From: Nostoc sp. T09
GTDB taxonomy: Bacteria; Cyanobacteriota; Cyanobacteriia; Cyanobacteriales; Nostocaceae
NCBI RefSeq assembly: GCF_002154695.1
Contig: NZ_MTAV01000054.1
Span: 1 to 59,040, forward strand
Length of the DNA stretch: 59,040 bases
Direction: 5' to 3'
Below the pieces are notes generated by a model. It made no database searches and was not told where the DNA came from. It was given only the letters and a program-made list of their open reading frames with translations. Both the position numbers and the translations under genes were made by a program. The stretch's first letter is position 1. Each line of letters starts with the position of its first letter. Below, piece after piece: positions 1 through 59,040 of the stretch.

Positions 1-1003
1 TTCATTGGGTAAGCGAGGGGTTGGGGATGAGGACAAAACCTTGTCAACCAAAAGGGTTTCGCGTTAAGTTGACACGTATGAGCATTGCTAAACCCTTACG
101 GGAATTGAGTCAGGAAGAAGTTTCTTTTTCTCCATATCTAAATATTGAGTCAAGAATGTACAGAAGCTAAAAGTTCTTCCTATTTCCTTACTCAGCACTC
201 AGTACTTTTATCTCAGAACTGTTTGAGTGAATCTCTTAGGCGGAACCCCTTGATTTTTCCCAAGATCATCCAGTCTCTTTCGTCTCCTCTCCACTTCTAT
301 CCTCACAACGGGCAGAATATCTCAACTCCCTCTCCCGATCAGATGCGATATAGAGGGATTGTTATACCTAGGGTTAGGGAACGAAACAAGGCAGCCAGAA
401 TTTCAATAAACAGGTATTTTTGCCAGAAGTTTACTGAACACTCCTTGGATTGAATGAATCAAGCTTTTAAACTATAAAACAAACTATTTACAAATTTCTA
501 GAGGGAAATTGCCAATATTAATGACTGTTTTAAATACCTTAAGATTTTGTTAACTGATTTGGTATCACTTGCTAACAAATACGAAAAATTATTTTGAAAT
601 ATTTAAATATATTATATGCAAATTTTGCATTTATGTCATCAAATAGCGATGAAATTTTGGCAGCCATCAATAAGGCTTACTCACCAATAATTATTTGTAT
701 TATGTCTCTAAAGCTATTACTCTGCTTGCACTTCATCGAAAATTCAAAATGTAATTGAATAGAGAAGAGATGATATTGGTCTATCTATTATCTATATTTT
801 TGGAAAAAAATCTGTTCTAGCTACAACGTTTTGCTAAAATTTTGAATTTGCTAAAATTAGGAGAAATCATAAATTTTTATTTATTCATAAAAAAATAGCC
901 AAAAATATATTAATTTTAGAAATAAACAGTGATAAACAGGTGATACGCTACAGGACTTATCACCTGAATCATGCATACTAACCAGTAGAAAAATATATAG
1001 CCG
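1..1003. other. Non-coding leader region upstream of hupS
   Basis: No convincing gene is seen. The only open frame of note (145-453, plus) has no family resemblance and a low-complexity composition. The stretch 480-990 is very AT-rich and is the likely regulatory region of hupSL, since it directly precedes hupS. A partial NtcA-like pattern (GTA-N8-TAA near 559) lacks the full consensus, so I do not call a site. Confidence 0.5.
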
Positions 1004-1966
1004 ATGACTAACGTACTATGGCTACAAGGTGGTGCTTGTTCAGGCAACACGATGTCATTCCTGAATGCCGAAGAACCGACAGTCTGCGATTTAATTGCCG
1101 ACTTTGGCATTAAAATACTTTGGCATCCATCCTTAGGGTTGGAACTAGGCGATCGCTTACAACAACTACTACGAGATTGCATTTCGGGCAAAATTCCCCT
1201 AGATATCTTGGTGTTTGAAGGTAGTGTTGTCAACGCCCCCAACGGTACAGGTGAGTGGAATCGCTTTGCCGATCGCCCGATGAAAGATTGGTTAACAGAC
1301 CTATCCCAAGTTGCTAGCTTTATTGTGGCTGTTGGAGACTGTGCCACATGGGGAGGAATTCCCGCCATGTCACCTAACCCTAGTGAGTCACAAGGGTTGC
1401 AATTTCTCAAGCGTCAAGAAGGCGGATTTTTAGGTAAAGACTTCCGCACTAAATCAGGATTACCTGTAATTAACATTCCCGGATGTCCAGCCCATCCTGA
1501 CTGGATTAGTCAAATTTTAGTTGCGATCGCCACCGGACGCATTGAAGATATTGCCCTTGACGAACTAAATCGTCCGCAAACCTTCTTCAACACCTACACC
1601 CAAACAGGTTGTACCCGTAACGTCCACTTTGCCTACAAAGCATCAACCGCCGAATTTGGTCAACGCAAAGGCTGTCTATTTTATGATTTAGGCTGTCGTG
1701 GGCCCATGACTCATTCCTCTTGCAACCGCATCTTATGGAACCGCGTTTCCTCCAAAACTCGCGCCGGTATGCCTTGTTTAGGTTGCACCGAACCAGAATT
1801 TCCCTTCTACGACCTCAAACCCGGAACTGTATTTAAAACCCAAACAGTCATGGGGGTTCCCAAAGAATTACCACCAGGCGTGAAGCCAAAAGACTATGCC
1901 GTACTCACAATGGTAGCCAAAGACATGGCACCAGCTTGGGCAGATGAGGACTTTTTCACAGTTTAG
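1004..1966 (+). CDS. hupS: Uptake [NiFe]-hydrogenase small subunit HupS
   Basis: Carries the Fe-S clusters that pass electrons from H2 oxidation at HupL toward the respiratory or photosynthetic chain. The 320-residue product shows the [NiFe] small-subunit cysteine motifs: GGACSGNT near residue 10 (Cys12), VGDCATWGG, NIPGCPAHPDW, and late cysteines in CLGCTEPEFPF. There is no twin-arginine signal peptide at the N terminus, as is usual for cyanobacterial HupS and unlike most bacterial uptake hydrogenases. It is followed by hupL after 90 bp of short tandem repeats, as in other Nostocales. In heterocysts the enzyme recovers H2 made by nitrogenase. The ATG at 1004 matches the family N terminus. 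Confidence 0.97.
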   Translation: MTNVLWLQGGACSGNTMSFLNAEEPTVCDLIADFGIKILWHPSLGLELGDRLQQLLRDCISGKIPLDILVFEGSVVNAPNGTGEWNRFADRPMKDWLTDLSQVASFIVAVGDCATWGGIPAMSPNPSESQGLQFLKRQEGGFLGKDFRTKSGLPVINIPGCPAHPDWISQILVAIATGRIEDIALDELNRPQTFFNTYTQTGCTRNVHFAYKASTAEFGQRKGCLFYDLGCRGPMTHSSCNRILWNRVSSKTRAGMPCLGCTEPEFPFYDLKPGTVFKTQTVMGVPKELPPGVKPKDYAVLTMVAKDMAPAWADEDFFTV

Positions 1967-2056
1967 TCATTGGTCATTGGTCATTAGTCATTAGTGGTAA
2001 ATGCCAAAGGACAAAGGACAAATAACAAAGGACAAAGGACAAAGGACAAATAACAA
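1967..2056. repeat. Short tandem heptamer repeats between hupS and hupL
   Basis: The gap consists of GGTCATT-type units followed by several AAAGGAC/AAATAAC units. This is the STRR type of repeat found in filamentous cyanobacteria. The hupS-hupL gap of related strains is also repeat-rich and has been suggested to form an mRNA hairpin. A role in setting the HupS/HupL ratio is inference. Confidence 0.85.
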
Positions 2057-3652
2057 ATGACAATTCAATCATTAGACATTTCGCCCGTCGGTAGAGTCGA
2101 GGGCGATTTAGATGTGCGGGTGGATATCGAAAATGGGTATGTAGTCAACGCGTGGACTCATGCTGAACTCTTCCGAGGATTTGAAGTTATCCTCCGTGGT
2201 AAAGATCCCCAAGCCGGATTAATCGTCACACCTCGCATTTGTGGTATCTGCGGTGGTTCTCATCTAACTTGTGCATCTTGGGCACTAGATACACTTTGGG
2301 GAACAGAAGTTCCACGCAATGCGATTTTGGCAAGAAATTTAGGTCAAATTGTCGAAACAATCCAAAGTATACCTCGTTACTTTTATGGTTTATTTGCTAT
2401 TGACTTAACCAATAGAAAATACCGTAATAGTCGCTTTTATGAAGAAGCTACCAAACGCTTTGCTGCCTTCACTGGTACATCTTACGAACTAGGGGTGACA
2501 ATTTCTGCTAAACCAGTGGAAATTTACGCCCTTTTAGGCGGTCAATGGCCCCATTCTAGTTACATGGTTCCTGGTGGTGTGATGTGCGCCCCCACCCTCA
2601 CCGATATTACCCGCGCTTGGTCGCTGTTGGAATACTTCCGCACCAATTGGTTAGAACCAGTATGGTTGGGTTGTTCCCTAGAACGCTACGAAGAAATCCA
2701 GACTTATGATGATTTTAGGGATTGGCTAGATGAAGACCGCAAGCATCGGGATTCTGACTTGGGTTTATATTGGCGCATGGGTTTAGATATTGGTCTTGAT
2801 AGATATGGCGCTGGTGTTGGTAAATATGTCACTTGGGGATATTTAGCCCATGAGGACAAATACCAGAAGCCGACTATTGAAGGGCGAAACGCTGCCATGA
2901 TTATGAAAAGTGGAGTGTATGACAGCTTTAATGACACTCACACCTTGATGGATCAATCCTTTACCCGCGAGAACACCACTCACTCTTGGTACGATGAGGG
3001 AACAGCCGATATTTTTCCTGGCGATCGCACAACTAATCCTATACAAAAGAACACCAAAGACTTTGACAATGCTTACTCTTGGGCGAGTGCAGTCCTACAC
3101 AAAGACTTCGGACGTTTAGAAGCTGGACCTTTGGCACGTCAGTTAGTCGCAGGCGGTAAGCATGGAGAATCTTGGCAGCACTACGACGGATTTATCCTAG
3201 ATGTGTTCAAGCAGATGGGTGGTGCTAGTATTCATGTGCGTCAGCTTGCACGAGTTCACGAAATTGTCAAGCTATATCGTCAAGCCGAACACTGCTTGCG
3301 CGAATTTAAGTTAAATGACCCTTGGTATATCAAACCCCAAGAAAAAGATGGCAAAGGTTGGGGTGCAACAGAAGCTGCAAGAGGTTCTTTGTGTCACTGG
3401 GTAGAAGTAGAGGGAGGTAAGATTAAGAACTACCAAGTTATCGCCCCAGGTACTTGGAATATCGGCCCCCGTGACGGTGAAGGAGTACGCGGCCCTATTG
3501 AAGAAGCTTTAATCGGGACACCTATTTACGATTCTAGCGATCCAGTAGAAGTTGGTCACGTCGCGCGATCGTTTGATTCTTGTTTGGTGTGTACAGTTCA
3601 CGCCCATGATGCCAAGACTGGTGAAGAGTTGGCGCGTTTTCGGACTGCATAA
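2057..3652 (+). CDS. hupL: Uptake [NiFe]-hydrogenase large subunit HupL
   Basis: Binds the NiFe(CN)2CO centre that splits H2. The 531-residue protein has both nickel-ligand motifs: RICGICGGSH at residues 60-69 (Cys62, Cys65) and DSCLVCTVH at 507-515 (Cys509, Cys512). The 16-residue tail after His515 fits the C-terminal peptide removed by the maturation protease, encoded here by hupW 1.5 kb downstream. The frame is uninterrupted. In Anabaena sp. PCC 7120 hupL is split by an excisable element, so this strain lacks that element while carrying the nifD and fdxN ones. The ATG at 2057 follows the repeat-filled gap. Confidence 0.97.
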   Translation: MTIQSLDISPVGRVEGDLDVRVDIENGYVVNAWTHAELFRGFEVILRGKDPQAGLIVTPRICGICGGSHLTCASWALDTLWGTEVPRNAILARNLGQIVETIQSIPRYFYGLFAIDLTNRKYRNSRFYEEATKRFAAFTGTSYELGVTISAKPVEIYALLGGQWPHSSYMVPGGVMCAPTLTDITRAWSLLEYFRTNWLEPVWLGCSLERYEEIQTYDDFRDWLDEDRKHRDSDLGLYWRMGLDIGLDRYGAGVGKYVTWGYLAHEDKYQKPTIEGRNAAMIMKSGVYDSFNDTHTLMDQSFTRENTTHSWYDEGTADIFPGDRTTNPIQKNTKDFDNAYSWASAVLHKDFGRLEAGPLARQLVAGGKHGESWQHYDGFILDVFKQMGGASIHVRQLARVHEIVKLYRQAEHCLREFKLNDPWYIKPQEKDGKGWGATEAARGSLCHWVEVEGGKIKNYQVIAPGTWNIGPRDGEGVRGPIEEALIGTPIYDSSDPVEVGHVARSFDSCLVCTVHAHDAKTGEELARFRTA

Positions 3653-3894
3653 ATAATAGCTAATGGTTAATTAAACTCATGCAGGATAAAGGATTAGAGG
3701 AATTGGATTGTTAGTTGTCAATGCAACATAGATTGAATTCAAGCCAGTTAGTAGAGATAGAAGCAATTATCCAAAATATAGCGGACAGGGTTTTGCTGAT
3801 TTAATCATGTGATCGCCTACATTAGTGTTTCTTCTATGGTCACACTCATGCCAGCATTCCCAGAGAATTCTTTATCCCTGAACTGCTCCCTTCG

Positions 3895-3975
3895 ACTTAC
3901 TTCGACTTCGCTCAGTACAAGTCGCTCAGGGAGCATTCTTCTGCTGGCTGAGCGGAGTCGAAGCCAGCCACCTAG
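3895..3975. repeat. Interspersed palindromic repeats (copy 1)
   Basis: Two hairpin-forming units in series: a CTTCGACTTCGCTCAG-type unit and GCTGGCTGAGCGGAGTCGAAGCCAGC-like symmetry near 3943-3969. The same unit recurs at 4308-4381. They overlap the 3' end of the broken GIY-YIG gene, whose last residues appear to be repeat-encoded. Confidence 0.7.
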
Positions 3976-4269
3976 TGTAATGAGTTTCATTTTGACATTC
4001 GGCTAACTTATGCAACAAATTTGTATCCCCCACAATCAAAGCTTGCTTCTTTTTCCGGCTCCAACCTTGAACCTGCTTCTCACGCTCAAAAGCATCAGCA
4101 ACGCGCTCATAGTACTCGCAGAAAACTAGCTTCACAGGCAACCGTTTCGCCGTGTGGTTTGCGCCCTCTCCTCTCCTTGTTGATGTTGCCACAACAGCCG
4201 TTCCAAATCCGTCGTACTACCCGTGTAGTAACTACCATCGGCACACTCAAGAATGTAGATATAAGCCAT
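3926..4269 (-). pseudogene. GIY-YIG nuclease-like protein, frameshifted
   Basis: Reading the minus strand from the ATG at 4269 gives MAYIYILECADGSYYTGSTT and then LERLLWQHQQG, the classic GIY-YIG superfamily N terminus (YIY...YYTGST). The rest, GEGANHTAKRLPVKLV through EREKQVQGWSRKKKQAL, lies in a different frame ending at 3926. The switch falls at a duplicated GAGGA near 4170-4178, which would be a 5-bp insertion. Small single-domain proteins of this type (about 90-100 residues) are common in cyanobacteria and of uncertain function. Unless this is a sequencing error, the gene is broken. Confidence 0.8.
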
Positions 4270-4307
4270 AAGTTAATTTGTGTGATCGCTTTCTATTTAT
4301 AAGAAGT

Positions 4308-4382
4308 GTTCCCTGAGCGAAGTCGAAGGGAACACTCTCTTACTAAGCCGCGCGCTGGCTGAGCGGAGTCGAAGCCAGCAGG
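4308..4382. repeat. Interspersed palindromic repeats (copy 2)
   Basis: Contains TTCCCTGAGCGAAGTCGAAG followed by GGAA, a perfect small hairpin, then the second unit GCTGGCTGAGCGGAGTCG...CCAGC. Both are variants of the units at 3895-3975. They sit immediately upstream of the GIY-YIG pseudogene, so this broken gene is bracketed by repeats. Confidence 0.7.
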
Positions 4383-4518
4383 CGATCGCACTTCACTGAA
4401 GTCTAGCAATCTAACTATTTATTCAACAGTCGTAGCCTAACACACCAAAAGTTATAGCAACAGTGAGTTAGGCTGGCATTAATGCACTTCAAAAAACTGA
4501 AATTTATAAGGTAAGCTT

Positions 4519-4941
4519 GTGTCTGATATTGCCCTACACAGATATCTCCCTCGCCTTCCCGAAACCGCACTACAAGAGTTTACAGAATGGTGTGTTTTAG
4601 AGCAGGCAAAAGCAGCAGGATTTGAATTTACTCCAGATACAAGTAAGTTGAATAACTTACCACCACAAGACTACATTCCGAAGCTGATCGACCAGTTTTT
4701 AAAAGTTAAACCAGACCCAATTAAAGCAGGTTTAGTAGCTGCGATCGCGGGTAAGGAAGCTGATAAACACGCTTTATCTGGTTTGGCTGCTTTAGCTGAT
4801 TTTGCCTCACTTTATGTCAAGTACTTAATTCCTAAAGATGGTAGTACTCCGGAACAAGCAGATGCTCTATTGCTGGAAGCATCACAAAAGCAGTGTGAAA
4901 AACTAACTCAAATTGCCAAACAACATGGCGTAGAGTTTTAG
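4519..4941 (+). CDS. Conserved hypothetical protein between hupL and hupW
   Basis: The product has 140 residues, is soluble and mostly helical, with no signal peptide or membrane segment and no domain I can name. It is rich in Leu/Ala/Lys. I choose the GTG at 4519 because the frame reads MSDIALHRYLPRLPETALQEF with no closer ATG. Its position between hupL and hupW, on the same strand and followed by a terminator-like hairpin, suggests it belongs to the hup locus. A link to hydrogenase function is inference only. Confidence 0.75.
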   Translation: MSDIALHRYLPRLPETALQEFTEWCVLEQAKAAGFEFTPDTSKLNNLPPQDYIPKLIDQFLKVKPDPIKAGLVAAIAGKEADKHALSGLAALADFASLYVKYLIPKDGSTPEQADALLLEASQKQCEKLTQIAKQHGVEF

Positions 4942-5020
4942 AAATAGACGGTTAGAAACCGCAGCTAGGCAGGCAAAACCCGCCTGTGGGAGTTAAAAAA
5001 GCTTGATTTTCTATTAATTA

Positions 5021-5048
5021 GCCCACCTTCGTGGGCTTTGTTTGTCTA
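5021..5048 (+). terminator. Probable rho-independent terminator
   Basis: The perfect stem GCCCACC-TTC-GTGGGC-type hairpin (5021-5036) is followed by a T-rich tract (TTTGTTTGT). It lies about 80 bp after the stop of the small gene at 4519-4941 and would separate that transcript from hupW. Confidence 0.65.
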
Positions 5049-5158
5049 GCAGCAAATTATATTCACAGCACTTAAGTTAGCTGAGTGATGAGCAAGCTGT
5101 ACAAGATAATTTTTGAAACCGTAGAGAAGCTGAATTATCCTACAATTATTATTAACCA

Positions 5159-5629
5159 ATGCTAACTATTATTGGTTGCGGTAATCTCAATCGCAGTGAT
5201 GACGCTGTAGGTGTAATTATTGCCCAACGCTTACAACAATATCTAGCTCAAAATCCTCATCCTAATATGCGAGTGTATGACTGTGGAACCGCAGGGATGG
5301 AAGTGATGTTTCAAGCTAGAGGTAGTAAAAAATTAATTATTATTGATGCAAGTTCCACTGGTTCTGAACCAGGTGCAGTATTTAAGGTTCCGGGTAAAGA
5401 ATTGGAAGCTTTACCGGAACCTAGTTATAACTTGCATGATTTTCGCTGGGATAATGCTTTAGCCGCCGGACGGAAAATATTTCAAAATGACTTTCCCGAA
5501 GAGGTGACAGTTTACCTCATTGAAGCAGCAAATCTTGATTTGGGACTGGAGCTAAGTCCTGCTGTTAAACATTCTGCTGATCTGGTTTTTGAAGAGGTAG
5601 CTGCAACTATCAGACAGAATAATTGGTGA
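5159..5629 (+). CDS. hupW: HupL maturation endopeptidase HupW
   Basis: Hydrogenase maturation protease (peptidase M52 family) that removes the C-terminal peptide of HupL after nickel insertion. The 156-residue product begins MLTIIGCGNLNRSDDAVG, the family signature, and has the expected acidic/His nickel-sensing positions: Asp14/Asp15, Asp63 in IIIDASSTG, and His93 in YNLHDF. The length is typical. It is on the same strand as hupSL but separated by 1.5 kb and a terminator-like hairpin, so it may have its own promoter in the AT-rich 5048-5158 stretch. Confidence 0.93.
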   Translation: MLTIIGCGNLNRSDDAVGVIIAQRLQQYLAQNPHPNMRVYDCGTAGMEVMFQARGSKKLIIIDASSTGSEPGAVFKVPGKELEALPEPSYNLHDFRWDNALAAGRKIFQNDFPEEVTVYLIEAANLDLGLELSPAVKHSADLVFEEVAATIRQNNW

Positions 5630-5665
5630 ATAACAATTTTGGTTGAGGCTTGCTCCTTCATATTT

Positions 5666-6040
5666 CTATCCAGCTAAGTCACGATAAACAGAGAGTTCAT
5701 CTACTCTCATTTCAAAGGGTATACCTTGACTTTCTGGAGGACAGACACGAATTTTAGCACTGCTGACAATTTGGTTGAGTAATGTCCCCATTGGCACAAT
5801 TTTCTGTAGAACGCGCCAGTTGGTAACTTGATCGGGACATTCGATTACCAATACCATAGCATTGGCGTGGGTGGTAACATACCAGCGACAACTAGATAAG
5901 AGATTTTGGATAGAGCGATCGCAGGCTTCATAAAAATACCTGCTAATAGAATACTCCAGTTGCTGACGCAGGATAATATCTGCTGATGTCAGTTGCATTG
6001 GATGCGAATCATCTTCTCGGGAGTAAATTTCTTTAGCCAT
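5666..6040 (-). CDS. Small hypothetical protein downstream of SagB-type gene
   Basis: The product has 124 residues and no membrane segment, with no domain I recognise. It contains mixed alpha/beta segments such as RWYVTTHANAMVLVIECP and a proline-rich stretch near residue 100. It follows the SagB-type gene by 18 bp on the same strand and is probably co-transcribed with it and with the broken ankyrin gene upstream. The ATG at 6040 is preceded by an AGGAAATT-like ribosome-binding site. A function tied to the nitroreductase is possible but not shown. Confidence 0.7.
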   Translation of the reverse strand: MAKEIYSREDDSHPMQLTSADIILRQQLEYSISRYFYEACDRSIQNLLSSCRWYVTTHANAMVLVIECPDQVTNWRVLQKIVPMGTLLNQIVSSAKIRVCPPESQGIPFEMRVDELSVYRDLAG

Positions 6041-6058
6041 CTGTGTTAATTTCCTTTG

Positions 6059-7345
6059 TTACATGCCAAGTACCATCGCATAGAGAACATCTTTATTAGT
6101 TTCTAAGAATTCCTGAGTCTCATCATCATAGAAAGCACCAATACCACTACAATGAATACCCCAATAATTGCTAACAAGATAAACTCTTTGCCCTAAAAAG
6201 CCAGCTATTTGCATAGCTGTTTGATAATTTATATAGTCGGACACAAAAAATAAAGTTACAGCGCTGTCTCTGGCGATTGCTTGATTAATGCACAAGTAAC
6301 CCGTTTTTTCACTAAAATTGCCCGCCTTAATTAGATGCTTTCCCTTATATAATCCAGGAGGCATTCCCCTAACTTGATGAACAATCGAATAAATTTCTAT
6401 CTCTTCAAAATTTACTGTCGGTATCGGCTGTTCTAGATTTTGCAATATCCGCCAATAATTTTCTTGAGAAATTGACTGTTGATGAAATCGTCTACTTGAG
6501 CGTCTCATCCAAACAGTCTGAAAAAATTTATCCTTGTCAAAGTCAACCTGGGGATGCACCAATTTATATTGGCGACTTTTAAGAAGTGAAGTTTTTTGAT
6601 AGCCATCTTCTATAAATTCATTGGCTTCAAAATAATCTGTGCCACAGACAAAAGCCACTTTCAACCTTAAATGTCTGATTTGCTTTTCTTGCACTTCTCC
6701 TGAAATCGCACAAGCAGTAATAAACTCTTTATTCTCAAATCCCAAATCCGCATTGAGAGCGAGTTTATCAAAATCAAAAATAAATTGTATCTCTTGGTCA
6801 TGAATATAGGCTGATGCGGCAATAGCACCTAAATGGTGACCGCTATCTAGCCAGCAATATCTCAAGCTCCTGTCTTTATATTTCCAGCTAGACCTATAAT
6901 AAACACAACTAATTAAAAAAATGAATCCATTTATACTTTTGCCCGGTATAATATAACTCTCTAAGCCATCATCAATTAATTCATAGATGAGTGTTAGAGA
7001 ATTATTCTCAACTTCCAAATGATATATGCCATTTACTATTCCCTGGATGCCGCGAATCTGTACATAAACTTCTGTAGGATATAAAGCGCCCGCAGATGGA
7101 TTTACACGCAGTTTTTGCAAACCATCTTTATACATCTTTTCCAGAATTACAGTACTGGTTAAGCTGATAAATGAGTGAATAGGGTTATTGAGATTTAATT
7201 TCACTCTTCTATAAAATTTTGGATAAACTTTAAATGCAGATGGCTGAGTTGATGCATCGACATAATTAGGATCGATCTGCACCGATAAGTAAGAATGCTT
7301 TCTTGCTTGGTGATAGTCTGGCTGTAACAGCTTACTTTGAGGCAT
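6059..7345 (-). CDS. SagB/ThcOx-type nitroreductase (two-domain)
   Basis: The 428-residue protein carries the SagB-family FMN-binding signature LRVNPSAGALYPTEVYVQ near residue 78 and a second nitroreductase-like half with RRSSRRF near residue 280. Family members are FMN-dependent oxidases or dehydrogenases; the best-studied ones oxidise azoline rings in ribosomal peptides, but many tandem-domain members have no known substrate. No cyclodehydratase or precursor peptide is visible nearby, so a RiPP role is not supported here. Its start codon (7345) lies inside the last codons of the original ankyrin frame (an overlap of 14 nt), which points to translational coupling before that gene was broken. 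Confidence 0.85.
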   Translation of the reverse strand: MPQSKLLQPDYHQARKHSYLSVQIDPNYVDASTQPSAFKVYPKFYRRVKLNLNNPIHSFISLTSTVILEKMYKDGLQKLRVNPSAGALYPTEVYVQIRGIQGIVNGIYHLEVENNSLTLIYELIDDGLESYIIPGKSINGFIFLISCVYYRSSWKYKDRSLRYCWLDSGHHLGAIAASAYIHDQEIQFIFDFDKLALNADLGFENKEFITACAISGEVQEKQIRHLRLKVAFVCGTDYFEANEFIEDGYQKTSLLKSRQYKLVHPQVDFDKDKFFQTVWMRRSSRRFHQQSISQENYWRILQNLEQPIPTVNFEEIEIYSIVHQVRGMPPGLYKGKHLIKAGNFSEKTGYLCINQAIARDSAVTLFFVSDYINYQTAMQIAGFLGQRVYLVSNYWGIHCSGIGAFYDDETQEFLETNKDVLYAMVLGM

Positions 7346-7802
7346 TTTTGAGTATCCTTAAGACTTCTATATTGCTAGCAAAATCTATTGCTTTAAAATC
7401 GTCTAAGTTTTTTAAATTTATGTTAGGATTATGTTGTAATAACTATTTAACTACTTCGGTTTTTCCTGCTGATGCTGCATACATTAAAACAGTAGCTCCA
7501 TTATCGTTTTGGTTATCAATGTTGATGTTGGCAGTAAGCAACAAATTTATCAAATCGAAGTAGTTGCCAAAACAAGCAAACCATAAAGCATTATTACTAT
7601 CGTTGTTTTTGGCGTTAATATCCACACCTAAAGTAATTAGTTCTTTCACTACCGAGTAAACTCCTTCTCTGGTAGCTTTCATTAGAGCGGTATCACCATT
7701 TTCACCAGGCTGATTCAAGTCATCAGAGTTGTATCCCTTCTCACTCAGCCATTGACTTGTTGTTTTGCTTGGATTTTGCTGATTTCTTGAATTCATAAAC
7801 AT
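7332..7802 (-). pseudogene. Ankyrin-repeat protein with an in-frame amber stop
   Basis: From the ATG at 7802 the minus strand encodes ankyrin repeats (GDTALMKATREGVYSVVKEL, NALWFACFGNYFDLINLLL, GATVLMYAASAGKTEVVK) and then meets TAG at 7445-7443. The same frame continues with a normal ankyrin continuation, LLQHNPNINLKNLDDFKAID, to a TAA at 7334-7332. So the gene has lost about 37 residues to a single nonsense codon, most simply Leu TTG to TAG. The truncated 119-residue product may still fold. The original stop overlapped the start of the SagB-type gene. A sequencing error or genuine readthrough cannot be excluded. Confidence 0.85.
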
Positions 7803-8184
7803 CTTACCTAGAGATTGGCATAGAGTCGATTACCTGTTATAGCAATTCTTAGAAAAGGTAATGGTGGGCATTACCCACCATGTTAAAGGAAAGCTATGAG
7901 ACCCATTAAACTATGAGGAAGATATGATAACTATTAGCTGTTAAGCGGCAACAATTAATAGTAAATACTTCCCACTCACCAACTATTGCTGATAGCCAAA
8001 AAGCATCAATTTAGTAACTATAAAATAGCCGCAGTGCCCAACCTGGTATCTATCTAGATAACCGAAGTTTTTCTTTTATCTTAGAATAATACAAGGCTAA
8101 CAGGAGATAGAGCATTAGCTAGGTACTGAGTTACAAGATTGGAAAATTGATGCTCTAAACAGTACATCTCACTAGACAAATCGG
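7803..8184. other. Intergenic region between CBS and ankyrin genes
   Basis: No gene is seen. It holds an inverted repeat ATGGTGGGCATTACCCACCAT (7861-7881) with only a three-base centre, which could be a terminator for the CBS gene or an operator for the downstream ankyrin-SagB group. The rest is AT-rich. Confidence 0.5.
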
Positions 8185-8781
8185 TTAACCTACAGACACA
8201 TATTCTCGACCCTCAGAGAATAGCTGTCTTGCTGTTTTCTCTGGTTTGGGTGCGCCATAATAACCAGCTTCAGCTTCTAGTTCGTCTACTAACTCCCAAG
8301 CTTCGTCGGCTCTTTTGGAATCTGCACCATAGTTAGCAGTAATTGAGCGAGCATTTGAGATGGCTTTGTGAAGTTCTTTCTGCACAAATTTTAATTTTGG
8401 TTTTTCAACAAAGTCACCCTTAGTGATAATATCTGTGACAGAAATAATCCCTAGTAATTCACCTTGGATCACAGGCGCACGCCATACACCAGTATTAGCA
8501 AATAACCGCGCCACATATTCTACATCAAGATCAGGATTGACCACAACGCAGGGTTTGCTCATGATTTCGTAGACATGCATCCGTTCAGGATCTTTGCCAT
8601 AAGCAACAACCTTAGATACAATATCGGTTTCGGTAACGATACCGTAAGCATCACCACTGTGACGAGGTTCTACAATTAACGCCCGTAATTCTTTGAGCCG
8701 CAAGAGTTTGACTGCTTCTGCTACAGTAGCGGAACCGCGAATAGTAGCTACATCTTGAGTCATGATTTGTTTAGCTCTCAT
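8185..8781 (-). CDS. CBS-domain pair protein
   Basis: The 198-residue protein has two CBS domains: residues ~1-60 (MRAKQIMTQDVATIRGSATV ... GIVTETDIVSKV) and ~70-125 (IMSKPCVVVNPDLDVEYVAR ... GIISVTDIITKG). These usually bind adenosine nucleotides and sense energy state. A helical C-terminal extension contains SFSEGREYVSVG-like sequence at the end. It stands alone at the edge of the nif/hup region with AT-rich flanks. The target it regulates cannot be told from the sequence. Confidence 0.88.
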   Translation of the reverse strand: MRAKQIMTQDVATIRGSATVAEAVKLLRLKELRALIVEPRHSGDAYGIVTETDIVSKVVAYGKDPERMHVYEIMSKPCVVVNPDLDVEYVARLFANTGVWRAPVIQGELLGIISVTDIITKGDFVEKPKLKFVQKELHKAISNARSITANYGADSKRADEAWELVDELEAEAGYYGAPKPEKTARQLFSEGREYVSVG

Positions 8782-9659
8782 GATCCTGGCTCCTTAAATT
8801 TAATTTGCAAGTAAGAGAATCGGTTCTAAACTGCTGCAATTCTTCCCAAACTGCCTTTCATGAATGCGACTTATTCAAATTTAATTATCTGAAGATGAAT
8901 TCGCCGCCTAAAAAAGGGTTACGGAAATTAGACATCCCGCTAGAAAAAGTTCAATATATTTCATAACTTAATTACTCTGGTTATCTGTTAGCAGAAGATT
9001 TACGCATTTTCTCTTATTTCTTCTGTTGAAGCTCTCTAACTTTTTGCCCCAATTTTCAACTTAACCAGGATTAAGTTAGGAATGTCTGAGTTAAGTCTGT
9101 AATCGCTTTTTGCTGAAGTTTAGGTTAACTGGCAACAATTTAGCTTATCTATATAGTATCACTATCATAAGTTTCAATTATGAATGATTTATAAAGATCC
9201 CCAGACAATTAATGAGTAAAAGGTTTAAAAAAGCCTAAAAAGTCGTTATTTTTACTTTTTATTTTCAGAAAATAGGCTATTCTGCTAACCTCAATAAAAA
9301 TACTATTCAAGCAAATAATAATAAATTGCTTAAGTGTCAATACATATAATCATTAAAATCGACGAGTATGGCTAATTAAGTAAAAATAACGATTGGCTAT
9401 TAGCCTATAAGAGTAATCTAATGTTTTAGTTTTTTTAAGGTTTATGATTAATCATAAATGCTATGATATTTAGATTTAATGCTCATCTACTTAAAAAATG
9501 AACAGTAGGAAATAACCAAAAGATAGAAATAAAAATATTGTGTTATCTATCCTGGTATATAGCTAACTTGGTTTATTAAAAAAAATAAAATATTTATACA
9601 CTTATTATAATCATTTGTTAAGGTTCTTAAGTACAAATAACTAAAAAGGAATCCAAAAA
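8782..9659. other. Long AT-rich intergenic region
   Basis: About 880 bp between the divergent CBS and Mop genes. I see no open frame with family resemblance and no RNA gene. It is very AT-rich and probably contains two divergent promoters. AAAAAGGAATCC just before 9660 is a good ribosome-binding site for the Mop gene. Confidence 0.5.
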
Positions 9660-9869
9660 ATGGAAATTAGCGCTCGTAATACTCTCAAGACTACTGTGAA
9701 AAATGTTGTTGCTGGTTCTGTAAATACTGAAGTTACTTTAGAATTAGCACCTGGAGTAGAAATAGTAGCAATAATCACAAAATCATCAGCAGAAAAGCTG
9801 GGATTAGCAGAGGGTAAACAGGCTTACGCTGTTATTAAAGCATCAGATGTGTTAGTTGCTGTTGATTAA
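9660..9869 (+). CDS. Small molybdate-binding Mop/TOBE protein (molbindin-like)
   Basis: The 69-residue protein is a single Mop (TOBE) domain: MEISARNTLKTTVKNVVAGS, then EVTLELAPGVEIVAIITKSS and AYAVIKASDV. Such molbindins bind molybdate as oligomers and buffer or store Mo. Its position directly beside the Mo-nitrogenase cluster fits a role in holding Mo for FeMo-cofactor synthesis, which is inference. It is transcribed away from the nif genes and ends in a clear terminator. Confidence 0.9.
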   Translation: MEISARNTLKTTVKNVVAGSVNTEVTLELAPGVEIVAIITKSSAEKLGLAEGKQAYAVIKASDVLVAVD

Positions 9870-9902
9870 GAAATAGTCAGAAATTCTCTATATATTTTAT
9901 AG

Positions 9903-9936
9903 GGTGCGTTTAAGTGTAACGCACCTTATTTTATTT
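9903..9936 (+). terminator. Rho-independent terminator of the Mop gene
   Basis: Perfect 8-bp stem GGTGCGTT / AACGCACC (9903-9910 and 9918-9925) with a 7-nt loop, followed by TTATTTTATTTT. It lies 33 bp after the Mop stop codon. Confidence 0.8.
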
Positions 9937-10038
9937 TGCTGGTGTTGCATTAGCTTACTACATAACATACCCTACTACTGTTTTAAGTAGTTCGAGTAGT
10001 CCATTATTTTTAAAATTAAACCGCATTCTTATATTTAA

Positions 10039-10293
10039 TTAATCTTTGTCAATAATCCGCACATAAATTGCGCTGGCTGTTTCTATATCTATTGCCATAT
10101 TTATATCATTAACTTTGATTTGTAAAAATGGGAATTTTTGTATTAAATCTATCCTATCTCCTAGTTTTATACCCATTAATATCAATTTTTTACGGATTTC
10201 TTCATTTGAAAGTTTGCAAAAAGTGACGATTCCTTCCTCTCCCTTACTGAGTAATTCTAAGGAACAACCCGTAACGCTAAAAGGGGTAAACAT
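10039..10293 (-). CDS. feoA: FeoA-domain protein at the end of the nif cluster
   Basis: The product is about 84 residues, a single FeoA/SH3-like domain (MFTPFSVTGCSLELLSKGEE ... KKLILMGIKLGDRIDLIQ). FeoA proteins assist FeoB iron uptake or bind metalloregulators. It is the last gene in the nif transcription direction, after fdxH, as in other heterocyst-forming strains. The ATG at 10293 is preferred over the TTG four codons upstream. No feoB is in the window, so a role in supplying iron to nitrogenase is inferred from location. Confidence 0.82.
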   Translation of the reverse strand: MFTPFSVTGCSLELLSKGEEGIVTFCKLSNEEIRKKLILMGIKLGDRIDLIQKFPFLQIKVNDINMAIDIETASAIYVRIIDKD

Positions 10294-10345
10294 GAGAAGT
10301 ATCAAACATGAATTATATAACTGCTATTAAAACAGCTTGTCCAGG

Positions 10346-10379
10346 CTAGGATGAAGATACTTTTCATCCTTCATCCTAG
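10346..10379 (-). terminator. Hairpin between fdxH and feoA
   Basis: A 10-bp perfect stem CTAGGATGAA / TTCATCCTAG encloses a 14-nt loop in the fdxH-feoA gap. It has no long U tract on the minus strand, so it may act as a weak terminator or an mRNA-stabilising hairpin 3' of fdxH. Confidence 0.5.
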
Positions 10380-10398
10380 TTCAAGCTATAACTGCACC

Positions 10399-10698
10399 TT
10401 AGACAAGATATGGTTCTTGATGGGTCTTAATAGTGCAATTAGAACGGGGGTAGGTAACACAAAGTAAAGCAAATCCCTTAGACATTTGCTCGTCATCTAA
10501 GAAGATTTGATCGGATTGATCTACTTCACCTTCAACAACCTTACCAACACAACTAGAGCAAGATCCTGAGTGACAAGAAAATGGCAAATCAATACCTTGT
10601 TCACCTGCTGCTTCTAGGATGGTAGTTTCCTCATCCACTTCAATTGTGGTGTCGAGGTCTTCCTTTTTGTTGATTAATCTAACTTGATAGGTAGCCAT
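10399..10698 (-). CDS. fdxH: Heterocyst [2Fe-2S] ferredoxin FdxH
   Basis: Plant-type ferredoxin that donates electrons to nitrogenase reductase (NifH) in heterocysts. The 99-residue product begins [20 protein letters not shown] and has the cluster ligands Cys42, Cys47 and Cys50 in CHSGSCSSC plus Cys80 in LLCVTYP. The start at 10698 is preceded by GAGGAGAATC; an in-frame upstream extension has no family support. It sits downstream of hesAB, as in other Nostocales. Confidence 0.95.
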
Positions 10699-10888
10699 TT
10701 TCAGATTCTCCTCAAACTTTATACAATTAGGTTTAATTCCCAAAATTTGTCAGTCGCCCTGTGCTACTCGTTGTCAAGCTACCTGGAGCGCTGCTGTGGC
10801 AGACTCCACACTATTACCGCAAGTCGGAAATTATGGATGCCATTCTCCACAAAGCGGTATTAATGTTTTCATCAAGTCTGAAACAGTA

Positions 10889-11260
10889 TTAGCTGCAAGG
10901 TACGCCTTCGGGCGTGCAGTCACCAGCTTTGAAGGACTTGCCACAACCGCAGCTATCAGTTGCATTGGGGTTGGTGAATTTAAAGCCGCTTTCCATTACC
11001 CCATCAATAAAATCAATGACAACTCCTTTCAATAAAGGTGCGCTTTTAGCATCAACGTAAAGTAGAACCTTGCCTTGCTCAATTACTAAATCGTCTGGTT
11101 GTAGTTTGCTAGTAATATCAATTCCATATTCATAGCCACTACAACCACCATCTTTTACAGAGATACGGACGCCTTTAGTTGCACCGTTAGGGTCGGGGGC
11201 AGAAGCGGCTAAGAACGCCCGCAGACGAAATTCGGCTTTTTCTGTCAAAGTTACAGTCAT
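10889..11260 (-). CDS. hesB: Fe-S assembly protein HesB (A-type carrier)
   Basis: A-type scaffold/carrier for Fe-S cluster delivery in nitrogen-fixing cells. The 123-residue product begins MTVTLTEKAEFRLRAFL and carries the three conserved cysteines: Cys40 in GGCSGYEY, and Cys104 and Cys106 in DSCGCG. The ATG at 11260 matches the family N terminus; a longer frame upstream does not. It follows hesA by about 70 bp on the same strand. Confidence 0.93.
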   Translation of the reverse strand: MTVTLTEKAEFRLRAFLAASAPDPNGATKGVRISVKDGGCSGYEYGIDITSKLQPDDLVIEQGKVLLYVDAKSAPLLKGVVIDFIDGVMESGFKFTNPNATDSCGCGKSFKAGDCTPEGVPCS

Positions 11261-11331
11261 CGATTCTCCTGATTTGTAGCGATTAGGTTTACTGATTACA
11301 AGTGAGGTTTTTACTAGCGCAAATAAGCTGA

Positions 11332-12132
11332 TTATTTTGCACAATTACTGGTGGGTTCCATAGAATCTGATTGCGCGTATCTCCAGGGAGCACTGTTACC
11401 GCATACTGGACAAGAGCGATCGCGGTGAGAACGGCGTTTAGCAAATTCCATCCGGCTGAGGTCAATTGTCAACAACTGCGACAATAAGGGTTGACTAAAC
11501 CCAGTGATCAGCTTGATCGCTTCTAAAGCTGTCAGACAAGCTAGGGTCCCAGAAACAGCACCTAGAACTGAAAAGCCACGTCGGTCCCAATCAGGCTTTT
11601 CTGGAAACAGACAGGACAAGCAAGGAGTCACACCAGGAATAATCGTAGTCAGGTAAGCCTCCATCCCGTCCATTGCTGCTTCCACCATTGGCTTACGCCA
11701 ACGCACACAAGCCGCGTTCAACAAATTGCGCTCGGTAAAATTGTGGGCGCAGTCAAGAGCCATATCAGCAGACTGTACCAGGGCGTCTACATTTTCCGGG
11801 GTGATGTAATCATGAACTGCTTCCACTTGGACATCAGGATTAATCGCTTCCAGAGTTTCTTTAGCTTTGAATACCCTTGGCTGACCTACCCAATCGTCTG
11901 TCATGAGGATCTGACGATTCATATCATCTAGCCGCAGGTCACCACCCCGAACTAAGATTAGTCGCCCAACGCCCGCTACTGCTAGGTAAAGCGCCGCCGT
12001 ACCGCCTAATCCCCCCACACCTGTAACCAGAACCGTCGCTGACTTCAGGCGCTTCTGAGCTAGTTCGCCAAAGTTAGGGAGCATCAATTGGCGACTATAG
12101 CGTTCTAATTCGGTAGGCGTCAGGTTTACCAC
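11332..12132 (-). CDS. hesA: HesA, ThiF/MoeB-type adenylyltransferase
   Basis: E1-like enzyme of 266 residues found in cyanobacterial nif clusters. The nucleotide-binding VLVTGVGGLGGTAALYLAVA lies near residue 34, with zinc-binding pairs CLSCLFPE and CPVCGN later. Homologues activate C-terminal Gly of sulphur carriers; in the nif context it probably helps Fe-S or Mo-cofactor chemistry with HesB (inference). It starts at GTG 12132, preceded by a strong AGGAGGT site 6 nt away. The nifW stop is 10 bp upstream. Confidence 0.92.
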   Translation of the reverse strand: MVNLTPTELERYSRQLMLPNFGELAQKRLKSATVLVTGVGGLGGTAALYLAVAGVGRLILVRGGDLRLDDMNRQILMTDDWVGQPRVFKAKETLEAINPDVQVEAVHDYITPENVDALVQSADMALDCAHNFTERNLLNAACVRWRKPMVEAAMDGMEAYLTTIIPGVTPCLSCLFPEKPDWDRRGFSVLGAVSGTLACLTALEAIKLITGFSQPLLSQLLTIDLSRMEFAKRRSHRDRSCPVCGNSAPWRYAQSDSMEPTSNCAK

Positions 12133-12142
12133 TTTTTACCTC

Positions 12143-12460
12143 CTAATCAGAAGTGATTTCTGTCAGCTTGACTACATTTTTTTGCTTATCATTAAACACC
12201 TTGAACAGCTTTTGTTCTTGAGGTGTTGATTCGATAAATACCTCATAGGCTTTTTGCAAAGCAATGGCATATTGATTGAGTTTTTCTTCTGCGTTTAAAT
12301 CAGGAGAATTCTCATCAACTTCTCTCATGTATTGAGAGAATTTCTTCAAAATATGTAGACGATTTACATTCACAAATTTTTGATCGTAGGACAGGTTAAA
12401 AAACTGAAAAAATTCCTCTGCATCTACGAGTAGCTTGAACTCATCCATAGTTCTGCTCAT
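12143..12460 (-). CDS. nifW: Nitrogenase-stabilising/protective protein NifW
   Basis: The 105-residue protein matches NifW: MSRTMDEFKLLVDAEEFFQF, then a helical domain (YDQKFVNVNRLHILKKFSQY). NifW associates with NifDK during maturation and is linked to O2 protection or to a late maturation step. Its ATG overlaps the stop of the upstream CCE_0567-type gene by one base (TAATG), indicating translational coupling. Confidence 0.92.
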   Translation of the reverse strand: MSRTMDEFKLLVDAEEFFQFFNLSYDQKFVNVNRLHILKKFSQYMREVDENSPDLNAEEKLNQYAIALQKAYEVFIESTPQEQKLFKVFNDKQKNVVKLTEITSD

Positions 12461-12657
12461 TAACCCTTCTCCAATTTTTTTAGCTGTTTCTTAAGTTCAT
12501 CTAATTGACGATAGATTTCATAAGTCTCAGCTGCAACATCCGTGAGCTTCTCAAAATCTGTTGGTAGCCCCTCTGCTAAATCATGCAGATCCATTTTCAT
12601 TTGACCAGCCTTACTATTGAGGCGTCTGATTTTACCTTTTAGTTCTTCAACTGTCAT
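12460..12657 (-). CDS. CCE_0567-type (DUF683) nif-associated protein
   Basis: A 65-residue helical hairpin protein, MTVEELKGKIRRLNSKAGQM ... YEIYRQLDELKKQLKKLEKG, of the small family found between DUF269 and nifW in cyanobacterial and proteobacterial nif operons. A structure of the Cyanothece homologue as a metalloprotein is known to me; its precise role is unsettled. I choose ATG 12657; the seven extra residues before it would be encoded by repeat DNA. Confidence 0.88.
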   Translation of the reverse strand: MTVEELKGKIRRLNSKAGQMKMDLHDLAEGLPTDFEKLTDVAAETYEIYRQLDELKKQLKKLEKG

Positions 12658-12774
12658 TTTTCTAGAGTCCAGAGTCAAGAGTCCGGAGTCAAAAGTCCAG
12701 AGTCAAAAGTCCAGAGTCAAAAATATGATGACTCTTGACCAATGACCAATAACCAATGACTAATGACTAATTAA
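12658..12774. repeat. Heptamer repeats in the nif operon (DUF683-DUF269 gap)
   Basis: Units GAGTCCA/GAGTCAA (about six) are followed by GACCAAT/GACTAAT units. The second block is complementary in part to the first through GACTC/GAGTC, so the transcript can fold. The same class of repeat fills the nifX-nifN and nifE gaps. Confidence 0.8.
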
Positions 12775-13251
12775 TTAAAGCTTGCCAACTTCAGGGAAGC
12801 TTTTTGCTAAATCAATGCCTTTTTCTATTAGCTTGGCTCCCTCTTCTGCGACTTTTTCTAGGGAGTCAAACCCAAAGCGATGAGCGTCTCTTACAGTTCT
12901 TGCAACTAACAAAAGACGACCAGAGAATACAAGTATCCAGCCAAAACCTTCATGGCTTAAATCAACCACAACATGGGATATTAAACCTGTTTCCTGTTCA
13001 ATACAAGCAGCTACAGCTTGGTAAAATGCCATAATCCGTGCTTGAGTGATCGGATCTACTTCACCTTCAATAGAAATCTCGCGTTTCTTTTGTTTGGTGA
13101 CAACATAGGGCTTGAGAATCAAATCATCCGACCAATTCCGGTAAACTCCATAAGTATCTTGGCCCCGGATTTGTCGCACTATGGTTTTGAGGAAAGGTGA
13201 GTTTAAGACTGTAGTACTCGAAGTTCCATTAACGCTATTATCTATGCTCAT
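12775..13251 (-). CDS. NifX-associated nitrogen fixation protein (DUF269)
   Basis: 158-residue protein of the DUF269 family always found after nifX. It has TIVRQIRGQDTYGVYRNWSD near residue 24 and the conserved GFGWILVFSGRLLLVARTVR near 105. Function is unknown, but it is conserved with FeMo-cofactor biosynthesis genes. Its ATG overlaps the nifX stop by 4 nt (ATGA), so the two are co-translated. Confidence 0.92.
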   Translation of the reverse strand: MSIDNSVNGTSSTTVLNSPFLKTIVRQIRGQDTYGVYRNWSDDLILKPYVVTKQKKREISIEGEVDPITQARIMAFYQAVAACIEQETGLISHVVVDLSHEGFGWILVFSGRLLLVARTVRDAHRFGFDSLEKVAEEGAKLIEKGIDLAKSFPEVGKL

Positions 13252-13661
13252 ACTGTTGCTTCATTTTCAACTTCATCTACAAATACTGTGTCTTTTTGCT
13301 TTAAAGCTTTACGCAACCAAGGTGGAGGATTACCTTTGAGTGTTTGCACTAATTTAGTTAACACTCCAGCGATTTCTTCTTCTTCCGATCGCGCCTTAAT
13401 TGGGGTAACACCTTTTTTAATTAAACGAGCAGCAGCACTACCACCAATTGCCACAACATACACAATTGTGCAATCACCTATCGCTTCAAGTTTTGGTGTG
13501 ATTTTATCCTCGTTACCATCTTCTTTGAGGTCGCCCTCAAAATTTAAAGTCTCAACAAACGAATATCCCTCATCTGAGACTTCATACACATCAATTTGTC
13601 TTGCCCATCCGAAGTGAGCATTAATATGAACTCGGTCACTTGTCGTGAAGGCAATTTTCAT
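13248..13661 (-). CDS. nifX: NifX, FeMo-cofactor precursor carrier
   Basis: Small NafY/NifX-fold protein that binds and passes NifB-co or VK-cluster to NifEN. The 137-residue product begins MKIAFTTSDRVHINAHFGWA (the NifX/NifB C-terminal domain signature with conserved HFG) and contains AIGGSAAARLIKKGVTPIKA. It is coupled to DUF269 downstream and separated from nifN by 144 bp of short repeats. Confidence 0.94.
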   Translation of the reverse strand: MKIAFTTSDRVHINAHFGWARQIDVYEVSDEGYSFVETLNFEGDLKEDGNEDKITPKLEAIGDCTIVYVVAIGGSAAARLIKKGVTPIKARSEEEEIAGVLTKLVQTLKGNPPPWLRKALKQKDTVFVDEVENEATV

Positions 13662-13805
13662 CTTTATTTGTCCTTTGTCATTTGTTTTTGGTCATTGGTC
13701 ATTTGTCATTTGTCCTTTGTCATTTGTGTTTAGTAATTAGCAATCGCTAAAAAACTCATGCACAACAACCAATGACTAATGACGATTGACAAATGACAAT
13801 ACCGA
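13662..13805. repeat. Heptamer repeats between nifN and nifX
   Basis: Repeated TTTGTCC/TTTGTCA/TTGGTCA units at 13669-13735 face the complementary AATGAC/CAAATGAC series at 13767-13800. The transcript could form a long imperfect hairpin between nifN and nifX, possibly a processing or attenuation site (inference). Confidence 0.8.
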
Positions 13806-15125
13806 TTACCAATCTCCGTGGAAGTGTTTAACTCTCTCTTCTTCTGCTTCTAAAAACAGGTTACCCATGCCAAATAAAAGCTCCATTGTGCCTCGATAGC
13901 CAACTTTGGTAAATTGACCATTACCCAAGCGATCGTAAATGGGGAGTCCGAGACGATAGAGAGGAATGGAAAGGCGTTTGGCGATCGCACCGACGTTAGA
14001 ATTGCCAATCAGCAAGTCAGAGCCGGCTGCTAGTTCTTCAAAGTCTTCCAAATCGCCAATGGTGACGCTTTTGATGGGGAGTTGTTCTAAAAGAGGCGAT
14101 CGCGTTGTTGTCACCGCAGCATGAATTTGCGCTCCCATTGATTGCAGGAAATGCACTGCTGACCACAACAAATCTGGTTCTAAAGCTAAGGATACGCGTT
14201 TAGCACCAAAATAAAAGTGAGTATCTAACATTGCATCTTGCAGTTGGCGACGCTGGCGGCGGTATTTTTCGGGAACGCTGTTACCGCTAAGAATTGCCAA
14301 CGCGTGTAGAAACTCATCTACAGGCTCTAATCCTGTCAGTTGACCAAAAACTTCGTAGGGAATCCCAAACCGTTCTTGCAGAATCCTGGCTGCACCCCGC
14401 ATACTTTCACCAAGTGCGATCGTGAAGGCAGAACCGCCAACTTCCCGCAGTTGAGCGACAGTTGTCCCACTAGCTGTAATCGCACTATAGGAATCTTCTA
14501 AGTGTCCATCTAAGGAAGCACTCAAATCGGGGACAACGATGGGAACTAGCCCAAAGCTAGTCACCATCTTTTTGATTTCCTGTACATCTCCTGGTGTAAA
14601 AGAAGAACCAGCTAAGATGGTCACTTGTTCAATTCTGGTTGCACAAAGCCGGGGGACTTCTTTAACTATGCTTTCCACCGCCACAGCAAAGCCGTCTTGT
14701 AAAGCACCTTTAAAATCAGGTGTGGGTGCAAAGACAATCGGGAGACGATCCAATTCTGGATGGCGATCGCGAATCTCCTTAAGAAAACGTTCTATGTCAT
14801 CGCCTCTAGTTTCAGTCAACCCAGTGCTACATAGACCGATAATTTCTGGCTGGGATTTCTCTACTAGGGTGAGAATCGCTTGTTCCACATTTTCTTCACC
14901 ACCCAAAATGGTAGTGACTTCAGTCATGGCTGTAGTTGCTAGGGGAATTGCTTCCCGAAAATGCCGTACTAACACAACTTTGGCAAAAGCAGTACAACCC
15001 TGAGAACCGTGAAACAAGGGAATCATTCCCTTCAATCCCAAGAAGGCTAAAGATGCACCCAAAGCTTGGCTTTGCTTTAAAGGATTAACTGTAAGTGGTT
15101 TGTTAGGAGCAGTAACGATCGCCAT
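13806..15125 (-). CDS. nifN: FeMo-cofactor scaffold subunit NifN
   Basis: NifK-like subunit of the NifEN scaffold on which the FeMo-cofactor is completed. The 439-residue protein has the expected SQGCTAFAKVVLVRHFREAI near residue 40, CSTGLTETRGDD near 100, and a C-terminal Rossmann-like half ending in the YRGTMELLFGMGNLFLE region. It starts at ATG 15125, overlapping the nifE stop by one base (TAATG), so nifE and nifN are translationally coupled for 1:1 assembly. Confidence 0.96.
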   Translation of the reverse strand: MAIVTAPNKPLTVNPLKQSQALGASLAFLGLKGMIPLFHGSQGCTAFAKVVLVRHFREAIPLATTAMTEVTTILGGEENVEQAILTLVEKSQPEIIGLCSTGLTETRGDDIERFLKEIRDRHPELDRLPIVFAPTPDFKGALQDGFAVAVESIVKEVPRLCATRIEQVTILAGSSFTPGDVQEIKKMVTSFGLVPIVVPDLSASLDGHLEDSYSAITASGTTVAQLREVGGSAFTIALGESMRGAARILQERFGIPYEVFGQLTGLEPVDEFLHALAILSGNSVPEKYRRQRRQLQDAMLDTHFYFGAKRVSLALEPDLLWSAVHFLQSMGAQIHAAVTTTRSPLLEQLPIKSVTIGDLEDFEELAAGSDLLIGNSNVGAIAKRLSIPLYRLGLPIYDRLGNGQFTKVGYRGTMELLFGMGNLFLEAEEERVKHFHGDW

Positions 15126-16549
15126 TAGCTAACCTCTTCTACTAAGCCGATTTCATCAGAGGCGGTGAATATCCCTGTTTCCTCATCCCAAGGCGCAGGC
15201 TTGCGGATTTGTTCCCAAATTGGGCTGTAGAGAGCTTCATACAGTTCTCGTGCCATTTCTACCATTCCTACATAACCTGCGTAGGGATGATGGCGTTCTT
15301 GGTTAATATCGAGGAAAGGAATCCGGGCCTTGAGGGCTGTATATTGGTTACGTCCCCCAGCAATTAACATATCGGCGTTGGTGTCTTTAACCAGTTGCAG
15401 CAGTTCTTTGGCATTGCCTTTTTCTAGCATGATGCCATCGTTACCAATTAACTTCTTAATCTTGGCTTTGTCTTCTTCTGTACTTTTTCTGGTGCTAGTG
15501 GCGACAACTTCTATGCCTAAGTCTTTCGCTGCGGAGATAATTGACCAACTCTTGACACCGCCAGTATACAAGACAACGCGCTTGCCTTTGAGGCGGGCAC
15601 GATAGGGAGCCAGAGCTAAATCTAGGGCAGCAGTTTCTTCGGCAATTAGCTTTTCTGTACGCTCTTGCAAATCAGGATCTCCCAATTTAGCGGCAATGTT
15701 CCGCAGACAGCGGTTCATGTCATCAATGCCGTAGAAAGACTCTTCAATGTAAGGAATGCCGTAACGCTCCTCCATCTTTCTCGCCATGTTGAGCAATGCG
15801 CGTGAGCAGATCATCACATTCAACTTGGCACGGTGAGCGTAAGTAATTTCTTGATAGCGAGCATCACCTGTAATTTTAGATAACACGCGGATGCCCAATT
15901 TTTCCAACAGTGGTGTCACTCCCCACATTTCACCGGCGATGTTGTACTCACCGATTAAGTTTATATCGTAAGGTGTAGTGTATTCTGGTTCTGCTGTACC
16001 AACTACATATTCGAGCAAAGCTTCACCGCCAAAGCGATTACCCAGATTTTTACTACCAATAAATCCGGGAGCGATTACCGGAATAACTGGAGTGCCAATT
16101 TTTTCGGCAGCAGTTTTGCAAACAGCATCGATATCGTCACCAATCAAGGCAGTTACGCAAGTAGCGTAGACAAACACGGCTGCTGGATTGTAGCGTTTAT
16201 GTAATTCTAGAATGGCTTTGTAGAGCTTCTTTTCGCCACCAAAGATCACATCATTTTCACTCAAGTCAGTGGTAAACCCCGTTTTGTAGAGCAGGGGGCC
16301 AGAAGAGAGACTACCACGACTCCCCCAGGAATTACCAGCGCAGGCGATCGGGCCGTGGACTAAGTGAGCCGCATCAGTAATTGGCACTAGAGCAATCATT
16401 GCGCCATCAAAAGCACAACCCCCTTGAGCTGCGCCTGGTTGCGCTTGTTGGGTACAAGACTTGTTTTTCTTTTCGCTCTGTTTGTGCTGATTATGTTCGC
16501 ATCCTGGCTCACTAAGCAGCTCGTTAATTTTGCCTTGGGTGATTTTCAT
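15125..16549 (-). CDS. nifE: FeMo-cofactor scaffold subunit NifE
   Basis: NifD-like subunit of the NifEN scaffold. The 474-residue protein shows [20 protein letters not shown] near residue 45, [16 protein letters not shown], and later [20 protein letters not shown] and [21 protein letters not shown] Gln/Lys-rich linker at residues 18-40 ([16 protein letters not shown]) is a common variable part in cyanobacterial NifE. The frame is intact, so the element sometimes inserted in nifE of other strains is absent. Confidence 0.96.
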
Positions 16550-16692
16550 CTCTCTTCTCTTGCTGGATGGCAGTTGTTAATTCTTCTGTGTTTTCTGTCC
16601 CTTGTCATTTGTCATTTGAATAAGTAATAACTAATAACTAATGACCAATGACTCTTGACTAACGGTAATGAGTAATGAGTAGCGATTAATTT
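16550..16692. repeat. Heptamer repeats upstream of nifE
   Basis: TTGTCATT units (16601-16620) face TAACTAATGACCAATGAC units (16628-16652) and GTAATGAGTAATGAG (16665-16680). These are the same class as in the other nif gaps and could fold back on each other. Confidence 0.7.
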
Positions 16693-17025
16693 CTAACAAA
16701 TGTATTTCGTGACATCCTCTCCACATTCATCTGCAAGATAAGAGAGCGCACGAAAACGCAACATAACAAACTCGTCATACAACGGATTGAGTTTGCACAA
16801 CGCTGGAATATGGTAAGTCCGCCCAAATAATTTAAAATTGCGCTCAAAGGGGCAACAGCAAGGTATGACCTGACAAATTAAATGGGCAAAGCGAGCATTT
16901 TTTACCGCAATGCTATCTACCAAACGGCGCAAAGGATTCAGGATATCAAAAGAACCAGAGCGTTTATAGTTAGGTGGATAGTAGTTAGGTTGAGGATGAG
17001 AGTGATTGTGAGTGATAGTTTCCAT
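16693..17025 (-). CDS. Mo-dependent nitrogenase-associated protein
   Basis: About 110 residues, matching the small family (Mo-nitrogenase C-terminal domain) found between nifK and nifE in cyanobacteria: FDILNPLRRLVDSIAVKNAR, FAHLICQVIPCCCPFERNFK, and CKLNPLYDEFVMLRFRALSY. The N terminus is His/Pro/Tyr-rich. It carries clustered cysteines (CCCPFE) that could bind metal. Function is unknown; linkage to Mo-nitrogenase is by conserved position. The ATG at 17025 is preferred to the TTG two codons upstream. Confidence 0.88.
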   Translation of the reverse strand: METITHNHSHPQPNYYPPNYKRSGSFDILNPLRRLVDSIAVKNARFAHLICQVIPCCCPFERNFKLFGRTYHIPALCKLNPLYDEFVMLRFRALSYLADECGEDVTKYIC

Positions 17026-17046
17026 AATCAATACTTCAGGTACGAG

Positions 17047-17096
17047 GAAAAAGTAAAAAGTGAAAAAGAAATATCTTTTTACTTTTTACTTTTTAG
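17047..17096 (-). promoter_or_regulatory. AT-rich hairpin 3' of nifK
   Basis: AAAAAGTAAAAAGTGAAAAA is followed, after a short loop, by its near-complement TTTTTACTTTTTACTTTTT. On the nif transcript this forms a long A/U hairpin about 25 nt after the nifK stop. It may reduce readthrough from nifHDK or protect the nifK 3' end. Confidence 0.6.
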
Positions 17097-17120
17097 ACAC
17101 GTCACGAGTGAATGTGATTC

Positions 17121-18656
17121 TTAACGAATCAAGTCGTAGGAAATGTCGGTCTTAGAAGGAATGTTGGTGTTGTGATCGATTTCCTCGAAGATTGTATTAA
17201 CAACCCAGGTGAGGAGGTTGATTACACCTTGGTAACCGATGGTGCTGTAGCGGTGCAGGTGGTGACGATCCATGATGGGATAGCCAATTCTTACGAGGGG
17301 AACCTTGCAATCGCGCCACAGGTACTTACCGTAGGAGTTACCGATTAACAGGTCTACAGGTTCGGTGAACAACAGGGAACGTAGGTGCCACAAATCTTTA
17401 CCACCCCAGATTTTTGCGCCCTTACCGAAGGGGCTAGAATCTAGCAATGCTTGAAGTTCTTTTTCAAACACTTCATTGGAGTTGTGAACCACAATATGTG
17501 CAGGTTCAGCACCTAATTCCAGCATGAAGCCAACTACGCTGTAAACTAAATCGGGGTCGCCGTAGATAGCGAAGCGCTTACCGTGAACCCATGCATGGGA
17601 GTCAGTCATCGCATCAACTGCGCGACCGCGTTCGATTTCTAGTTCTTCGGGAATTGGTTTACCAGTTAGTTCGCTGAGTTTGAGCAGGAACTCATCAGTA
17701 GCCTTAATACCCCAAGGACGAGAAACTACAACATCTTGCTGCCATTCTTTGGCGATGTACTCACGGGTCTTAGGAGTAGAGTGAGCTTGCATAACAACTG
17801 TAGCTTTAGCATTAATTGCATCAGCTGCATCTTCTAGCTTTGTACCACCTGGGTACATATCAAATTCACCTGTGTTAGGTGCATCTAGATAGTCGCTGTT
17901 ATCTGACAGAATTGTGTAGTCAATGCCGAACAGAGAAGCGATGCGTTTTACTTCCCGGAGATTACCAACGTAGGTGTCAAAACCAGAGATGAAGTTGATT
18001 TTGCCATTGCTAGCAGATTTCTTCTTACCTGCGGTTAAGGTACTCAGAATCCCCTTCATCATGTTGTCGTAGCCAGTGATGTGGGAACCAACAAAGCTAG
18101 GAGTGTGAGCAAAAGGTACTGGCAAATCTTGAGGAACTGAACCTGCTTTTTTGGAGTTGCTGATAAACGCACCCAAGTCATCTCCAATTACTTCTGCCAT
18201 ACAGGTGGTGCAGACTGCAATCATCTTGGGCTTGTAAAGTTGGTAAGAGTTTGCCAAGCCATCAATCATGTTTTGCAGACCACCGAACACCGCTGCGTCT
18301 TCAGTCATGGAAGAAGAAACGCCAGAGAATGGTTCTTTGTAGTGACGGGTTAAGTGGGTGCGGAAGTAAGCAACGCAACCTTGAGAACCTTGAACGAAGG
18401 GTAAAGTACCTTCAAAGCCAACAGCAGCGAACATAGCGCCCAAAGGTTGGCAACCTTTAGCAGGGTTAACGGTCAAAGCTTCACGAGCGAAGTTCTTTTC
18501 ACGATAATCCCAACTCTTAGTCCATTCTGCAACCCGTTTTACTTCTTCGGGGTCGTGACCGTTTTCAAACTCTTTCTTGTTCTGGAATAATTGTTGGTAC
18601 TCCGGTTGGTGGAACAGTTCTACGTGATCTTGAATTTTATCTGGATTCTGAGGCAT
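17121..18656 (-). CDS. nifK: Nitrogenase MoFe protein beta chain NifK
   Basis: Beta subunit of the MoFe protein; shares the P-cluster with NifD. The 511-residue protein begins [20 protein letters not shown] and has P-cluster cysteines Cys69 (NPAKGCQP), Cys94 ([11 protein letters not shown]) and a third in [16 protein letters not shown] near 153. The start at 18656 has GGAG nine bases upstream; the frame open to a TTG five codons earlier is not needed. The nifD 3' segment ends 222 bp upstream. Confidence 0.97.
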
Positions 18657-18878
18657 TTGTTGGATCTCCAAGCTGACTGAATTCGTGACTGGTCAAACAA
18701 TGAGCATTTTTTGTGGTTTAGGTAACGAGAGTTGCGGGTGGGAAGTGGAAATATAATTCAAAACTCAAAATGCAAAACACAAAATTCCAAACTTTGAATT
18801 TTTAATTTTGAATCTTGGATTCCCAAATCCCCCCTGGGGTTTTAGCCCCAGGCCCCTACTAATCTCTATTCCTTTTCC

Positions 18879-19023
18879 CTAAACGGCAGCTTTAGCCTTA
18901 GCTTTAGCGTTCTTGCTCCAAGGAGCGCCGATTAATCCCCAGGTTGGGCTGTTGAGTGCCAAATCCATGTCGCGGGCGAAGATGGCAAACCCGTCATAAC
19001 CGTGATAAGGACCGGAGTAATCC
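18879..19023 (-). CDS. nifD: nifD 3' segment (C-terminal 44-47 codons)
   Basis: Minus-strand reading from the element junction gives [20 protein letters not shown], then [15 protein letters not shown] and an Ala/Lys tail to TAG at 18881-18879, the C terminus of NifD. The matching 5' segment ends in HSWDYS at 39328. Joining the two across the 11-bp repeat gives a continuous NifD of about 498 residues. In vegetative DNA the segment has no start codon and is silent. Confidence 0.97.
19013..19023. repeat. nifD element recombination site, nifK-side copy
   Basis: CGGAGTAATCC, reverse complement GGATTACTCCG, the 11-bp core known from the nifD element of Anabaena sp. PCC 7120. An identical direct copy is at 39328-39338. 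Confidence 0.96.
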
Positions 19024-19087
19024 TTTTTATGGTTCAATAACTTTCAGTAGCCTAATGTTCGTAGCAATCAATGTCAGTTTCAAACAT

Positions 19088-19102
19088 TGTTCGCCCAGAA
19101 CA
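19088..19102 (+). promoter_or_regulatory. Palindrome upstream of xisA, possible operator
   Basis: TGTTC-GCCCA-GAACA is a perfect 5+5 dyad, with its end 39 bp before the xisA ATG. Two direct TAGGCTAAA units follow at about 19112-19130. The arrangement suits a repressor or activator site controlling the recombinase. The binding protein is unknown; it is not an NtcA consensus. Confidence 0.4.
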
Positions 19103-19141
19103 CATTTATTTTTAGGCTAAATCTAGGCTAAAAATACCGCG

Positions 19142-20560
19142 ATGCATAACCAGGGTCAAGACAAATATCAACAAGCTTTCGCAGACTTGGAGCCTGTTTC
19201 GTCTACCGATGGCAGTTTCCTTGGCTCAAGTCTGCAAGCACAGCAGCAAAGAGAACACATGAGAACAAAAGTATTACTAGAGTTAGAGAAAGTTAATCTG
19301 CGTTTGAAGTCTGCAAAGACAAAGGTGACAATTAGGGAATCGAATGGAAGTCTGCAATTACGAGCGACGTTACCAATTAAACCAGGAGACTCCGACAAAA
19401 ACGGCACAGGGAGAAAGCAATACAATCTCAGTTTAAATATTCCCGCCAACTTAGATGGACTCAAGACGGCTGAGGAAGAAGCCTACGAATTAGGTAAATT
19501 AATTGCTCGTAAAACATTTGAATGGAATGATAAATATTTAGGTAACGAAGCAATTAAAAAAGATTTTCAAACAATAGGAGAATTACTCAAACAATTTGAA
19601 AACGAGTATTTTAAAACTCATAAACGAACTACAAAAAGCGAACATACCTTTTTTTACTACTTTTCTCGAACACAGCGATTCACTAATCCTCAGGATTTAG
19701 CAACTGCCGATAATTTGATAAGTTCAATTGAAATCATCGATAAAGAATGGGCTAAATATAATGCAGCCAGAGCCATAGCTGCCTTTTGCCAGACATTCAA
19801 AATAGAAATTGATTTGTCTAAATATTCCAAAATGCCCGATCGCAATTCCCGAAACATCCCAACCGATGCGGAAATAGCCACAGGAATTGCCAAGTTTGAA
19901 GATTACCTGAACACTAGAGGTAATCAAGTAAATCAAGAAGTTAAAGATAGCTGGCAGCTTTGGCGTTGGACTTATGGAATGTTAGCAGTTTTTGGTTTAC
20001 GTCCACGAGAATTATTTATTAATCCTGATATTGATTGGTGGTTAAGCCAAGAGAATGCAGACTTGACATGGAAAGTACATAAAGATTGTAAAACAGGTGA
20101 AAGGCAAGCATTACCCTTACATAAACAATGGATTGATGAGTTTGATTTAAGAAATCCGAAATATTTAGAAATGCTGGAAACGGCAATCGGTAAAAAAGAT
20201 AAGAATAATCATGCAGAAATTACAGCTTTAACACAACGAGTTAGTTGGTGGTTCCGTAAAATTGGATTGGATTTTAAGCCTTACGATTTACGTCATGCTT
20301 GGGCAATTAGAGCGCATATTTTGGGGATACCAATAAAAGCTGCGGCGGATAATTTAGGGCATAGTGTGCAAGTACATACGCAAACTTATCAGCGTTGGTT
20401 TTCGCTGGATATGCGGAAGTTGGCGATTAATCAGGCTTTGAGTAAAAGGGATGAAGTTGAGTTGATTAGAGAGGAGAATGCGAAGTTGAGAATGGAGAAT
20501 GAAAAATTGAAGTTGGAGATTGAAAAGTTGAAAATGGAGATTGTTTATAAGCGGAGTTAA
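19142..20560 (+). CDS. xisA: Site-specific recombinase XisA (tyrosine family)
   Basis: Excises the nifD element during heterocyst development. The 472-residue protein has the catalytic layout of tyrosine recombinases: Arg in GLRPRELF near residue 286, YDLRHAWAIR near 380, LGHS near 404 and the nucleophile Tyr in TQTYQRW near 416. In box II the usual His of HxLR is Tyr (YDLR), a feature of the XisA/XisC group. The C terminus (EENAKLRMENEKLKLEIEKL) is a coiled coil. It is transcribed divergently from nif, from just inside the element end. Start ATG 19142. Confidence 0.95.
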   Translation: MHNQGQDKYQQAFADLEPVSSTDGSFLGSSLQAQQQREHMRTKVLLELEKVNLRLKSAKTKVTIRESNGSLQLRATLPIKPGDSDKNGTGRKQYNLSLNIPANLDGLKTAEEEAYELGKLIARKTFEWNDKYLGNEAIKKDFQTIGELLKQFENEYFKTHKRTTKSEHTFFYYFSRTQRFTNPQDLATADNLISSIEIIDKEWAKYNAARAIAAFCQTFKIEIDLSKYSKMPDRNSRNIPTDAEIATGIAKFEDYLNTRGNQVNQEVKDSWQLWRWTYGMLAVFGLRPRELFINPDIDWWLSQENADLTWKVHKDCKTGERQALPLHKQWIDEFDLRNPKYLEMLETAIGKKDKNNHAEITALTQRVSWWFRKIGLDFKPYDLRHAWAIRAHILGIPIKAAADNLGHSVQVHTQTYQRWFSLDMRKLAINQALSKRDEVELIREENAKLRMENEKLKLEIEKLKMEIVYKRS

Positions 20561-20699
20561 ATTTGCTAATAAATTAACTAAAATGCGATTGTAGGGACAT
20601 ACTTTAAAGTAAATATGCTAACTCGCTGTCTTGTAGTCCGTATGCAAATACGCTAGACTAGCTCGTCGGTTCGTATATACCAACAATAAGAGGAAGTAA

Positions 20700-21740
20700 A
20701 TGGCTACCAGCATCTCTACAGTTGATCTGTTTTGTGGTGCGGGAGGACTGACTTATGGATTTGAGCAAGCAGGTCTTCCAGTTATAGCTGGATATGATAT
20801 TGATCCAGCCTGTCAATTTCCGTATGAACACAACACTAAAGCAGAATTCATACTAGAAGATGTGGAGCGTGTTAACGGCTCTGATTTGGCAAAGCACTTT
20901 TCTGCTAATAGTGTCAATATCTTAGCAGGTTGTGCCCCTTGTCAACCTTTTTCAAGCTACTCAAGACGTTACATGGATAAAGAATCGAAATGGAAGCTTG
21001 TACAAGATTTCGCTCGTCTTGTGCAGGAGTGTGAGCCTGAAATTGTTTCGATGGAAAACGTACTTCAGCTTAAGAACCACTCAGTTTTCTATGAATTTAT
21101 CCAGCAGTTAGAGGATTTAAGCTATTCATTTGAAACTTACGAAGTTAATTGTTCAGATTATGGAATTCCTCAAACTCGAAAACGTTTAGTTTTTCTCGCC
21201 TCAAAGTTAGGTAAAATTGACTTGATTCAACCCACGAATGATCCCGAAAAATACAGAACAGTACGTAAAACGATCGCACATCTTGAACCTCTTTTGGCAG
21301 GTCAAGCATCTAAAACTGATAGACTTCATCAATGCAGTAAATTATCTCCTTTAAATCTTCAGCGTATCCGTGCTTCCAAACCTGGTGGAACTTGGCGTGA
21401 TTGGTCGAAAGACTTAATAGCTAAATGTCACACAAAAACTACTGGAAAAACATATTCAGGAGTGTATGGTAGGATGGAATGGGATCAGCCAAGCCCAACC
21501 ATCACCACACAGTGCTTTGGTTTCGGTAATGGACGCTTTGGGCATCCTGAACAAGATAGGGCTATCTCTCTTAGAGAAGCAGCATTATTACAAACTTTTC
21601 CAGCCGATTATGAATTTGTAGCCCCTGATAAACCTGTTGTGTTTGCTAATGTAGGAAGATTAATTGGAAACGCTGTTCCTGTTAAACTAGCTCAAGTTAT
21701 TGCTCAAAGCATTCTGCAACATATCAATCAATTTATTTAA
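20700..21740 (+). CDS. DNA (cytosine-5) methyltransferase
   Basis: 346-residue 5mC methyltransferase: SAM motif I VDLFCGAGGLTYGFEQAG at residues 8-25, catalytic PCQ with Cys81 in GCAPCQPFSSYS, ENV motif near 120 (SMENVLQL), QTRKRLVFLAS, and the C-terminal GNAVP motif. The target-recognition region is about residues 190-260. AGAGGAAGTAA before ATG 20700 is a good ribosome-binding site. Its 3' end overlaps by 4 nt the end of a convergent HEPN gene paired with a DUF262 gene, so it may be the protective methylase of a restriction-like system. The target site cannot be told from sequence. Confidence 0.93.
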   Translation: MATSISTVDLFCGAGGLTYGFEQAGLPVIAGYDIDPACQFPYEHNTKAEFILEDVERVNGSDLAKHFSANSVNILAGCAPCQPFSSYSRRYMDKESKWKLVQDFARLVQECEPEIVSMENVLQLKNHSVFYEFIQQLEDLSYSFETYEVNCSDYGIPQTRKRLVFLASKLGKIDLIQPTNDPEKYRTVRKTIAHLEPLLAGQASKTDRLHQCSKLSPLNLQRIRASKPGGTWRDWSKDLIAKCHTKTTGKTYSGVYGRMEWDQPSPTITTQCFGFGNGRFGHPEQDRAISLREAALLQTFPADYEFVAPDKPVVFANVGRLIGNAVPVKLAQVIAQSILQHINQFI

Positions 21741-22432
21741 AGAGTGCTTATAAAAGAAGAATCCAAATATTCTTTCGCATTCAAATACTTTTCAATATTT
21801 TCCAATATCTGTCCAATATATTCTATTACCTCTTCCTTAATTTTTAGAAGGTCTCCGATGCTTATATCTTTACCAACTTCAGAGAATGATTTATTTCCAT
21901 GAGCTAGATCGTTACGATTCCGCATAATACTGTATAAATTCTCACCATGCCTTGTTTTAGAGTAATCAGTCTCAAAAGAAAAACCATATTTCCTAGCTGT
22001 CTTTGTAATTTCGTCTCGATCGATATTTCCTGAGAATAGCTCTCTACTTTTAAATCCAGCAGTAATAATATCTAGAGAAATATCTGTTATCCTAGCATGG
22101 ATGTCTTCAGGCGAACGATTCTTGAAGTTTTGAAGTACAATTTTTTTGAGTTCAATTCTCACAGAATTAAAGGAAACTTTTTTACCTTTTAGCTCATCAA
22201 AAATAGCTTCAATTGCATTCCTCATACTTGATTCAATAAGATTGTATAGTAGTAAAAAGGCATTGGCTTTTAATGTTTTGGCTAATTCAGAATCAATAGC
22301 CTTAATATTTGGCTCATTACCATCCACTAATACAACTAACTTAGTAGTCTCATTAATTAGTCCCTCAAGAAATAAAAAATATTCATTAATTTCTTGGACA
22401 CGAGTATTAAAATCTAACAGAACTGTTTGCAT
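21737..22432 (-). CDS. HEPN-domain nuclease-like protein (MAE_28990 type)
   Basis: 231-residue helical protein of the HEPN superfamily, resembling the MAE_28990/MAE_18760 group. The RNase-type motif Rx4-6H is present as RNDLAH at residues 173-178 within SIMRNRNDLAHGNKSF. It lies 2 bp after the DUF262 gene on the same strand, an operon, and is convergent with the methyltransferase (4-nt tail overlap). HEPN proteins of this kind usually act as toxins or defence RNases. The partnership with DUF262 is supported by adjacency and by similar pairs in other bacteria (recalled). Confidence 0.8.
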   Translation of the reverse strand: MQTVLLDFNTRVQEINEYFLFLEGLINETTKLVVLVDGNEPNIKAIDSELAKTLKANAFLLLYNLIESSMRNAIEAIFDELKGKKVSFNSVRIELKKIVLQNFKNRSPEDIHARITDISLDIITAGFKSRELFSGNIDRDEITKTARKYGFSFETDYSKTRHGENLYSIMRNRNDLAHGNKSFSEVGKDISIGDLLKIKEEVIEYIGQILENIEKYLNAKEYLDSSFISTL

Positions 22433-22434
22433 AG

Positions 22435-23523
22435 CTAATTTAGAAGTTGATCGCGCACGTACTCAATACGTCTAATTACTTTAGGTTTAGAGTTGCTTGC
22501 ATCAGAGGTTGTATATTCTTTGAACTCTTTTGAATCAAGCCAATCTATAGATCTTGGTTCCAAATTGCTTTTCTCTCGCAGCGCAAGTGCGACACCTACA
22601 GAGATAGCTTCAAAGCGAATTCTAGGAGTCCTGACATTACCTTTTGCTTTAGCAAATCCATTAGGAAAATGCTTATCAACAAAATCTAACATCGTATTAA
22701 ATGTATTCCGAAAAGCATCCTGATCAATTTTGGAATTATTATGTATTTCTAGATAGTCATTTAAAAATAGATTGACTTGTCTTTCAAAATTTTTGTAATT
22801 ATCTAAGTACGCAAAGAAGCGTAGTACAAACTCTTCGGGTTCGCGGCTACGACGTGATGCTTCAGATAAAGGGCACAATCTTACAAACTTTGGTTCCTTT
22901 GCAAGTTCTTCAAGTAGGTTGACAAATGGGCCAGGAGATATACCTCTCCGTTTTTCCATATCATTCAATGCAATACTGCCTGTATTAATACGTTCAAATA
23001 AATCTCTCCTTGTCTCTTCATCAGCTTTTTCAGTAAGTACAATCATGCGAAGAGTAGCGCGATTAAAGCGTCTTTGTCGAGCCAGTGGCAAATCACTAAA
23101 TATAAAACCATTAAGTCTTGTTAGCTTCTTGAGTTCGCATAATCGCAACTCATTGTTAAGGAACCTATCTAAAGCACGAATACGCTGAGTTCCATCTACA
23201 ATCTCTAATCGGCCCAAATCATCTTTTTCAGGCACTAAATCAGCAACAAAAATGTATGGAATAGGTAACCCCAAAAAAATAGATTCGATAAACTTTGATT
23301 GGCGAGAATCTTCCCAGATAAGTTCTCTTTGGTAGTCGGGTATATATAACTCACTAATGTCATCTTCTAAGCCCTCTCTATATTTCTGAACAAGGACTTC
23401 TACTGGGTACTCTTTTGTATCATAGTCAACTATTTTCTGCTTTTCACGGATTTCTTCTTCCGCTGATTCTCTCTGCTCATCAGTAATCTCTGGCTCTGGT
23501 GGTATGTTTCGGATTTTCGGCAT
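22435..23523 (-). CDS. DUF262-domain protein (GmrS/ParB-like fold)
   Basis: About 362 residues with the DUF262 signatures: IPDYQRELIWEDSRQSKFIE near residue 62, then EIVDGTQRIRALDRFLNNEL (DGTQR at about 110-114) and FERINTGSIALNDMEKRRG. DUF262 proteins have a ParB/sulfiredoxin-like NTPase fold and occur in GmrSD type IV restriction enzymes and many defence islands. The GmrD-type HNH domain is absent here, so the nuclease is probably supplied by the adjacent HEPN protein. I take ATG 23523, preceded by GGAG; in-frame ATG 23535 and TTG 23544 are alternatives. Confidence 0.85.
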   Translation of the reverse strand: MPKIRNIPPEPEITDEQRESAEEEIREKQKIVDYDTKEYPVEVLVQKYREGLEDDISELYIPDYQRELIWEDSRQSKFIESIFLGLPIPYIFVADLVPEKDDLGRLEIVDGTQRIRALDRFLNNELRLCELKKLTRLNGFIFSDLPLARQRRFNRATLRMIVLTEKADEETRRDLFERINTGSIALNDMEKRRGISPGPFVNLLEELAKEPKFVRLCPLSEASRRSREPEEFVLRFFAYLDNYKNFERQVNLFLNDYLEIHNNSKIDQDAFRNTFNTMLDFVDKHFPNGFAKAKGNVRTPRIRFEAISVGVALALREKSNLEPRSIDWLDSKEFKEYTTSDASNSKPKVIRRIEYVRDQLLN

Positions 23524-23775
23524 TTTAATCTCCATCTCTGGCAAACTACGTGGATCAGAAGTATAGAATAATGAAACTTTACGATTTTAACCGTTTACTG
23601 ATAAATTGAGTATGATCAACCCTTAAATACTGTATAATACTTCTGGGATGCCATATTATTTCACTCTGTACTTCCAAGAATAGAATTCCCAGTTCTGACT
23701 TACACCACGATGTACTTAAAAGGGAAGCTTGCGACAAGTCCTGCGCTGTGCGACAACACACCCGACAATTTCTTG

Positions 23776-25614
23776 TTAAACCGCACTAGGAACTCGTTGC
23801 TGGAGGGGGAGGTGAATGATGAACTCAGTTCCTTCGTTAGGAGTTGAGCGACAATCTAGTTTACCGTTATGGTTTTCTGTAATGATTTGATAACTGATGG
23901 ACATGCCCATGCCGGTTCCTTTACCAATTGGTTTGGTGGTGAAGAAGGGATCAAATATGCGTTGCTGAATGTGATGGGGAATACCGATTCCGTTATCTGC
24001 GATCGCAATTTCTAACCAAGTTGCATCAACCACATCTGTGCGAATTTTAATTTGATGCGGATCATTTTGAATTCTGCGTTCTTCTAAGGCGTCAATTGCG
24101 TTTACCAGAATATTCATAAATACCTGGTTAAGTTGTCCAGCATAACATTCTACTAAGGGTAGAGTACCGTAGTCTTTAATTACTTCTATTTCTGGTCGTT
24201 GTGATGTGGCTTTGAGGCGGTGTTGCAAAATCATCAGGGTGCTGTCGATACCTGCGTGAATATCAACGTCTTTAAATTCAGCTTCGTCCATGCGCGAGAA
24301 GTTGCGTAGGGATAACACAATTTGACGAATGCGATCGGTACCCAATTTCATGGAAGACAACATCTTCGGTAAGTCTTCTTGCAAAAACTCTAAATCTAGA
24401 TCCTCGGCGGCGGAGAGAATTTCTGGGGGAGGATCGGAATTATACTGCTGATGTAACTCCACAAACGCTAATAAATTTTTAGTATACTCCTGCACATGGG
24501 CAAGGTTACCGTGAATGAAATTGACTGGATTATTAATTTCGTGGGCTACACCTGCTACCAATTGCCCCAAACTTGACATTTTTTCTTTCTGAACAAGCTG
24601 CGCCTGGGTAGTCTGAAGCTCTTGTAGAGTCTGCATAAGTTCAGCAGTTCGATGCTCAACGCGATGTTCTAGCTCATTGTTGGCTTGCTCTAATTGGGTG
24701 GCGGAGGTACGATTTTCTTGCATCGCTGCCGACAAAATTAATGTGACAATGGTCAATGCACTCATAAAAGATTGCAGGAGCATCAGGGAAGTACCAACTG
24801 AGTCTTTGGCAAATGACCCAAATCCTTTAGATGTACCCACAATTGCAATGATTGCCATGACGATAATTAAAAGTGTGGTTTGCCATTGTTCCAACCGAAA
24901 AGCAGCCCACAGCAATGGCAGCACCATCATATACTCTACTGGGTAGTTGCTCCCAAAGGCTGCACATCCAATTCCTATTAACAGTGCTAAGGCTAGAACA
25001 AATTCGGTCTGTGACTTGCGTTGCGATCGCTGACGAGTGCGAAGGTGATGAAACAATGTTACTAATGCAGGAGCAATAATTAACATACTCACATCAGTGC
25101 TGATATACCAGCCTAGCCAAATCAGCCGAAAGTTGTCCCAGGTTGAAATCCCGACAATACACTGAGTTGTTGCCCCGACTAAGGCGGTGAAGGGTGTAAA
25201 GGGAAGGAGCAGAGCAATAAATTTAATAGCATCTTGTGCGCGATTAAATGGGTAGGGTAGTTTGATAAAGCGAGCAACTAAAGAGGTAATTATCGTTGAG
25301 TCGATCGCGTTGAGTGACGCAACAACCAAGGAGGTAGGTGTATTGAAAAACAGCGTCCGGTTAATAATAAAGTCACATATCAGTAAGACAATCCAAAACC
25401 GTCGCCCAAATAACAGCAGTGTTGCCAAAAACACGCCAGATGAGGGCCAAATTGCAGTTGTGCCATCTGAAAATGTAAATGCTGTTGCTAACTTGGCTAG
25501 GGCAAAGTGAATAGGTAGCAGGATAAGAAACCCGATTAATAGATTGCGATGCCTACGGCAGGCTTCGCCTACGCATCGAATACGGACTTTTGTCAAAGCT
25601 TGTGTTGGCAACAT
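23776..25614 (-). CDS. MASE1 membrane sensor histidine kinase
   Basis: 612-residue sensor kinase. The first ~300 residues hold about eight hydrophobic segments of the MASE1 type (LLIGFLILLPIHFALAKLAT; FSDGTTAIWPSSGVFLATLL). A coiled-coil linker (ELEHRVEHRTAELMQTLQEL) leads to the H-box SLGQLVAGVAHEINNPVNF (His near 357), and the ATPase domain shows NAIDALEER, DNGIGIPHHIQQRIFDPFFT and GTGMGMSI. No cognate response regulator is adjacent. The N-terminal residues VRIRCVGEACRRHR are encoded by an interspersed palindromic repeat. Cargo of the nifD element. Confidence 0.9.
   Translation of the reverse strand: MLPTQALTKVRIRCVGEACRRHRNLLIGFLILLPIHFALAKLATAFTFSDGTTAIWPSSGVFLATLLLFGRRFWIVLLICDFIINRTLFFNTPTSLVVASLNAIDSTIITSLVARFIKLPYPFNRAQDAIKFIALLLPFTPFTALVGATTQCIVGISTWDNFRLIWLGWYISTDVSMLIIAPALVTLFHHLRTRQRSQRKSQTEFVLALALLIGIGCAAFGSNYPVEYMMVLPLLWAAFRLEQWQTTLLIIVMAIIAIVGTSKGFGSFAKDSVGTSLMLLQSFMSALTIVTLILSAAMQENRTSATQLEQANNELEHRVEHRTAELMQTLQELQTTQAQLVQKEKMSSLGQLVAGVAHEINNPVNFIHGNLAHVQEYTKNLLAFVELHQQYNSDPPPEILSAAEDLDLEFLQEDLPKMLSSMKLGTDRIRQIVLSLRNFSRMDEAEFKDVDIHAGIDSTLMILQHRLKATSQRPEIEVIKDYGTLPLVECYAGQLNQVFMNILVNAIDALEERRIQNDPHQIKIRTDVVDATWLEIAIADNGIGIPHHIQQRIFDPFFTTKPIGKGTGMGMSISYQIITENHNGKLDCRSTPNEGTEFIIHLPLQQRVPSAV
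25547..25578. repeat. Palindromic interspersed repeat inside kinase gene
   Basis: CGATGCCTACGGCAGGCTTC followed by GCCTACGCATCG: near-symmetric arms CGATGC / GCATCG and TACGG/CCTACG. It is a common type of dispersed cyanobacterial repeat. It codes in frame for part of the kinase N terminus, before the first membrane segment, where an insertion would be tolerated. Confidence 0.6.
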
Positions 25615-25920
25615 TGATGATCTCAGGGCTAGCTTAAAGTATTGCTCTTGTTAGCATTCCCTATCTAGACGCTCTGTTAACGTTACCAGAACCGTATTCT
25701 CACTAATTTTTTTCAGATCAGCGAGCTTATAGTAGACATCACTTTCCTATAGGAAATTCTGGCGTTGCTGATTGCAAATATGAATTTGTCTTACGCATTC
25801 GGCATTGGGCAAAGCCCTTCCCGCAGGGTAGCCGTTTTTGCAGAGTAGGCGCAAAGGTACAAAGAAAAAGAAGGGCAATTTTGGCATTTCATATTTTGAT
25901 TCAGCAACGCCCAAATTCTG
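25615..25920. other. Intergenic region upstream of the kinase gene
   Basis: No gene seen. It contains another dispersed repeat at about 25808-25835 (GGGCAAAGCCCTTCCCGCAG) with partial hairpin symmetry. The kinase promoter should lie in 25620-25760. Confidence 0.5.
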
Positions 25921-26145
25921 ATTTACAACTCGTGCATCAAATTCACAACTTGTAAATCAAGTTTTGCAACTCGTGAATCAAGTTTTGCAACTCGTGAATC
26001 AAGTTTTGCAACTCGTGAATCAAGTTTTCCAACTGTGCATCAAGTTTTCCAACTCGTGCATTAAGTTTTTCAACTCGTGCATCAAGTTTTCAATTCGTGC
26101 ATCAACTTCACAAGTCGTAAATCAATACCAGAACTTGTAAATCTA
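25921..26145. repeat. 21-bp tandem repeat array
   Basis: About ten units of a 21-bp repeat of the form CAAGTTTTGCAACTCGTGAAT, exact in the centre (25955-26020) and drifting at both edges. In one minus-strand frame each unit encodes a heptad of the type L-I/M-H-E-L-Q/K-N, so the array resembles coiled-coil coding DNA. The frame is broken by 1-bp changes (for example near 26033) and there is no start codon or flanking domain, so I treat it as a repeat or a decayed coiled-coil gene. Confidence 0.8.
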
Positions 26146-26352
26146 GATTAAAATCTATAAATCTGCTAATTAAGACAAATTTTAGCTAATTTTTCTGATT
26201 TATGCTGTTCAGTAGTTCTAATACTCTAAAATTTCTGTAGCTTTACTCAGGCTGATGCATCTGTTATTGCGTATGTTGATGATATATAGCGAACTCAGTG
26301 TAAAAATCCATCGGGGTTCTCTATATAAAACTCATCCGCATAGAAAAACTTT
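26146..26352. other. AT-rich leader of the 126-residue gene
   Basis: No gene is seen; probably the promoter region of the gene that starts at 26353. Confidence 0.4.
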
Positions 26353-26733
26353 ATGAGACAACAGAAACGAAACTCAAGGGCACTAACCAAGGCTGAACGT
26401 CGTATTGAAGGATTGCAGACGATTAACCCTGACCTAGATTTTGGTAATGGGTTTTCTATCGCTAATTATGATACTAAGGTTAAAGAGTTACGAGAGAAGC
26501 TAGCGCTTTATAATCAAGCAAAAACAATGGTGGAAAAGGCACAGAATGCTTTAGTAGATGCAGAACGGGCGTTGAATAGTTATTCTGAGCATATGCTGCT
26601 GAATGTTGCGTCTCACTATGGCAAAGATAGTGATGAGTATGGGATGGCTGGTGGAACGCGCAAATCAGACCGACGCAAACCACGTCCGGCGGTAAAGCAA
26701 ACGGTGATGTCTGCGGAGTTGATGCCTAAATAA
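26353..26733 (+). CDS. Small basic hypothetical protein
   Basis: 126 residues, basic, largely helical in the first 80 (KVKELREKLALYNQAKTMVE, AQNALVDAERALNSYSEHML), with a polar Arg/Lys-rich tail (GGTRKSDRRKPRPAVK). No membrane segment. It resembles small cyanobacterial proteins of unknown role whose YGKDSDEYGMAGGTRKSDRR segment is conserved (recalled, not checked). It is stand-alone cargo of the nifD element between repeat-rich gaps. Confidence 0.7.
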   Translation: MRQQKRNSRALTKAERRIEGLQTINPDLDFGNGFSIANYDTKVKELREKLALYNQAKTMVEKAQNALVDAERALNSYSEHMLLNVASHYGKDSDEYGMAGGTRKSDRRKPRPAVKQTVMSAELMPK

Positions 26734-27202
26734 ATATTGATTTGCGTCAAAACAAGGATGGGTGCGATCGCTAATCTGTAAAAGTGCGTTCCCCGCAAAG
26801 GTTGCCGTAAGCATGGCATTCTTTGCATATATTATGGTGCGTTGCGCTACGCGGCAACACACCCTAACCTAAAATATGCTTTTAGAGAGTTGAGGCGATC
26901 GCCCATCTATGTGGAAAAACAGTCAGAATAGATACATTCTCTAACTGTTCTAAATATATGGTGCGTTGCGCTGCGTGACAACGCACCCTACAAAATCATC
27001 AACATGAAAGCGATCGCAGTTACGCTACGCAACTACTTTAAAATCTGCCTTTGAAGAGTTTATGCCTGTTCATGAGATTTGGATTTCATAAATAATAAAT
27101 ACACTAATTAAGTAATATTGCGTAGCCGCCATTCTTCATTTTGCTGGTTAAAATTGTGAGATCATTTGTAGTTTGAGATTAAACGGGAGAGATAATTGTT
27201 AC
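26734..27202. repeat. Repeat-bearing gap with two hairpin repeats
   Basis: No gene is seen. Two copies of one dispersed hairpin lie here: GGTGCGTTGCGCTACGCGGC continuing to ACACACCC (26836-26864) and GGTGCGTTGCGCTGCGTGAC continuing to AACGCACC (26960-26987). Arms GGTGCGTT/AACGCACC pair perfectly in the second copy. A third copy is at 30424-30452. HIP1-like GCGATCGC also occurs. Confidence 0.7.
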
Positions 27203-27868
27203 ATGGCTCTTTCTGAAAAGATTATTGAATTAGTTATTGATAAAATCTTGGTTGGTGGCATTGTTTTGGTAGCAGGCTACTGGCTTAACAAGAGATTTGA
27301 GATATTTAAGAATGAAACTAATGAAAAATATCACCAAAGGCAACTAATTGCTGAGCTAGAGCATCAACAGCAGCAACAAATCTCTGAATTAGAGAATCAG
27401 ATTGCTATAGCTCGGTATAATGCAGAGCTTGAGTTTATAGAAAGACAAATCTCTGAGTTCTACTGGCCTATATACTTGAGGCTGGAAAAAGATAATGTAA
27501 TGTGGAAGCGAATAAAATCTTTAAGTTCTGAACAAAATGTTTTACCTGAAGCAGTAAGTGTTGCTATAGAAAAAGAATTTATTCTTAAAAACCATCAAGA
27601 AATAGTTGAGATTGTAGAGTCTAAAATTCATCTAGCAGAAAATGCAGCTAACAGCAAAGATTTGATACATGAGTTATTAAGATATATCAAGCATGTTGCA
27701 GTATACAAAACAATCCGTTCTGTAAAAGAACTCCAAAGATTTAATCCTGTTGATATGAATGAACCATTTCCTGAAAAGCTTTTTCCATTGATTGAAAATA
27801 ACTTTCGGGGGTTACAAAACAGGTATGAGTCTCTTAAGAATATTAAATTTGGCGAACTCAATAAATAA
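27203..27868 (+). CDS. Hypothetical membrane-anchored coiled-coil protein
   Basis: 221 residues from ATG 27203. One N-terminal membrane segment (ILVGGIVLVAGYWLNKRFEI) is followed by a charged coiled coil (QLIAELEHQQQQQISELENQ) and a helical cytoplasmic domain with WPIYLRLEKDNVMWKRIKSL. I do not recognise a named family. Membrane-tethered helical proteins like this occur near defence and stress loci, but no function can be assigned. It is stand-alone on the nifD element. Confidence 0.7.
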   Translation: MALSEKIIELVIDKILVGGIVLVAGYWLNKRFEIFKNETNEKYHQRQLIAELEHQQQQQISELENQIAIARYNAELEFIERQISEFYWPIYLRLEKDNVMWKRIKSLSSEQNVLPEAVSVAIEKEFILKNHQEIVEIVESKIHLAENAANSKDLIHELLRYIKHVAVYKTIRSVKELQRFNPVDMNEPFPEKLFPLIENNFRGLQNRYESLKNIKFGELNK

Positions 27869-28063
27869 AAATATACCAATTTAAAAAATGAATGCAACAC
27901 ATCGATTAAACTCCTCCCCAACCTTCCCCGTAGGCGAGGAAGGAGTCCGATAGGGCGGGTGGGGTATCTGCCGCAAACATTTTTTGAATCGGTAAACTTA
28001 TTAGATAAAAAGCCTGTTTGTGATGATTATCCGCAAACAGACTTAACTTTGTCAGAGTTCTAA

Positions 28064-28603
28064 TTAAGCTTGTTCCCAAAGCTCACGAATATGATCGGGG
28101 AGCCAGCCAGCAATTTCCTGAATCCGCTCTTCGGAAAGTTCTTCTTTGGTGGCAGAGAACACTGCTTTAATTGCCTGATCTCGGTCGACTGTTCCTGGAA
28201 GTCCACCTTCATTGGCAACACGGGTGAGAAATAGATTGGAATCAATTCCAACGGGAGCCGGGCCTCTTAAAGGTTTACGTACTCGGCTTAAAAATCTCAC
28301 AAGTGGATTGGTGTCTTTCCAGAGTTCAGCTACTTCCATCTGGAGGGCTTTCTCGTCTGTAGGCAAAGCCTCATGATGCAGTTCTGACTCAACGCGATCG
28401 ATGGCATCTGTTGTCATTAAGTCGCGCATAACGCGAAATACAACTTCGCTAAAGTCTCTTGCGTCATACAGATCCGCAAATCCGCTTCTGACCATGACCT
28501 TTTCTAGGAACGAGTGATGTTCATCTGCGATCGCAGTTCGAGAATCTTCAATCTCAGTTGGGTCAACTTCTGGAATGTTTTTTCTAAAGGTTTGATCTGG
28601 CAT
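28064..28603 (-). CDS. DUF2267-family protein
   Basis: 179-residue soluble protein matching DUF2267: DARDFSEVVFRVMRDLMTTD near residue 48 and a second helical unit, QAIKAVFSATKEELSEERIQ ... AGWLPDHIRELW. The central stretch (PLVRFLSRVRKPLRGPAPVG) is proline-rich. Family function is unknown; members often accompany stress genes. The start is at ATG 28603. Cargo of the nifD element without evident operon partners. Confidence 0.8.
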   Translation of the reverse strand: MPDQTFRKNIPEVDPTEIEDSRTAIADEHHSFLEKVMVRSGFADLYDARDFSEVVFRVMRDLMTTDAIDRVESELHHEALPTDEKALQMEVAELWKDTNPLVRFLSRVRKPLRGPAPVGIDSNLFLTRVANEGGLPGTVDRDQAIKAVFSATKEELSEERIQEIAGWLPDHIRELWEQA

Positions 28604-29107
28604 TGTTCTTTTTTGTGTTTGTTATGTTGAGTCTTTATGCTTACTTATGTAAGGTCGCACAAATCAAAAACCTTTAGTGTCATCCACAAGTTCGAGATGT
28701 CATCTATCCAAAAGTTAGAAATTTAGCGGATAATCTGAGATAGCTGGCATCAATGCCTGTAAGTGTATGGGTTCACCTCCTCACTCATCAACAAGTTGTT
28801 GCATCTGATTCAAAGAGAAATCGAGTATTTTTTGCTAATTAATGAGTACAGCCGTTCTACTATCTGAGCGCTAAATTTTTTATATCATCTTGTTTGCGCT
28901 TGGCGATCGCTAGAAGAAATCAGCCCAAATAGCAAAATTATTAGCTAGCAGCAATAATGAGGAGGTGGTATCTAAACCTGAAGTTATCACAAACAAAATC
29001 TCTAAAGCACTCAAATCAAAGAAACTAAAAACATGGTATTCAGCAGGAAATTGGGCAAAATTTTGCAAGTGATGCGTTAATGAATTACTTTATGCAATTT
29101 ATGATTA
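28604..29107. other. Intergenic region, no gene seen
   Basis: AT-rich. Short broken frames between about 28900 and 29070 look like remnants of a helical protein (Lys/Ser-rich) but cannot be assigned. No RNA gene recognised. Confidence 0.4.
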
Positions 29108-29259
29108 GAGGATGTCTGAGAAGTATTCAATCTTGCGTTCGATCCCCCCTAGCCCCCCTTAAAAAGGGGGGAAACTTACTTAAAGTCCCCCTTTTCAAGG
29201 GGGATTTAGGGGGATCTACAAGTCTTAAAAACAACACTAAAATGTTTTCAGACATCCTC
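29108..29259. mobile_element. MITE-like element (152 bp)
   Basis: Terminal inverted repeats GAGGATGTCTGAGAA (left) and TTTTCAGACATCCTC (right) are flanked by a TTA direct duplication (29105-29107 and 29260-29262). The interior is a second nested hairpin of the common type CCCCCTAGCCCCCCTTAAAA with AAGGGGGG, mirrored by CCCCCTTTTCAAGGGGGATT. No coding capacity. A TA-containing target duplication suggests mobilisation by a Tc1/IS630-like transposase. A related terminus occurs at 58986. Confidence 0.8.
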
Positions 29260-29397
29260 TTAGGCAAGTTGCGTCACGATAGTAGCAGCATAATAAATAC
29301 TTAGATACCTCTTAGCTTGAAAAACTCCCCAAGCCATTGCCAATTACTGTCTTCAAACTTTAATTTGGTCATTGTTTTCTCAATAATATTCATCTAT

Positions 29398-30216
29398 TCA
29401 TATTATGAATTGAGTTAGTACCTGTGCCAATTCATCCGGTTTAAAACTTCCCTCAGCAGGTTGCCGATTTTGCTGCGCTGGTTCCAGATAAAGGTATTTA
29501 CAATAAACAGTTGTAAATTGGCTATGGGGTTTAATCACCCACTTAAAGACACAGGCTCCCGTCAATACAGCAAGAGAAAAATCTGTATTTTCTACTTTAG
29601 AATAACTAAAGTCAGCATCAGTTAAGTTCGCTTTCCTAAAAGATGTCCCTGCATAGGTGTGGATAGATTGAATCAGCCATTTAAAAATTCGGTAGGTCAC
29701 GATCGCAGAAACGATCGTCATTAGTAAGAAGAAAAATCCTTGAGCACCAGATCCATCACCAAAGCCAGAGAAACCAACAAAAGCCAGCCCGACTGTGAGC
29801 ATTAGCATTACTGCAAATAGTTTAGCGATCGCTCCAATACCAAAGAAATTCGTGACTTGGGTAAAGTGGAAGGTAATACTATCTCTGAGGAAAATCTCAG
29901 CCAAGAAAGCTAATACAGGGAGCGCACCGATAAAAAAGTTCATGGCGCGATCGCTCAACAATACACTTAATAGATGTACGAAGATTATACTGGAGCCGAA
30001 TAAAACAACTGGACTGGCTATAGTGCTAGCAATTAGCATATTTACTTGGCGCTGGCTCTGTCCGGTTTTAACTTGCTGAAACTTTGCCCCAATTAAGGTT
30101 GCTCCTGTAAAGTTGCACCCCCGCAAGTCTGAACCACTAAAATCTGCCCCAGACAAGTCCTGCCCTTTGAAAGAGCAATTGTGCAATATCTGGTTGTTAT
30201 AGTTCAGGTTGGTCAT
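29398..30216 (-). CDS. Pentapeptide-repeat membrane protein
   Basis: 272 residues. Pentapeptide repeats at the N terminus (CSFKGQDLSGADFSGSDLRG, CNFTGATLIGAKF) are followed by about five hydrophobic segments (residues ~60-175, for example IASTIASPVVLFGSSIIFVH) and a second short pentapeptide block (SFRKANLTDADFSYSKVENT DFS) before the C terminus. This repeat-TM-repeat layout is common in cyanobacteria; function unknown. The start is at ATG 30216. Cargo of the nifD element. Confidence 0.85.
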   Translation of the reverse strand: MTNLNYNNQILHNCSFKGQDLSGADFSGSDLRGCNFTGATLIGAKFQQVKTGQSQRQVNMLIASTIASPVVLFGSSIIFVHLLSVLLSDRAMNFFIGALPVLAFLAEIFLRDSITFHFTQVTNFFGIGAIAKLFAVMLMLTVGLAFVGFSGFGDGSGAQGFFFLLMTIVSAIVTYRIFKWLIQSIHTYAGTSFRKANLTDADFSYSKVENTDFSLAVLTGACVFKWVIKPHSQFTTVYCKYLYLEPAQQNRQPAEGSFKPDELAQVLTQFII

Positions 30217-30547
30217 TGTTTGCTGGCTTTGTAAGAATAAACGGCTACAGTGCGATCGCTAATCTTGCGGGTGAGATTGATGTTACGAAACCCAAGATTT
30301 TTTTACCCACAATGTTAACCACTTCTACCTGCCAGTGACTACGGTCACCTATCAAGTTATTTTGATTACTTAATCGCATCAATGCAAAGCGATCGCCATA
30401 TAACACTGTTGTTGAGAACCAGAGGTGCGTTGCGCTACGGGACAATACACCCTATCAATACTAGGAATTTGATAGGATTAACGAAGTGAGGATCGCTTAT
30501 GACCCAATATAGGCGATCGCTGTCTTCAGCAGATTTGCAAAAACATT
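30217..30547. repeat. Gap with dispersed hairpin repeat (third copy)
   Basis: No gene is seen. GGTGCGTTGCGCTACGGGAC continuing to ATACACCC at 30424-30452 is the third copy of the hairpin found at 26836 and 26960. HIP1-type octamers are nearby. Confidence 0.6.
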
Positions 30548-31126
30548 ATGGCAAAGCGTAAGAAAAGCAATCTCCAGTGGATTAAAGAAACGCTTGAACT
30601 AAAACCCGATCATCGCTGGGAATCGCCATCAGGCTACAAAATTTTTGTAGCAGATCGGGGAGCTGTTCGCTTCAATGTTCCCCAGGATTGGGTTTTTGAG
30701 CCACAAGAAAAATCGTTCAAGTTCCTTGATAAAAAACCTCCCAACGATGATTGCTGCTTGGAAGTATCTTTCAATCGGCTACCACCCAATGACTGGAGCC
30801 AGTTTCCCCTAAAACCCACTTTGAAGAAAGTCATAGAAGAAGACGATCGCAACATCATTGAGAAGGGAGAAATATTTATCGTCAAGCGTCAAACCGCCAG
30901 AATAGTGTGGACAGAGATTAAGTTTATCGACACCCAAGCAGAGCCACGGGAAGCTTATTCGCGGACTTGCATTGGTTTGGGGTCGAATGTTCAATGCTTG
31001 ATTACATTCGATTATTGGGCAGATCAAGCAGAGCCGCTACTACCGATTTGGGATGAAGTGATGCGTAGTCTTACACTAGGTCTGTATATCCGCGATCCGA
31101 TGACTGGTGTAGCTTTCCCAGACTAA
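30548..31126 (+). CDS. Conserved hypothetical protein, 192 residues
   Basis: Soluble alpha/beta protein with no signal or membrane segment. The middle (PQDWVFEPQEKSFKFLDKKP, CLEVSFNRLPPNDW) and C-terminal half (WTEIKFIDTQAEPREAYSRT, QCLITFDYWADQAEPLLPIW) recall the PsbP/LpqN-like fold often seen in proteins with an intact 'W-x-P' strand pattern, but I cannot assign it. The GCGTAAG-rich leader gives a weak ribosome-binding site before ATG 30548. Confidence 0.7.
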   Translation: MAKRKKSNLQWIKETLELKPDHRWESPSGYKIFVADRGAVRFNVPQDWVFEPQEKSFKFLDKKPPNDDCCLEVSFNRLPPNDWSQFPLKPTLKKVIEEDDRNIIEKGEIFIVKRQTARIVWTEIKFIDTQAEPREAYSRTCIGLGSNVQCLITFDYWADQAEPLLPIWDEVMRSLTLGLYIRDPMTGVAFPD

Positions 31127-31482
31127 ACCCCAAGAATTTGATATCGTAGGATGCCTTGTCGCCAAGTGCAACGCATGATCATTATCTCAAATCTCTAATA
31201 CCATTTTGAAAAAAGAACGCGACAGATGAGTGGAGAACATCCACAATCTTTTGGTATATCAAATTATTTTACTGGTACTGTGCCCCAACAAAGAATTTAT
31301 CTGTCGCAACCATGATTTGAATTGATATAACGCTGCGATCGCTGATTAAATTTGAAATCCTCAGTTAGGTAAACAACTCCGCAGTTCATAAAACTCCATG
31401 CGGAGCTAATTTTATGTAATTATTCTTGCTTGTAGAGTATTTTTGGATTAAAGTGAGTGCTCAAAAGAGCAGCAAATCTGGC

Positions 31483-32547
31483 ATGAAAAGCTATTTCTCA
31501 CCTTATCAACCACCATACACTTTTTTGGAGAAACTAGTTCGCTATGGCACTATTCTGCGTGCTATGGCTGGAGTTTTACGGATAACCATTGGCTCAAAGT
31601 ATTTTAACTTACCCGAAAAAGCATTTGGTGCTTCTGTTGAGGTGACCGATCGGTGTAATGCTGGATGTCACTATTGCTACGTTTACAAACCAGAGTGGAA
31701 TCAGAAAAAACGGATACAAGGTTATCTGGAACTATCTCCGCAAGAGCATCGGCTCAAAGAAGAGAAGATTTTTCAAACCTTAGAGAAATTACACAGCAGA
31801 GGAATCGTACAGGTTACGCTTGTTGGTGGAGAAACAGCCTTGGCTCCAAAAGCAGTACAAAGAGCATCTGAATTATTCCCTATTGTGTGGGTAGTTACGA
31901 ACGGAGCAGCAAAGCTTCCTACCCTCCCTCATTCTGCATCTATAGCTGTAAGTGTCGATGGCCCTGCTGAATACCATAATCGTTCTAGAGATCCTCTAGG
32001 TTTTTTCTCTGAGCATCGCTATGGTGAGTTAACAGGTATGAGTGCAGCAATTGTACGCAACATTAACCTCTCAGAAAGAAGTGCCTTTGTCCACATAACT
32101 TTAACAAAACCTGCCATTGCTCTATTTAAAGAAACAGTTGACTGGCTCGTTAGAGATGTCAAAAAATTACGTGGGATTGTTGTGTCTGGCGCAGCAACCA
32201 AAGATAAAGCAAATCCAGCCACACTCAGTATTGAAGATCGTAAGTTAATCAATCAAATGATTAATGATGCAGCAGATCAGTATGGTTGGGATTTATTTCC
32301 CTTTAACCAACCAAAAGTTAACCAATTTTTATTTGAAGAGAAAAACATTATTTATAATGCCTCAAACTGTACTGTATCCAGAAGAGTTGAAAGCTTAGAC
32401 TTCAATGGAGAAGTAGTTGGTAAGTGTGTCTTAAGAGATGAAACTTTATGTGAAACTTGTGTTTGCAACATCACAGGTTTAATGCGAGCAGCTTCCCAAT
32501 TTGATTTAGCTACTCTACAAGGATTGATTCGCACATCATTTGGTTAG
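31483..32547 (+). CDS. Radical SAM enzyme
   Basis: About 354 residues. The [4Fe-4S]/SAM motif CNAGCHYCY starts near residue 58 (Cys58, Cys62, Cys65), followed by LVGGETALAP (the GGE SAM-binding motif), AVSVDGPAEYHNRSRD and a C-terminal cysteine cluster CVLRDETLCETCVCNITG that could hold an auxiliary cluster. It resembles SPASM-like or HpnH-like radical SAM proteins. The substrate is unknown. I take ATG 31483; the frame is open to TTG 31426. It heads a stretch of metabolic cargo (TraX-like, P450, SDR) on the nifD element. Confidence 0.82.
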   Translation: MKSYFSPYQPPYTFLEKLVRYGTILRAMAGVLRITIGSKYFNLPEKAFGASVEVTDRCNAGCHYCYVYKPEWNQKKRIQGYLELSPQEHRLKEEKIFQTLEKLHSRGIVQVTLVGGETALAPKAVQRASELFPIVWVVTNGAAKLPTLPHSASIAVSVDGPAEYHNRSRDPLGFFSEHRYGELTGMSAAIVRNINLSERSAFVHITLTKPAIALFKETVDWLVRDVKKLRGIVVSGAATKDKANPATLSIEDRKLINQMINDAADQYGWDLFPFNQPKVNQFLFEEKNIIYNASNCTVSRRVESLDFNGEVVGKCVLRDETLCETCVCNITGLMRAASQFDLATLQGLIRTSFG

Positions 32548-32875
32548 CATATTACACCAATTTATAATTTTTAACTCTTACTTACGAAAGTTCGATCTAT
32601 TCTAGACTTCTAAGTTTGTAATTGTTACTGATTTTTAGAAAATTGGTATTATTAATCCGCATGATAATTAAGTTCTGACTATAGGACTCGTACTTGATTT
32701 TTGAACAAAACTCACTACAACTTTATTCCTTGTTTTCTGTTCCCCGTTCCCTGTTCCCTGTTCCCTCTCCTAAGAGTGATTCAGGAATCAAATCAGATTC
32801 CTATAGTACTTAAAAATAATAAATGAAAACACTATTGGGAGCATCCCACTTTCTACCTCTGAGGTTATTGCTGGC
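32548..32875. other. Intergenic region with short tandem repeats
   Basis: No gene is seen. TTCCCTG/TTCCCCG heptamers in series at about 32736-32767 are another STRR array. Flanks are AT-rich. Confidence 0.55.
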
Positions 32876-33532
32876 TCAGTCCCAATTGAAAGGTAAAGAG
32901 TAACGAATTATACCTATTATCAGCAAGTGAACTGGGTAGAACACATAGAACCATCTAGCCCGTGGACCTTGTTGACCATTAAACTGAAAGACAATCAAAC
33001 CAGCAAAAACTGCCAAACTTTGAACTATAGATCGCACAGATAGGGTTAGTAAAACAAGGTGAAAAATGCACCAGTAGAGTGACCATATTTTGGGCTTCAG
33101 TTTGTTGGTTAAGGACATCAAGAAAATCACTCCAATCCCATATGCTCCATAGTCGCAGCTTAAAACCTCAGCCACGGCTGCACAAACTCCAGCAATAATT
33201 AATTGCTGCCATAATTGCGGACAACGCTTTGCTAGGCGGAGCATCACAAGTCCAATCAAAAGCGTGAAGAGAATGTTGAGTGAGAGGTCAAGGAAAACAA
33301 TACTAAAGATTGGCTGGGATATGATGGCTGTAATCAACAGCCTGATTCCATAGCGGTAGGCATTGCGAGTGTGTTTTTCGCCTTCAGTTAGAAGCCATGC
33401 AAACAGGGGAAAACTCAATCGCCCAAAATAGTGCAAAATTAGTAAATCTGGCATTAGTACATAGCACACATGATCCATGAGCATGAACACTGCTGCCAAG
33501 ATTTTAATGTTGAAAGCTGAAAGTTTAATCAC
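32876..33532 (-). CDS. TraX-family membrane protein
   Basis: 218 residues with about seven or eight membrane segments. The N terminus LSAFNIKILAAVFMLMDHVC, then FGRLSFPLFAWLLTEGEKHT, is the TraX signature (F-pilin N-acetylation in conjugative plasmids; chromosomal members have unknown substrates), and the C terminus has RARWFYVFYPVHLLII. It starts at GTG 33532 and is transcribed divergently from the P450 gene. It may be a remnant of conjugative ancestry of the element or an acyltransferase for a cell-surface compound; the first idea is speculative. Confidence 0.85.
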   Translation of the reverse strand: MIKLSAFNIKILAAVFMLMDHVCYVLMPDLLILHYFGRLSFPLFAWLLTEGEKHTRNAYRYGIRLLITAIISQPIFSIVFLDLSLNILFTLLIGLVMLRLAKRCPQLWQQLIIAGVCAAVAEVLSCDYGAYGIGVIFLMSLTNKLKPKIWSLYWCIFHLVLLTLSVRSIVQSLAVFAGLIVFQFNGQQGPRARWFYVFYPVHLLIIGIIRYSLPFNWD

Positions 33533-33744
33533 GAAGTATCTTCAACAGCTCACTTACTTTGTTTTAATCTATCTACAATTAAGTTAGCAATTTACTTCTA
33601 TCTATTAACGTTTCGTCAATACCACAACATCATAATTAGCGATCGCTCTCAGTCGAGAGGTTATTTGCTACAACATTTAGCTATCATCAACCTATATCCC
33701 TCATCTAGAGTTGAATTATAGGCATAACGCAGAGGGGAAATGTT

Positions 33745-35091
33745 ATGTTGAGTCAATTACCGAATAGCATCACCAGCCCTTCTTGGTGGCAACTCATCAA
33801 TTGGATTGCCGATCCAATCGGATTTCAGCACAGATATAGCCAAAAGTATGGAGATATTTTTTCCATGCATCTTAGTGGAATCGGATCTTATGTAATCATT
33901 GGCAATCCCCAAGCCATTCAAGAAATTTTCAACCAAGATTCTAAATTTGATATCGGTCGTGGAAATGAACTTGCCAAGCCTCTTCTTGGGCAAAATTCTT
34001 TGATGTTAATGGATGGCGATCGCCATCGCAGAGAACGAAAATTGTTAATGCCTCCATTTCATGGAGAAAGATTACAAGATTACGCCAAACAAATCTGCTT
34101 AATTACCAAGCAAATCGCCAGCAAATGGCAAATCGGTCAACCATTTATCGTTCGGTCTGCTATGCAGAAAGTTAGCCTAGAGGTGATTTTACAAATTGTT
34201 TTTGGTTTAAGTGAAGGGGAACGTTATCAACAACTTAAACCCCTACTCACATCTTGGCTAGATATGACCGATTCTCCCCTACGTTCCAGTATGTTATTTT
34301 TGCGCTTCTTACAAAAAGATTGGGGAACGTTGACACCTTGGGGACGGATGAAACAAAGACAGCGGCAAGTTCATGATTTGCTACAAGCAGAAATTACTGA
34401 GAAAACAACAAAACAAGATGAGCAGCGTGGCAGTGATGTTTTAAGTTTGATGATGGCAGCGCGGGATGAAAATGGGCAAGCAATGAGCGATGAAGAATTA
34501 AGAGATGAACTGCTAACAATTTTATTTGCTGGACATGAAACCACTGCAACTACACTTGCTTGGGCTTTCTATCAAATTCATCAACATCCAGATGTCCTAG
34601 AAAAATTGCAGCATGAATTAGACAGCTTGGGCGAGAATCCCAACCCAATGGAAATTGCTCAACTTCCCTACTTAACAGCAGTCACCCAAGAAACACTGCG
34701 GATGTATCCAGTCATTCCAGGGCTGTTCCCACGCATCACCAAATCATCCATGAAGATTGCCGGATATCAGTTTGATGCAGAAACCACCTTCATGCCAAGT
34801 ATCTACCTCGTCCATTACCGAGAAGATTTGTATCCGAATGCTGAACAGTTTAAACCAGAACGTTTTCTGGGGCGGCACTATTCCGCTTCTGAATACCTAC
34901 CTTTTGGTGGCGGAAGTCGGCGGTGTTTGGGACATGCGTTAGCTCAATTAGAAATGAAATTAGTCCTGGCAACTGTTTTATCCAAGTATCAACTTTCCTT
35001 AGCGGAGAATAAACCTGTGAAAGTGCAACGTCGTGGGTTTACCCTTTCTCCAACGGGTGGTGTACGAATGGTGATGACTAGAAAACGTTGA
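33745..35091 (+). CDS. Cytochrome P450 (CYP110-like)
   Basis: 448-residue P450: I-helix oxygen motif [15 protein letters not shown]-helix [11 protein letters not shown], and the haem ligand in [17 protein letters not shown] (Cys near residue 394). No N-terminal anchor, as in soluble bacterial P450s. The CYP110 family is typical of heterocystous cyanobacteria and acts on fatty acids or terpenoids; a P450 is a known passenger of nifD elements. GAGGGGAAATG before ATG 33745 is a good ribosome-binding site. The substrate is not predictable here. Confidence 0.92.
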
Positions 35092-35177
35092 AACTTTTTT
35101 AGTTCAGAGTTAAGTTAACTTAGGGTTATCGGTGAAGCGATGTCTTCGACGGTAAACTACGCAGTTTAATTAAGCAA

Positions 35178-35507
35178 GTGTCAATACCAAAACGAGGCAC
35201 AAGAAAAATTGTAGTTGATGGAGAGCCTTTTATTTGGCTGATCCGAAGACAAGCCACCAACTCTCAAGCAGATTATTGTTGTGGGTATATTCATGTTGCA
35301 GTAGAACATGCTCAAGAACCTGGTTCAGTGTTAACGATCCGCACCGATAAACCACACCCCCAAAATTGGATAACTGAAGTCAAACCTGTGAAACCAAAAG
35401 ATGTAGCTAGATGGATATTGCAAGCAATGGAATCTGGCTGGCAACCAAAAACTTTAGGCGCACCATTTATTGTTCAAGTAGTAGGAGACTGTATGGCAAA
35501 AGTGTGA
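35178..35507 (+). CDS. Small conserved hypothetical protein
   Basis: 109 residues, starting at GTG 35178 (MSIPKRGTRKIVVDGEPFIW). It shows beta strands FIWLIRRQATN, YIHVAVEHAQEPGSVLTIRT and a C-terminal PKDVARWILQAMESGWQPK helix. Similar small proteins occur widely in cyanobacteria and planctomycetes, without known function. It lies between the P450 and SDR genes on the same strand; a shared role is not shown. Confidence 0.72.
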   Translation: MSIPKRGTRKIVVDGEPFIWLIRRQATNSQADYCCGYIHVAVEHAQEPGSVLTIRTDKPHPQNWITEVKPVKPKDVARWILQAMESGWQPKTLGAPFIVQVVGDCMAKV

Positions 35508-35591
35508 AGCTATAAGTTTAAGGCAATTCTGCTTGACTGTGGAGTATAGTCGATTATTTACAGTAATTTCGTACTTAACCTCTTGGAAGCG

Positions 35592-36407
35592 ATGCCTAAA
35601 ACGGTCCTCATCACCGGAACATCTAGCGGTATTGGTAAACTGACTGCAATGTACTTTGCTCAGCAAGGGTGGAATGTTGCTGCAACTATGCGTAACCCCA
35701 GCAAAGACAAAGATTTGCGTAATATATCTAACATCAAGTTATATTCCTTAGACGTTACAGATAATAACAGTATTCAAAGTGCGATCGCATCTGCTATCCA
35801 AGACTTCGGTCAAATTGATGTCTTAGTTAACAATGCAGGTTTTGGTGTAGATGGCGTATTTGAGGCGATGATGGATGAAATCATTGAGCAGCAATTCAAT
35901 ACTAATGTGTTTGGATTAATGCGACTCACCCGCGCCATCATTCCCCATATGCGTGACCAAGGTGGTGGTAAAATTATTCAAATCGCCAGTATGGGAGGTC
36001 GAGTTACTTTCCCGTTATACAGCATTTATCACAGTTCTAAATGGGCGGTAGAAGGATTTAGTGAAGCCTTGCACTATGAATTAGAACCCTTCAATATCAA
36101 GATTAAAATCATCGAACCAGGCGCAATTAAAACCGAGTTTTACGGCAGCAGCCGCCAGTTTATCATGAGTGAGGATTTGCCCATGTATAAACCTTTGGTT
36201 GATAAAGTGGAAAAGGTTTCCCAGGAAGCTGGTAGAAATGGCGAACCACCGGAAGTAGTTGCTAAGGTGATTTTTCAAGCAGCGAGCGATCGCACTCGAA
36301 AGATACGTTATTCTGTAGGTCAACCTGCGCCACTATTGCTCATGCTGCGTAAACTGCTACCCGATAGTTGGTATTTTTCTATCATTAAACGTAGCTATAA
36401 AATATAA
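35592..36407 (+). CDS. Short-chain dehydrogenase/reductase
   Basis: Classical SDR of about 271 residues. Rossmann motif TGTSSGIG at residues 8-15, NNAG motif in VLVNNAGFGVDG, and catalytic Ser...Tyr146-x3-Lys150 (YHSSK). The Arg/Asn in TMRNPSK after strand 2 suggests NADP(H). The C-terminal extension ends RKLLPDSWYFSIIKRSYKI. ATG 35592 is preferred to the upstream TTG. It follows the P450 on the same strand and could act on the same oxidised substrate, which is inference. Confidence 0.9.
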   Translation: MPKTVLITGTSSGIGKLTAMYFAQQGWNVAATMRNPSKDKDLRNISNIKLYSLDVTDNNSIQSAIASAIQDFGQIDVLVNNAGFGVDGVFEAMMDEIIEQQFNTNVFGLMRLTRAIIPHMRDQGGGKIIQIASMGGRVTFPLYSIYHSSKWAVEGFSEALHYELEPFNIKIKIIEPGAIKTEFYGSSRQFIMSEDLPMYKPLVDKVEKVSQEAGRNGEPPEVVAKVIFQAASDRTRKIRYSVGQPAPLLLMLRKLLPDSWYFSIIKRSYKI

Positions 36408-37051
36408 TGTCAGACTTCGAGAGTCAGGCGATCGCATTTCACATAATCCCTAAATATGCAGATGAAGCAGATCTTTACAGTGAATTGAGGTATATCATCC
36501 TTGAATGCTTATGATGTTGCAATTCCATACCTAGTTGGTCAAATGAAACTCTCGCAAAGCTAACCCAATTGTCTTTTATTAGTGAAAAAGCTCGAAGTGA
36601 GTTCATTGTTGTACCGATACTACTAGTCTGCCGCGATCTCAGCGAGGATAGGTTGGCTATTTTCTCTGGACAAAGACTAGATATTGATTCCGCACAAGGT
36701 TTAATTGGAAAATGTGATTTTATTCTCGCATTAGCTCCTCCTTTACCAGCGGTGCGTTGTGCAAACAATTGTTCAGCAATTCAGTAATGAATAGTCAGTT
36801 GCTCAACATTAAATAGTGCAAATAAGTATATTAATAACTTGCAGTTTGCTTGATTGAATCTATAACTGCCTACCGTGGGTGCTTGGTGCGATCATATTGC
36901 TCATCAAGCTAATTAAATAATCTTTGCTAGCTTCCTTATGCCATAGGTATAGCAAAAATTACTATCACAATTATAAAATTGCGAAGTATATATATTGAAA
37001 ATTGTTGTATAATAATTTAAATTTTGAAAAAACATAAAAAATTCCTCATAT
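36408..37051. other. Gap with a gene remnant
   Basis: Apart from the remnant at 36536-36787 there is no gene. The last 200 bp are very AT-rich and probably carry the promoter of the coiled-coil gene pair. Confidence 0.5.
36536..36787 (+). pseudogene. Fragment of a conserved cyanobacterial protein
   Basis: The plus strand reads WSNETLAKLTQLSFISEKAR, then FIVVPILLVCRDLSEDRLAI and FSGQRLDIDSAQGLIGKCDF. This resembles, from memory, the N-terminal half of a widespread cyanobacterial protein with a nuclease-like look (FILALAPPLP followed normally by an EAK motif). Here the frame stops at 36787 before the EAK region and has no good start; a related segment (NAYDVAIPYLVGQMKLSQS) is in another frame upstream. 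So it appears truncated and frameshifted. Confidence 0.5.
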
Positions 37052-37417
37052 ATGGATTTATCTGTACTAGCTCTACAAGCAGTAAATATTACACTTTATG
37101 TGATTGATAAGACTACAGGTGGTGCTTTAGAGAAAGCCGGAGCAGAAGTACTAGATTTCTTGAGGAAAAGATTTCAGGACAAGCTTAAGATTGAAAGGGT
37201 TAAGGAAGAACCAAAACTTTTACAAGCTGCAATTGTGAGTGAAGCAGAATCCGATAGGAGATTTCAAGAAGATTTAGAGAGGTTAGTTAACCGATATCAG
37301 CAGCTACAAAATACTTCCAATGTTTCTCAGAACACTGAATCAGGTGTCAATCTCAATGTAAACAACAACTCAGGTACGGTTATAGGTCAACAGATAGGAA
37401 AACAATTTTTTCGTTAA
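37052..37417 (+). CDS. Small hypothetical protein with Asn-rich tail
   Basis: 121 residues. An N-terminal helix (LSVLALQAVNITLYVIDKTT) is followed by a charged helical region (KIERVKEEPKLLQAAIVSEA) and a tail with NLNVNNNSGTVIGQQIGK. Such N-terminal modules and NNSG-x-x-GQ tails occur in cyanobacterial effector-associated proteins (recalled; not checked). It lies 64 bp upstream of a large coiled-coil gene on the same strand, so the two form a probable operon. Confidence 0.65.
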   Translation: MDLSVLALQAVNITLYVIDKTTGGALEKAGAEVLDFLRKRFQDKLKIERVKEEPKLLQAAIVSEAESDRRFQEDLERLVNRYQQLQNTSNVSQNTESGVNLNVNNNSGTVIGQQIGKQFFR

Positions 37418-37481
37418 CCAGTTCTACTTTGACCTTCAAGACTCAGATTTAGAGCCAACCAGGAATTTACTTAAGAAGTGT

Positions 37482-38924
37482 TTGAACTATATCAAAGTTA
37501 TATTCTTCTTAGTATGTTCTTTATGTTTCTGGATTATTTTTGGTTGGTTAGCTGACTATTCTTTTCCTTTTGGTCAAGCTTTAGAATTGTTACTTGCTTG
37601 CTTTAAAGGTTCTGCTTCAGCAAAGATTAACAGCTTACAACAACAATTACAGAGGACAGATATAGTTTCTCAGCCAGATAACCCGAAGCAAATTCAAAAA
37701 TTAAATAATTTAGAGTCTCAAGCATGGCTTTATGAGGGTATCCTAGAACGCCTTGCTGAAAATTCCGTAGTAAATCACGAAAAAATAGCAAGAACTCTCG
37801 AAGCATTAGAGTATAAGAGAAATGAAATTTTACAAGAATTAGAGCCTCGCAAACCGAAGAGATATCGCATATTGGAAAGAATACAAGATTCTGCTCGTTA
37901 TCTTTTAGCTAGTCAGGCTGAAAAGGATTATGAAAGACTTGAGAGGATGATAACTAATCTGGTTATTTTTACAAGAACCAGAAAACCTTCACAGATAATT
38001 CTTTCCGAAATAATTGAAAGATTGGCTTCAGAGATAGCACAAAATGCTAATCAAATTAGTCCATATCGCCTTCGTCTTGCTTATAAGATTGATGAGTTAA
38101 TCAAACTTTTGTCAGCAAAACTAATCTTAGGATCTGATAGCTCTGTAACCGATAATACCTATCAAGAGCTTGTTAAAGAGTTACGCTCTCGAATTGCTCT
38201 TTTATCTAACCAATTCAATAGCTTACTTATAAGCAAACAAGAAAATACTAACGAGTTAAATAAGCGTATTCAAGAAATTTCTAATCTTACTAAAAATATT
38301 TCTGATTTACATAAAGTAATATCTGATAAAGAGGCTGAGCTATCTGGGCTACTTCAAAATACTCAAAATTTAACGGAATTAATACGGACAAAACAGTCTC
38401 AAATAGATAGACTGCAACATTCAATATCTGATTTACAAAGAGATATTCAAAGTTCAACGGAAACTGACAAAATAAAACAAGCTAGAATTGATTATTTGCA
38501 AAATCTAGTCTTACAACTTAATCAACAGAAAGCAGAACTACAAAAACGAATTCAAGATATAACTGATCATGCCGAAAATAAGGAATCTGAAGTTGCCAAT
38601 TTACAAAGTGAAAAGTCTCAATTGAATTCACAGAAATCTGAGTTGCACAAACAATACCAGATCCTAGACCAAAAATATCGGCAGCAGCAAAATGAGATAG
38701 CTAAATTAAAGGAAAAAATAAAACATCTTGCTCAAATTAATCGTTCGCAACCTTCTAATCCTACCTACAAAGCACCTCAACAGCCTGTTCAGGAAACCAG
38801 ACCAAGGATTACTCTAGAAGAATATCAGAGAATTTTTAATAAAAGTGATTATGTATATGTTAAAGCACATTACCGAAATGGCTCATACGTCAAAGCACAC
38901 TACAGAAGACGACCAAATCGATAA
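37482..38924 (+). CDS. Membrane-anchored long coiled-coil protein
   Basis: 480 residues from TTG 37482. One N-terminal membrane segment (VIFFLVCSLCFWIIFGWLAD), a helical domain to about residue 230, a long coiled coil (~230-420, heptads such as ISDLQRDIQSSTETDKIKQA), then a C-terminal tail with two copies of a short motif, YVKAHYRNGS and YVKAHYRRRPNR. That motif resembles the V-x-x-H-x-R repeats at the ends of various bacterial proteins. I recognise no enzyme domain. It might be a structural or septal protein; function unknown. Confidence 0.75.
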   Translation: MNYIKVIFFLVCSLCFWIIFGWLADYSFPFGQALELLLACFKGSASAKINSLQQQLQRTDIVSQPDNPKQIQKLNNLESQAWLYEGILERLAENSVVNHEKIARTLEALEYKRNEILQELEPRKPKRYRILERIQDSARYLLASQAEKDYERLERMITNLVIFTRTRKPSQIILSEIIERLASEIAQNANQISPYRLRLAYKIDELIKLLSAKLILGSDSSVTDNTYQELVKELRSRIALLSNQFNSLLISKQENTNELNKRIQEISNLTKNISDLHKVISDKEAELSGLLQNTQNLTELIRTKQSQIDRLQHSISDLQRDIQSSTETDKIKQARIDYLQNLVLQLNQQKAELQKRIQDITDHAENKESEVANLQSEKSQLNSQKSELHKQYQILDQKYRQQQNEIAKLKEKIKHLAQINRSQPSNPTYKAPQQPVQETRPRITLEEYQRIFNKSDYVYVKAHYRNGSYVKAHYRRRPNR

Positions 38925-39327
38925 ACCAGCAGTTCAAAAAGTTACTTCAACACCATCTACATAGACAATTGTCTTACCAACAGTATCTTCCGCAGCTTAT
39001 CTTACTCGTTAGTGCGAACCAACCTTCTAATCCCACATCATTCTCTCCAATAACCTCAATAATTGTTTTGTGTGAAATTGAAGCGATCGCACCATTTAAT
39101 CTAAAAAATGTCATTTAAAATAGTTTTTAATTTAACAGTTTTAATATAAGACTCATGCAAGCAAAATCTCAAAACCAGACAGAATAAGAGTTATATTGTC
39201 TAAAGTATCAAAAAAGATAGTTGGTCGATAACGCTACAACTTGCATTTAGGCTAGAAATAGACGCTTTTTTCTCCCGCCACTAAAAAACCTGGTGTAATC
39301 GTGAGTTTTAAGAGCGATCGCTAGGTT
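38925..39327. other. nifD-element end, no gene seen
   Basis: AT-rich non-coding DNA between the coiled-coil gene and the nifD junction. The disrupted nifD frame runs 6 codons into it (EPSDRS) and stops at 39308. No RNA gene recognised. Confidence 0.5.
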
Positions 39328-39338
39328 CGGAGTAATCC
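39328..39338. repeat. nifD element recombination site, nifH-side copy
   Basis: CGGAGTAATCC, identical to 19013-19023 and in the same orientation; here it follows TTAGGTT-like element DNA on its left and nifD coding DNA on its right. Confidence 0.96.
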
Positions 39339-40690
39339 CAAGAGTGCATTTGACGGAAAGGAAGACCCATCTTTTGGAAGACGTACTTCTCTTTCACACC
39401 AGAAGCAATCAAATCTGGCTTGAGTGCTTTTACAAACTCCTCAAATTCGTAGGCGGTAACGTCGTCATAAACGATGGTGCCGTTTTCGATGTAGTGAGTG
39501 GTACGTTTGTAGTCGTCGTTATGAGCGAACTCATAACCTGTACCGATCATCTTCATACCCAAATCTTGGAAAGCGGGTACAACGTGGCGAGGACGCAGAC
39601 CACCAACCATCATGGCGACAGTCTTACCTTCCAAACGGGGGCGATACTTCTTGAGGATCGCATCCATTGTTGGCTGATACTTGGCAATTACCTTCTCAGC
39701 GTTTTCTTGGATCTTGGAGTCAAATTTAGAAGCGATTTCCCGTAGGGATTCAGCAATCTTGGTGGGGCCGAAGAAATTGTATTCAAGCCAGGGTATTCCA
39801 TACTTTTCTTCCATGTGACGGCTGATGTAGTTCATCGACCGATAGCAGTGGATGAGGTTCATCTTCACATTGGGTGTCATCAACATTTCGTTGATGGTGC
39901 CATCACCAGACCACTGAGCGACTACGCGCAAGCCGATTTCTTCTAAGAGGATGCGGCTAGCCCAAGCATCACCACCGATGTTGTAGTCACCGATGATTGC
40001 TACGTCATAAGGAGTAGCATCAAACTTCAGGGTACCATCTTTCTTGGCTTGATCTGCTCTGGGGAATACCCAGTCACGAATCATGTCGTTAGCAATGTGG
40101 TGACCTAAAGACTGAGAAACACCACGGAAGCCTTCGCAACGTACAGGTACAACAGGCTTGTTAATTTCTTTAGCTGCTTTCTTAGCTACTGCTTCGATGT
40201 CATCCCCAATCAAACCGATGGGACATTCAGATTGAATGGAAACACCACGGCTGAGGGGGAAGAGAACTTCCAGTTCTTGAATCAGCTTAAATAGTTTCTT
40301 GTCACCACCGAAAACGATGTCACGTTCTTGGAAGTCGGAGGTGAAGTGCATAGTACCAAAGGTGTCAACACCAGTTGTACCGATGTAGTAGTTACGACGA
40401 CCAGACCAAGACCAGTAACCGCAACCTACAGGCCCGTGGCTGATGTGGATCATGTCCTTAATAGGACCCCAAACCACACCCTTGGAACCTGCATAAGCAC
40501 AACCACGGGCGGTCATTACACCAGGAAGGGATTTGATGTTAGACTTAACGCCGCAGTCAGACTTACCTTCTTCGTATACATTTAAGTGCTTTTCCCGTTT
40601 TTTTGCTGCTTTTTCGGGATAGGCTTGGAGAACTTCTTTAATTAGTTCTTTTCTTTCTTCAATGATGTTTTGATTTTCTGGAGGAGTCAT
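39328..40690 (-). CDS. nifD: Nitrogenase MoFe protein alpha chain NifD, 5' segment
   Basis: Alpha subunit carrying FeMo-cofactor. This segment gives residues 1-454: [21 protein letters not shown]-cluster cysteines Cys64 ([11 protein letters not shown]) and Cys90 ([12 protein letters not shown]), ending HSWDYS at the element. In unexcised DNA the frame continues six residues into the element and stops at 39308, giving a truncated NifD without its last 44 residues. Excision joins it to 18879-19023. GGAGCAAGAG upstream of ATG 40690 is the ribosome-binding site. It is downstream of nifH. Confidence 0.97.
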
Positions 40691-40733
40691 CTTTAGTCTC
40701 TCTTGCTCCTAAGGAACCGGGATAGTCAGGGAA

Positions 40734-40780
40734 GGGGATTTCCCCTATGGGGTTGGGGACGCTGAGTCCCCTTGGGGGAT
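40734..40780 (-). promoter_or_regulatory. Hairpins in the nifH-nifD gap
   Basis: Stem GGGGAC-GCTGA-GTCCCC (40755-40771) is flanked by further pairing CCCCATAGGGG and GGGGATTTCCCC. The GC-rich fold stands out in an AT-rich region. A stabilising hairpin after nifH is known in diazotrophs and gives more nifH than nifDK mRNA; this one is placed to do the same. Confidence 0.7.
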
Positions 40781-40841
40781 AAAAGTTAGATCAAAGGTAA
40801 AAGGGAAGTGATGCAGGTGTTCCCTTTTCCTAAAACATGGT

Positions 40842-42066
<1,225 letters not shown>

Positions 42067-42423
42067 TTACTTGTTCAAAATAGCGCCTTTGACATTTGAA
42101 ACGCGAGCCATTGCAGCGCTGACATCATCAGTAGCCACTCCATTTGTAACCATTGCATCACTGAGGTGCTTAGCAATAGCATCAAAGTGTTGGGGCTGTA
42201 TATTCATACCTGTGTGGGTTTTGTCCATTGGACGACCTGCATATTGCTTTGGTCCCTCAAGTAACTGAGCTACGAAAGCAGTAAAATGAGCACGCTGCTT
42301 CGCCATATCTGTCTTAGCGAAGAACGTATTAACGGTGTTGTCTGCCAGAATCCGTTTGTACAAATCATCAACTACTTTGTCGAGAGTTGCTTGTCCGCCA
42401 ATTTTCTCGTAGAGTGCGCTCAT
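42067..42423 (-). CDS. glbN: Cyanoglobin GlbN (group I truncated haemoglobin)
   Basis: 118-residue truncated haemoglobin: MSALYEKIGGQATLDKVVDD, distal-side Phe34/Phe35 region, His46 in QRAHFTAF and proximal His70 in DKTHTGMNI. It lies between nifU and nifH, the arrangement first described in Nostoc commune and shared by N. punctiforme, which supports a Nostoc assignment. Proposed to bind or deliver O2 at very low O2 for respiration in nitrogen-fixing cells. It starts at ATG 42423, with GAGGATATG just upstream. Confidence 0.95.
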   Translation of the reverse strand: MSALYEKIGGQATLDKVVDDLYKRILADNTVNTFFAKTDMAKQRAHFTAFVAQLLEGPKQYAGRPMDKTHTGMNIQPQHFDAIAKHLSDAMVTNGVATDDVSAAMARVSNVKGAILNK

Positions 42424-42614
42424 ATCCTCATTCCTTTGAAGCGAGTTGGATTATGGAATTCGCAATTAGGCGTTGAATACTTGCCTATGTGCTTTAGCTA
42501 TCTGTTGTAGGTAGGATTGAATTCATTGATGCGAAGCGAATTATATCGGTCAAATCCTACTGTCTGTGTCTTAGCTGATGCACATTAGGATGTATTTGTG
42601 CAGTGCGTAAAGTT

Positions 42615-43556
42615 TTATAGTAATGGCTCAACCGCTTCCACTATCAGGTTCTTGCTGACACGATCCTGCAACCTGGCTTCTATGGCAATCTTGAGAGTTG
42701 CTGTGCTGCTAGAACAAGAACCACAAGCTCCTTGCAACAGAACCTTGACGCGAAGTACGTCCCGTCCCGCTTCGCTAACGCCGTCCACATCGTACAGTTC
42801 CACATCGCCGCCGTCAGCAATCAGTACTGGTCTGACTTCTTCATCTAAGACCTTTTGAATCAGTGCGATTTTTTGCACATTAGTCAATGGGCGTTGTGAT
42901 TGCTTAGCAGTAACAATATCGGTTGCAACTTTCACGCCATAGTTATTGAGTGCAGGTATTGCGGCTTGTTGCTCTACATCTTTAATAATATCATCAATGT
43001 TTGCCAGACAAGAACCGCATCCGCCGCCAGCTTTGACGTAGTTTGTTACCTGCTCGGCATCAGTAAGGTGATTTTCCAAAATCACGCGCCGAATTTTGGA
43101 TTCGCTGATACCAAAGCAGCTACAAATTAGTGCTCCTTCATCATCGTCATCATGGGCAGCTAGAGGAATGCCACGATAATTGTAAATTGCTGCTTCTAGG
43201 GCTTCTTGCCCCATGACAGAGCAATGCATTTTCGCTTCTGGCAATCCACCCAGGTACTCTGCAATATCTTTATTGGAGACATTGAGAGCTTCATCTAAGG
43301 TTAAACCTTTGATCATTTCAGTCAAAGCGCTGGAAGATGCGATCGCACTTGTGCAACCAAAAGTTTGAAAGCGTGCGTCGAGAATTTTATCGCTGGCGAC
43401 TTCAACCTTCAAGTGCAGTCTCAGAGCATCACCACAAGCAATGCTACCTACCTCTCCAGTTGCTACCTTTACCCCAGATTCATCAGCTTCTTCAATAGCT
43501 CCCTGATTCTTGGGATTGTAAAACAGTTCTAATACTTTATCTGTGTAGTCCCACAT
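42615..43556 (-). CDS. nifU: Fe-S cluster scaffold NifU
   Basis: 313-residue three-domain scaffold: N-terminal IscU-like domain (MWDYTDKVLELFYNPKNQGA; Cys in IACGDALRLH, TFGCTSAIASSSAL, AKMHCSVMG), central BFD-like [2Fe-2S] domain (LICSCFGISESKIRR; GGGCGSCLANI), and C-terminal NFU domain with CGSC in LQGACGSCSSSTATLKIAIE. In the NFU domain, between DVDG and VKVLLQG, there are about ten extra residues (VSEAGRDVLR) encoded by repeat-like DNA at 42751-42780. Start at ATG 43556. Confidence 0.95.
   Translation of the reverse strand: MWDYTDKVLELFYNPKNQGAIEEADESGVKVATGEVGSIACGDALRLHLKVEVASDKILDARFQTFGCTSAIASSSALTEMIKGLTLDEALNVSNKDIAEYLGGLPEAKMHCSVMGQEALEAAIYNYRGIPLAAHDDDDEGALICSCFGISESKIRRVILENHLTDAEQVTNYVKAGGGCGSCLANIDDIIKDVEQQAAIPALNNYGVKVATDIVTAKQSQRPLTNVQKIALIQKVLDEEVRPVLIADGGDVELYDVDGVSEAGRDVLRVKVLLQGACGSCSSSTATLKIAIEARLQDRVSKNLIVEAVEPLL
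42751..42780. repeat. Repeat-like insertion inside nifU
   Basis: CGAAGTACGTCCCGTCCCGC followed by TTCGCTAACG is GC-rich, with GCGAAG/CTTCGC arms, and looks like a dispersed cyanobacterial repeat. Its length is a multiple of three and it keeps the nifU frame, adding residues in a loop before the last strand of the NFU domain. Confidence 0.55.
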
Positions 43557-43630
43557 ATTAAGTTCCGAGTGCTGAGTGATGAGTATTAAGTGGGCATGGG
43601 GCAATGGTATGTCCCCCTATTCCACAATTC

Positions 43631-44839
43631 CTAGTGATGAGCCAGTGTTTGTTCCTGCGCTTGCAGCCAACCCGCTTCGTCATTTTTGAAGGGTGAAAGG
43701 GCACGCAAACGTTCTACAATCTCAGGCATAACCGCGATTACTTGATCGATTTCGGCGTCTGTGGTGTAGCGACAGAGGCTAAAGCGGATGGAACCGTGCA
43801 ATGTGGTGTAAGGTAAGCCCATTGCCCGCAATACGTGGGAAGGTTCCAAAGAGCCAGAGGTGCAAGCAGAACCAGATGAGGCACAGATACCGTATTTGTT
43901 CAACGAGAGTAAGATGGCTTCACCTTCAATATACTTGAAGCCGATGTTGGTGGTGTTTGGCAATCTCTGCGTAATATCGCCGTTAACTTCACAGTTAGGA
44001 ATCGTGGCGAGTAAGGTTTTTTCTAGGCGATCGCGCAGCCTTCTTTCTCTCTTAGTCGCCTCTTCTAAATGTAACATTTCCAGTTCCGCAGCTTTGCCTA
44101 AAGCAATAATTGCTGGAACATTTTCTGTACCTGCACGGCGTCCACGTTCTTGGTGTCCGCCAATCAGGAAGGGACGGAATCTCACCCCACGCCGCACATA
44201 CAAAGCGCCAATTCCTTTGGGTGCGTGGATCTTATGTCCGGATATGGTTAACATATCTACGGTGCTATTCTTCATATTTAAGGGAATTTTCCCTACTGCT
44301 TGCACCGCATCGACGTGGAATAAAGCGCCATGCTCTTTCACTCGCAATCCAATCTGCTCGATTGGGAAAACCACGCCGATTTCGTTGTTGGCATACATAA
44401 TTGTCACCAAGGCGGTGTTACCAGTCAAGGAAGCTTCTAGTTCATTTAGATCTATTTGTCCCTGACCATTTACCGAAAGATAGGTAACACTATAACCTTG
44501 GGTTTCTAATTGTTTGCAGACATTCAGTACTGCTGGGTGTTCGACTTGGGTAGTAATAATGTGTCGCTTGTCTGGTTGCGCCAACAGTGCGGCGCGAATT
44601 GCGGCGTTATCGCCTTCAGTTCCGCAACTGGTATAGATAATTTCCGATTCATCGGCTCCCAGAAGGGCTGCAAGTTGTTCTCTTGCTGTTTTCACCGCTT
44701 TGCCAACTTGCCCACCAAAGGTGTGCATACTAGAAGGGTTACCGTAATATTCAGTTAAGTAGGGCAACATCACCTCTACAACTTCCGGGTCTACCTTAGT
44801 GGTGGCATTATTATCGAGATAAATGCAGCTGTTTTGCAT
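43631..44839 (-). CDS. nifS: Cysteine desulfurase NifS
   Basis: PLP enzyme supplying sulphur to NifU. 402 residues from ATG 44839: MQNSCIYLDNNATTKVDPEV, YYGNPSSMHTFGG, PLP-Lys in TISGHKIHAPKGIGALYVRR, and active-site Cys in GICASSGSACTSGSLEPSHV. I choose 44839 because the family N terminus begins at xxIYLDNNATT and GGAAGC precedes it. It is transcribed with nifU 74 bp downstream. Upstream it should follow fdxN, which is cut by the element here, so transcription from a distal nifB promoter would be blocked until excision. Confidence 0.96.
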   Translation of the reverse strand: MQNSCIYLDNNATTKVDPEVVEVMLPYLTEYYGNPSSMHTFGGQVGKAVKTAREQLAALLGADESEIIYTSCGTEGDNAAIRAALLAQPDKRHIITTQVEHPAVLNVCKQLETQGYSVTYLSVNGQGQIDLNELEASLTGNTALVTIMYANNEIGVVFPIEQIGLRVKEHGALFHVDAVQAVGKIPLNMKNSTVDMLTISGHKIHAPKGIGALYVRRGVRFRPFLIGGHQERGRRAGTENVPAIIALGKAAELEMLHLEEATKRERRLRDRLEKTLLATIPNCEVNGDITQRLPNTTNIGFKYIEGEAILLSLNKYGICASSGSACTSGSLEPSHVLRAMGLPYTTLHGSIRFSLCRYTTDAEIDQVIAVMPEIVERLRALSPFKNDEAGWLQAQEQTLAHH

Positions 44840-44993
44840 TGCTTCCAATTTTGATGAGATAAGAGCCAAGATTTTGAGGTAATACCAATAATATGAAGTG
44901 TGAAGTCTGTAGGGCGTTCGTCGGAAGGTAGGATGAAGTCGTATAACTAGGCTTCATCCTAGGCTGCGGCAAGCATCCCAAAGGGCCTCTATA

Positions 44994-45059
44994 TTATGCT
45001 TTTGCTTCTATCACTTGGGGCTGACGCTTTTGCAACTGCTCAGAGAATTTCTGAGAATA
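44994..45059 (-). CDS. fdxN: fdxN 3' segment (last 21 codons)
   Basis: The minus strand from 45059 reads YSQKFSEQLQKRQPQVIEAK then Ala and TAA (44996-44994). It matches the C-terminal end of bacterial-type ferredoxin FdxN (YSQKFSEQLQKH... in Anabaena sp. PCC 7120). The Tyr codon is at TATTC, the core at which the PCC 7120 fdxN element recombines. The 5' part of fdxN and nifB are not in this window and should be at the far end of the element. Confidence 0.9.
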   Translation of the reverse strand, partial: YSQKFSEQLQKRQPQVIEAKA

Positions 45060-45110
45060 GAAGTATCTTCTATCAAACATAATGAAGGTTACGTCCATGC
45101 ACTGTTATCG
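45055..45110. repeat. fdxN-element end at fdxN (copy A of duplicated end)
   Basis: Begins with GAATA (TATTC on the nif strand) and continues GAAGTATCTTCTATCAAACA, TAATGAAGG. It contains a perfect dyad ATAGAAG-TAT-CTTCTAT at 45057-45073. It is 44/56 identical, without gaps, to 54266-54321, the sequence that precedes and reaches the xisF start codon. Here the ATG position is ATC and no recombinase follows. Confidence 0.85.
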
Positions 45111-45479
45111 CCCAAAAATCAAGGCATCTAGTGAATAATATCAGCTTCGCCTAAATACTTACGATAAGAGTGACGCAAAGATGGGGAGACACGGTGAACC
45201 AGCGCCTTGGGCTGAGCCGCTTTGCGGTAAGGAAGTCGGAATCTACAGCCCTTCGGGCATCCTTCGGCGGGCGGCTGTCGGCGAGTGACAGAACAGGGCT
45301 ATATTATGTAGCTTTTTTAGGGACTTCTATATCTCTGCACGCTTGTAAATACATCTTTCTCAGGATTAATGAAATTTTTGATTAGTTCTTTTAAAAAGAG
45401 ATAAAAGTCAGCAATTCTTAATACCAACTATTTGGTGTAAGCCAAAAAAGTTAAATTGCACAATCAGAAAAAACATCAA
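45111..45479. other. Non-coding gap inside the element end
   Basis: No gene is seen. 45170-45300 is GC-richer than its surroundings and contains dispersed repeat pieces (GCGGTAAGGAAGTCGGAATC; CCCTTCGGGCATCCTTCGGC). Downstream the DNA is AT-rich and leads into the dioxygenase gene. Confidence 0.5.
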
Positions 45480-46283
45480 ATGCTCAAGATAGACACATTA
45501 AAAATTAGCCTCCAACAGATCGAAGCTTTCGAGCGAGACGGCGTTATCTGTCTCAGAAATGTTTTAGATGAAAGTTGGGTGGAACGGATGCGAACAGCCG
45601 TTGACAAGAATGTATCAATCCCTGGGCCTCTAGAGGTGAAAGGTATCTCAAGACCAGAAGCTAGTGTGGAACATACTAGTAGCTTATGGCTTGTCGATCC
45701 TGATTTCCGTGCTTTGGTTTTTGAATCTCCACTCTCCACAATTGCTGCTCAACTCTTGCGATCGGAAAAACTTAACTTTTTGGCTGACGGTTTCTTTGTA
45801 AAAAAGCCGAAAGCGACGAGTCGTGTCGGATGGCATAACGACCTACCTTACTGGCCTATACAAGGCTGGCAGTTTTGTAAAATTTGGCTGGCTTTAGATA
45901 ATGTTAACGAAGAAAATGGTCGATTAGAGTACATCAAAGGTTCTCATCAATGGGGTAAAGAGTTACGTGAGGACTCTAATCCGTCGTGGTTTGTAGAGCC
46001 AGAGCCTCACGAACTTCTGTCTTGGGATATGGAGCCTGGAGATTGCTTAGTTCATCATCTTCTGACAATTCATCATTCAGTAACGAATATATCTTCCAGG
46101 CAAAGACGTGCAGTAGTGACGAATTGGACTGGCGATGATGTTACTTACTATCCGCGTCTGAAGGCGTGGCCTTTCAGACCTCTTGAGGAAATTGATCTAC
46201 CAGAATTTAATTCACTCAAAACTAAAAAAACTGGTGAGCAGATAGATTGCTATATGTTTCCTCCAATTCAACTACATCGCTAG
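45480..46283 (+). CDS. Phytanoyl-CoA dioxygenase-like Fe(II)/2OG oxygenase, possible MysH
   Basis: 267 residues from ATG 45480 (TTG 45456 is possible). PhyH fold with the facial triad WHNDLPYW (H-x-D) and a distal His in CLVHHLLTIHHSVTNIS, plus Arg in RRAVVTNW for 2-oxoglutarate. It lies 1.3 kb upstream of mysA on the same strand. A PhyH-type enzyme named MysH, from Nostoc, is reported to convert disubstituted mycosporine-like amino acids into palythines; I recall this and cannot verify identity here. By context this gene is a good mysH candidate, otherwise a general PhyH oxygenase. Confidence 0.75.
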   Translation: MLKIDTLKISLQQIEAFERDGVICLRNVLDESWVERMRTAVDKNVSIPGPLEVKGISRPEASVEHTSSLWLVDPDFRALVFESPLSTIAAQLLRSEKLNFLADGFFVKKPKATSRVGWHNDLPYWPIQGWQFCKIWLALDNVNEENGRLEYIKGSHQWGKELREDSNPSWFVEPEPHELLSWDMEPGDCLVHHLLTIHHSVTNISSRQRRAVVTNWTGDDVTYYPRLKAWPFRPLEEIDLPEFNSLKTKKTGEQIDCYMFPPIQLHR

Positions 46284-47596
46284 TAGGAAATCTCTACGAT
46301 TCAAGTACTAGCATGAAGTAAGCCTATTGTTTTAGACTGCCGAAGATGCTTTTTAAGATATGTCTGCTGTATAAAATATCTATCTTAAGGCAGACTTTAT
46401 TTGCAATTCTTTGTTACTCAGTACACTTCGGATGATGGATTGACTTGAATTGATTTGCATATGTTATGATTTGTAACACTGCTCTAATTTACTAACCAGT
46501 AAATTATTTGCTGGTTTAAGCTAAAAAGCTTAATTTAGAGCTAAAAAGCCAACTCAACCAAGTTAATTTATTGATTGAACGCACAGCTTTTAGTTAATAA
46601 ACTTAACCTTTGTTAACTAGTAACTCAGAATATATTTTAATTCGGAATTTTCGGGGTTACTGAGACAAGTAGGTTGAATACTGAGCATTAACTTAACTTA
46701 ATGGTAGCAGTACTCTACTGATATTATCAATAGAAGGTAGCAGTAATCTTCGTTTTTAACCATTTTATTGTTAGGGACTAATGCTAAAAAACAGCGAGTT
46801 GAGGATTAATGATGGCTGTAATCTCAAATGCCAGTTTGGAGATAGACAATATGAATAGTTTGCTAATACATAGGACTCCTATTTGATTATGCAAAGCTAG
46901 GTACAAGTCTATTTACTTCTTCCTGGTTCCCTACTTACGCAAGTAATTTCATCAATTAAATCGGATTACTATAAGAGTTTTAGAAACTCAAAATTTCGGC
47001 AAGTGGCTAGAGGAAAAAAAGTGGAGTTAATTAGAATGCAGGTAAAATTTTAAAAATTCCACTCTCATCCTGAGCAAAATAAAATGTAGCGATTAGCTAT
47101 AAAAGGTTTGATAGTAATGCTAAGAAAGACCGGACTTACCATTAATCAAGGTGCCAATCTCAAATTTAAGCTTGGAAACCAACGATACGAATTTTTTTCT
47201 AGAACAGAAGTTTTCCGAAATGGCACAATTGGTAAGCCACTAAAGTTAAACATGGTGGGATAGATCTGAACTCGGATGAATTTAACTCTCAATAAAGTCA
47301 ACAGTCCCCAAGAAGAGAAAGCATTATGGCGAGATATTGCTAGAGGGACAGTTGACTGATTTAGAGGTTCGGCTGAATGAAAGGTTAACCCACCTACAGA
47401 ATTTACTCAAATGAATGGTGTTGTTGAATAACAATGCCAAACACTAATACAAGTAAGCTTTTTTATTGAAAGCTTGTTTTGTGGTGCCTTTAATCTCAAA
47501 CGATAAAGAGCATTACTTGGTATTGCGTACATTAGGGTAAATCAGAATTATTACCGCAATCTCACAATTTTTTACTTTGAATAAAGGTCAACAAAC
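46284..47596. other. Long AT-rich gap upstream of mysA
   Basis: 1.3 kb without a recognised gene except a possible small frame at 47117-47263. It is AT-rich and contains several degraded short frames. It probably holds the mysABCD promoter; UV- or nitrogen-responsive sites cannot be recognised by eye. Confidence 0.5.
47117..47263 (+). CDS. Possible small protein or gene remnant (48 residues)
   Basis: ATG 47117 opens MLRKTGLTINQGANLKFKLG, then NQRYEFFSRTEVFRNGTIGK and a TAG at 47261-47263. The composition is protein-like, but there is no clear ribosome-binding site and other short frames follow in a different phase (MNLTLNKVNSPQEEKALWRD from 47277). It may be the remains of a longer gene broken by frameshifts. 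Confidence 0.35.
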   Translation: MLRKTGLTINQGANLKFKLGNQRYEFFSRTEVFRNGTIGKPLKLNMVG

Positions 47597-48826
47597 ATGA
47601 ATAACGTTCAAGCATCGTTTGCAGCGACAGAAACTGCCTTTCACGTACAAGGTTACGAAAAAATCGATTTTAGTCTTGTTTATGTGAATGGTGCATTTGA
47701 TATTAAAAACAGAGAAATTGCAGATAGCTATGCAAAATTTGGTCGCTGTTTAACTGTAATAGATGCCAATGTCTATGAACTTTACGGCAAGCAGATCCGG
47801 TCATATTTTAGGCATTATGGTATTGAACTAACAGTATTTCCGATCATCATTACTGAGCCAGCTAAAAGTCTTGCAACTTTTGAGAAAATTGTTGACGCTT
47901 TTGCAGACTTTGGCTTAGTTCGTAAAGAACCAGTCTTAGTTGTTGGTGGCGGTCTAATCACTGATGTGGCTGGGTTTGCTTGTGCTGCTTACCGTCGCAA
48001 GAGTAACTACATTCGCATTCCTACCACTTTGATTGGTTTAATCGATGCAGGTGTAGCAATTAAAGTAGCGGTGAATCACCGCAAGTTGAAAAATCGCTTG
48101 GGAGCATATCATGCACCTTTAAAAGTGATTCTGGATTTCTCATTTTTGAAAACCTTACCAACGGCTCAAGTTCGTAATGGGATGGCAGAGTTAGTGAAAA
48201 TTGCTGTAGTTGCTAACTCAGAAGTTTTTGAACTGCTATACGAATACGGCGAAGAATTGCTTGACACTCACTTTGGACATGTGAATGGAACAGCAAAAAT
48301 CAAAGACATTGCCCATAAAGTTAACTATGAAGCAATCAAAACTATGTTGGAGTTAGAGACTCCAAACTTACATGAAATAGACCTCGATCGCGTCATTGCT
48401 TACGGTCACACTTGGAGTCCTACCCTAGAATTAGCACCCCGTGTACCGCTATATCATGGTCACGCCGTCAATATAGATATGGCCTTGTCTGCAACCATTG
48501 CAGCACGACGCGGCTATATTCCCACAACAGAGCGCGATCGCATTCTGGACTTGATGAGTCGTATAGGTTTATCACTCGATCATCAACTCTTAGATGGGGA
48601 TTTACTCTGGTATGCTACCCAATCTATTAGCCTGACACGAGATGGCAAACAACGTGCAGCCATGCCTCGTCCTATTGGTGAGTGCTTCTTTGTCAACGAT
48701 TTGAAGCGTGAAGAACTAGTTGCTGCCTTATCTGAACACAAACTTCTTTGTGCTAAATACCCTCGTCGTGGGGAAGGTATTGACGCATACATTGAAACTC
48801 AAGAAGCGCAGCTATTAGGAGTATAA
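47597..48826 (+). CDS. mysA: Desmethyl-4-deoxygadusol synthase MysA
   Basis: First enzyme of mycosporine-like amino acid synthesis: cyclises sedoheptulose 7-phosphate to desmethyl-4-deoxygadusol. 409 residues of the sugar-phosphate cyclase (dehydroquinate-synthase-like) family: NAD-binding [18 protein letters not shown] near residue 115, metal-site region [20 protein letters not shown], and [12 protein letters not shown] with the metal His. The order mysA-mysB-mysC-mysD identifies the DDG branch rather than a valiolone pathway. The mysB start is 4 bp after its stop. Confidence 0.94.
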
Positions 48827-48830
48827 AGAT

Positions 48831-49664
48831 ATGACAAGTGTTGTACAACTCCCAACAGCTAGACCAATCACGCCACACAGCATCTTAGTAGCCCAGCTAC
48901 AACAAACCCTCAAATTAGCACAACAGCAAAACATTCCCGTAGAGATACTAGATTCTCTACGACAAACTGTGCAATTAGCTGCGGGTTTAGATCCCTACTT
49001 GGATGATTACACCACGCCAGAATCGAGCGCATTAGCTGCATTGGCGCAAAACACCATTAAAGAAGATTGGAGCAAACGCTTTAGTGATGGGGAAACAGTA
49101 CGCCAACTAGAGCAGGAAATGCTCTCTGGACATCTTGAAGGACAGACATTGAAAATGTTTGTTTACATGACCAAAGCCAAGCGCATTCTCGAAGTGGGAA
49201 TGTTTACAGGGTATTCAGCCTTGGCAATGGCAGAAGCATTACCCAGTGATGGACAACTCATAGCTTGCGAAGTAGATTCTTATGTTGCCCAATTTGCTCA
49301 AGCTTGCTTTGATGCATCTCCCGACGGCAACAAAATCATTGTCGAAGTAGCACCTGCTCTAGAGACACTATACAAGCTCGCAGCTAGAAAAGAATCATTT
49401 GATTTAATCTTCATTGATGCCGATAAAAAGGAGTATGTAGAGTACTTCCAAACCATTTTGGATAATAACTTGCTAGCTCTGGACGGGTTAATCTGCGTAG
49501 ATAACACTTTGTTGCAAGGACAAGTTTACCTACCACCAGAACAACGCACCGCTAACGGTGAAGCGATCGCTCAATTCAACTCTGTTGTCGCCGCCGATCC
49601 GCGTGTAGAGCAAGTTCTGTTACCCATCCGGGATGGTGTGACTTTGATTAGACGCATAGCGTAA
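48831..49664 (+). CDS. mysB: O-methyltransferase MysB
   Basis: Methylates desmethyl-4-deoxygadusol to 4-deoxygadusol with SAM. 277 residues of the class I (caffeoyl-CoA type) O-methyltransferase fold: ILEVGMFTGYSALAMAEALP (motif I) near residue 122, FDLIFIDADKKEYVEYF, and GLICVDNTLLQGQVY. The N terminus to about residue 70 is a helical lid. It starts 4 bp after mysA, so translation is probably coupled; an 18-bp tandem repeat separates it from mysC. Confidence 0.94.
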   Translation: MTSVVQLPTARPITPHSILVAQLQQTLKLAQQQNIPVEILDSLRQTVQLAAGLDPYLDDYTTPESSALAALAQNTIKEDWSKRFSDGETVRQLEQEMLSGHLEGQTLKMFVYMTKAKRILEVGMFTGYSALAMAEALPSDGQLIACEVDSYVAQFAQACFDASPDGNKIIVEVAPALETLYKLAARKESFDLIFIDADKKEYVEYFQTILDNNLLALDGLICVDNTLLQGQVYLPPEQRTANGEAIAQFNSVVAADPRVEQVLLPIRDGVTLIRRIA

Positions 49665-49724
49665 CCGAAAGATGAGGGGGATGAGGTAGATACAAGAGGA
49701 ATAACAATAGTTTGCTTACTTCTT

Positions 49725-49800
49725 CTACTCCCTCATCTCCCCCTGCTCCCCCATCTCCCCCTACTCCCTCATCTCCCCCTACTCCCTCATCTCCCCCTAC
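49725..49800. repeat. 18-bp tandem repeat between mysB and mysC
   Basis: Four units of CTACTCCCTCATCTCCCC, one with two changes, followed by a partial CTAC. It occupies most of the 148-bp gap. The transcript would be strongly C/U-rich without self-pairing, so it may matter for mRNA processing or as a slippage-prone spacer. Confidence 0.85.
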
Positions 49801-49812
49801 TTTCAAAGACTT

Positions 49813-51210
49813 ATGGCACAATCAATTTCTTTATCTCTGCCTGAATCTACAACGCCCTCAACGAGTGCCGGCGTAAAGATAGTGGCTCTATTCAAGACTC
49901 TCGGTACTCTGACATTATTACTCATAGCCTTGCCATTCAATGCTTTGATAGTGCTGATAGCTTTGCTGTGGGGAATTGTACGCCGTCCCTTTACCAAAAA
50001 AGCTGCCGTAGCTGCTCATCCTCAAACTATCTTGGTAAGTGGAGCCAAGATGACCAAAGCATTGCAACTTGCTCGCTCGTTCCATGCAGCTGGACACAGA
50101 GTTATTCTCATTGAAGGTCACAAATACTGGTTGTCTGGGCATAGATTTTCAAAAGCTGTGAGTCGTTTTTATACAGTTCCCGCACCTCAAAAAGACCCAG
50201 AAGGCTACATTCAGGCGTTAGTAGAAATTGTTAAAAAGGAAAAAGTTGACGTTTACGTACCTGTATGCAGCCCTGTAGCTAGTTACTACGACTCTTTAGC
50301 AAAGCCTGCACTATCAGAGTACTGCGAAGTTTTCCACTTCGATGCAGATATTACCAAGATGCTAGATGATAAATTTGCCTTTACCGATAAAGCGCGATCG
50401 CTTGGTTTATCTGTCCCCAAGTCGTTTAAAATTACAGACCCTCAACAAGTTATCAATTTTGATTTTAGTCAAGAAACCCGCAAATATATTCTTAAAAGTA
50501 TTGCTTACGATTCAGTTCGCCGCTTAGATTTAACTAAACTACCCTGCGACACCCCAGAAGAAACAGCCGCCTTTGTCAACAGTTTACCCATCAGTTCTGA
50601 AAATCCTTGGATTATGCAAGAGTTTATCCCTGGGAAAGAGTTCTGTACACATAGTACAGTCCGGGATGGGGAATTAAGATTGCATTGCTGTTGTAACTCT
50701 TCTGCATTTCAAATCAACTATGAAAACGTCGAAAATCCCCAAATCCGCGAATGGGTGCAACAGTTCGTCAAGAGTTTGCGACTGACTGGACAAGTTTCTT
50801 TTGACTTTATCCAAGCCGAAGACGGTACAGTTTATGCCATCGAATGCAATCCCCGTACCCATTCAGCAATTACCATGTTCTACAATCATCCTGGTGTTGC
50901 AGATGCTTATCTTGGTAAAACTCCCCTAGCTGCACCTTTAGAACCTCTAGCCAGTAGCAAGCCGACTTACTGGATATATCACGAAATTTGGCGCTTAACT
51001 GGTATTCGTTCCTGGAAACAATTGCAAACTTCGATTAATACCTTATTGCGAGGTACTGATGCGATATGTTGCCTTGATGACCCTGTGCCATTTTTGACTT
51101 TGCATCACTGGCAGATTCCCTTACTCTTACTCAAGAATCTACAACAACTCAAAGGCTGGGTAAAAATAGACTTCAACATTGGCAAACTGGTGGAATTAGG
51201 TGGCGATTAA
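49813..51210 (+). CDS. mysC: ATP-grasp ligase MysC (mycosporine-glycine synthase)
   Basis: Joins glycine to 4-deoxygadusol using ATP. 465 residues: a hydrophobic N-terminal segment (FKTLGTLTLLLIALPFNALI) that could anchor it at the membrane, then an ATP-grasp fold with LVSGAKMTKALQLARSFHAA, EFIPGKEFCTHSTVRDGE and metal-binding YAIECNPRTHSAITMFYN. It is the third gene of the mys operon, 36 bp ahead of mysD. Confidence 0.93.
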   Translation: MAQSISLSLPESTTPSTSAGVKIVALFKTLGTLTLLLIALPFNALIVLIALLWGIVRRPFTKKAAVAAHPQTILVSGAKMTKALQLARSFHAAGHRVILIEGHKYWLSGHRFSKAVSRFYTVPAPQKDPEGYIQALVEIVKKEKVDVYVPVCSPVASYYDSLAKPALSEYCEVFHFDADITKMLDDKFAFTDKARSLGLSVPKSFKITDPQQVINFDFSQETRKYILKSIAYDSVRRLDLTKLPCDTPEETAAFVNSLPISSENPWIMQEFIPGKEFCTHSTVRDGELRLHCCCNSSAFQINYENVENPQIREWVQQFVKSLRLTGQVSFDFIQAEDGTVYAIECNPRTHSAITMFYNHPGVADAYLGKTPLAAPLEPLASSKPTYWIYHEIWRLTGIRSWKQLQTSINTLLRGTDAICCLDDPVPFLTLHHWQIPLLLLKNLQQLKGWVKIDFNIGKLVELGGD

Positions 51211-51245
51211 AAAGCAAAAATTATACATAATTAAGAAATAGAATC

Positions 51246-52283
51246 ATGTCAGTACTGCGTATTCTTCATTTAGTTGGCTCTGCCTACAATGATTTTTACT
51301 GTGATTTGTCACGCCTTTACGCTCAAGATTGTTTAACAGCGACAGCAGAGCGATCGCGCTATGATTTTCTGATTGCATACATCACACCCGATCGCCACTG
51401 GCGATTTCCTGCTTCCCTGAGCAAAGAAGATATTGCGATCGCCAAACCGATGACTCTGGGTGATGCCATACAGTTTATTACAGCGCAAAACATTGACCTT
51501 GTCTTACCACAAATGTTTTGTATTCCCGGAATGACTCAGTATCGGGCTTTATTTGACCTGCTGAAGATACCTTACATCGGCAATACTTCAGATCTTATGG
51601 CAATAACAGCCCACAAAGCTAGAACCAAAGCCATTGTCGCAGCCGCAGGAGTGAAAGTGCCTCATGGAGAAATCCTCCGCCAAGGAGAGGTTCCGACAAT
51701 TCCACCTCCTGCGATCGTCAAACCCGTAAGTTCCGACAACTCTTTAGGAGTAGTCTTAGTTAAAGATGTGAGTGAATATGACGCTGCCTTAACGAAAGCA
51801 TTTGAATATGCTTCGGAGGTGATTGTAGAAGCATTCATCGAACTTGGCCGAGAAGTCAGATGTGGCATCTTCGTTAAAGATGGGGAGTTAGTAGGTTTAC
51901 CCCTAGAAGAGTATTTGGTAGACCCCCACGAAAGACCTATTCGCAGCTATGCTGATAAACTCCAACAAACAGACGATGGTAACTTGGGTTTCGCTGCTAA
52001 AGATAATAAAAAATCTTGGATTGTAGATCCTAGCGATCTGATTACCGAAAAGGTTCAGCAGGTGGCTAAGAAATGTCATCAGGCTTTAGGTTGTCGGCAC
52101 TATAGTTTGTTTGATTTCCGGATCGACCCCAAAGGACAACCTTGGTTTTTAGAAGCTGGCTTGTATTGTTCTTTTGCCCCTAAAAGTGTGATTTCCTCTA
52201 TGGCAAAAGCAGTCGGAATCCCTTTAAATGAGTTATTAACAATAGCTATCAATGAGGCTTTGAAAACTAATCAAAATTTATAA
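51246..52283 (+). CDS. mysD: D-Ala-D-Ala ligase-like MysD
   Basis: Condenses a second amino acid (Ser, Thr or other) with mycosporine-glycine to give shinorine or porphyra-334-type compounds. 345-residue ATP-grasp of the D-Ala-D-Ala ligase superfamily: VKPVSSDNSLGVVLVKDVSE, EAFIELGREVRCGIFVKDGE and FDFRIDPKGQPWFLEAGLYC. In place of MysD some strains have an NRPS-like MysE; this cluster has the MysD type. Product specificity cannot be read from sequence. Confidence 0.93.
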   Translation: MSVLRILHLVGSAYNDFYCDLSRLYAQDCLTATAERSRYDFLIAYITPDRHWRFPASLSKEDIAIAKPMTLGDAIQFITAQNIDLVLPQMFCIPGMTQYRALFDLLKIPYIGNTSDLMAITAHKARTKAIVAAAGVKVPHGEILRQGEVPTIPPPAIVKPVSSDNSLGVVLVKDVSEYDAALTKAFEYASEVIVEAFIELGREVRCGIFVKDGELVGLPLEEYLVDPHERPIRSYADKLQQTDDGNLGFAAKDNKKSWIVDPSDLITEKVQQVAKKCHQALGCRHYSLFDFRIDPKGQPWFLEAGLYCSFAPKSVISSMAKAVGIPLNELLTIAINEALKTNQNL

Positions 52284-52616
52284 AATCTCTAAGCTCGACT
52301 TTATCCAAAATTAAGAACTAGGCTTTCTTTACTCAGCAAAAACTTCTGTTTTTTGGTAAAAATAGCAGGCAACAGCCTTGTAAATCAATAGTTGTGTGTG
52401 TTTGACCGTAAGTTTATGTCCTAAACTATAGTTTAACTACTATACTTTTTTGATATCACTAATTCTCAAGCAAGCCCAACAACTCAAAGTAATGTCTACA
52501 AAAGTTTAATGGTTAGGTTTTAGGTTTCGTAAAAATGGATAAAGTCAAGCTTAGAAATATTTAAATTATTTAAGAGAAAGTTTAGTCTTACAGCATTAAA
52601 GATGGGTGCGATTTAA
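52284..52616. other. Gap after mysD
   Basis: No gene is seen; AT-rich. The tail ends of two convergent genes (mysD and the transporter) meet here, so it probably holds terminators, but no strong hairpin is visible. Confidence 0.4.
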
Positions 52617-53561
52617 CTAACAGCTAGATTCAAATCGTAAAAAGCGCCCAAGGTTGAGAGCAACCGATCCAAGTAAGAGTATAAATCCAGCCAATTGAGT
52701 TGGCACAATTGATTCATGAAGAATTGCCACGTTTAGCATGACGGAGAATAGCGGAGTTAGCAATGCGAGCATCGAACATATCTGTGTTGAGTTGAGATGC
52801 AATGCTTGATTCCAAAGTAGAGAAGCGATCGCGGTAGGAAACACTGCCAAATAGATAATACCAAGCCATTCAGTTATTGTTAATGTCCATGTCAACCCAA
52901 ATGCTGGTATTAAACCGAGCAAAAACAAAAAACCAAATCCGTTAAACAGAAACATACCTACAATTGAATCAAACTGTTTATGCTGAGTCAGCACGCAGAA
53001 AAAAGCCCAAGTGGCAGCCGCTATGAGTGTTACAGCAGTCCCAAGATTAAGCTGGATTCCCAGTAGTTGGTTTTGTGCAATCAACAAATATACTCCTATA
53101 AAACCGACAATTAGAAGTAGAATTGATTTGCGAGATAAGCGTTCATGAAACCAGAATGCTGCAAAGAGTGTCATCAAAAGTGGATATATATAAAATACCC
53201 CAACCACTTGTGAAGCAGGTAAAAGTTGATAAGCTTTAAAGCAGCAGATTTGCGGAATACCCAAACCCACAATTCCTGCAATTACGAAGAAAAATTGCTG
53301 CTTATTCCATTCTTTGCGTAGGATTTGTACTTTTTTTTGAACAACAATGTTGATACCGAGAATGCAAGTTGCCAAAAAAGTCACGTAGACTGACGTGGTG
53401 AAACTATCAAGATTTGGCACAGTCAATTTGAAAGTCACTCCCATTGTTGCCCAAATTAATATAGCAAACAATGCAGACACCAGACCTTTGAAACATAAAG
53501 CAGACTTTTTCAAGTTATAGACTGTCATACTCATTGACTCATTTATGTAAATTACTTTCAT
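52617..53561 (-). CDS. EamA/DMT-family transporter
   Basis: 314 residues, about ten membrane segments in two EamA halves (LVSALFAILIWATMGVTFKL; then LGTAVTLIAAATWAFFCVLT, and LNVAILHESIVPTQLAGFIL). Drug/metabolite-type permeases export amino acids and small metabolites. It is convergent with mysD and the only transporter near it, so export or exchange of mycosporine-like amino acids is a reasonable guess but unproven. Start ATG 53561; ATGs 27-30 nt downstream are alternatives. Confidence 0.85.
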   Translation of the reverse strand: MKVIYINESMSMTVYNLKKSALCFKGLVSALFAILIWATMGVTFKLTVPNLDSFTTSVYVTFLATCILGINIVVQKKVQILRKEWNKQQFFFVIAGIVGLGIPQICCFKAYQLLPASQVVGVFYIYPLLMTLFAAFWFHERLSRKSILLLIVGFIGVYLLIAQNQLLGIQLNLGTAVTLIAAATWAFFCVLTQHKQFDSIVGMFLFNGFGFLFLLGLIPAFGLTWTLTITEWLGIIYLAVFPTAIASLLWNQALHLNSTQICSMLALLTPLFSVMLNVAILHESIVPTQLAGFILLLGSVALNLGRFLRFESSC

Positions 53562-54190
53562 AAGTCAAGATTTAACAACAGTCAATAGTTTAAACATCTT
53601 CCTGAAACGTATAATCGAGTTTGGTCATCAATATTAACTCAATCTACGGTTATGTGATGAAAGGTAAACTCCTAACAAACACATTTTATAACCCTTATAT
53701 AGTGAGGCTTTTAACTAAACAATAAAAATGTGTTTTTTTATTTGTTGCGAGGAGGTTTTAATACTTTTGACTTCCCTTCTTGGGGCGCTTGTATCTTGCA
53801 CCTCTAGGGATAAATGGCTAATACAGAAACCAGAGGTCAAAAAAGTAACTTAAGAAGCAAGAAGTAATACTAGTTTAAAAAAAGAATGCGACAGATACAC
53901 ACTCCCAAAGCCCTGTTATATAAGGCTTTCTTAATTTTGAATTTTGTATACACCCGGAGGGTGGCTTGCCGTACTCCTACGGTGAACCCACAGGGTAGGG
54001 TATTTTGAATTGGTATAAATAGTTGGGCAAAATTAAAATTCTCCAAAACAATAATTAAATTGATTTGAAGAATTTATAGTGTAGAAGAGGTTAATTCATA
54101 GCCGTACTCTAACAATAATTTATAAAGATAACGGGTAAATATTGGGTAGAAATCGGGTAATTTCCTCAAGTATTGGTGGATATAAACTAG
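53562..54190. other. Gap upstream of the second element end
   Basis: No gene is seen. A dispersed repeat lies near 53948-54000 (GTATACACCCGGAGGGTGGC; CCCACAGGGTAGGGTATTTT). The rest is AT-rich. Confidence 0.5.
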
Positions 54191-54269
54191 TTAATGAATT
54201 TTTTCAATCAAATTATCAGCTCGCCCAAGCGCTTTCATAAACATTTGAGTATGGGAAATTTCATGGGAT
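54191..54269 (-). pseudogene. C-terminal gene fragment abutting the element end
   Basis: The minus strand reads SHEISHTQMFMKALGRADNL then IEKIH and TAA at 54193-54191. The segment EISHTQMFMKAL resembles a conserved helix of manganese catalase/ferritin-like proteins, though that match is from memory and short. It ends exactly at the copy B element end (TATCC core). It would be the chromosomal-side flank of an element that once sat in another gene, or chance; only about 25 codons can be read. Confidence 0.35.
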
Positions 54270-54321
54270 AGAAGTATTTGCTATCAAATATAATGAGGGT
54301 TGTGTCGATGCCTGGTTATGG
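54266..54321. repeat. Duplicated element end next to xisF (copy B)
   Basis: Begins GGATA (TATCC on the other strand) and continues GAAGTATTTGCTATCAAATA, TAATGAGGG to the xisF ATG. It is 44/56 identical to 45055-45110 and in the same orientation. The core dyad is imperfect here (GATAGAAG versus TTGCTATC). The xisF start codon is at 54318-54320 inside it. Confidence 0.85.
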
Positions 54322-55862
54322 AAAGTTGGGGTTACGCAAGAGTTAGCGGTGAGGAACAGCAAACAGATAAAGGTGCGTTGCGTAAACAAATAGAACGCTT
54401 GCAGAATGCTGGATGTTCAAAAGTATACTGGGATATTCAATCACGGACAACCGAAGTCAGGGAAGGGCTACAACAATTAATCAATGACTTGAAGACATCT
54501 GGAAAGGGTAAGGTAATATCTCTGCAATTTACCCGGATTGATCGTATTGGCTCATCATCACGTTTGTTTTATTCATTGTTGGAGGTATTGCGCTCCAAGG
54601 GGATTAAACTTATAGCTCTAGATCAAGGAGTAGATCCAGACAGCCTTGGCGGCGAATTAACAATTGATATGTTGCTTGCCGCTGCCAAATTTGAGGTCAG
54701 AATGGTGACGGAGAGGTTAAAGAGCGAACGTCGTCATCGGGTAGACCAAGGGAAAAGTCACCGAGTTGCCCCATTGGGATACCGTATCAACAAGGATAAA
54801 TATGTACGCGATAATTCACCATGCGTTTGCTTGTTGGCAGAACGAAGAGAACTAACTGTATCTGACGTAGCTCGATATATTTTTAATACTTTTTTTGAGT
54901 GTGGTTCAGTTGCTGCTACTGTTCGTAAGTTGCACTCAGATTTTGGTATAGAAACAAAAGCTTTTGATTGGAACAAGTCAGAAACAACTTCACGGATTAT
55001 CAGTGACGACGACTTAGATAAAATTGTATTTACACCAACTAAAACTAACCACCCCTTACGTTATCCGTGGTCTGGGTTGAGATGGTCAATTCCAGGCTTA
55101 AAAGCATTATTAGTAAACCCTGTTTATGCAGGAGGCTTGCCTTTTGATACTTACGTGAAATCAAAGGGAAAGCGCAAACACTTTGATGAGTGGAAGGTAA
55201 AATGGGGAACCCACGACGATGAGGCAATCATTACCTGTGCTGAACACGAACAAATAAAACAGATTATCCGAGGTAATCGCCATAACCGATGGGCTTCAAG
55301 AGAAGATAACGAAGTGAATCCATTTTCTAATTTAATCAAATGCGCTCATTGCTCCGGTTCAATGACACGCCATGCAAAACGGGTAAATAAGGATGGGCAA
55401 GCTATCTATTATTTTCAGTGCCGTTTGTATAAAGCTGGCAACTGTAGCAATAAAAATATGATTTCATCAAAAATATTAGACATCCAAGTAGTGGATTTAT
55501 TGGCGCAAGAAGCTGAACGGTTAGCGAACTTGGTAGAAACAGATGAGCCACCTATTGTAGAGGAACCCCCAGAAGTCAAAACTCTCCGCGCATCGCTGAA
55601 TAATCTGGAAACCTTGCCAGCAAGTTATGCAATCGAACAAATAAAAAATGACCTCAAAGAACAGATTGCGATCGCACTAGGAGCAATCAACAATGCATCC
55701 AGAGAATCCTTGATAGCTAAAGAACGTATCATACGAGCTTTTGCTAATAAAAGTTACTGGCAAGGACTTAATGCGCAAGATAAAAGAGCAATCCTTAATG
55801 GCTGCGTTAGAAAAATATGCGTAGATGGTAATTTCATTACAGCAATTGAGTTTCGTTACTAA
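54318..55862 (+). CDS. xisF: fdxN-element recombinase XisF (large serine recombinase)
   Basis: 514 residues from ATG 54318, the length known for XisF of PCC 7120. The N-terminal resolvase domain begins MESWGYARVSGEEQ with the nucleophile Ser10; the recombinase domain follows (LTVSDVARYIFNTFFECGSV), then the zinc-ribbon Cys set CAHCSGSMTR ... FQCRLYKAGNC and a C-terminal coiled coil. It excises the fdxN element in differentiating cells, helped by XisH and XisI in PCC 7120. Its start lies 48 bp inside an element-end repeat, so excision changes the sequence upstream of it. Confidence 0.95.
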   Translation: MESWGYARVSGEEQQTDKGALRKQIERLQNAGCSKVYWDIQSRTTEVREGLQQLINDLKTSGKGKVISLQFTRIDRIGSSSRLFYSLLEVLRSKGIKLIALDQGVDPDSLGGELTIDMLLAAAKFEVRMVTERLKSERRHRVDQGKSHRVAPLGYRINKDKYVRDNSPCVCLLAERRELTVSDVARYIFNTFFECGSVAATVRKLHSDFGIETKAFDWNKSETTSRIISDDDLDKIVFTPTKTNHPLRYPWSGLRWSIPGLKALLVNPVYAGGLPFDTYVKSKGKRKHFDEWKVKWGTHDDEAIITCAEHEQIKQIIRGNRHNRWASREDNEVNPFSNLIKCAHCSGSMTRHAKRVNKDGQAIYYFQCRLYKAGNCSNKNMISSKILDIQVVDLLAQEAERLANLVETDEPPIVEEPPEVKTLRASLNNLETLPASYAIEQIKNDLKEQIAIALGAINNASRESLIAKERIIRAFANKSYWQGLNAQDKRAILNGCVRKICVDGNFITAIEFRY

Positions 55863-56003
55863 ATGTCGCGATCGCACTGTTACATTGCAACCATGACAAA
55901 TCTTATGGGGTATTGCAGATATGGCAGAAAAGAGCGATCGCCTTGGGGAGAAAAACAACCTACCCTCCAAGCTAAAATCAAAACAAACTCGAAAAATCTT
56001 GCT

Positions 56004-56585
56004 ATGGTAGCCACCTCCCAACAACCGCAAAAAATGACCATAGAGGAATATCTTGCATGGGAACCCCAGCAAGACCTTCGCTACGAATACGTCAACGGCG
56101 AAGTTTTTGCGATGACAGGTGGTACAATTCCCCACAATGATATTGCACTTAATTTTTACAGAGCCTTATACCCACATTTACGTGCTAGAGATTGCCGAGT
56201 GAATGTGTCTGATGTGAAAGTGCAAGTTACGCCTCAAAGTCCTTACTATTATCCTGATGTTATCGTCAGCTGCGACCCTCAAGACCTCAATGCTCGCAAA
56301 TTTATTCAAAACCCAAAAATCATTGCCGAAGTTCTCTCCCCTGGTACAAGCAGTAAAGATAGGGGCGAAAAATTCACTAATTATCTGAAAATGCCTTCTT
56401 TACAAGAATATTTATTGATAGATTCCGAAACAATCTCCGTTGAACGCTACTGTCGCGGAGAGGGAAGAATGTGGCTTTACTACCCCTACACTGAGGGAGA
56501 TATTATTACCCTATCCAGCATCGAATTTGAATTTGCGATCGCACTACTGTATGAAGGGGTGGTATTGGGAACAGAAGCAGAATAG
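56004..56585 (+). CDS. Uma2-family (DUF820) putative nuclease-fold protein
   Basis: 193 residues from ATG 56004. Typical Uma2 sequence: MTIEEYLAWEPQQDLRYEYV near residue 10, EVFAMTGGTIPHNDIALNFY, YYYPDVIVSCDPQ (PD in the PD-(D/E)xK-like core), and ILAEVLSPGTSSKDRGEKF-type segment with the E-x-lSpsT pattern. Highly expanded in cyanobacteria, function unsettled; some are linked to mobile elements. It follows xisF by about 140 bp. A longer frame to 55863 overlaps the xisF stop but lacks family support. Confidence 0.88.
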   Translation: MVATSQQPQKMTIEEYLAWEPQQDLRYEYVNGEVFAMTGGTIPHNDIALNFYRALYPHLRARDCRVNVSDVKVQVTPQSPYYYPDVIVSCDPQDLNARKFIQNPKIIAEVLSPGTSSKDRGEKFTNYLKMPSLQEYLLIDSETISVERYCRGEGRMWLYYPYTEGDIITLSSIEFEFAIALLYEGVVLGTEAE

Positions 56586-56720
56586 AGTTTTTGACATCAA
56601 AAAACAGATTGTGATCGCCCACTGCAATGAGGGGAGTCTCATGAACAGAAGTGGTAGTATCAATGTGCTATAAAAAACTCAGAAGAAAAAAGTAACTTCA
56701 ACACAGGGAAATTCGTAAAA

Positions 56721-57185
56721 GTGAAAGAGGAAATAGAGAAAGCTAGCTCCAGTGAACCTAGTTTCCTCTTCCGTGCAGACGATGATTATAAAATAGGCGA
56801 TCCAGTAGGATTTGAGTTGGATAGTGAGGATGCCCAACAAGCCAAGATTCAAAATCCCTTGGAGCATATTTTAGATAAAGAAGCCGGGGATACTAGTATA
56901 TATGTATCTTTTTCCACTGCCATCAGAATAGATCGAGATAGGGGAGCGATAAAATTTACTAAAAAAAATAAAATTTTTAAAGTAGCTTGGTCGGCTCTTA
57001 AACAATTGGAAGCCGAAGGTAAAATTAAGATATATACCCCAGAGCAAGTAGCAGAAATTATTCGCCTAAATCCGCGAAAAAAAATCAGCAAACAAGCTAA
57101 CAACGTTAAAGCTGCTATGGAGAAAAATGGAGAAATTCTGATTGAAGGACAAATTCCGGGACAATTTATAGTTCCAGCTAAGTAA
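56721..57185 (+). CDS. Hypothetical protein, possible ART-like toxin domain
   Basis: 154 residues from GTG 56721. The C-terminal 95 residues run DTSIYVSFSTAIRIDRDRGA, IFKVAWSALKQLEAEGKIKI and end ILIEGQIPGQFIVPAK. This pattern (S-F-S strand, then a basic domain ending in a proline-rich strand) recalls toxin C-terminal domains with an ADP-ribosyltransferase-like fold, but no catalytic set is certain. A HEAT-repeat gene 22 bp downstream has the look of an immunity gene. The assignment is tentative. Confidence 0.5.
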   Translation: MKEEIEKASSSEPSFLFRADDDYKIGDPVGFELDSEDAQQAKIQNPLEHILDKEAGDTSIYVSFSTAIRIDRDRGAIKFTKKNKIFKVAWSALKQLEAEGKIKIYTPEQVAEIIRLNPRKKISKQANNVKAAMEKNGEILIEGQIPGQFIVPAK

Positions 57186-57207
57186 AATTAATAACAGAAA
57201 TACTGCT

Positions 57208-57804
57208 ATGGATGAACTACAGACAGCATTAGCTCAACTACGAAATCCCAACCCAGATATTCAAGAGGCAGGCCTAGATAAAATAGGAAATCTTCAACCT
57301 GACAATGCCTTTGAAATAATATTACCTTTTCTCTCCGACTCCAATCCAGAAATACGCTCAACAGCAGCTTGTAATTTAGGAGAAATTGATGATAGCCGTA
57401 GCATAGCGTATCTAATTGATTTAGCCAAAAATGACCCAGAAGAAAAAGTTCGTAGTGAAGCTCTATCTGCATTAGATAATTTTAGAACGCCGGAAATATT
57501 AATATGTTTAATTAATGAAGTTCATCGAGTAAAAAAATCACGAAGACCAAGACAAATAGTTGCACAGCAACTTCAGCATTATGATGATGAGAGTTCAGTT
57601 GATGCCTTGAGTCTTTTGCTACTTGAAGATGAAGATGTTTACGTGCGTATATTCGCTGCTGATTCTCTTTGGAAACTAAATCGTTCTAGATTGCTTAATG
57701 TTTGGCAAAAAGCTTTAGATGATGAAAACACTTACGTTATTGAAGTAGCAAATAAAGCAATCAGGAATTTAAAAAACTCCGAAGAATTGCTAGAAGCTGG
57801 CTAA
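57208..57804 (+). CDS. HEAT-repeat protein, possible immunity protein
   Basis: 198 residues of tandem HEAT/PBS-lyase-type repeats: NPDIQEAGLDKIGNLQ, NPEIRSTAACNLGEIDDSRS, EEKVRSEALSALDNF, DEDVYVRIFAADSLWKLNRS. No catalytic residues. HEAT-repeat proteins are frequent immunity partners of polymorphic toxins, and the gene starts 22 bp after the preceding frame on the same strand, suggesting an operon. It could equally be a phycobilisome-lyase-like repeat protein without toxin link. Confidence 0.8.
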   Translation: MDELQTALAQLRNPNPDIQEAGLDKIGNLQPDNAFEIILPFLSDSNPEIRSTAACNLGEIDDSRSIAYLIDLAKNDPEEKVRSEALSALDNFRTPEILICLINEVHRVKKSRRPRQIVAQQLQHYDDESSVDALSLLLLEDEDVYVRIFAADSLWKLNRSRLLNVWQKALDDENTYVIEVANKAIRNLKNSEELLEAG

Positions 57805-58371
57805 ATTATTAACTGAATGAAAAATAGGGGATGAAACGTGCGATCGCAATTACGATGGAGTGAAAATGCGATCGCCTTTGGGTGTACTTCATCATCAAAA
57901 CCAGTTTATCAAATATGCGATCGCAACGTGGATGTACCTATCGTTATTAGGCAGTTTTGTTTTTGGACTTTGTTTTTTGTTCTGGAATATCCGAGTTAGA
58001 TTTTAGCTCGGCTTTACGTTTTTCCCATTCCAGAACTGTGCGAATTACCACTTGTGACCAAGATTCGTAAGCCATAAGCACCGTTATTTGTTAATTTGAG
58101 AATAGCGAAAGTTGAAATTTTTTTTGTTCATCGCAAGCAATTGCTTGCGAGCAGAATGTTTGCAAAGAACAAAATGTTAGAAGTAGCTGAGATAGGGGAA
58201 CTGAAGAGATAACCACAGGACTACAGCACTTGAGATAGGGTAATGTGAAGTTTAATGGTAGAGGTAGTAGCGTTGCAGAAATTTTTCGAGGAGATGCAAC
58301 CCTGTTAAAGAATTAGATGTTACGTAGCGACTTCAAACAATTTGGTTATGAATTGTACTTGAGTAATTATA
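57805..58371. other. Gap with a small frame and HIP1 repeats
   Basis: Contains four or more GCGATCGC-type octamers near 57840-57925 and the short frame described separately at 57947-58075. Otherwise AT-rich, no gene or RNA recognised. Confidence 0.5.
57947..58075 (-). CDS. Small possible protein (42 residues)
   Basis: The minus strand from ATG 58075 reads MAYESWSQVVIRTVLEWEKR, then KAELKSNSDI and a Lys/Gln-rich end to TAA at 57949-57947. Amphipathic helix followed by a basic tail. No family recognised; plausible codon use but no partner gene. It may be a small basic protein or chance. Confidence 0.35.
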   Translation of the reverse strand: MAYESWSQVVIRTVLEWEKRKAELKSNSDIPEQKTKSKNKTA

Positions 58372-58752
58372 TTAATCAAGCGTTTCAGCCACAGTATAAG
58401 AAGACTTGAGGTTTTCTAACTCCTGAAAGCTCAAAGAACGCAATTCATCTGTTTGCTGCTTGACTATGCCTAAAAATTCCTTAAACTGAGGACATGATTG
58501 GCACTTTACCTGAGTTCCTGGGATTAAACATTCACACACAAACCTTGGTCTTTCTTTAAAAGTGCGATCGCAGTCATTACATACATATTTTTGTATTCCA
58601 TCAAGTCTACCAATTTTCACAAGCCGAGTGGAATTGCACCTGGGACATCCAAGACCATAAGTTTTAGGCTGTGGTTGCCATTCCTGTAGAGCTTGTTGCA
58701 TAGCAACTTCGCATCTAAGTTTATTGAAATCGAAAATTTTTTGAGTGTTCAT
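58372..58752 (-). CDS. Zinc-ribbon protein (IS1 InsA-like domain)
   Basis: 126 residues from ATG 58752. Central zinc ribbon GCPRCNSTRLVKIGRLDGIQ then YVCNDCDRTFKERPR, the IS1/InsA-type DNA-binding module, followed by a second cysteine group (CECLIPGTQVKCQSC). No transposase catalytic domain is attached, so it is not a complete IS. It lies 22 bp downstream of a recombinase C-terminal fragment on the same strand and could have been its accessory protein. Confidence 0.75.
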   Translation of the reverse strand: MNTQKIFDFNKLRCEVAMQQALQEWQPQPKTYGLGCPRCNSTRLVKIGRLDGIQKYVCNDCDRTFKERPRFVCECLIPGTQVKCQSCPQFKEFLGIVKQQTDELRSLSFQELENLKSSYTVAETLD

Positions 58753-58774
58753 AATGCCAAATTGGAATAAACCT

Positions 58775-58982
58775 TCAAATTTTGAGAGTAACTTCTTTAA
58801 CTTCTTTGTTCTGGACGGCGATCCTATGGACAATCTGCGGAAAAATTTTGACCTTATCATCAGGAGAAAGTGTGTGCCAGATTGCCAAGTTATTCCCTGC
58901 ACGAATAATTTCCTCCGTATTCTTATTCAAAATAGAATCAGAGATAAAAGGATTAATTTCTTCCTCAATTTGCTGACGAACC
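58775..58982 (-). pseudogene. C-terminal fragment of a serine recombinase
   Basis: The minus strand reads VRQQIEEEINPFISDSILNK, then WHTLSPDDKVKIFPQIVHRI and AVQNKEVKEVTLKI before TGA at 58777-58775. The pattern (L-s-x-x-D-K then I-x-x-I-x-V and a final strand) mirrors the C terminus of XisF (LNAQDKRAILNGCVRKICVD). The upstream part is cut off by an IS-like end at 58983, and an in-frame TAA follows just beyond. So it is a truncated recombinase gene. Confidence 0.65.
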
Positions 58983-59040
58983 TTAGAGGATGTTTGAAAA
59001 GTTGGAAGTTAAGTAAAAAAAGCTCTCAGGGCATAAGCTG
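58983..59040. mobile_element. Left end of an IS or MITE (continues outside)
   Basis: TTAGAGGATGTTTGAAAAGT: the first 12 bases after TTA match the terminal repeat of the 152-bp MITE at 29108 (GAGGATGTCTGA) with one change. Position and orientation fit insertion into the recombinase gene with a TTA target. The other end lies outside the window. Confidence 0.6.

Follow-up and report, generated by a model that had tools for sequence, protein, structure and literature searches.

The window that we analysed, 59,040 nucleotides of one contig of Nostoc sp. T09, holds what is, judged from the sequence, a real composite fdxN element, in which a 9.2-kb island of UV-sunscreen genes separates the 3' end of fdxN from the recombinase gene xisF. 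We favour, with fair rather than full confidence, the reading that the outer pair of sites recombines as a unit and that a second copy of the site, next to xisF, is a scar left by off-target XisF activity. As the sunscreen genes lie inside an element of a kind that is normally excised, we predict that heterocysts of this strain probably drop them together with it. This would tie UV screening, a selectable trait, to a programmed DNA rearrangement of a kind whose benefit to the host was presented as an open question by Hilton, Meeks and Zehr in 2016 (PMC4874684).

The island and its host element

The features are collected in Table 1. The original prediction had placed mysABCD, a PhyH-type oxygenase (possibly mysH) and an EamA transporter between two site copies, and this content was recovered: the oxygenase is followed by mysA, mysB, mysC and mysD in this order, the arrangement of a mycosporine-like amino acid (MAA) cluster, and then by the transporter on the minus strand. 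The PhyH protein matches the solved MysH structures (PDB 9c9n and 9pze) with an E value of 3e-152, which supports its naming as MysH. The mysC gene is the only match at E<=1e-100 within its own genome, and one plasmid record of Nostoc sp. HK-01 holds a 92% homologue of it. The transporter gave no tblastn match in 14 stretches around the mys clusters of relatives. A plasmid as the source of the mys cargo is conceivable.

Table 1. Coordinates of the features of the composite element and its flanks in the window
Feature	Position	Strand	Evidence
nifS, chromosomal flank downstream of fdxN	43631..44869	-	PF00266, E 1e-99
fdxN 3' part, core codons to stop	44994..45059	-	joined with the 5' part on C251, gives an FdxN reading like the intact FdxN of G017
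Copy 1: core GAATA and P' arm; working-type attR; deduced crossover dinucleotide GA; CTATCAAA retained	45055..45110	+	sequence comparison
mysH, Fe/2-OG dioxygenase, PhyH family	45498..46283	+	PF05721; PDB MysH 9c9n, 9pze
mysA	47597..48826	+	PF01761; colinear in G016 and G013
mysB, O-methyltransferase	48831..49664	+	PF01596
mysC, ATP-grasp ligase	49813..51210	+	PF02655
mysD, D-Ala-D-Ala-ligase-like	51246..52283	+	PF07478
EamA transporter	52617..53561	-	PF00892
Intergenic stretch like intergenic DNA of five same-genus genomes	54029..54219		71-81% identity over part or all of the stretch
Mn-catalase gene fragment (EISHTQMFMKAL) that stops at the copy 2 core	54226..54267	-	match to G012
Copy 2: core GGATA and P' arm; deduced crossover dinucleotide GG; chimeric; predicted inactive	54266..54321	+	sequence comparison
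xisF, encoding the large serine recombinase of the element; ORF as called mechanically, with an ATG at 54318	54300..55862	+	NF041201
Remaining fdxN element in the window contig (Uma2-family gene, HEAT-repeat-like protein, others), continuing on C251	55863..59040	+	same gene order in G013 and G018

The marks of an fdxN interruption element are both present, namely a split fdxN, whose 5' half is found on contig C251 and whose halves restore an in-frame FdxN when joined at the TATTC core, and a XisF recombinase, encoded by a 520-aa ORF that scores 519 bits against NCBIfam NF041201 (cut-off 375) and shares 97% identity with the Mojavia pulchra locus. The contigs C258 and C251 are unjoined in the assembly. 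For xisF and nifS, compared across the 12 named loci, as well as for the fdxN-5' DNA, compared across 24 genomes, the closest relative is Mojavia pulchra/G095, so xisF is probably native. A plasmid carrier of XisF found no support at E<=1e-40, where two plasmid records appeared, both 27% identical, and neither did a viral one, as a single pattern scan of viral contigs returned no relative. No match to XisH or XisI, which assist the excision of fdxN elements in heterocysts, was obtained with Pfam and/or NCBIfam among 18 proteins of C251, 5 of the element part in the window and 11 to the right of xisF in the relative G018, a scan restricted to the longer ORFs and interrupted by the sequence gap between the two contigs.

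Two copies of the site and a second composite locus

The 3' end of fdxN, which reads on the minus strand (YSQKFSEQLQKRQPQVIEAKA*) and is followed by nifS and nifU, is attached to copy 1, and copy 2 leads into the beginning of xisF. The two copies are direct and gap-free, identical at 44 of 56 positions, with cores differing by one base (GAATA in copy 1, GGATA in copy 2), exactly where and as the original prediction had described them, and the arm motif CTATCAAA is present in both. Elsewhere on either strand of the window, copy 1 and copy 2 find best ungapped matches of 30/56 and 31/56, respectively. That the repeat might be a chance similarity or an assembly artefact has to be considered in a draft assembly of 270 contigs that divides the element between two of them; we regard this as very improbable, because 44/56 exceeds the best matches of copy 1 (28-35/56, both strands) in 30 simulated first-order Markov sequences, each of window length, a single contig spans nifS to xisF, and the architecture recurs, with other cargo, on an 8.5-Mb contig of G018. 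An ordinary genomic repeat was also rejected, as an exact P' pattern matched 15 sites, spread over 14 of 217 family genomes, and each was an fdxN/xisF locus; since the pattern fails to hit the two window copies and several relatives, the scan is not exhaustive.

The usual layout, which is no formal requirement, has xisF immediately at the fdxN-3' junction, and here 9.2 kb intervenes. In all 12 named loci, and in 20 of the 21 other family genomes that have a close xisF, this gene was found right at fdxN 3'. This agrees with the earlier proposals that such a layout is the norm and that the island was added at a XisF site. The one exception is G018, in which the order is fdxN3'-core-P', a 16-kb island, then core-P'-xisF; its island carries a nitric-oxide-synthase (NOS) gene, with ion channels among the cargo, and has the same two kinds of site on either side. 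As this layout is common to G018 alone among the 21 relatives, we call it a composite variant, and from its sequence G018 looks like an independent second case with different cargo.

Compatibility of the sites

Serine integrases need complementary central dinucleotides, according to the review PMC4111918. At the position deduced from site symmetry, the dinucleotide is GA in 22/22 attL and 22/22 fdxN-adjacent attR sites (for G207, whose row in our tabulation was mis-registered, GA was read from a separate locus comparison), and the xisF-adjacent copies have GG in the window and AC in G018. Copy 1 and the fdxN 5' site share GA and carry CTATCAAA arms, as expected for the sites of a large serine integrase. 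Copy 2, if the deduced position is right, would present GG to the GA of either copy 1 or attL.

This bears on the original prediction that the island could be excised either alone or together with the rest of the element. The direct repeats (44/56) with CTATCAAA in both would fit a 9.2-kb cassette of its own, flanked by two usable XisF sites and leaving by itself or jointly; we hold such a cassette to be improbable, since the two dinucleotides differ where GA is otherwise invariant and the cited review makes complementarity a requirement, and since both copies have the same P'-type right arm and hence are no attL/attR pair. The compatible flanking sites with which an autonomous integrative cassette would excise itself are thus missing, which makes a separate departure of the island unlikely. 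That the one-base difference between the cores might block recombination had been suggested in the original prediction itself. The other half of the prediction is supported in so far as the 5' half of fdxN on C251 and the in-frame FdxN place the island inside the region that excision should remove. Given the GG mismatch and a left half derived from a Mn-catalase gene, we take copy 2 for a dead scar and copy 1 for the working site.

The Mn-catalase fragment and the origin of copy 2

At the left flank of copy 2, positions 54226-54274 (49 bp) are 90% identical to the Mn-catalase gene of G012 (E 4.5e-11). Compared with seven catalase loci, 31-37 of 40 positions are identical on the left side of the core and 12-17 of 40 on the right side. 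As sources of this flank, a decayed fdxN 3' end, for which MAFFT gave a weak similarity, and the element's own P arm were tried and rejected, the Mn-catalase match being far stronger.

We then asked how far the break resembles an attB, by ranking the 20-mers of both strands within 450 bp on either side of it (1762 positions). The break takes first place alone as the most attB-like 20-mer in 3/7 catalase loci with the attB of G016 and in 5/7 with that of G017, and it ranks low in 2/7 (5 and 18 positions scoring equally well or better) and in 1/7 (11 such positions), respectively. The catalase half that is absent here is nearer to the fdxN-5' half than to P' in 7/7 loci (8-10 versus 4-6 of 14). 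The left half of copy 2 is undiscriminating, the fdxN-3' half (6-7 of 14) being inseparable from the P half (5-7 of 14), so that attB-likeness rests on the 20-mer rank and on the other half. For the phiC31 integrase, the same review (PMC4111918) calls true pseudo-site recognition debatable and the use of such sites rare.

An assembly of the composite without XisF, which we think unlikely but well worth weighing, would have proceeded by illegitimate or homology-assisted recombination (e.g., DNA uptake from a relative) that brought in the cargo and joined catalase and P' at the short shared motif GGnTAGnAG, XisF merely removing the result in heterocysts. Short motifs are indeed common to catalase and the att core. 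The stretch 54029-54265 matches two stretches about 9.4 kb apart in G012, which means that deletions must have occurred too, and the places matching 54029..54219 in that genome lie 9-15 kb from a Mn-catalase gene. In G018, a NOS fragment (257 bp, 97%, inverted relative to the full gene) follows copy 1 near the left junction and points to ordinary rearrangement as well. Against such an assembly, the right junction falls at the deduced crossover core in both genomes, and the absent catalase half resembles the fdxN-5' half rather than P' in 7/7 loci, for which a micro-homology joint with P' gives no expectation. The left flank of copy 2 in G018 could be followed only as far as a common repeat (about 32 bp), and NOS upstream regions in 16 stretches (from its own and other genomes, some overlapping) never reached the junction.

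Returning to the off-target reading that we favour, XisF would once have joined the P' end of the element to a pseudo-attB in a Mn-catalase gene, leaving copy 2 with the native P' arm and the xisF start on its right and the broken catalase on its left. Later recombination would have placed neighbouring DNA, the sunscreen cluster included, between fdxN 3' and xisF, and the working copy 1 would have been retained because nitrogen fixation needs it. In differentiating heterocysts, XisF would recombine the matched outer pair (GA by deduction), copy 1 and the C251 junction at fdxN 5', restoring fdxN and releasing the mys island and the original element, with the scar inside, as one circle. The composite comprises 14.0 kb in the window contig, about 27 kb on C251 and the unsequenced gap, so the MAA genes are predicted to leave the heterocyst chromosome in a single circle of 41 kb or more and not in a 9.2-kb one.

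Off-target joining by XisF offers a concrete possible route to cargo gain by fdxN elements. We put forward, as a tentative generalisation, that XisF may occasionally integrate at look-alike sites in other genes, here Mn-catalase, so that fdxN elements would collect neighbouring cargo between fdxN 3' and xisF; this cargo would join the developmental excision programme, heterocysts dropping photoprotection or NO genes that vegetative cells keep.

Relation to known systems

Composite SCC islands of staphylococci stack cargo at one chromosomal site through the serine recombinases CcrAB/CcrC and keep leftover internal sites. The present element resembles them in these respects, and in NCBIfam a weak hit ties XisF to CcrB (E 1e-10, well below the cut-off); no Ccr gene was found among the element proteins scanned. 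It differs in that removal is predicted to be developmental and terminal, and in that the internal site looks dead.

Closely related is the XisF-type fdxN interruption element of heterocyst-forming cyanobacteria, which in the account of PMC4874684 has the same kind of core in fdxN, xisF at the fdxN-3' end and in-frame joining, whereas here the 9.2-kb island and a second, chimeric P' copy part xisF from the junction. Catalase is not among the 22 interrupted ortholog groups of heterocyst formers in Table 1 of that paper, and the words 'catalase', 'mycosporine' and 'nested' are absent from its main text. No description of mys genes inside an fdxN element was found in the titles and abstracts of those openly accessible papers that our searches listed. 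A heterocyst-excised element with metabolic cargo is also exemplified by the nifD element with a cytochrome P450 gene (cyp110), as described in PMC1079853, and the window holds such an element as well. The nifD element, unlike the one described here, uses a tyrosine recombinase. We know of no nifD element with cargo between site copies.

A sunscreen island between fdxN and xisF

The predicted direct repeat was found as described: copy 1, at the fdxN 3' end, and copy 2, at the start of xisF, agree without gaps at 44 of 56 bases, and the best other ungapped site in the window reaches 30/56 for copy 1 and 31/56 for copy 2, the best match of copy 1 in simulated sequences (n=30) being 28-35 of 56. 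Copy 1 borders on the fdxN 3' end (minus strand), beyond which lie nifS and nifU, and the xisF start is reached directly from copy 2. The 9.2-kb island between them carries the genes expected of it, namely mysA-D, an EamA transporter gene and a PhyH-type oxygenase proposed as a possible mysH, which matches the solved MysH at E 3e-152. The claim that xisF normally sits directly at the fdxN 3' junction also stands, since this layout is seen in 12/12 named loci found with XisF and in 20 of the 21 other family genomes with a close xisF (84% identity or more), whose upstream DNA was inspected by eye; with our own genome these make 22 of the 65 genomes, out of 217, in which XisF-like matches reach E<=1e-100.

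The exception is G018, in which an 8.5-Mb contig carries fdxN3'-core-P' at 1449913 and core-P'-xisF at 1465974, P' being the right arm of the element. The cargo of the intervening 16 kb, as far as scanned, comprises LysR, EF-hand, two CrcB, two bestrophins, a pentapeptide protein and a 1482-aa globin/nitric-oxide synthase; a 257-bp piece (97%) of the synthase 3' end starts about 52 bp past the copy 1 core, inverted with respect to the full gene. The same slot is filled by unrelated cargo in two genomes, and because four same-genus genomes with close xisF (G012-G015) have the plain layout, the two cases look independent of each other. A nitric-oxide-synthase homologue of our own genome, on contig C187, is split over two separate open frames and looks broken.

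Homologues of mysC (E<=1e-100) occur in 167/217 family genomes. In our own genome there is only one at this threshold, inside the composite of island and original fdxN element; a mys location between fdxN 3' and xisF is impossible in all 20 plain-layout genomes, and the G018 match to mysC is about 0.6 Mb from that position. Both G016 and G013 have a colinear version of the mysH-mysABCD block (pieces of 72-93% identity, starting at 45343 or 45299 and reaching 52262 or 52314), located elsewhere in each: a close xisF is absent from G016, and that of G013 is 5.3 Mb off along the contig. Since a mysC homologue (92%) sits on a plasmid of Nostoc sp. HK-01 (484,721 bp, typed mobilizable), sunscreen genes of the Nostocaceae can be plasmid-borne.

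Extent and predicted excision of the element

Our genome is in 270 contigs, and the window covers one of them (C258) in full. The fdxN 5' half was found on contig C251, after nifB, where TATTC forms its end and the P arm of the element, with the motif CTATCAAA, comes next; FdxN read from the joined halves resembles the intact FdxN of G017. Therefore, the element takes up 45060-59040 of the window and, on C251, the stretch from about 7.2 to 34.2 kb, which makes at least 41 kb without the gap; across the gap, the order would be that of the genes in G013 and G018. The C251 part has the genes of a predicted FtsH-ternary/ubiquitin-like conflict system, so what is excised may include a defence-like system as well. 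Towards the C251 end runs a second serine recombinase gene, with about 30% identity to XisF; in G013 and G018 a similar gene is found a few kb beyond xisF.

Locations of the features discussed
Feature	Location	Details
Copy 1	window 45055-45110
Copy 2	window 54266-54321
Hydrogenase small- and large-subunit genes	window 1004-3652
nifD element	window 17121-40690	nitrogenase component genes on both sides
nifD element, tyrosine-recombinase-like gene	window 19142-20560
nifD element, cytochrome P450	window 33745-35091
Predicted conflict system	C251, about 10-30 kb (L049, L050)	fvmX1, X2, X7, bpMoxR, two FGE-sulfatase-type proteins, AAA ATPase, YukD-like/E2, CHAT-EAD1, Trypco2, ThiF
Second serine recombinase	C251:32890-34155
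Nitric-oxide-synthase homologue	C187:1627-5173
G018 composite	G018:C1:1449913-1466000 (L158/L159)	globin/nitric-oxide-synthase gene, CrcB pair, bestrophins inside fdxN element
G012 Mn-catalase	L144:18654-19361
mysC homologue, HK-01 plasmid	AP018319.1:395910-397166

The crossover dinucleotide (plus orientation), with a position inferred from the dyad that the P and P' arms form, is GA in 22/22 fdxN-5' sites (attL) and in 22/22 fdxN-3' sites (attR) adjoining fdxN, the latter count including copy 1 from both composites (window and G018), with the G207 GA read by eye. Beside xisF, it is GG in copy 2 of the window and AC in that of G018. Serine integrases are described as needing complementary central dinucleotides (PMC4111918), and polarity as being fixed by this dinucleotide (PMC3642061). 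Since GG faces GA, the working pair would then be copy 1 with the C251 site, and copy 2 would be inert. Excision of the island on its own, originally raised as one possibility beside excision with the rest, is thus not borne out, given the inferred dinucleotide position; the whole composite should rather leave in heterocysts as one circle, by which the only mysC in the genome (E<=1e-100) would be lost from the heterocyst chromosome. Elements in fdxN and XisF are already known; the sections consulted of the 2016 survey (PMC4874684) make no mention of composites that carry metabolic cargo between xisF and fdxN 3', and the literature searches turned up nothing like them.

Origin of the composite

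On its left side copy 2 is flanked, from 54226 up to the core, by a match to a Mn-catalase gene (54226-54274; 90% over 49 bp to G012, E 4.5e-11), and the catalase of our own genome, on contig C94, gives the same reading, EISHTQMFMKAL. Seven catalase loci agree with copy 2 at 31-37/40 bases left of the core and at 12-17/40 right of it. With the register set by the junction, the 20-mer of the catalase reaches 11-15/20 against the intact fdxN site (attB); among 1762 positions per locus (450 bp either side, both strands), those scoring at least as high number 1, 5, 2, 2, 1, 18 and 1 with the G016 attB and 1, 1, 2, 1, 1, 11 and 1 with that of G017. The catalase half absent from the window is closer to the fdxN-5' half (8-10/14) than to P' (4-6/14) in 7/7 loci, which are mutually related and do not amount to seven independent tests, and the half present does not separate the fdxN-3' half (6-7/14) from the P half (5-7/14). 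In the G012 catalase, the closest to the fragment, the matched range contains a stop, and the open N-terminal part is 126 aa long.

The best reading of these comparisons is that XisF would have joined the P' end of an fdxN element to a catalase pseudo-attB, and that later recombination would have brought the DNA left of this joint, with the sunscreen cluster, into the space between fdxN 3' and xisF, copy 1 being retained because fdxN repair needs it. The off-target step is weakened by a review according to which genuine recognition of pseudo-sites by phiC31 integrase is open to debate and such sites are rarely used (PMC4111918), and illegitimate recombination, with XisF active at excision only, is a rival that would build the same structure; the attB-likeness of the absent catalase half speaks for the pseudo-attB joining. 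As xisF (97%) and nifS (97%) are closest, among the 12 named loci, to those of Mojavia pulchra (G095), which also gives the best match of 23 other genomes to the fdxN-5' DNA (94%), xisF is probably native, and it would be the island that arrived later.
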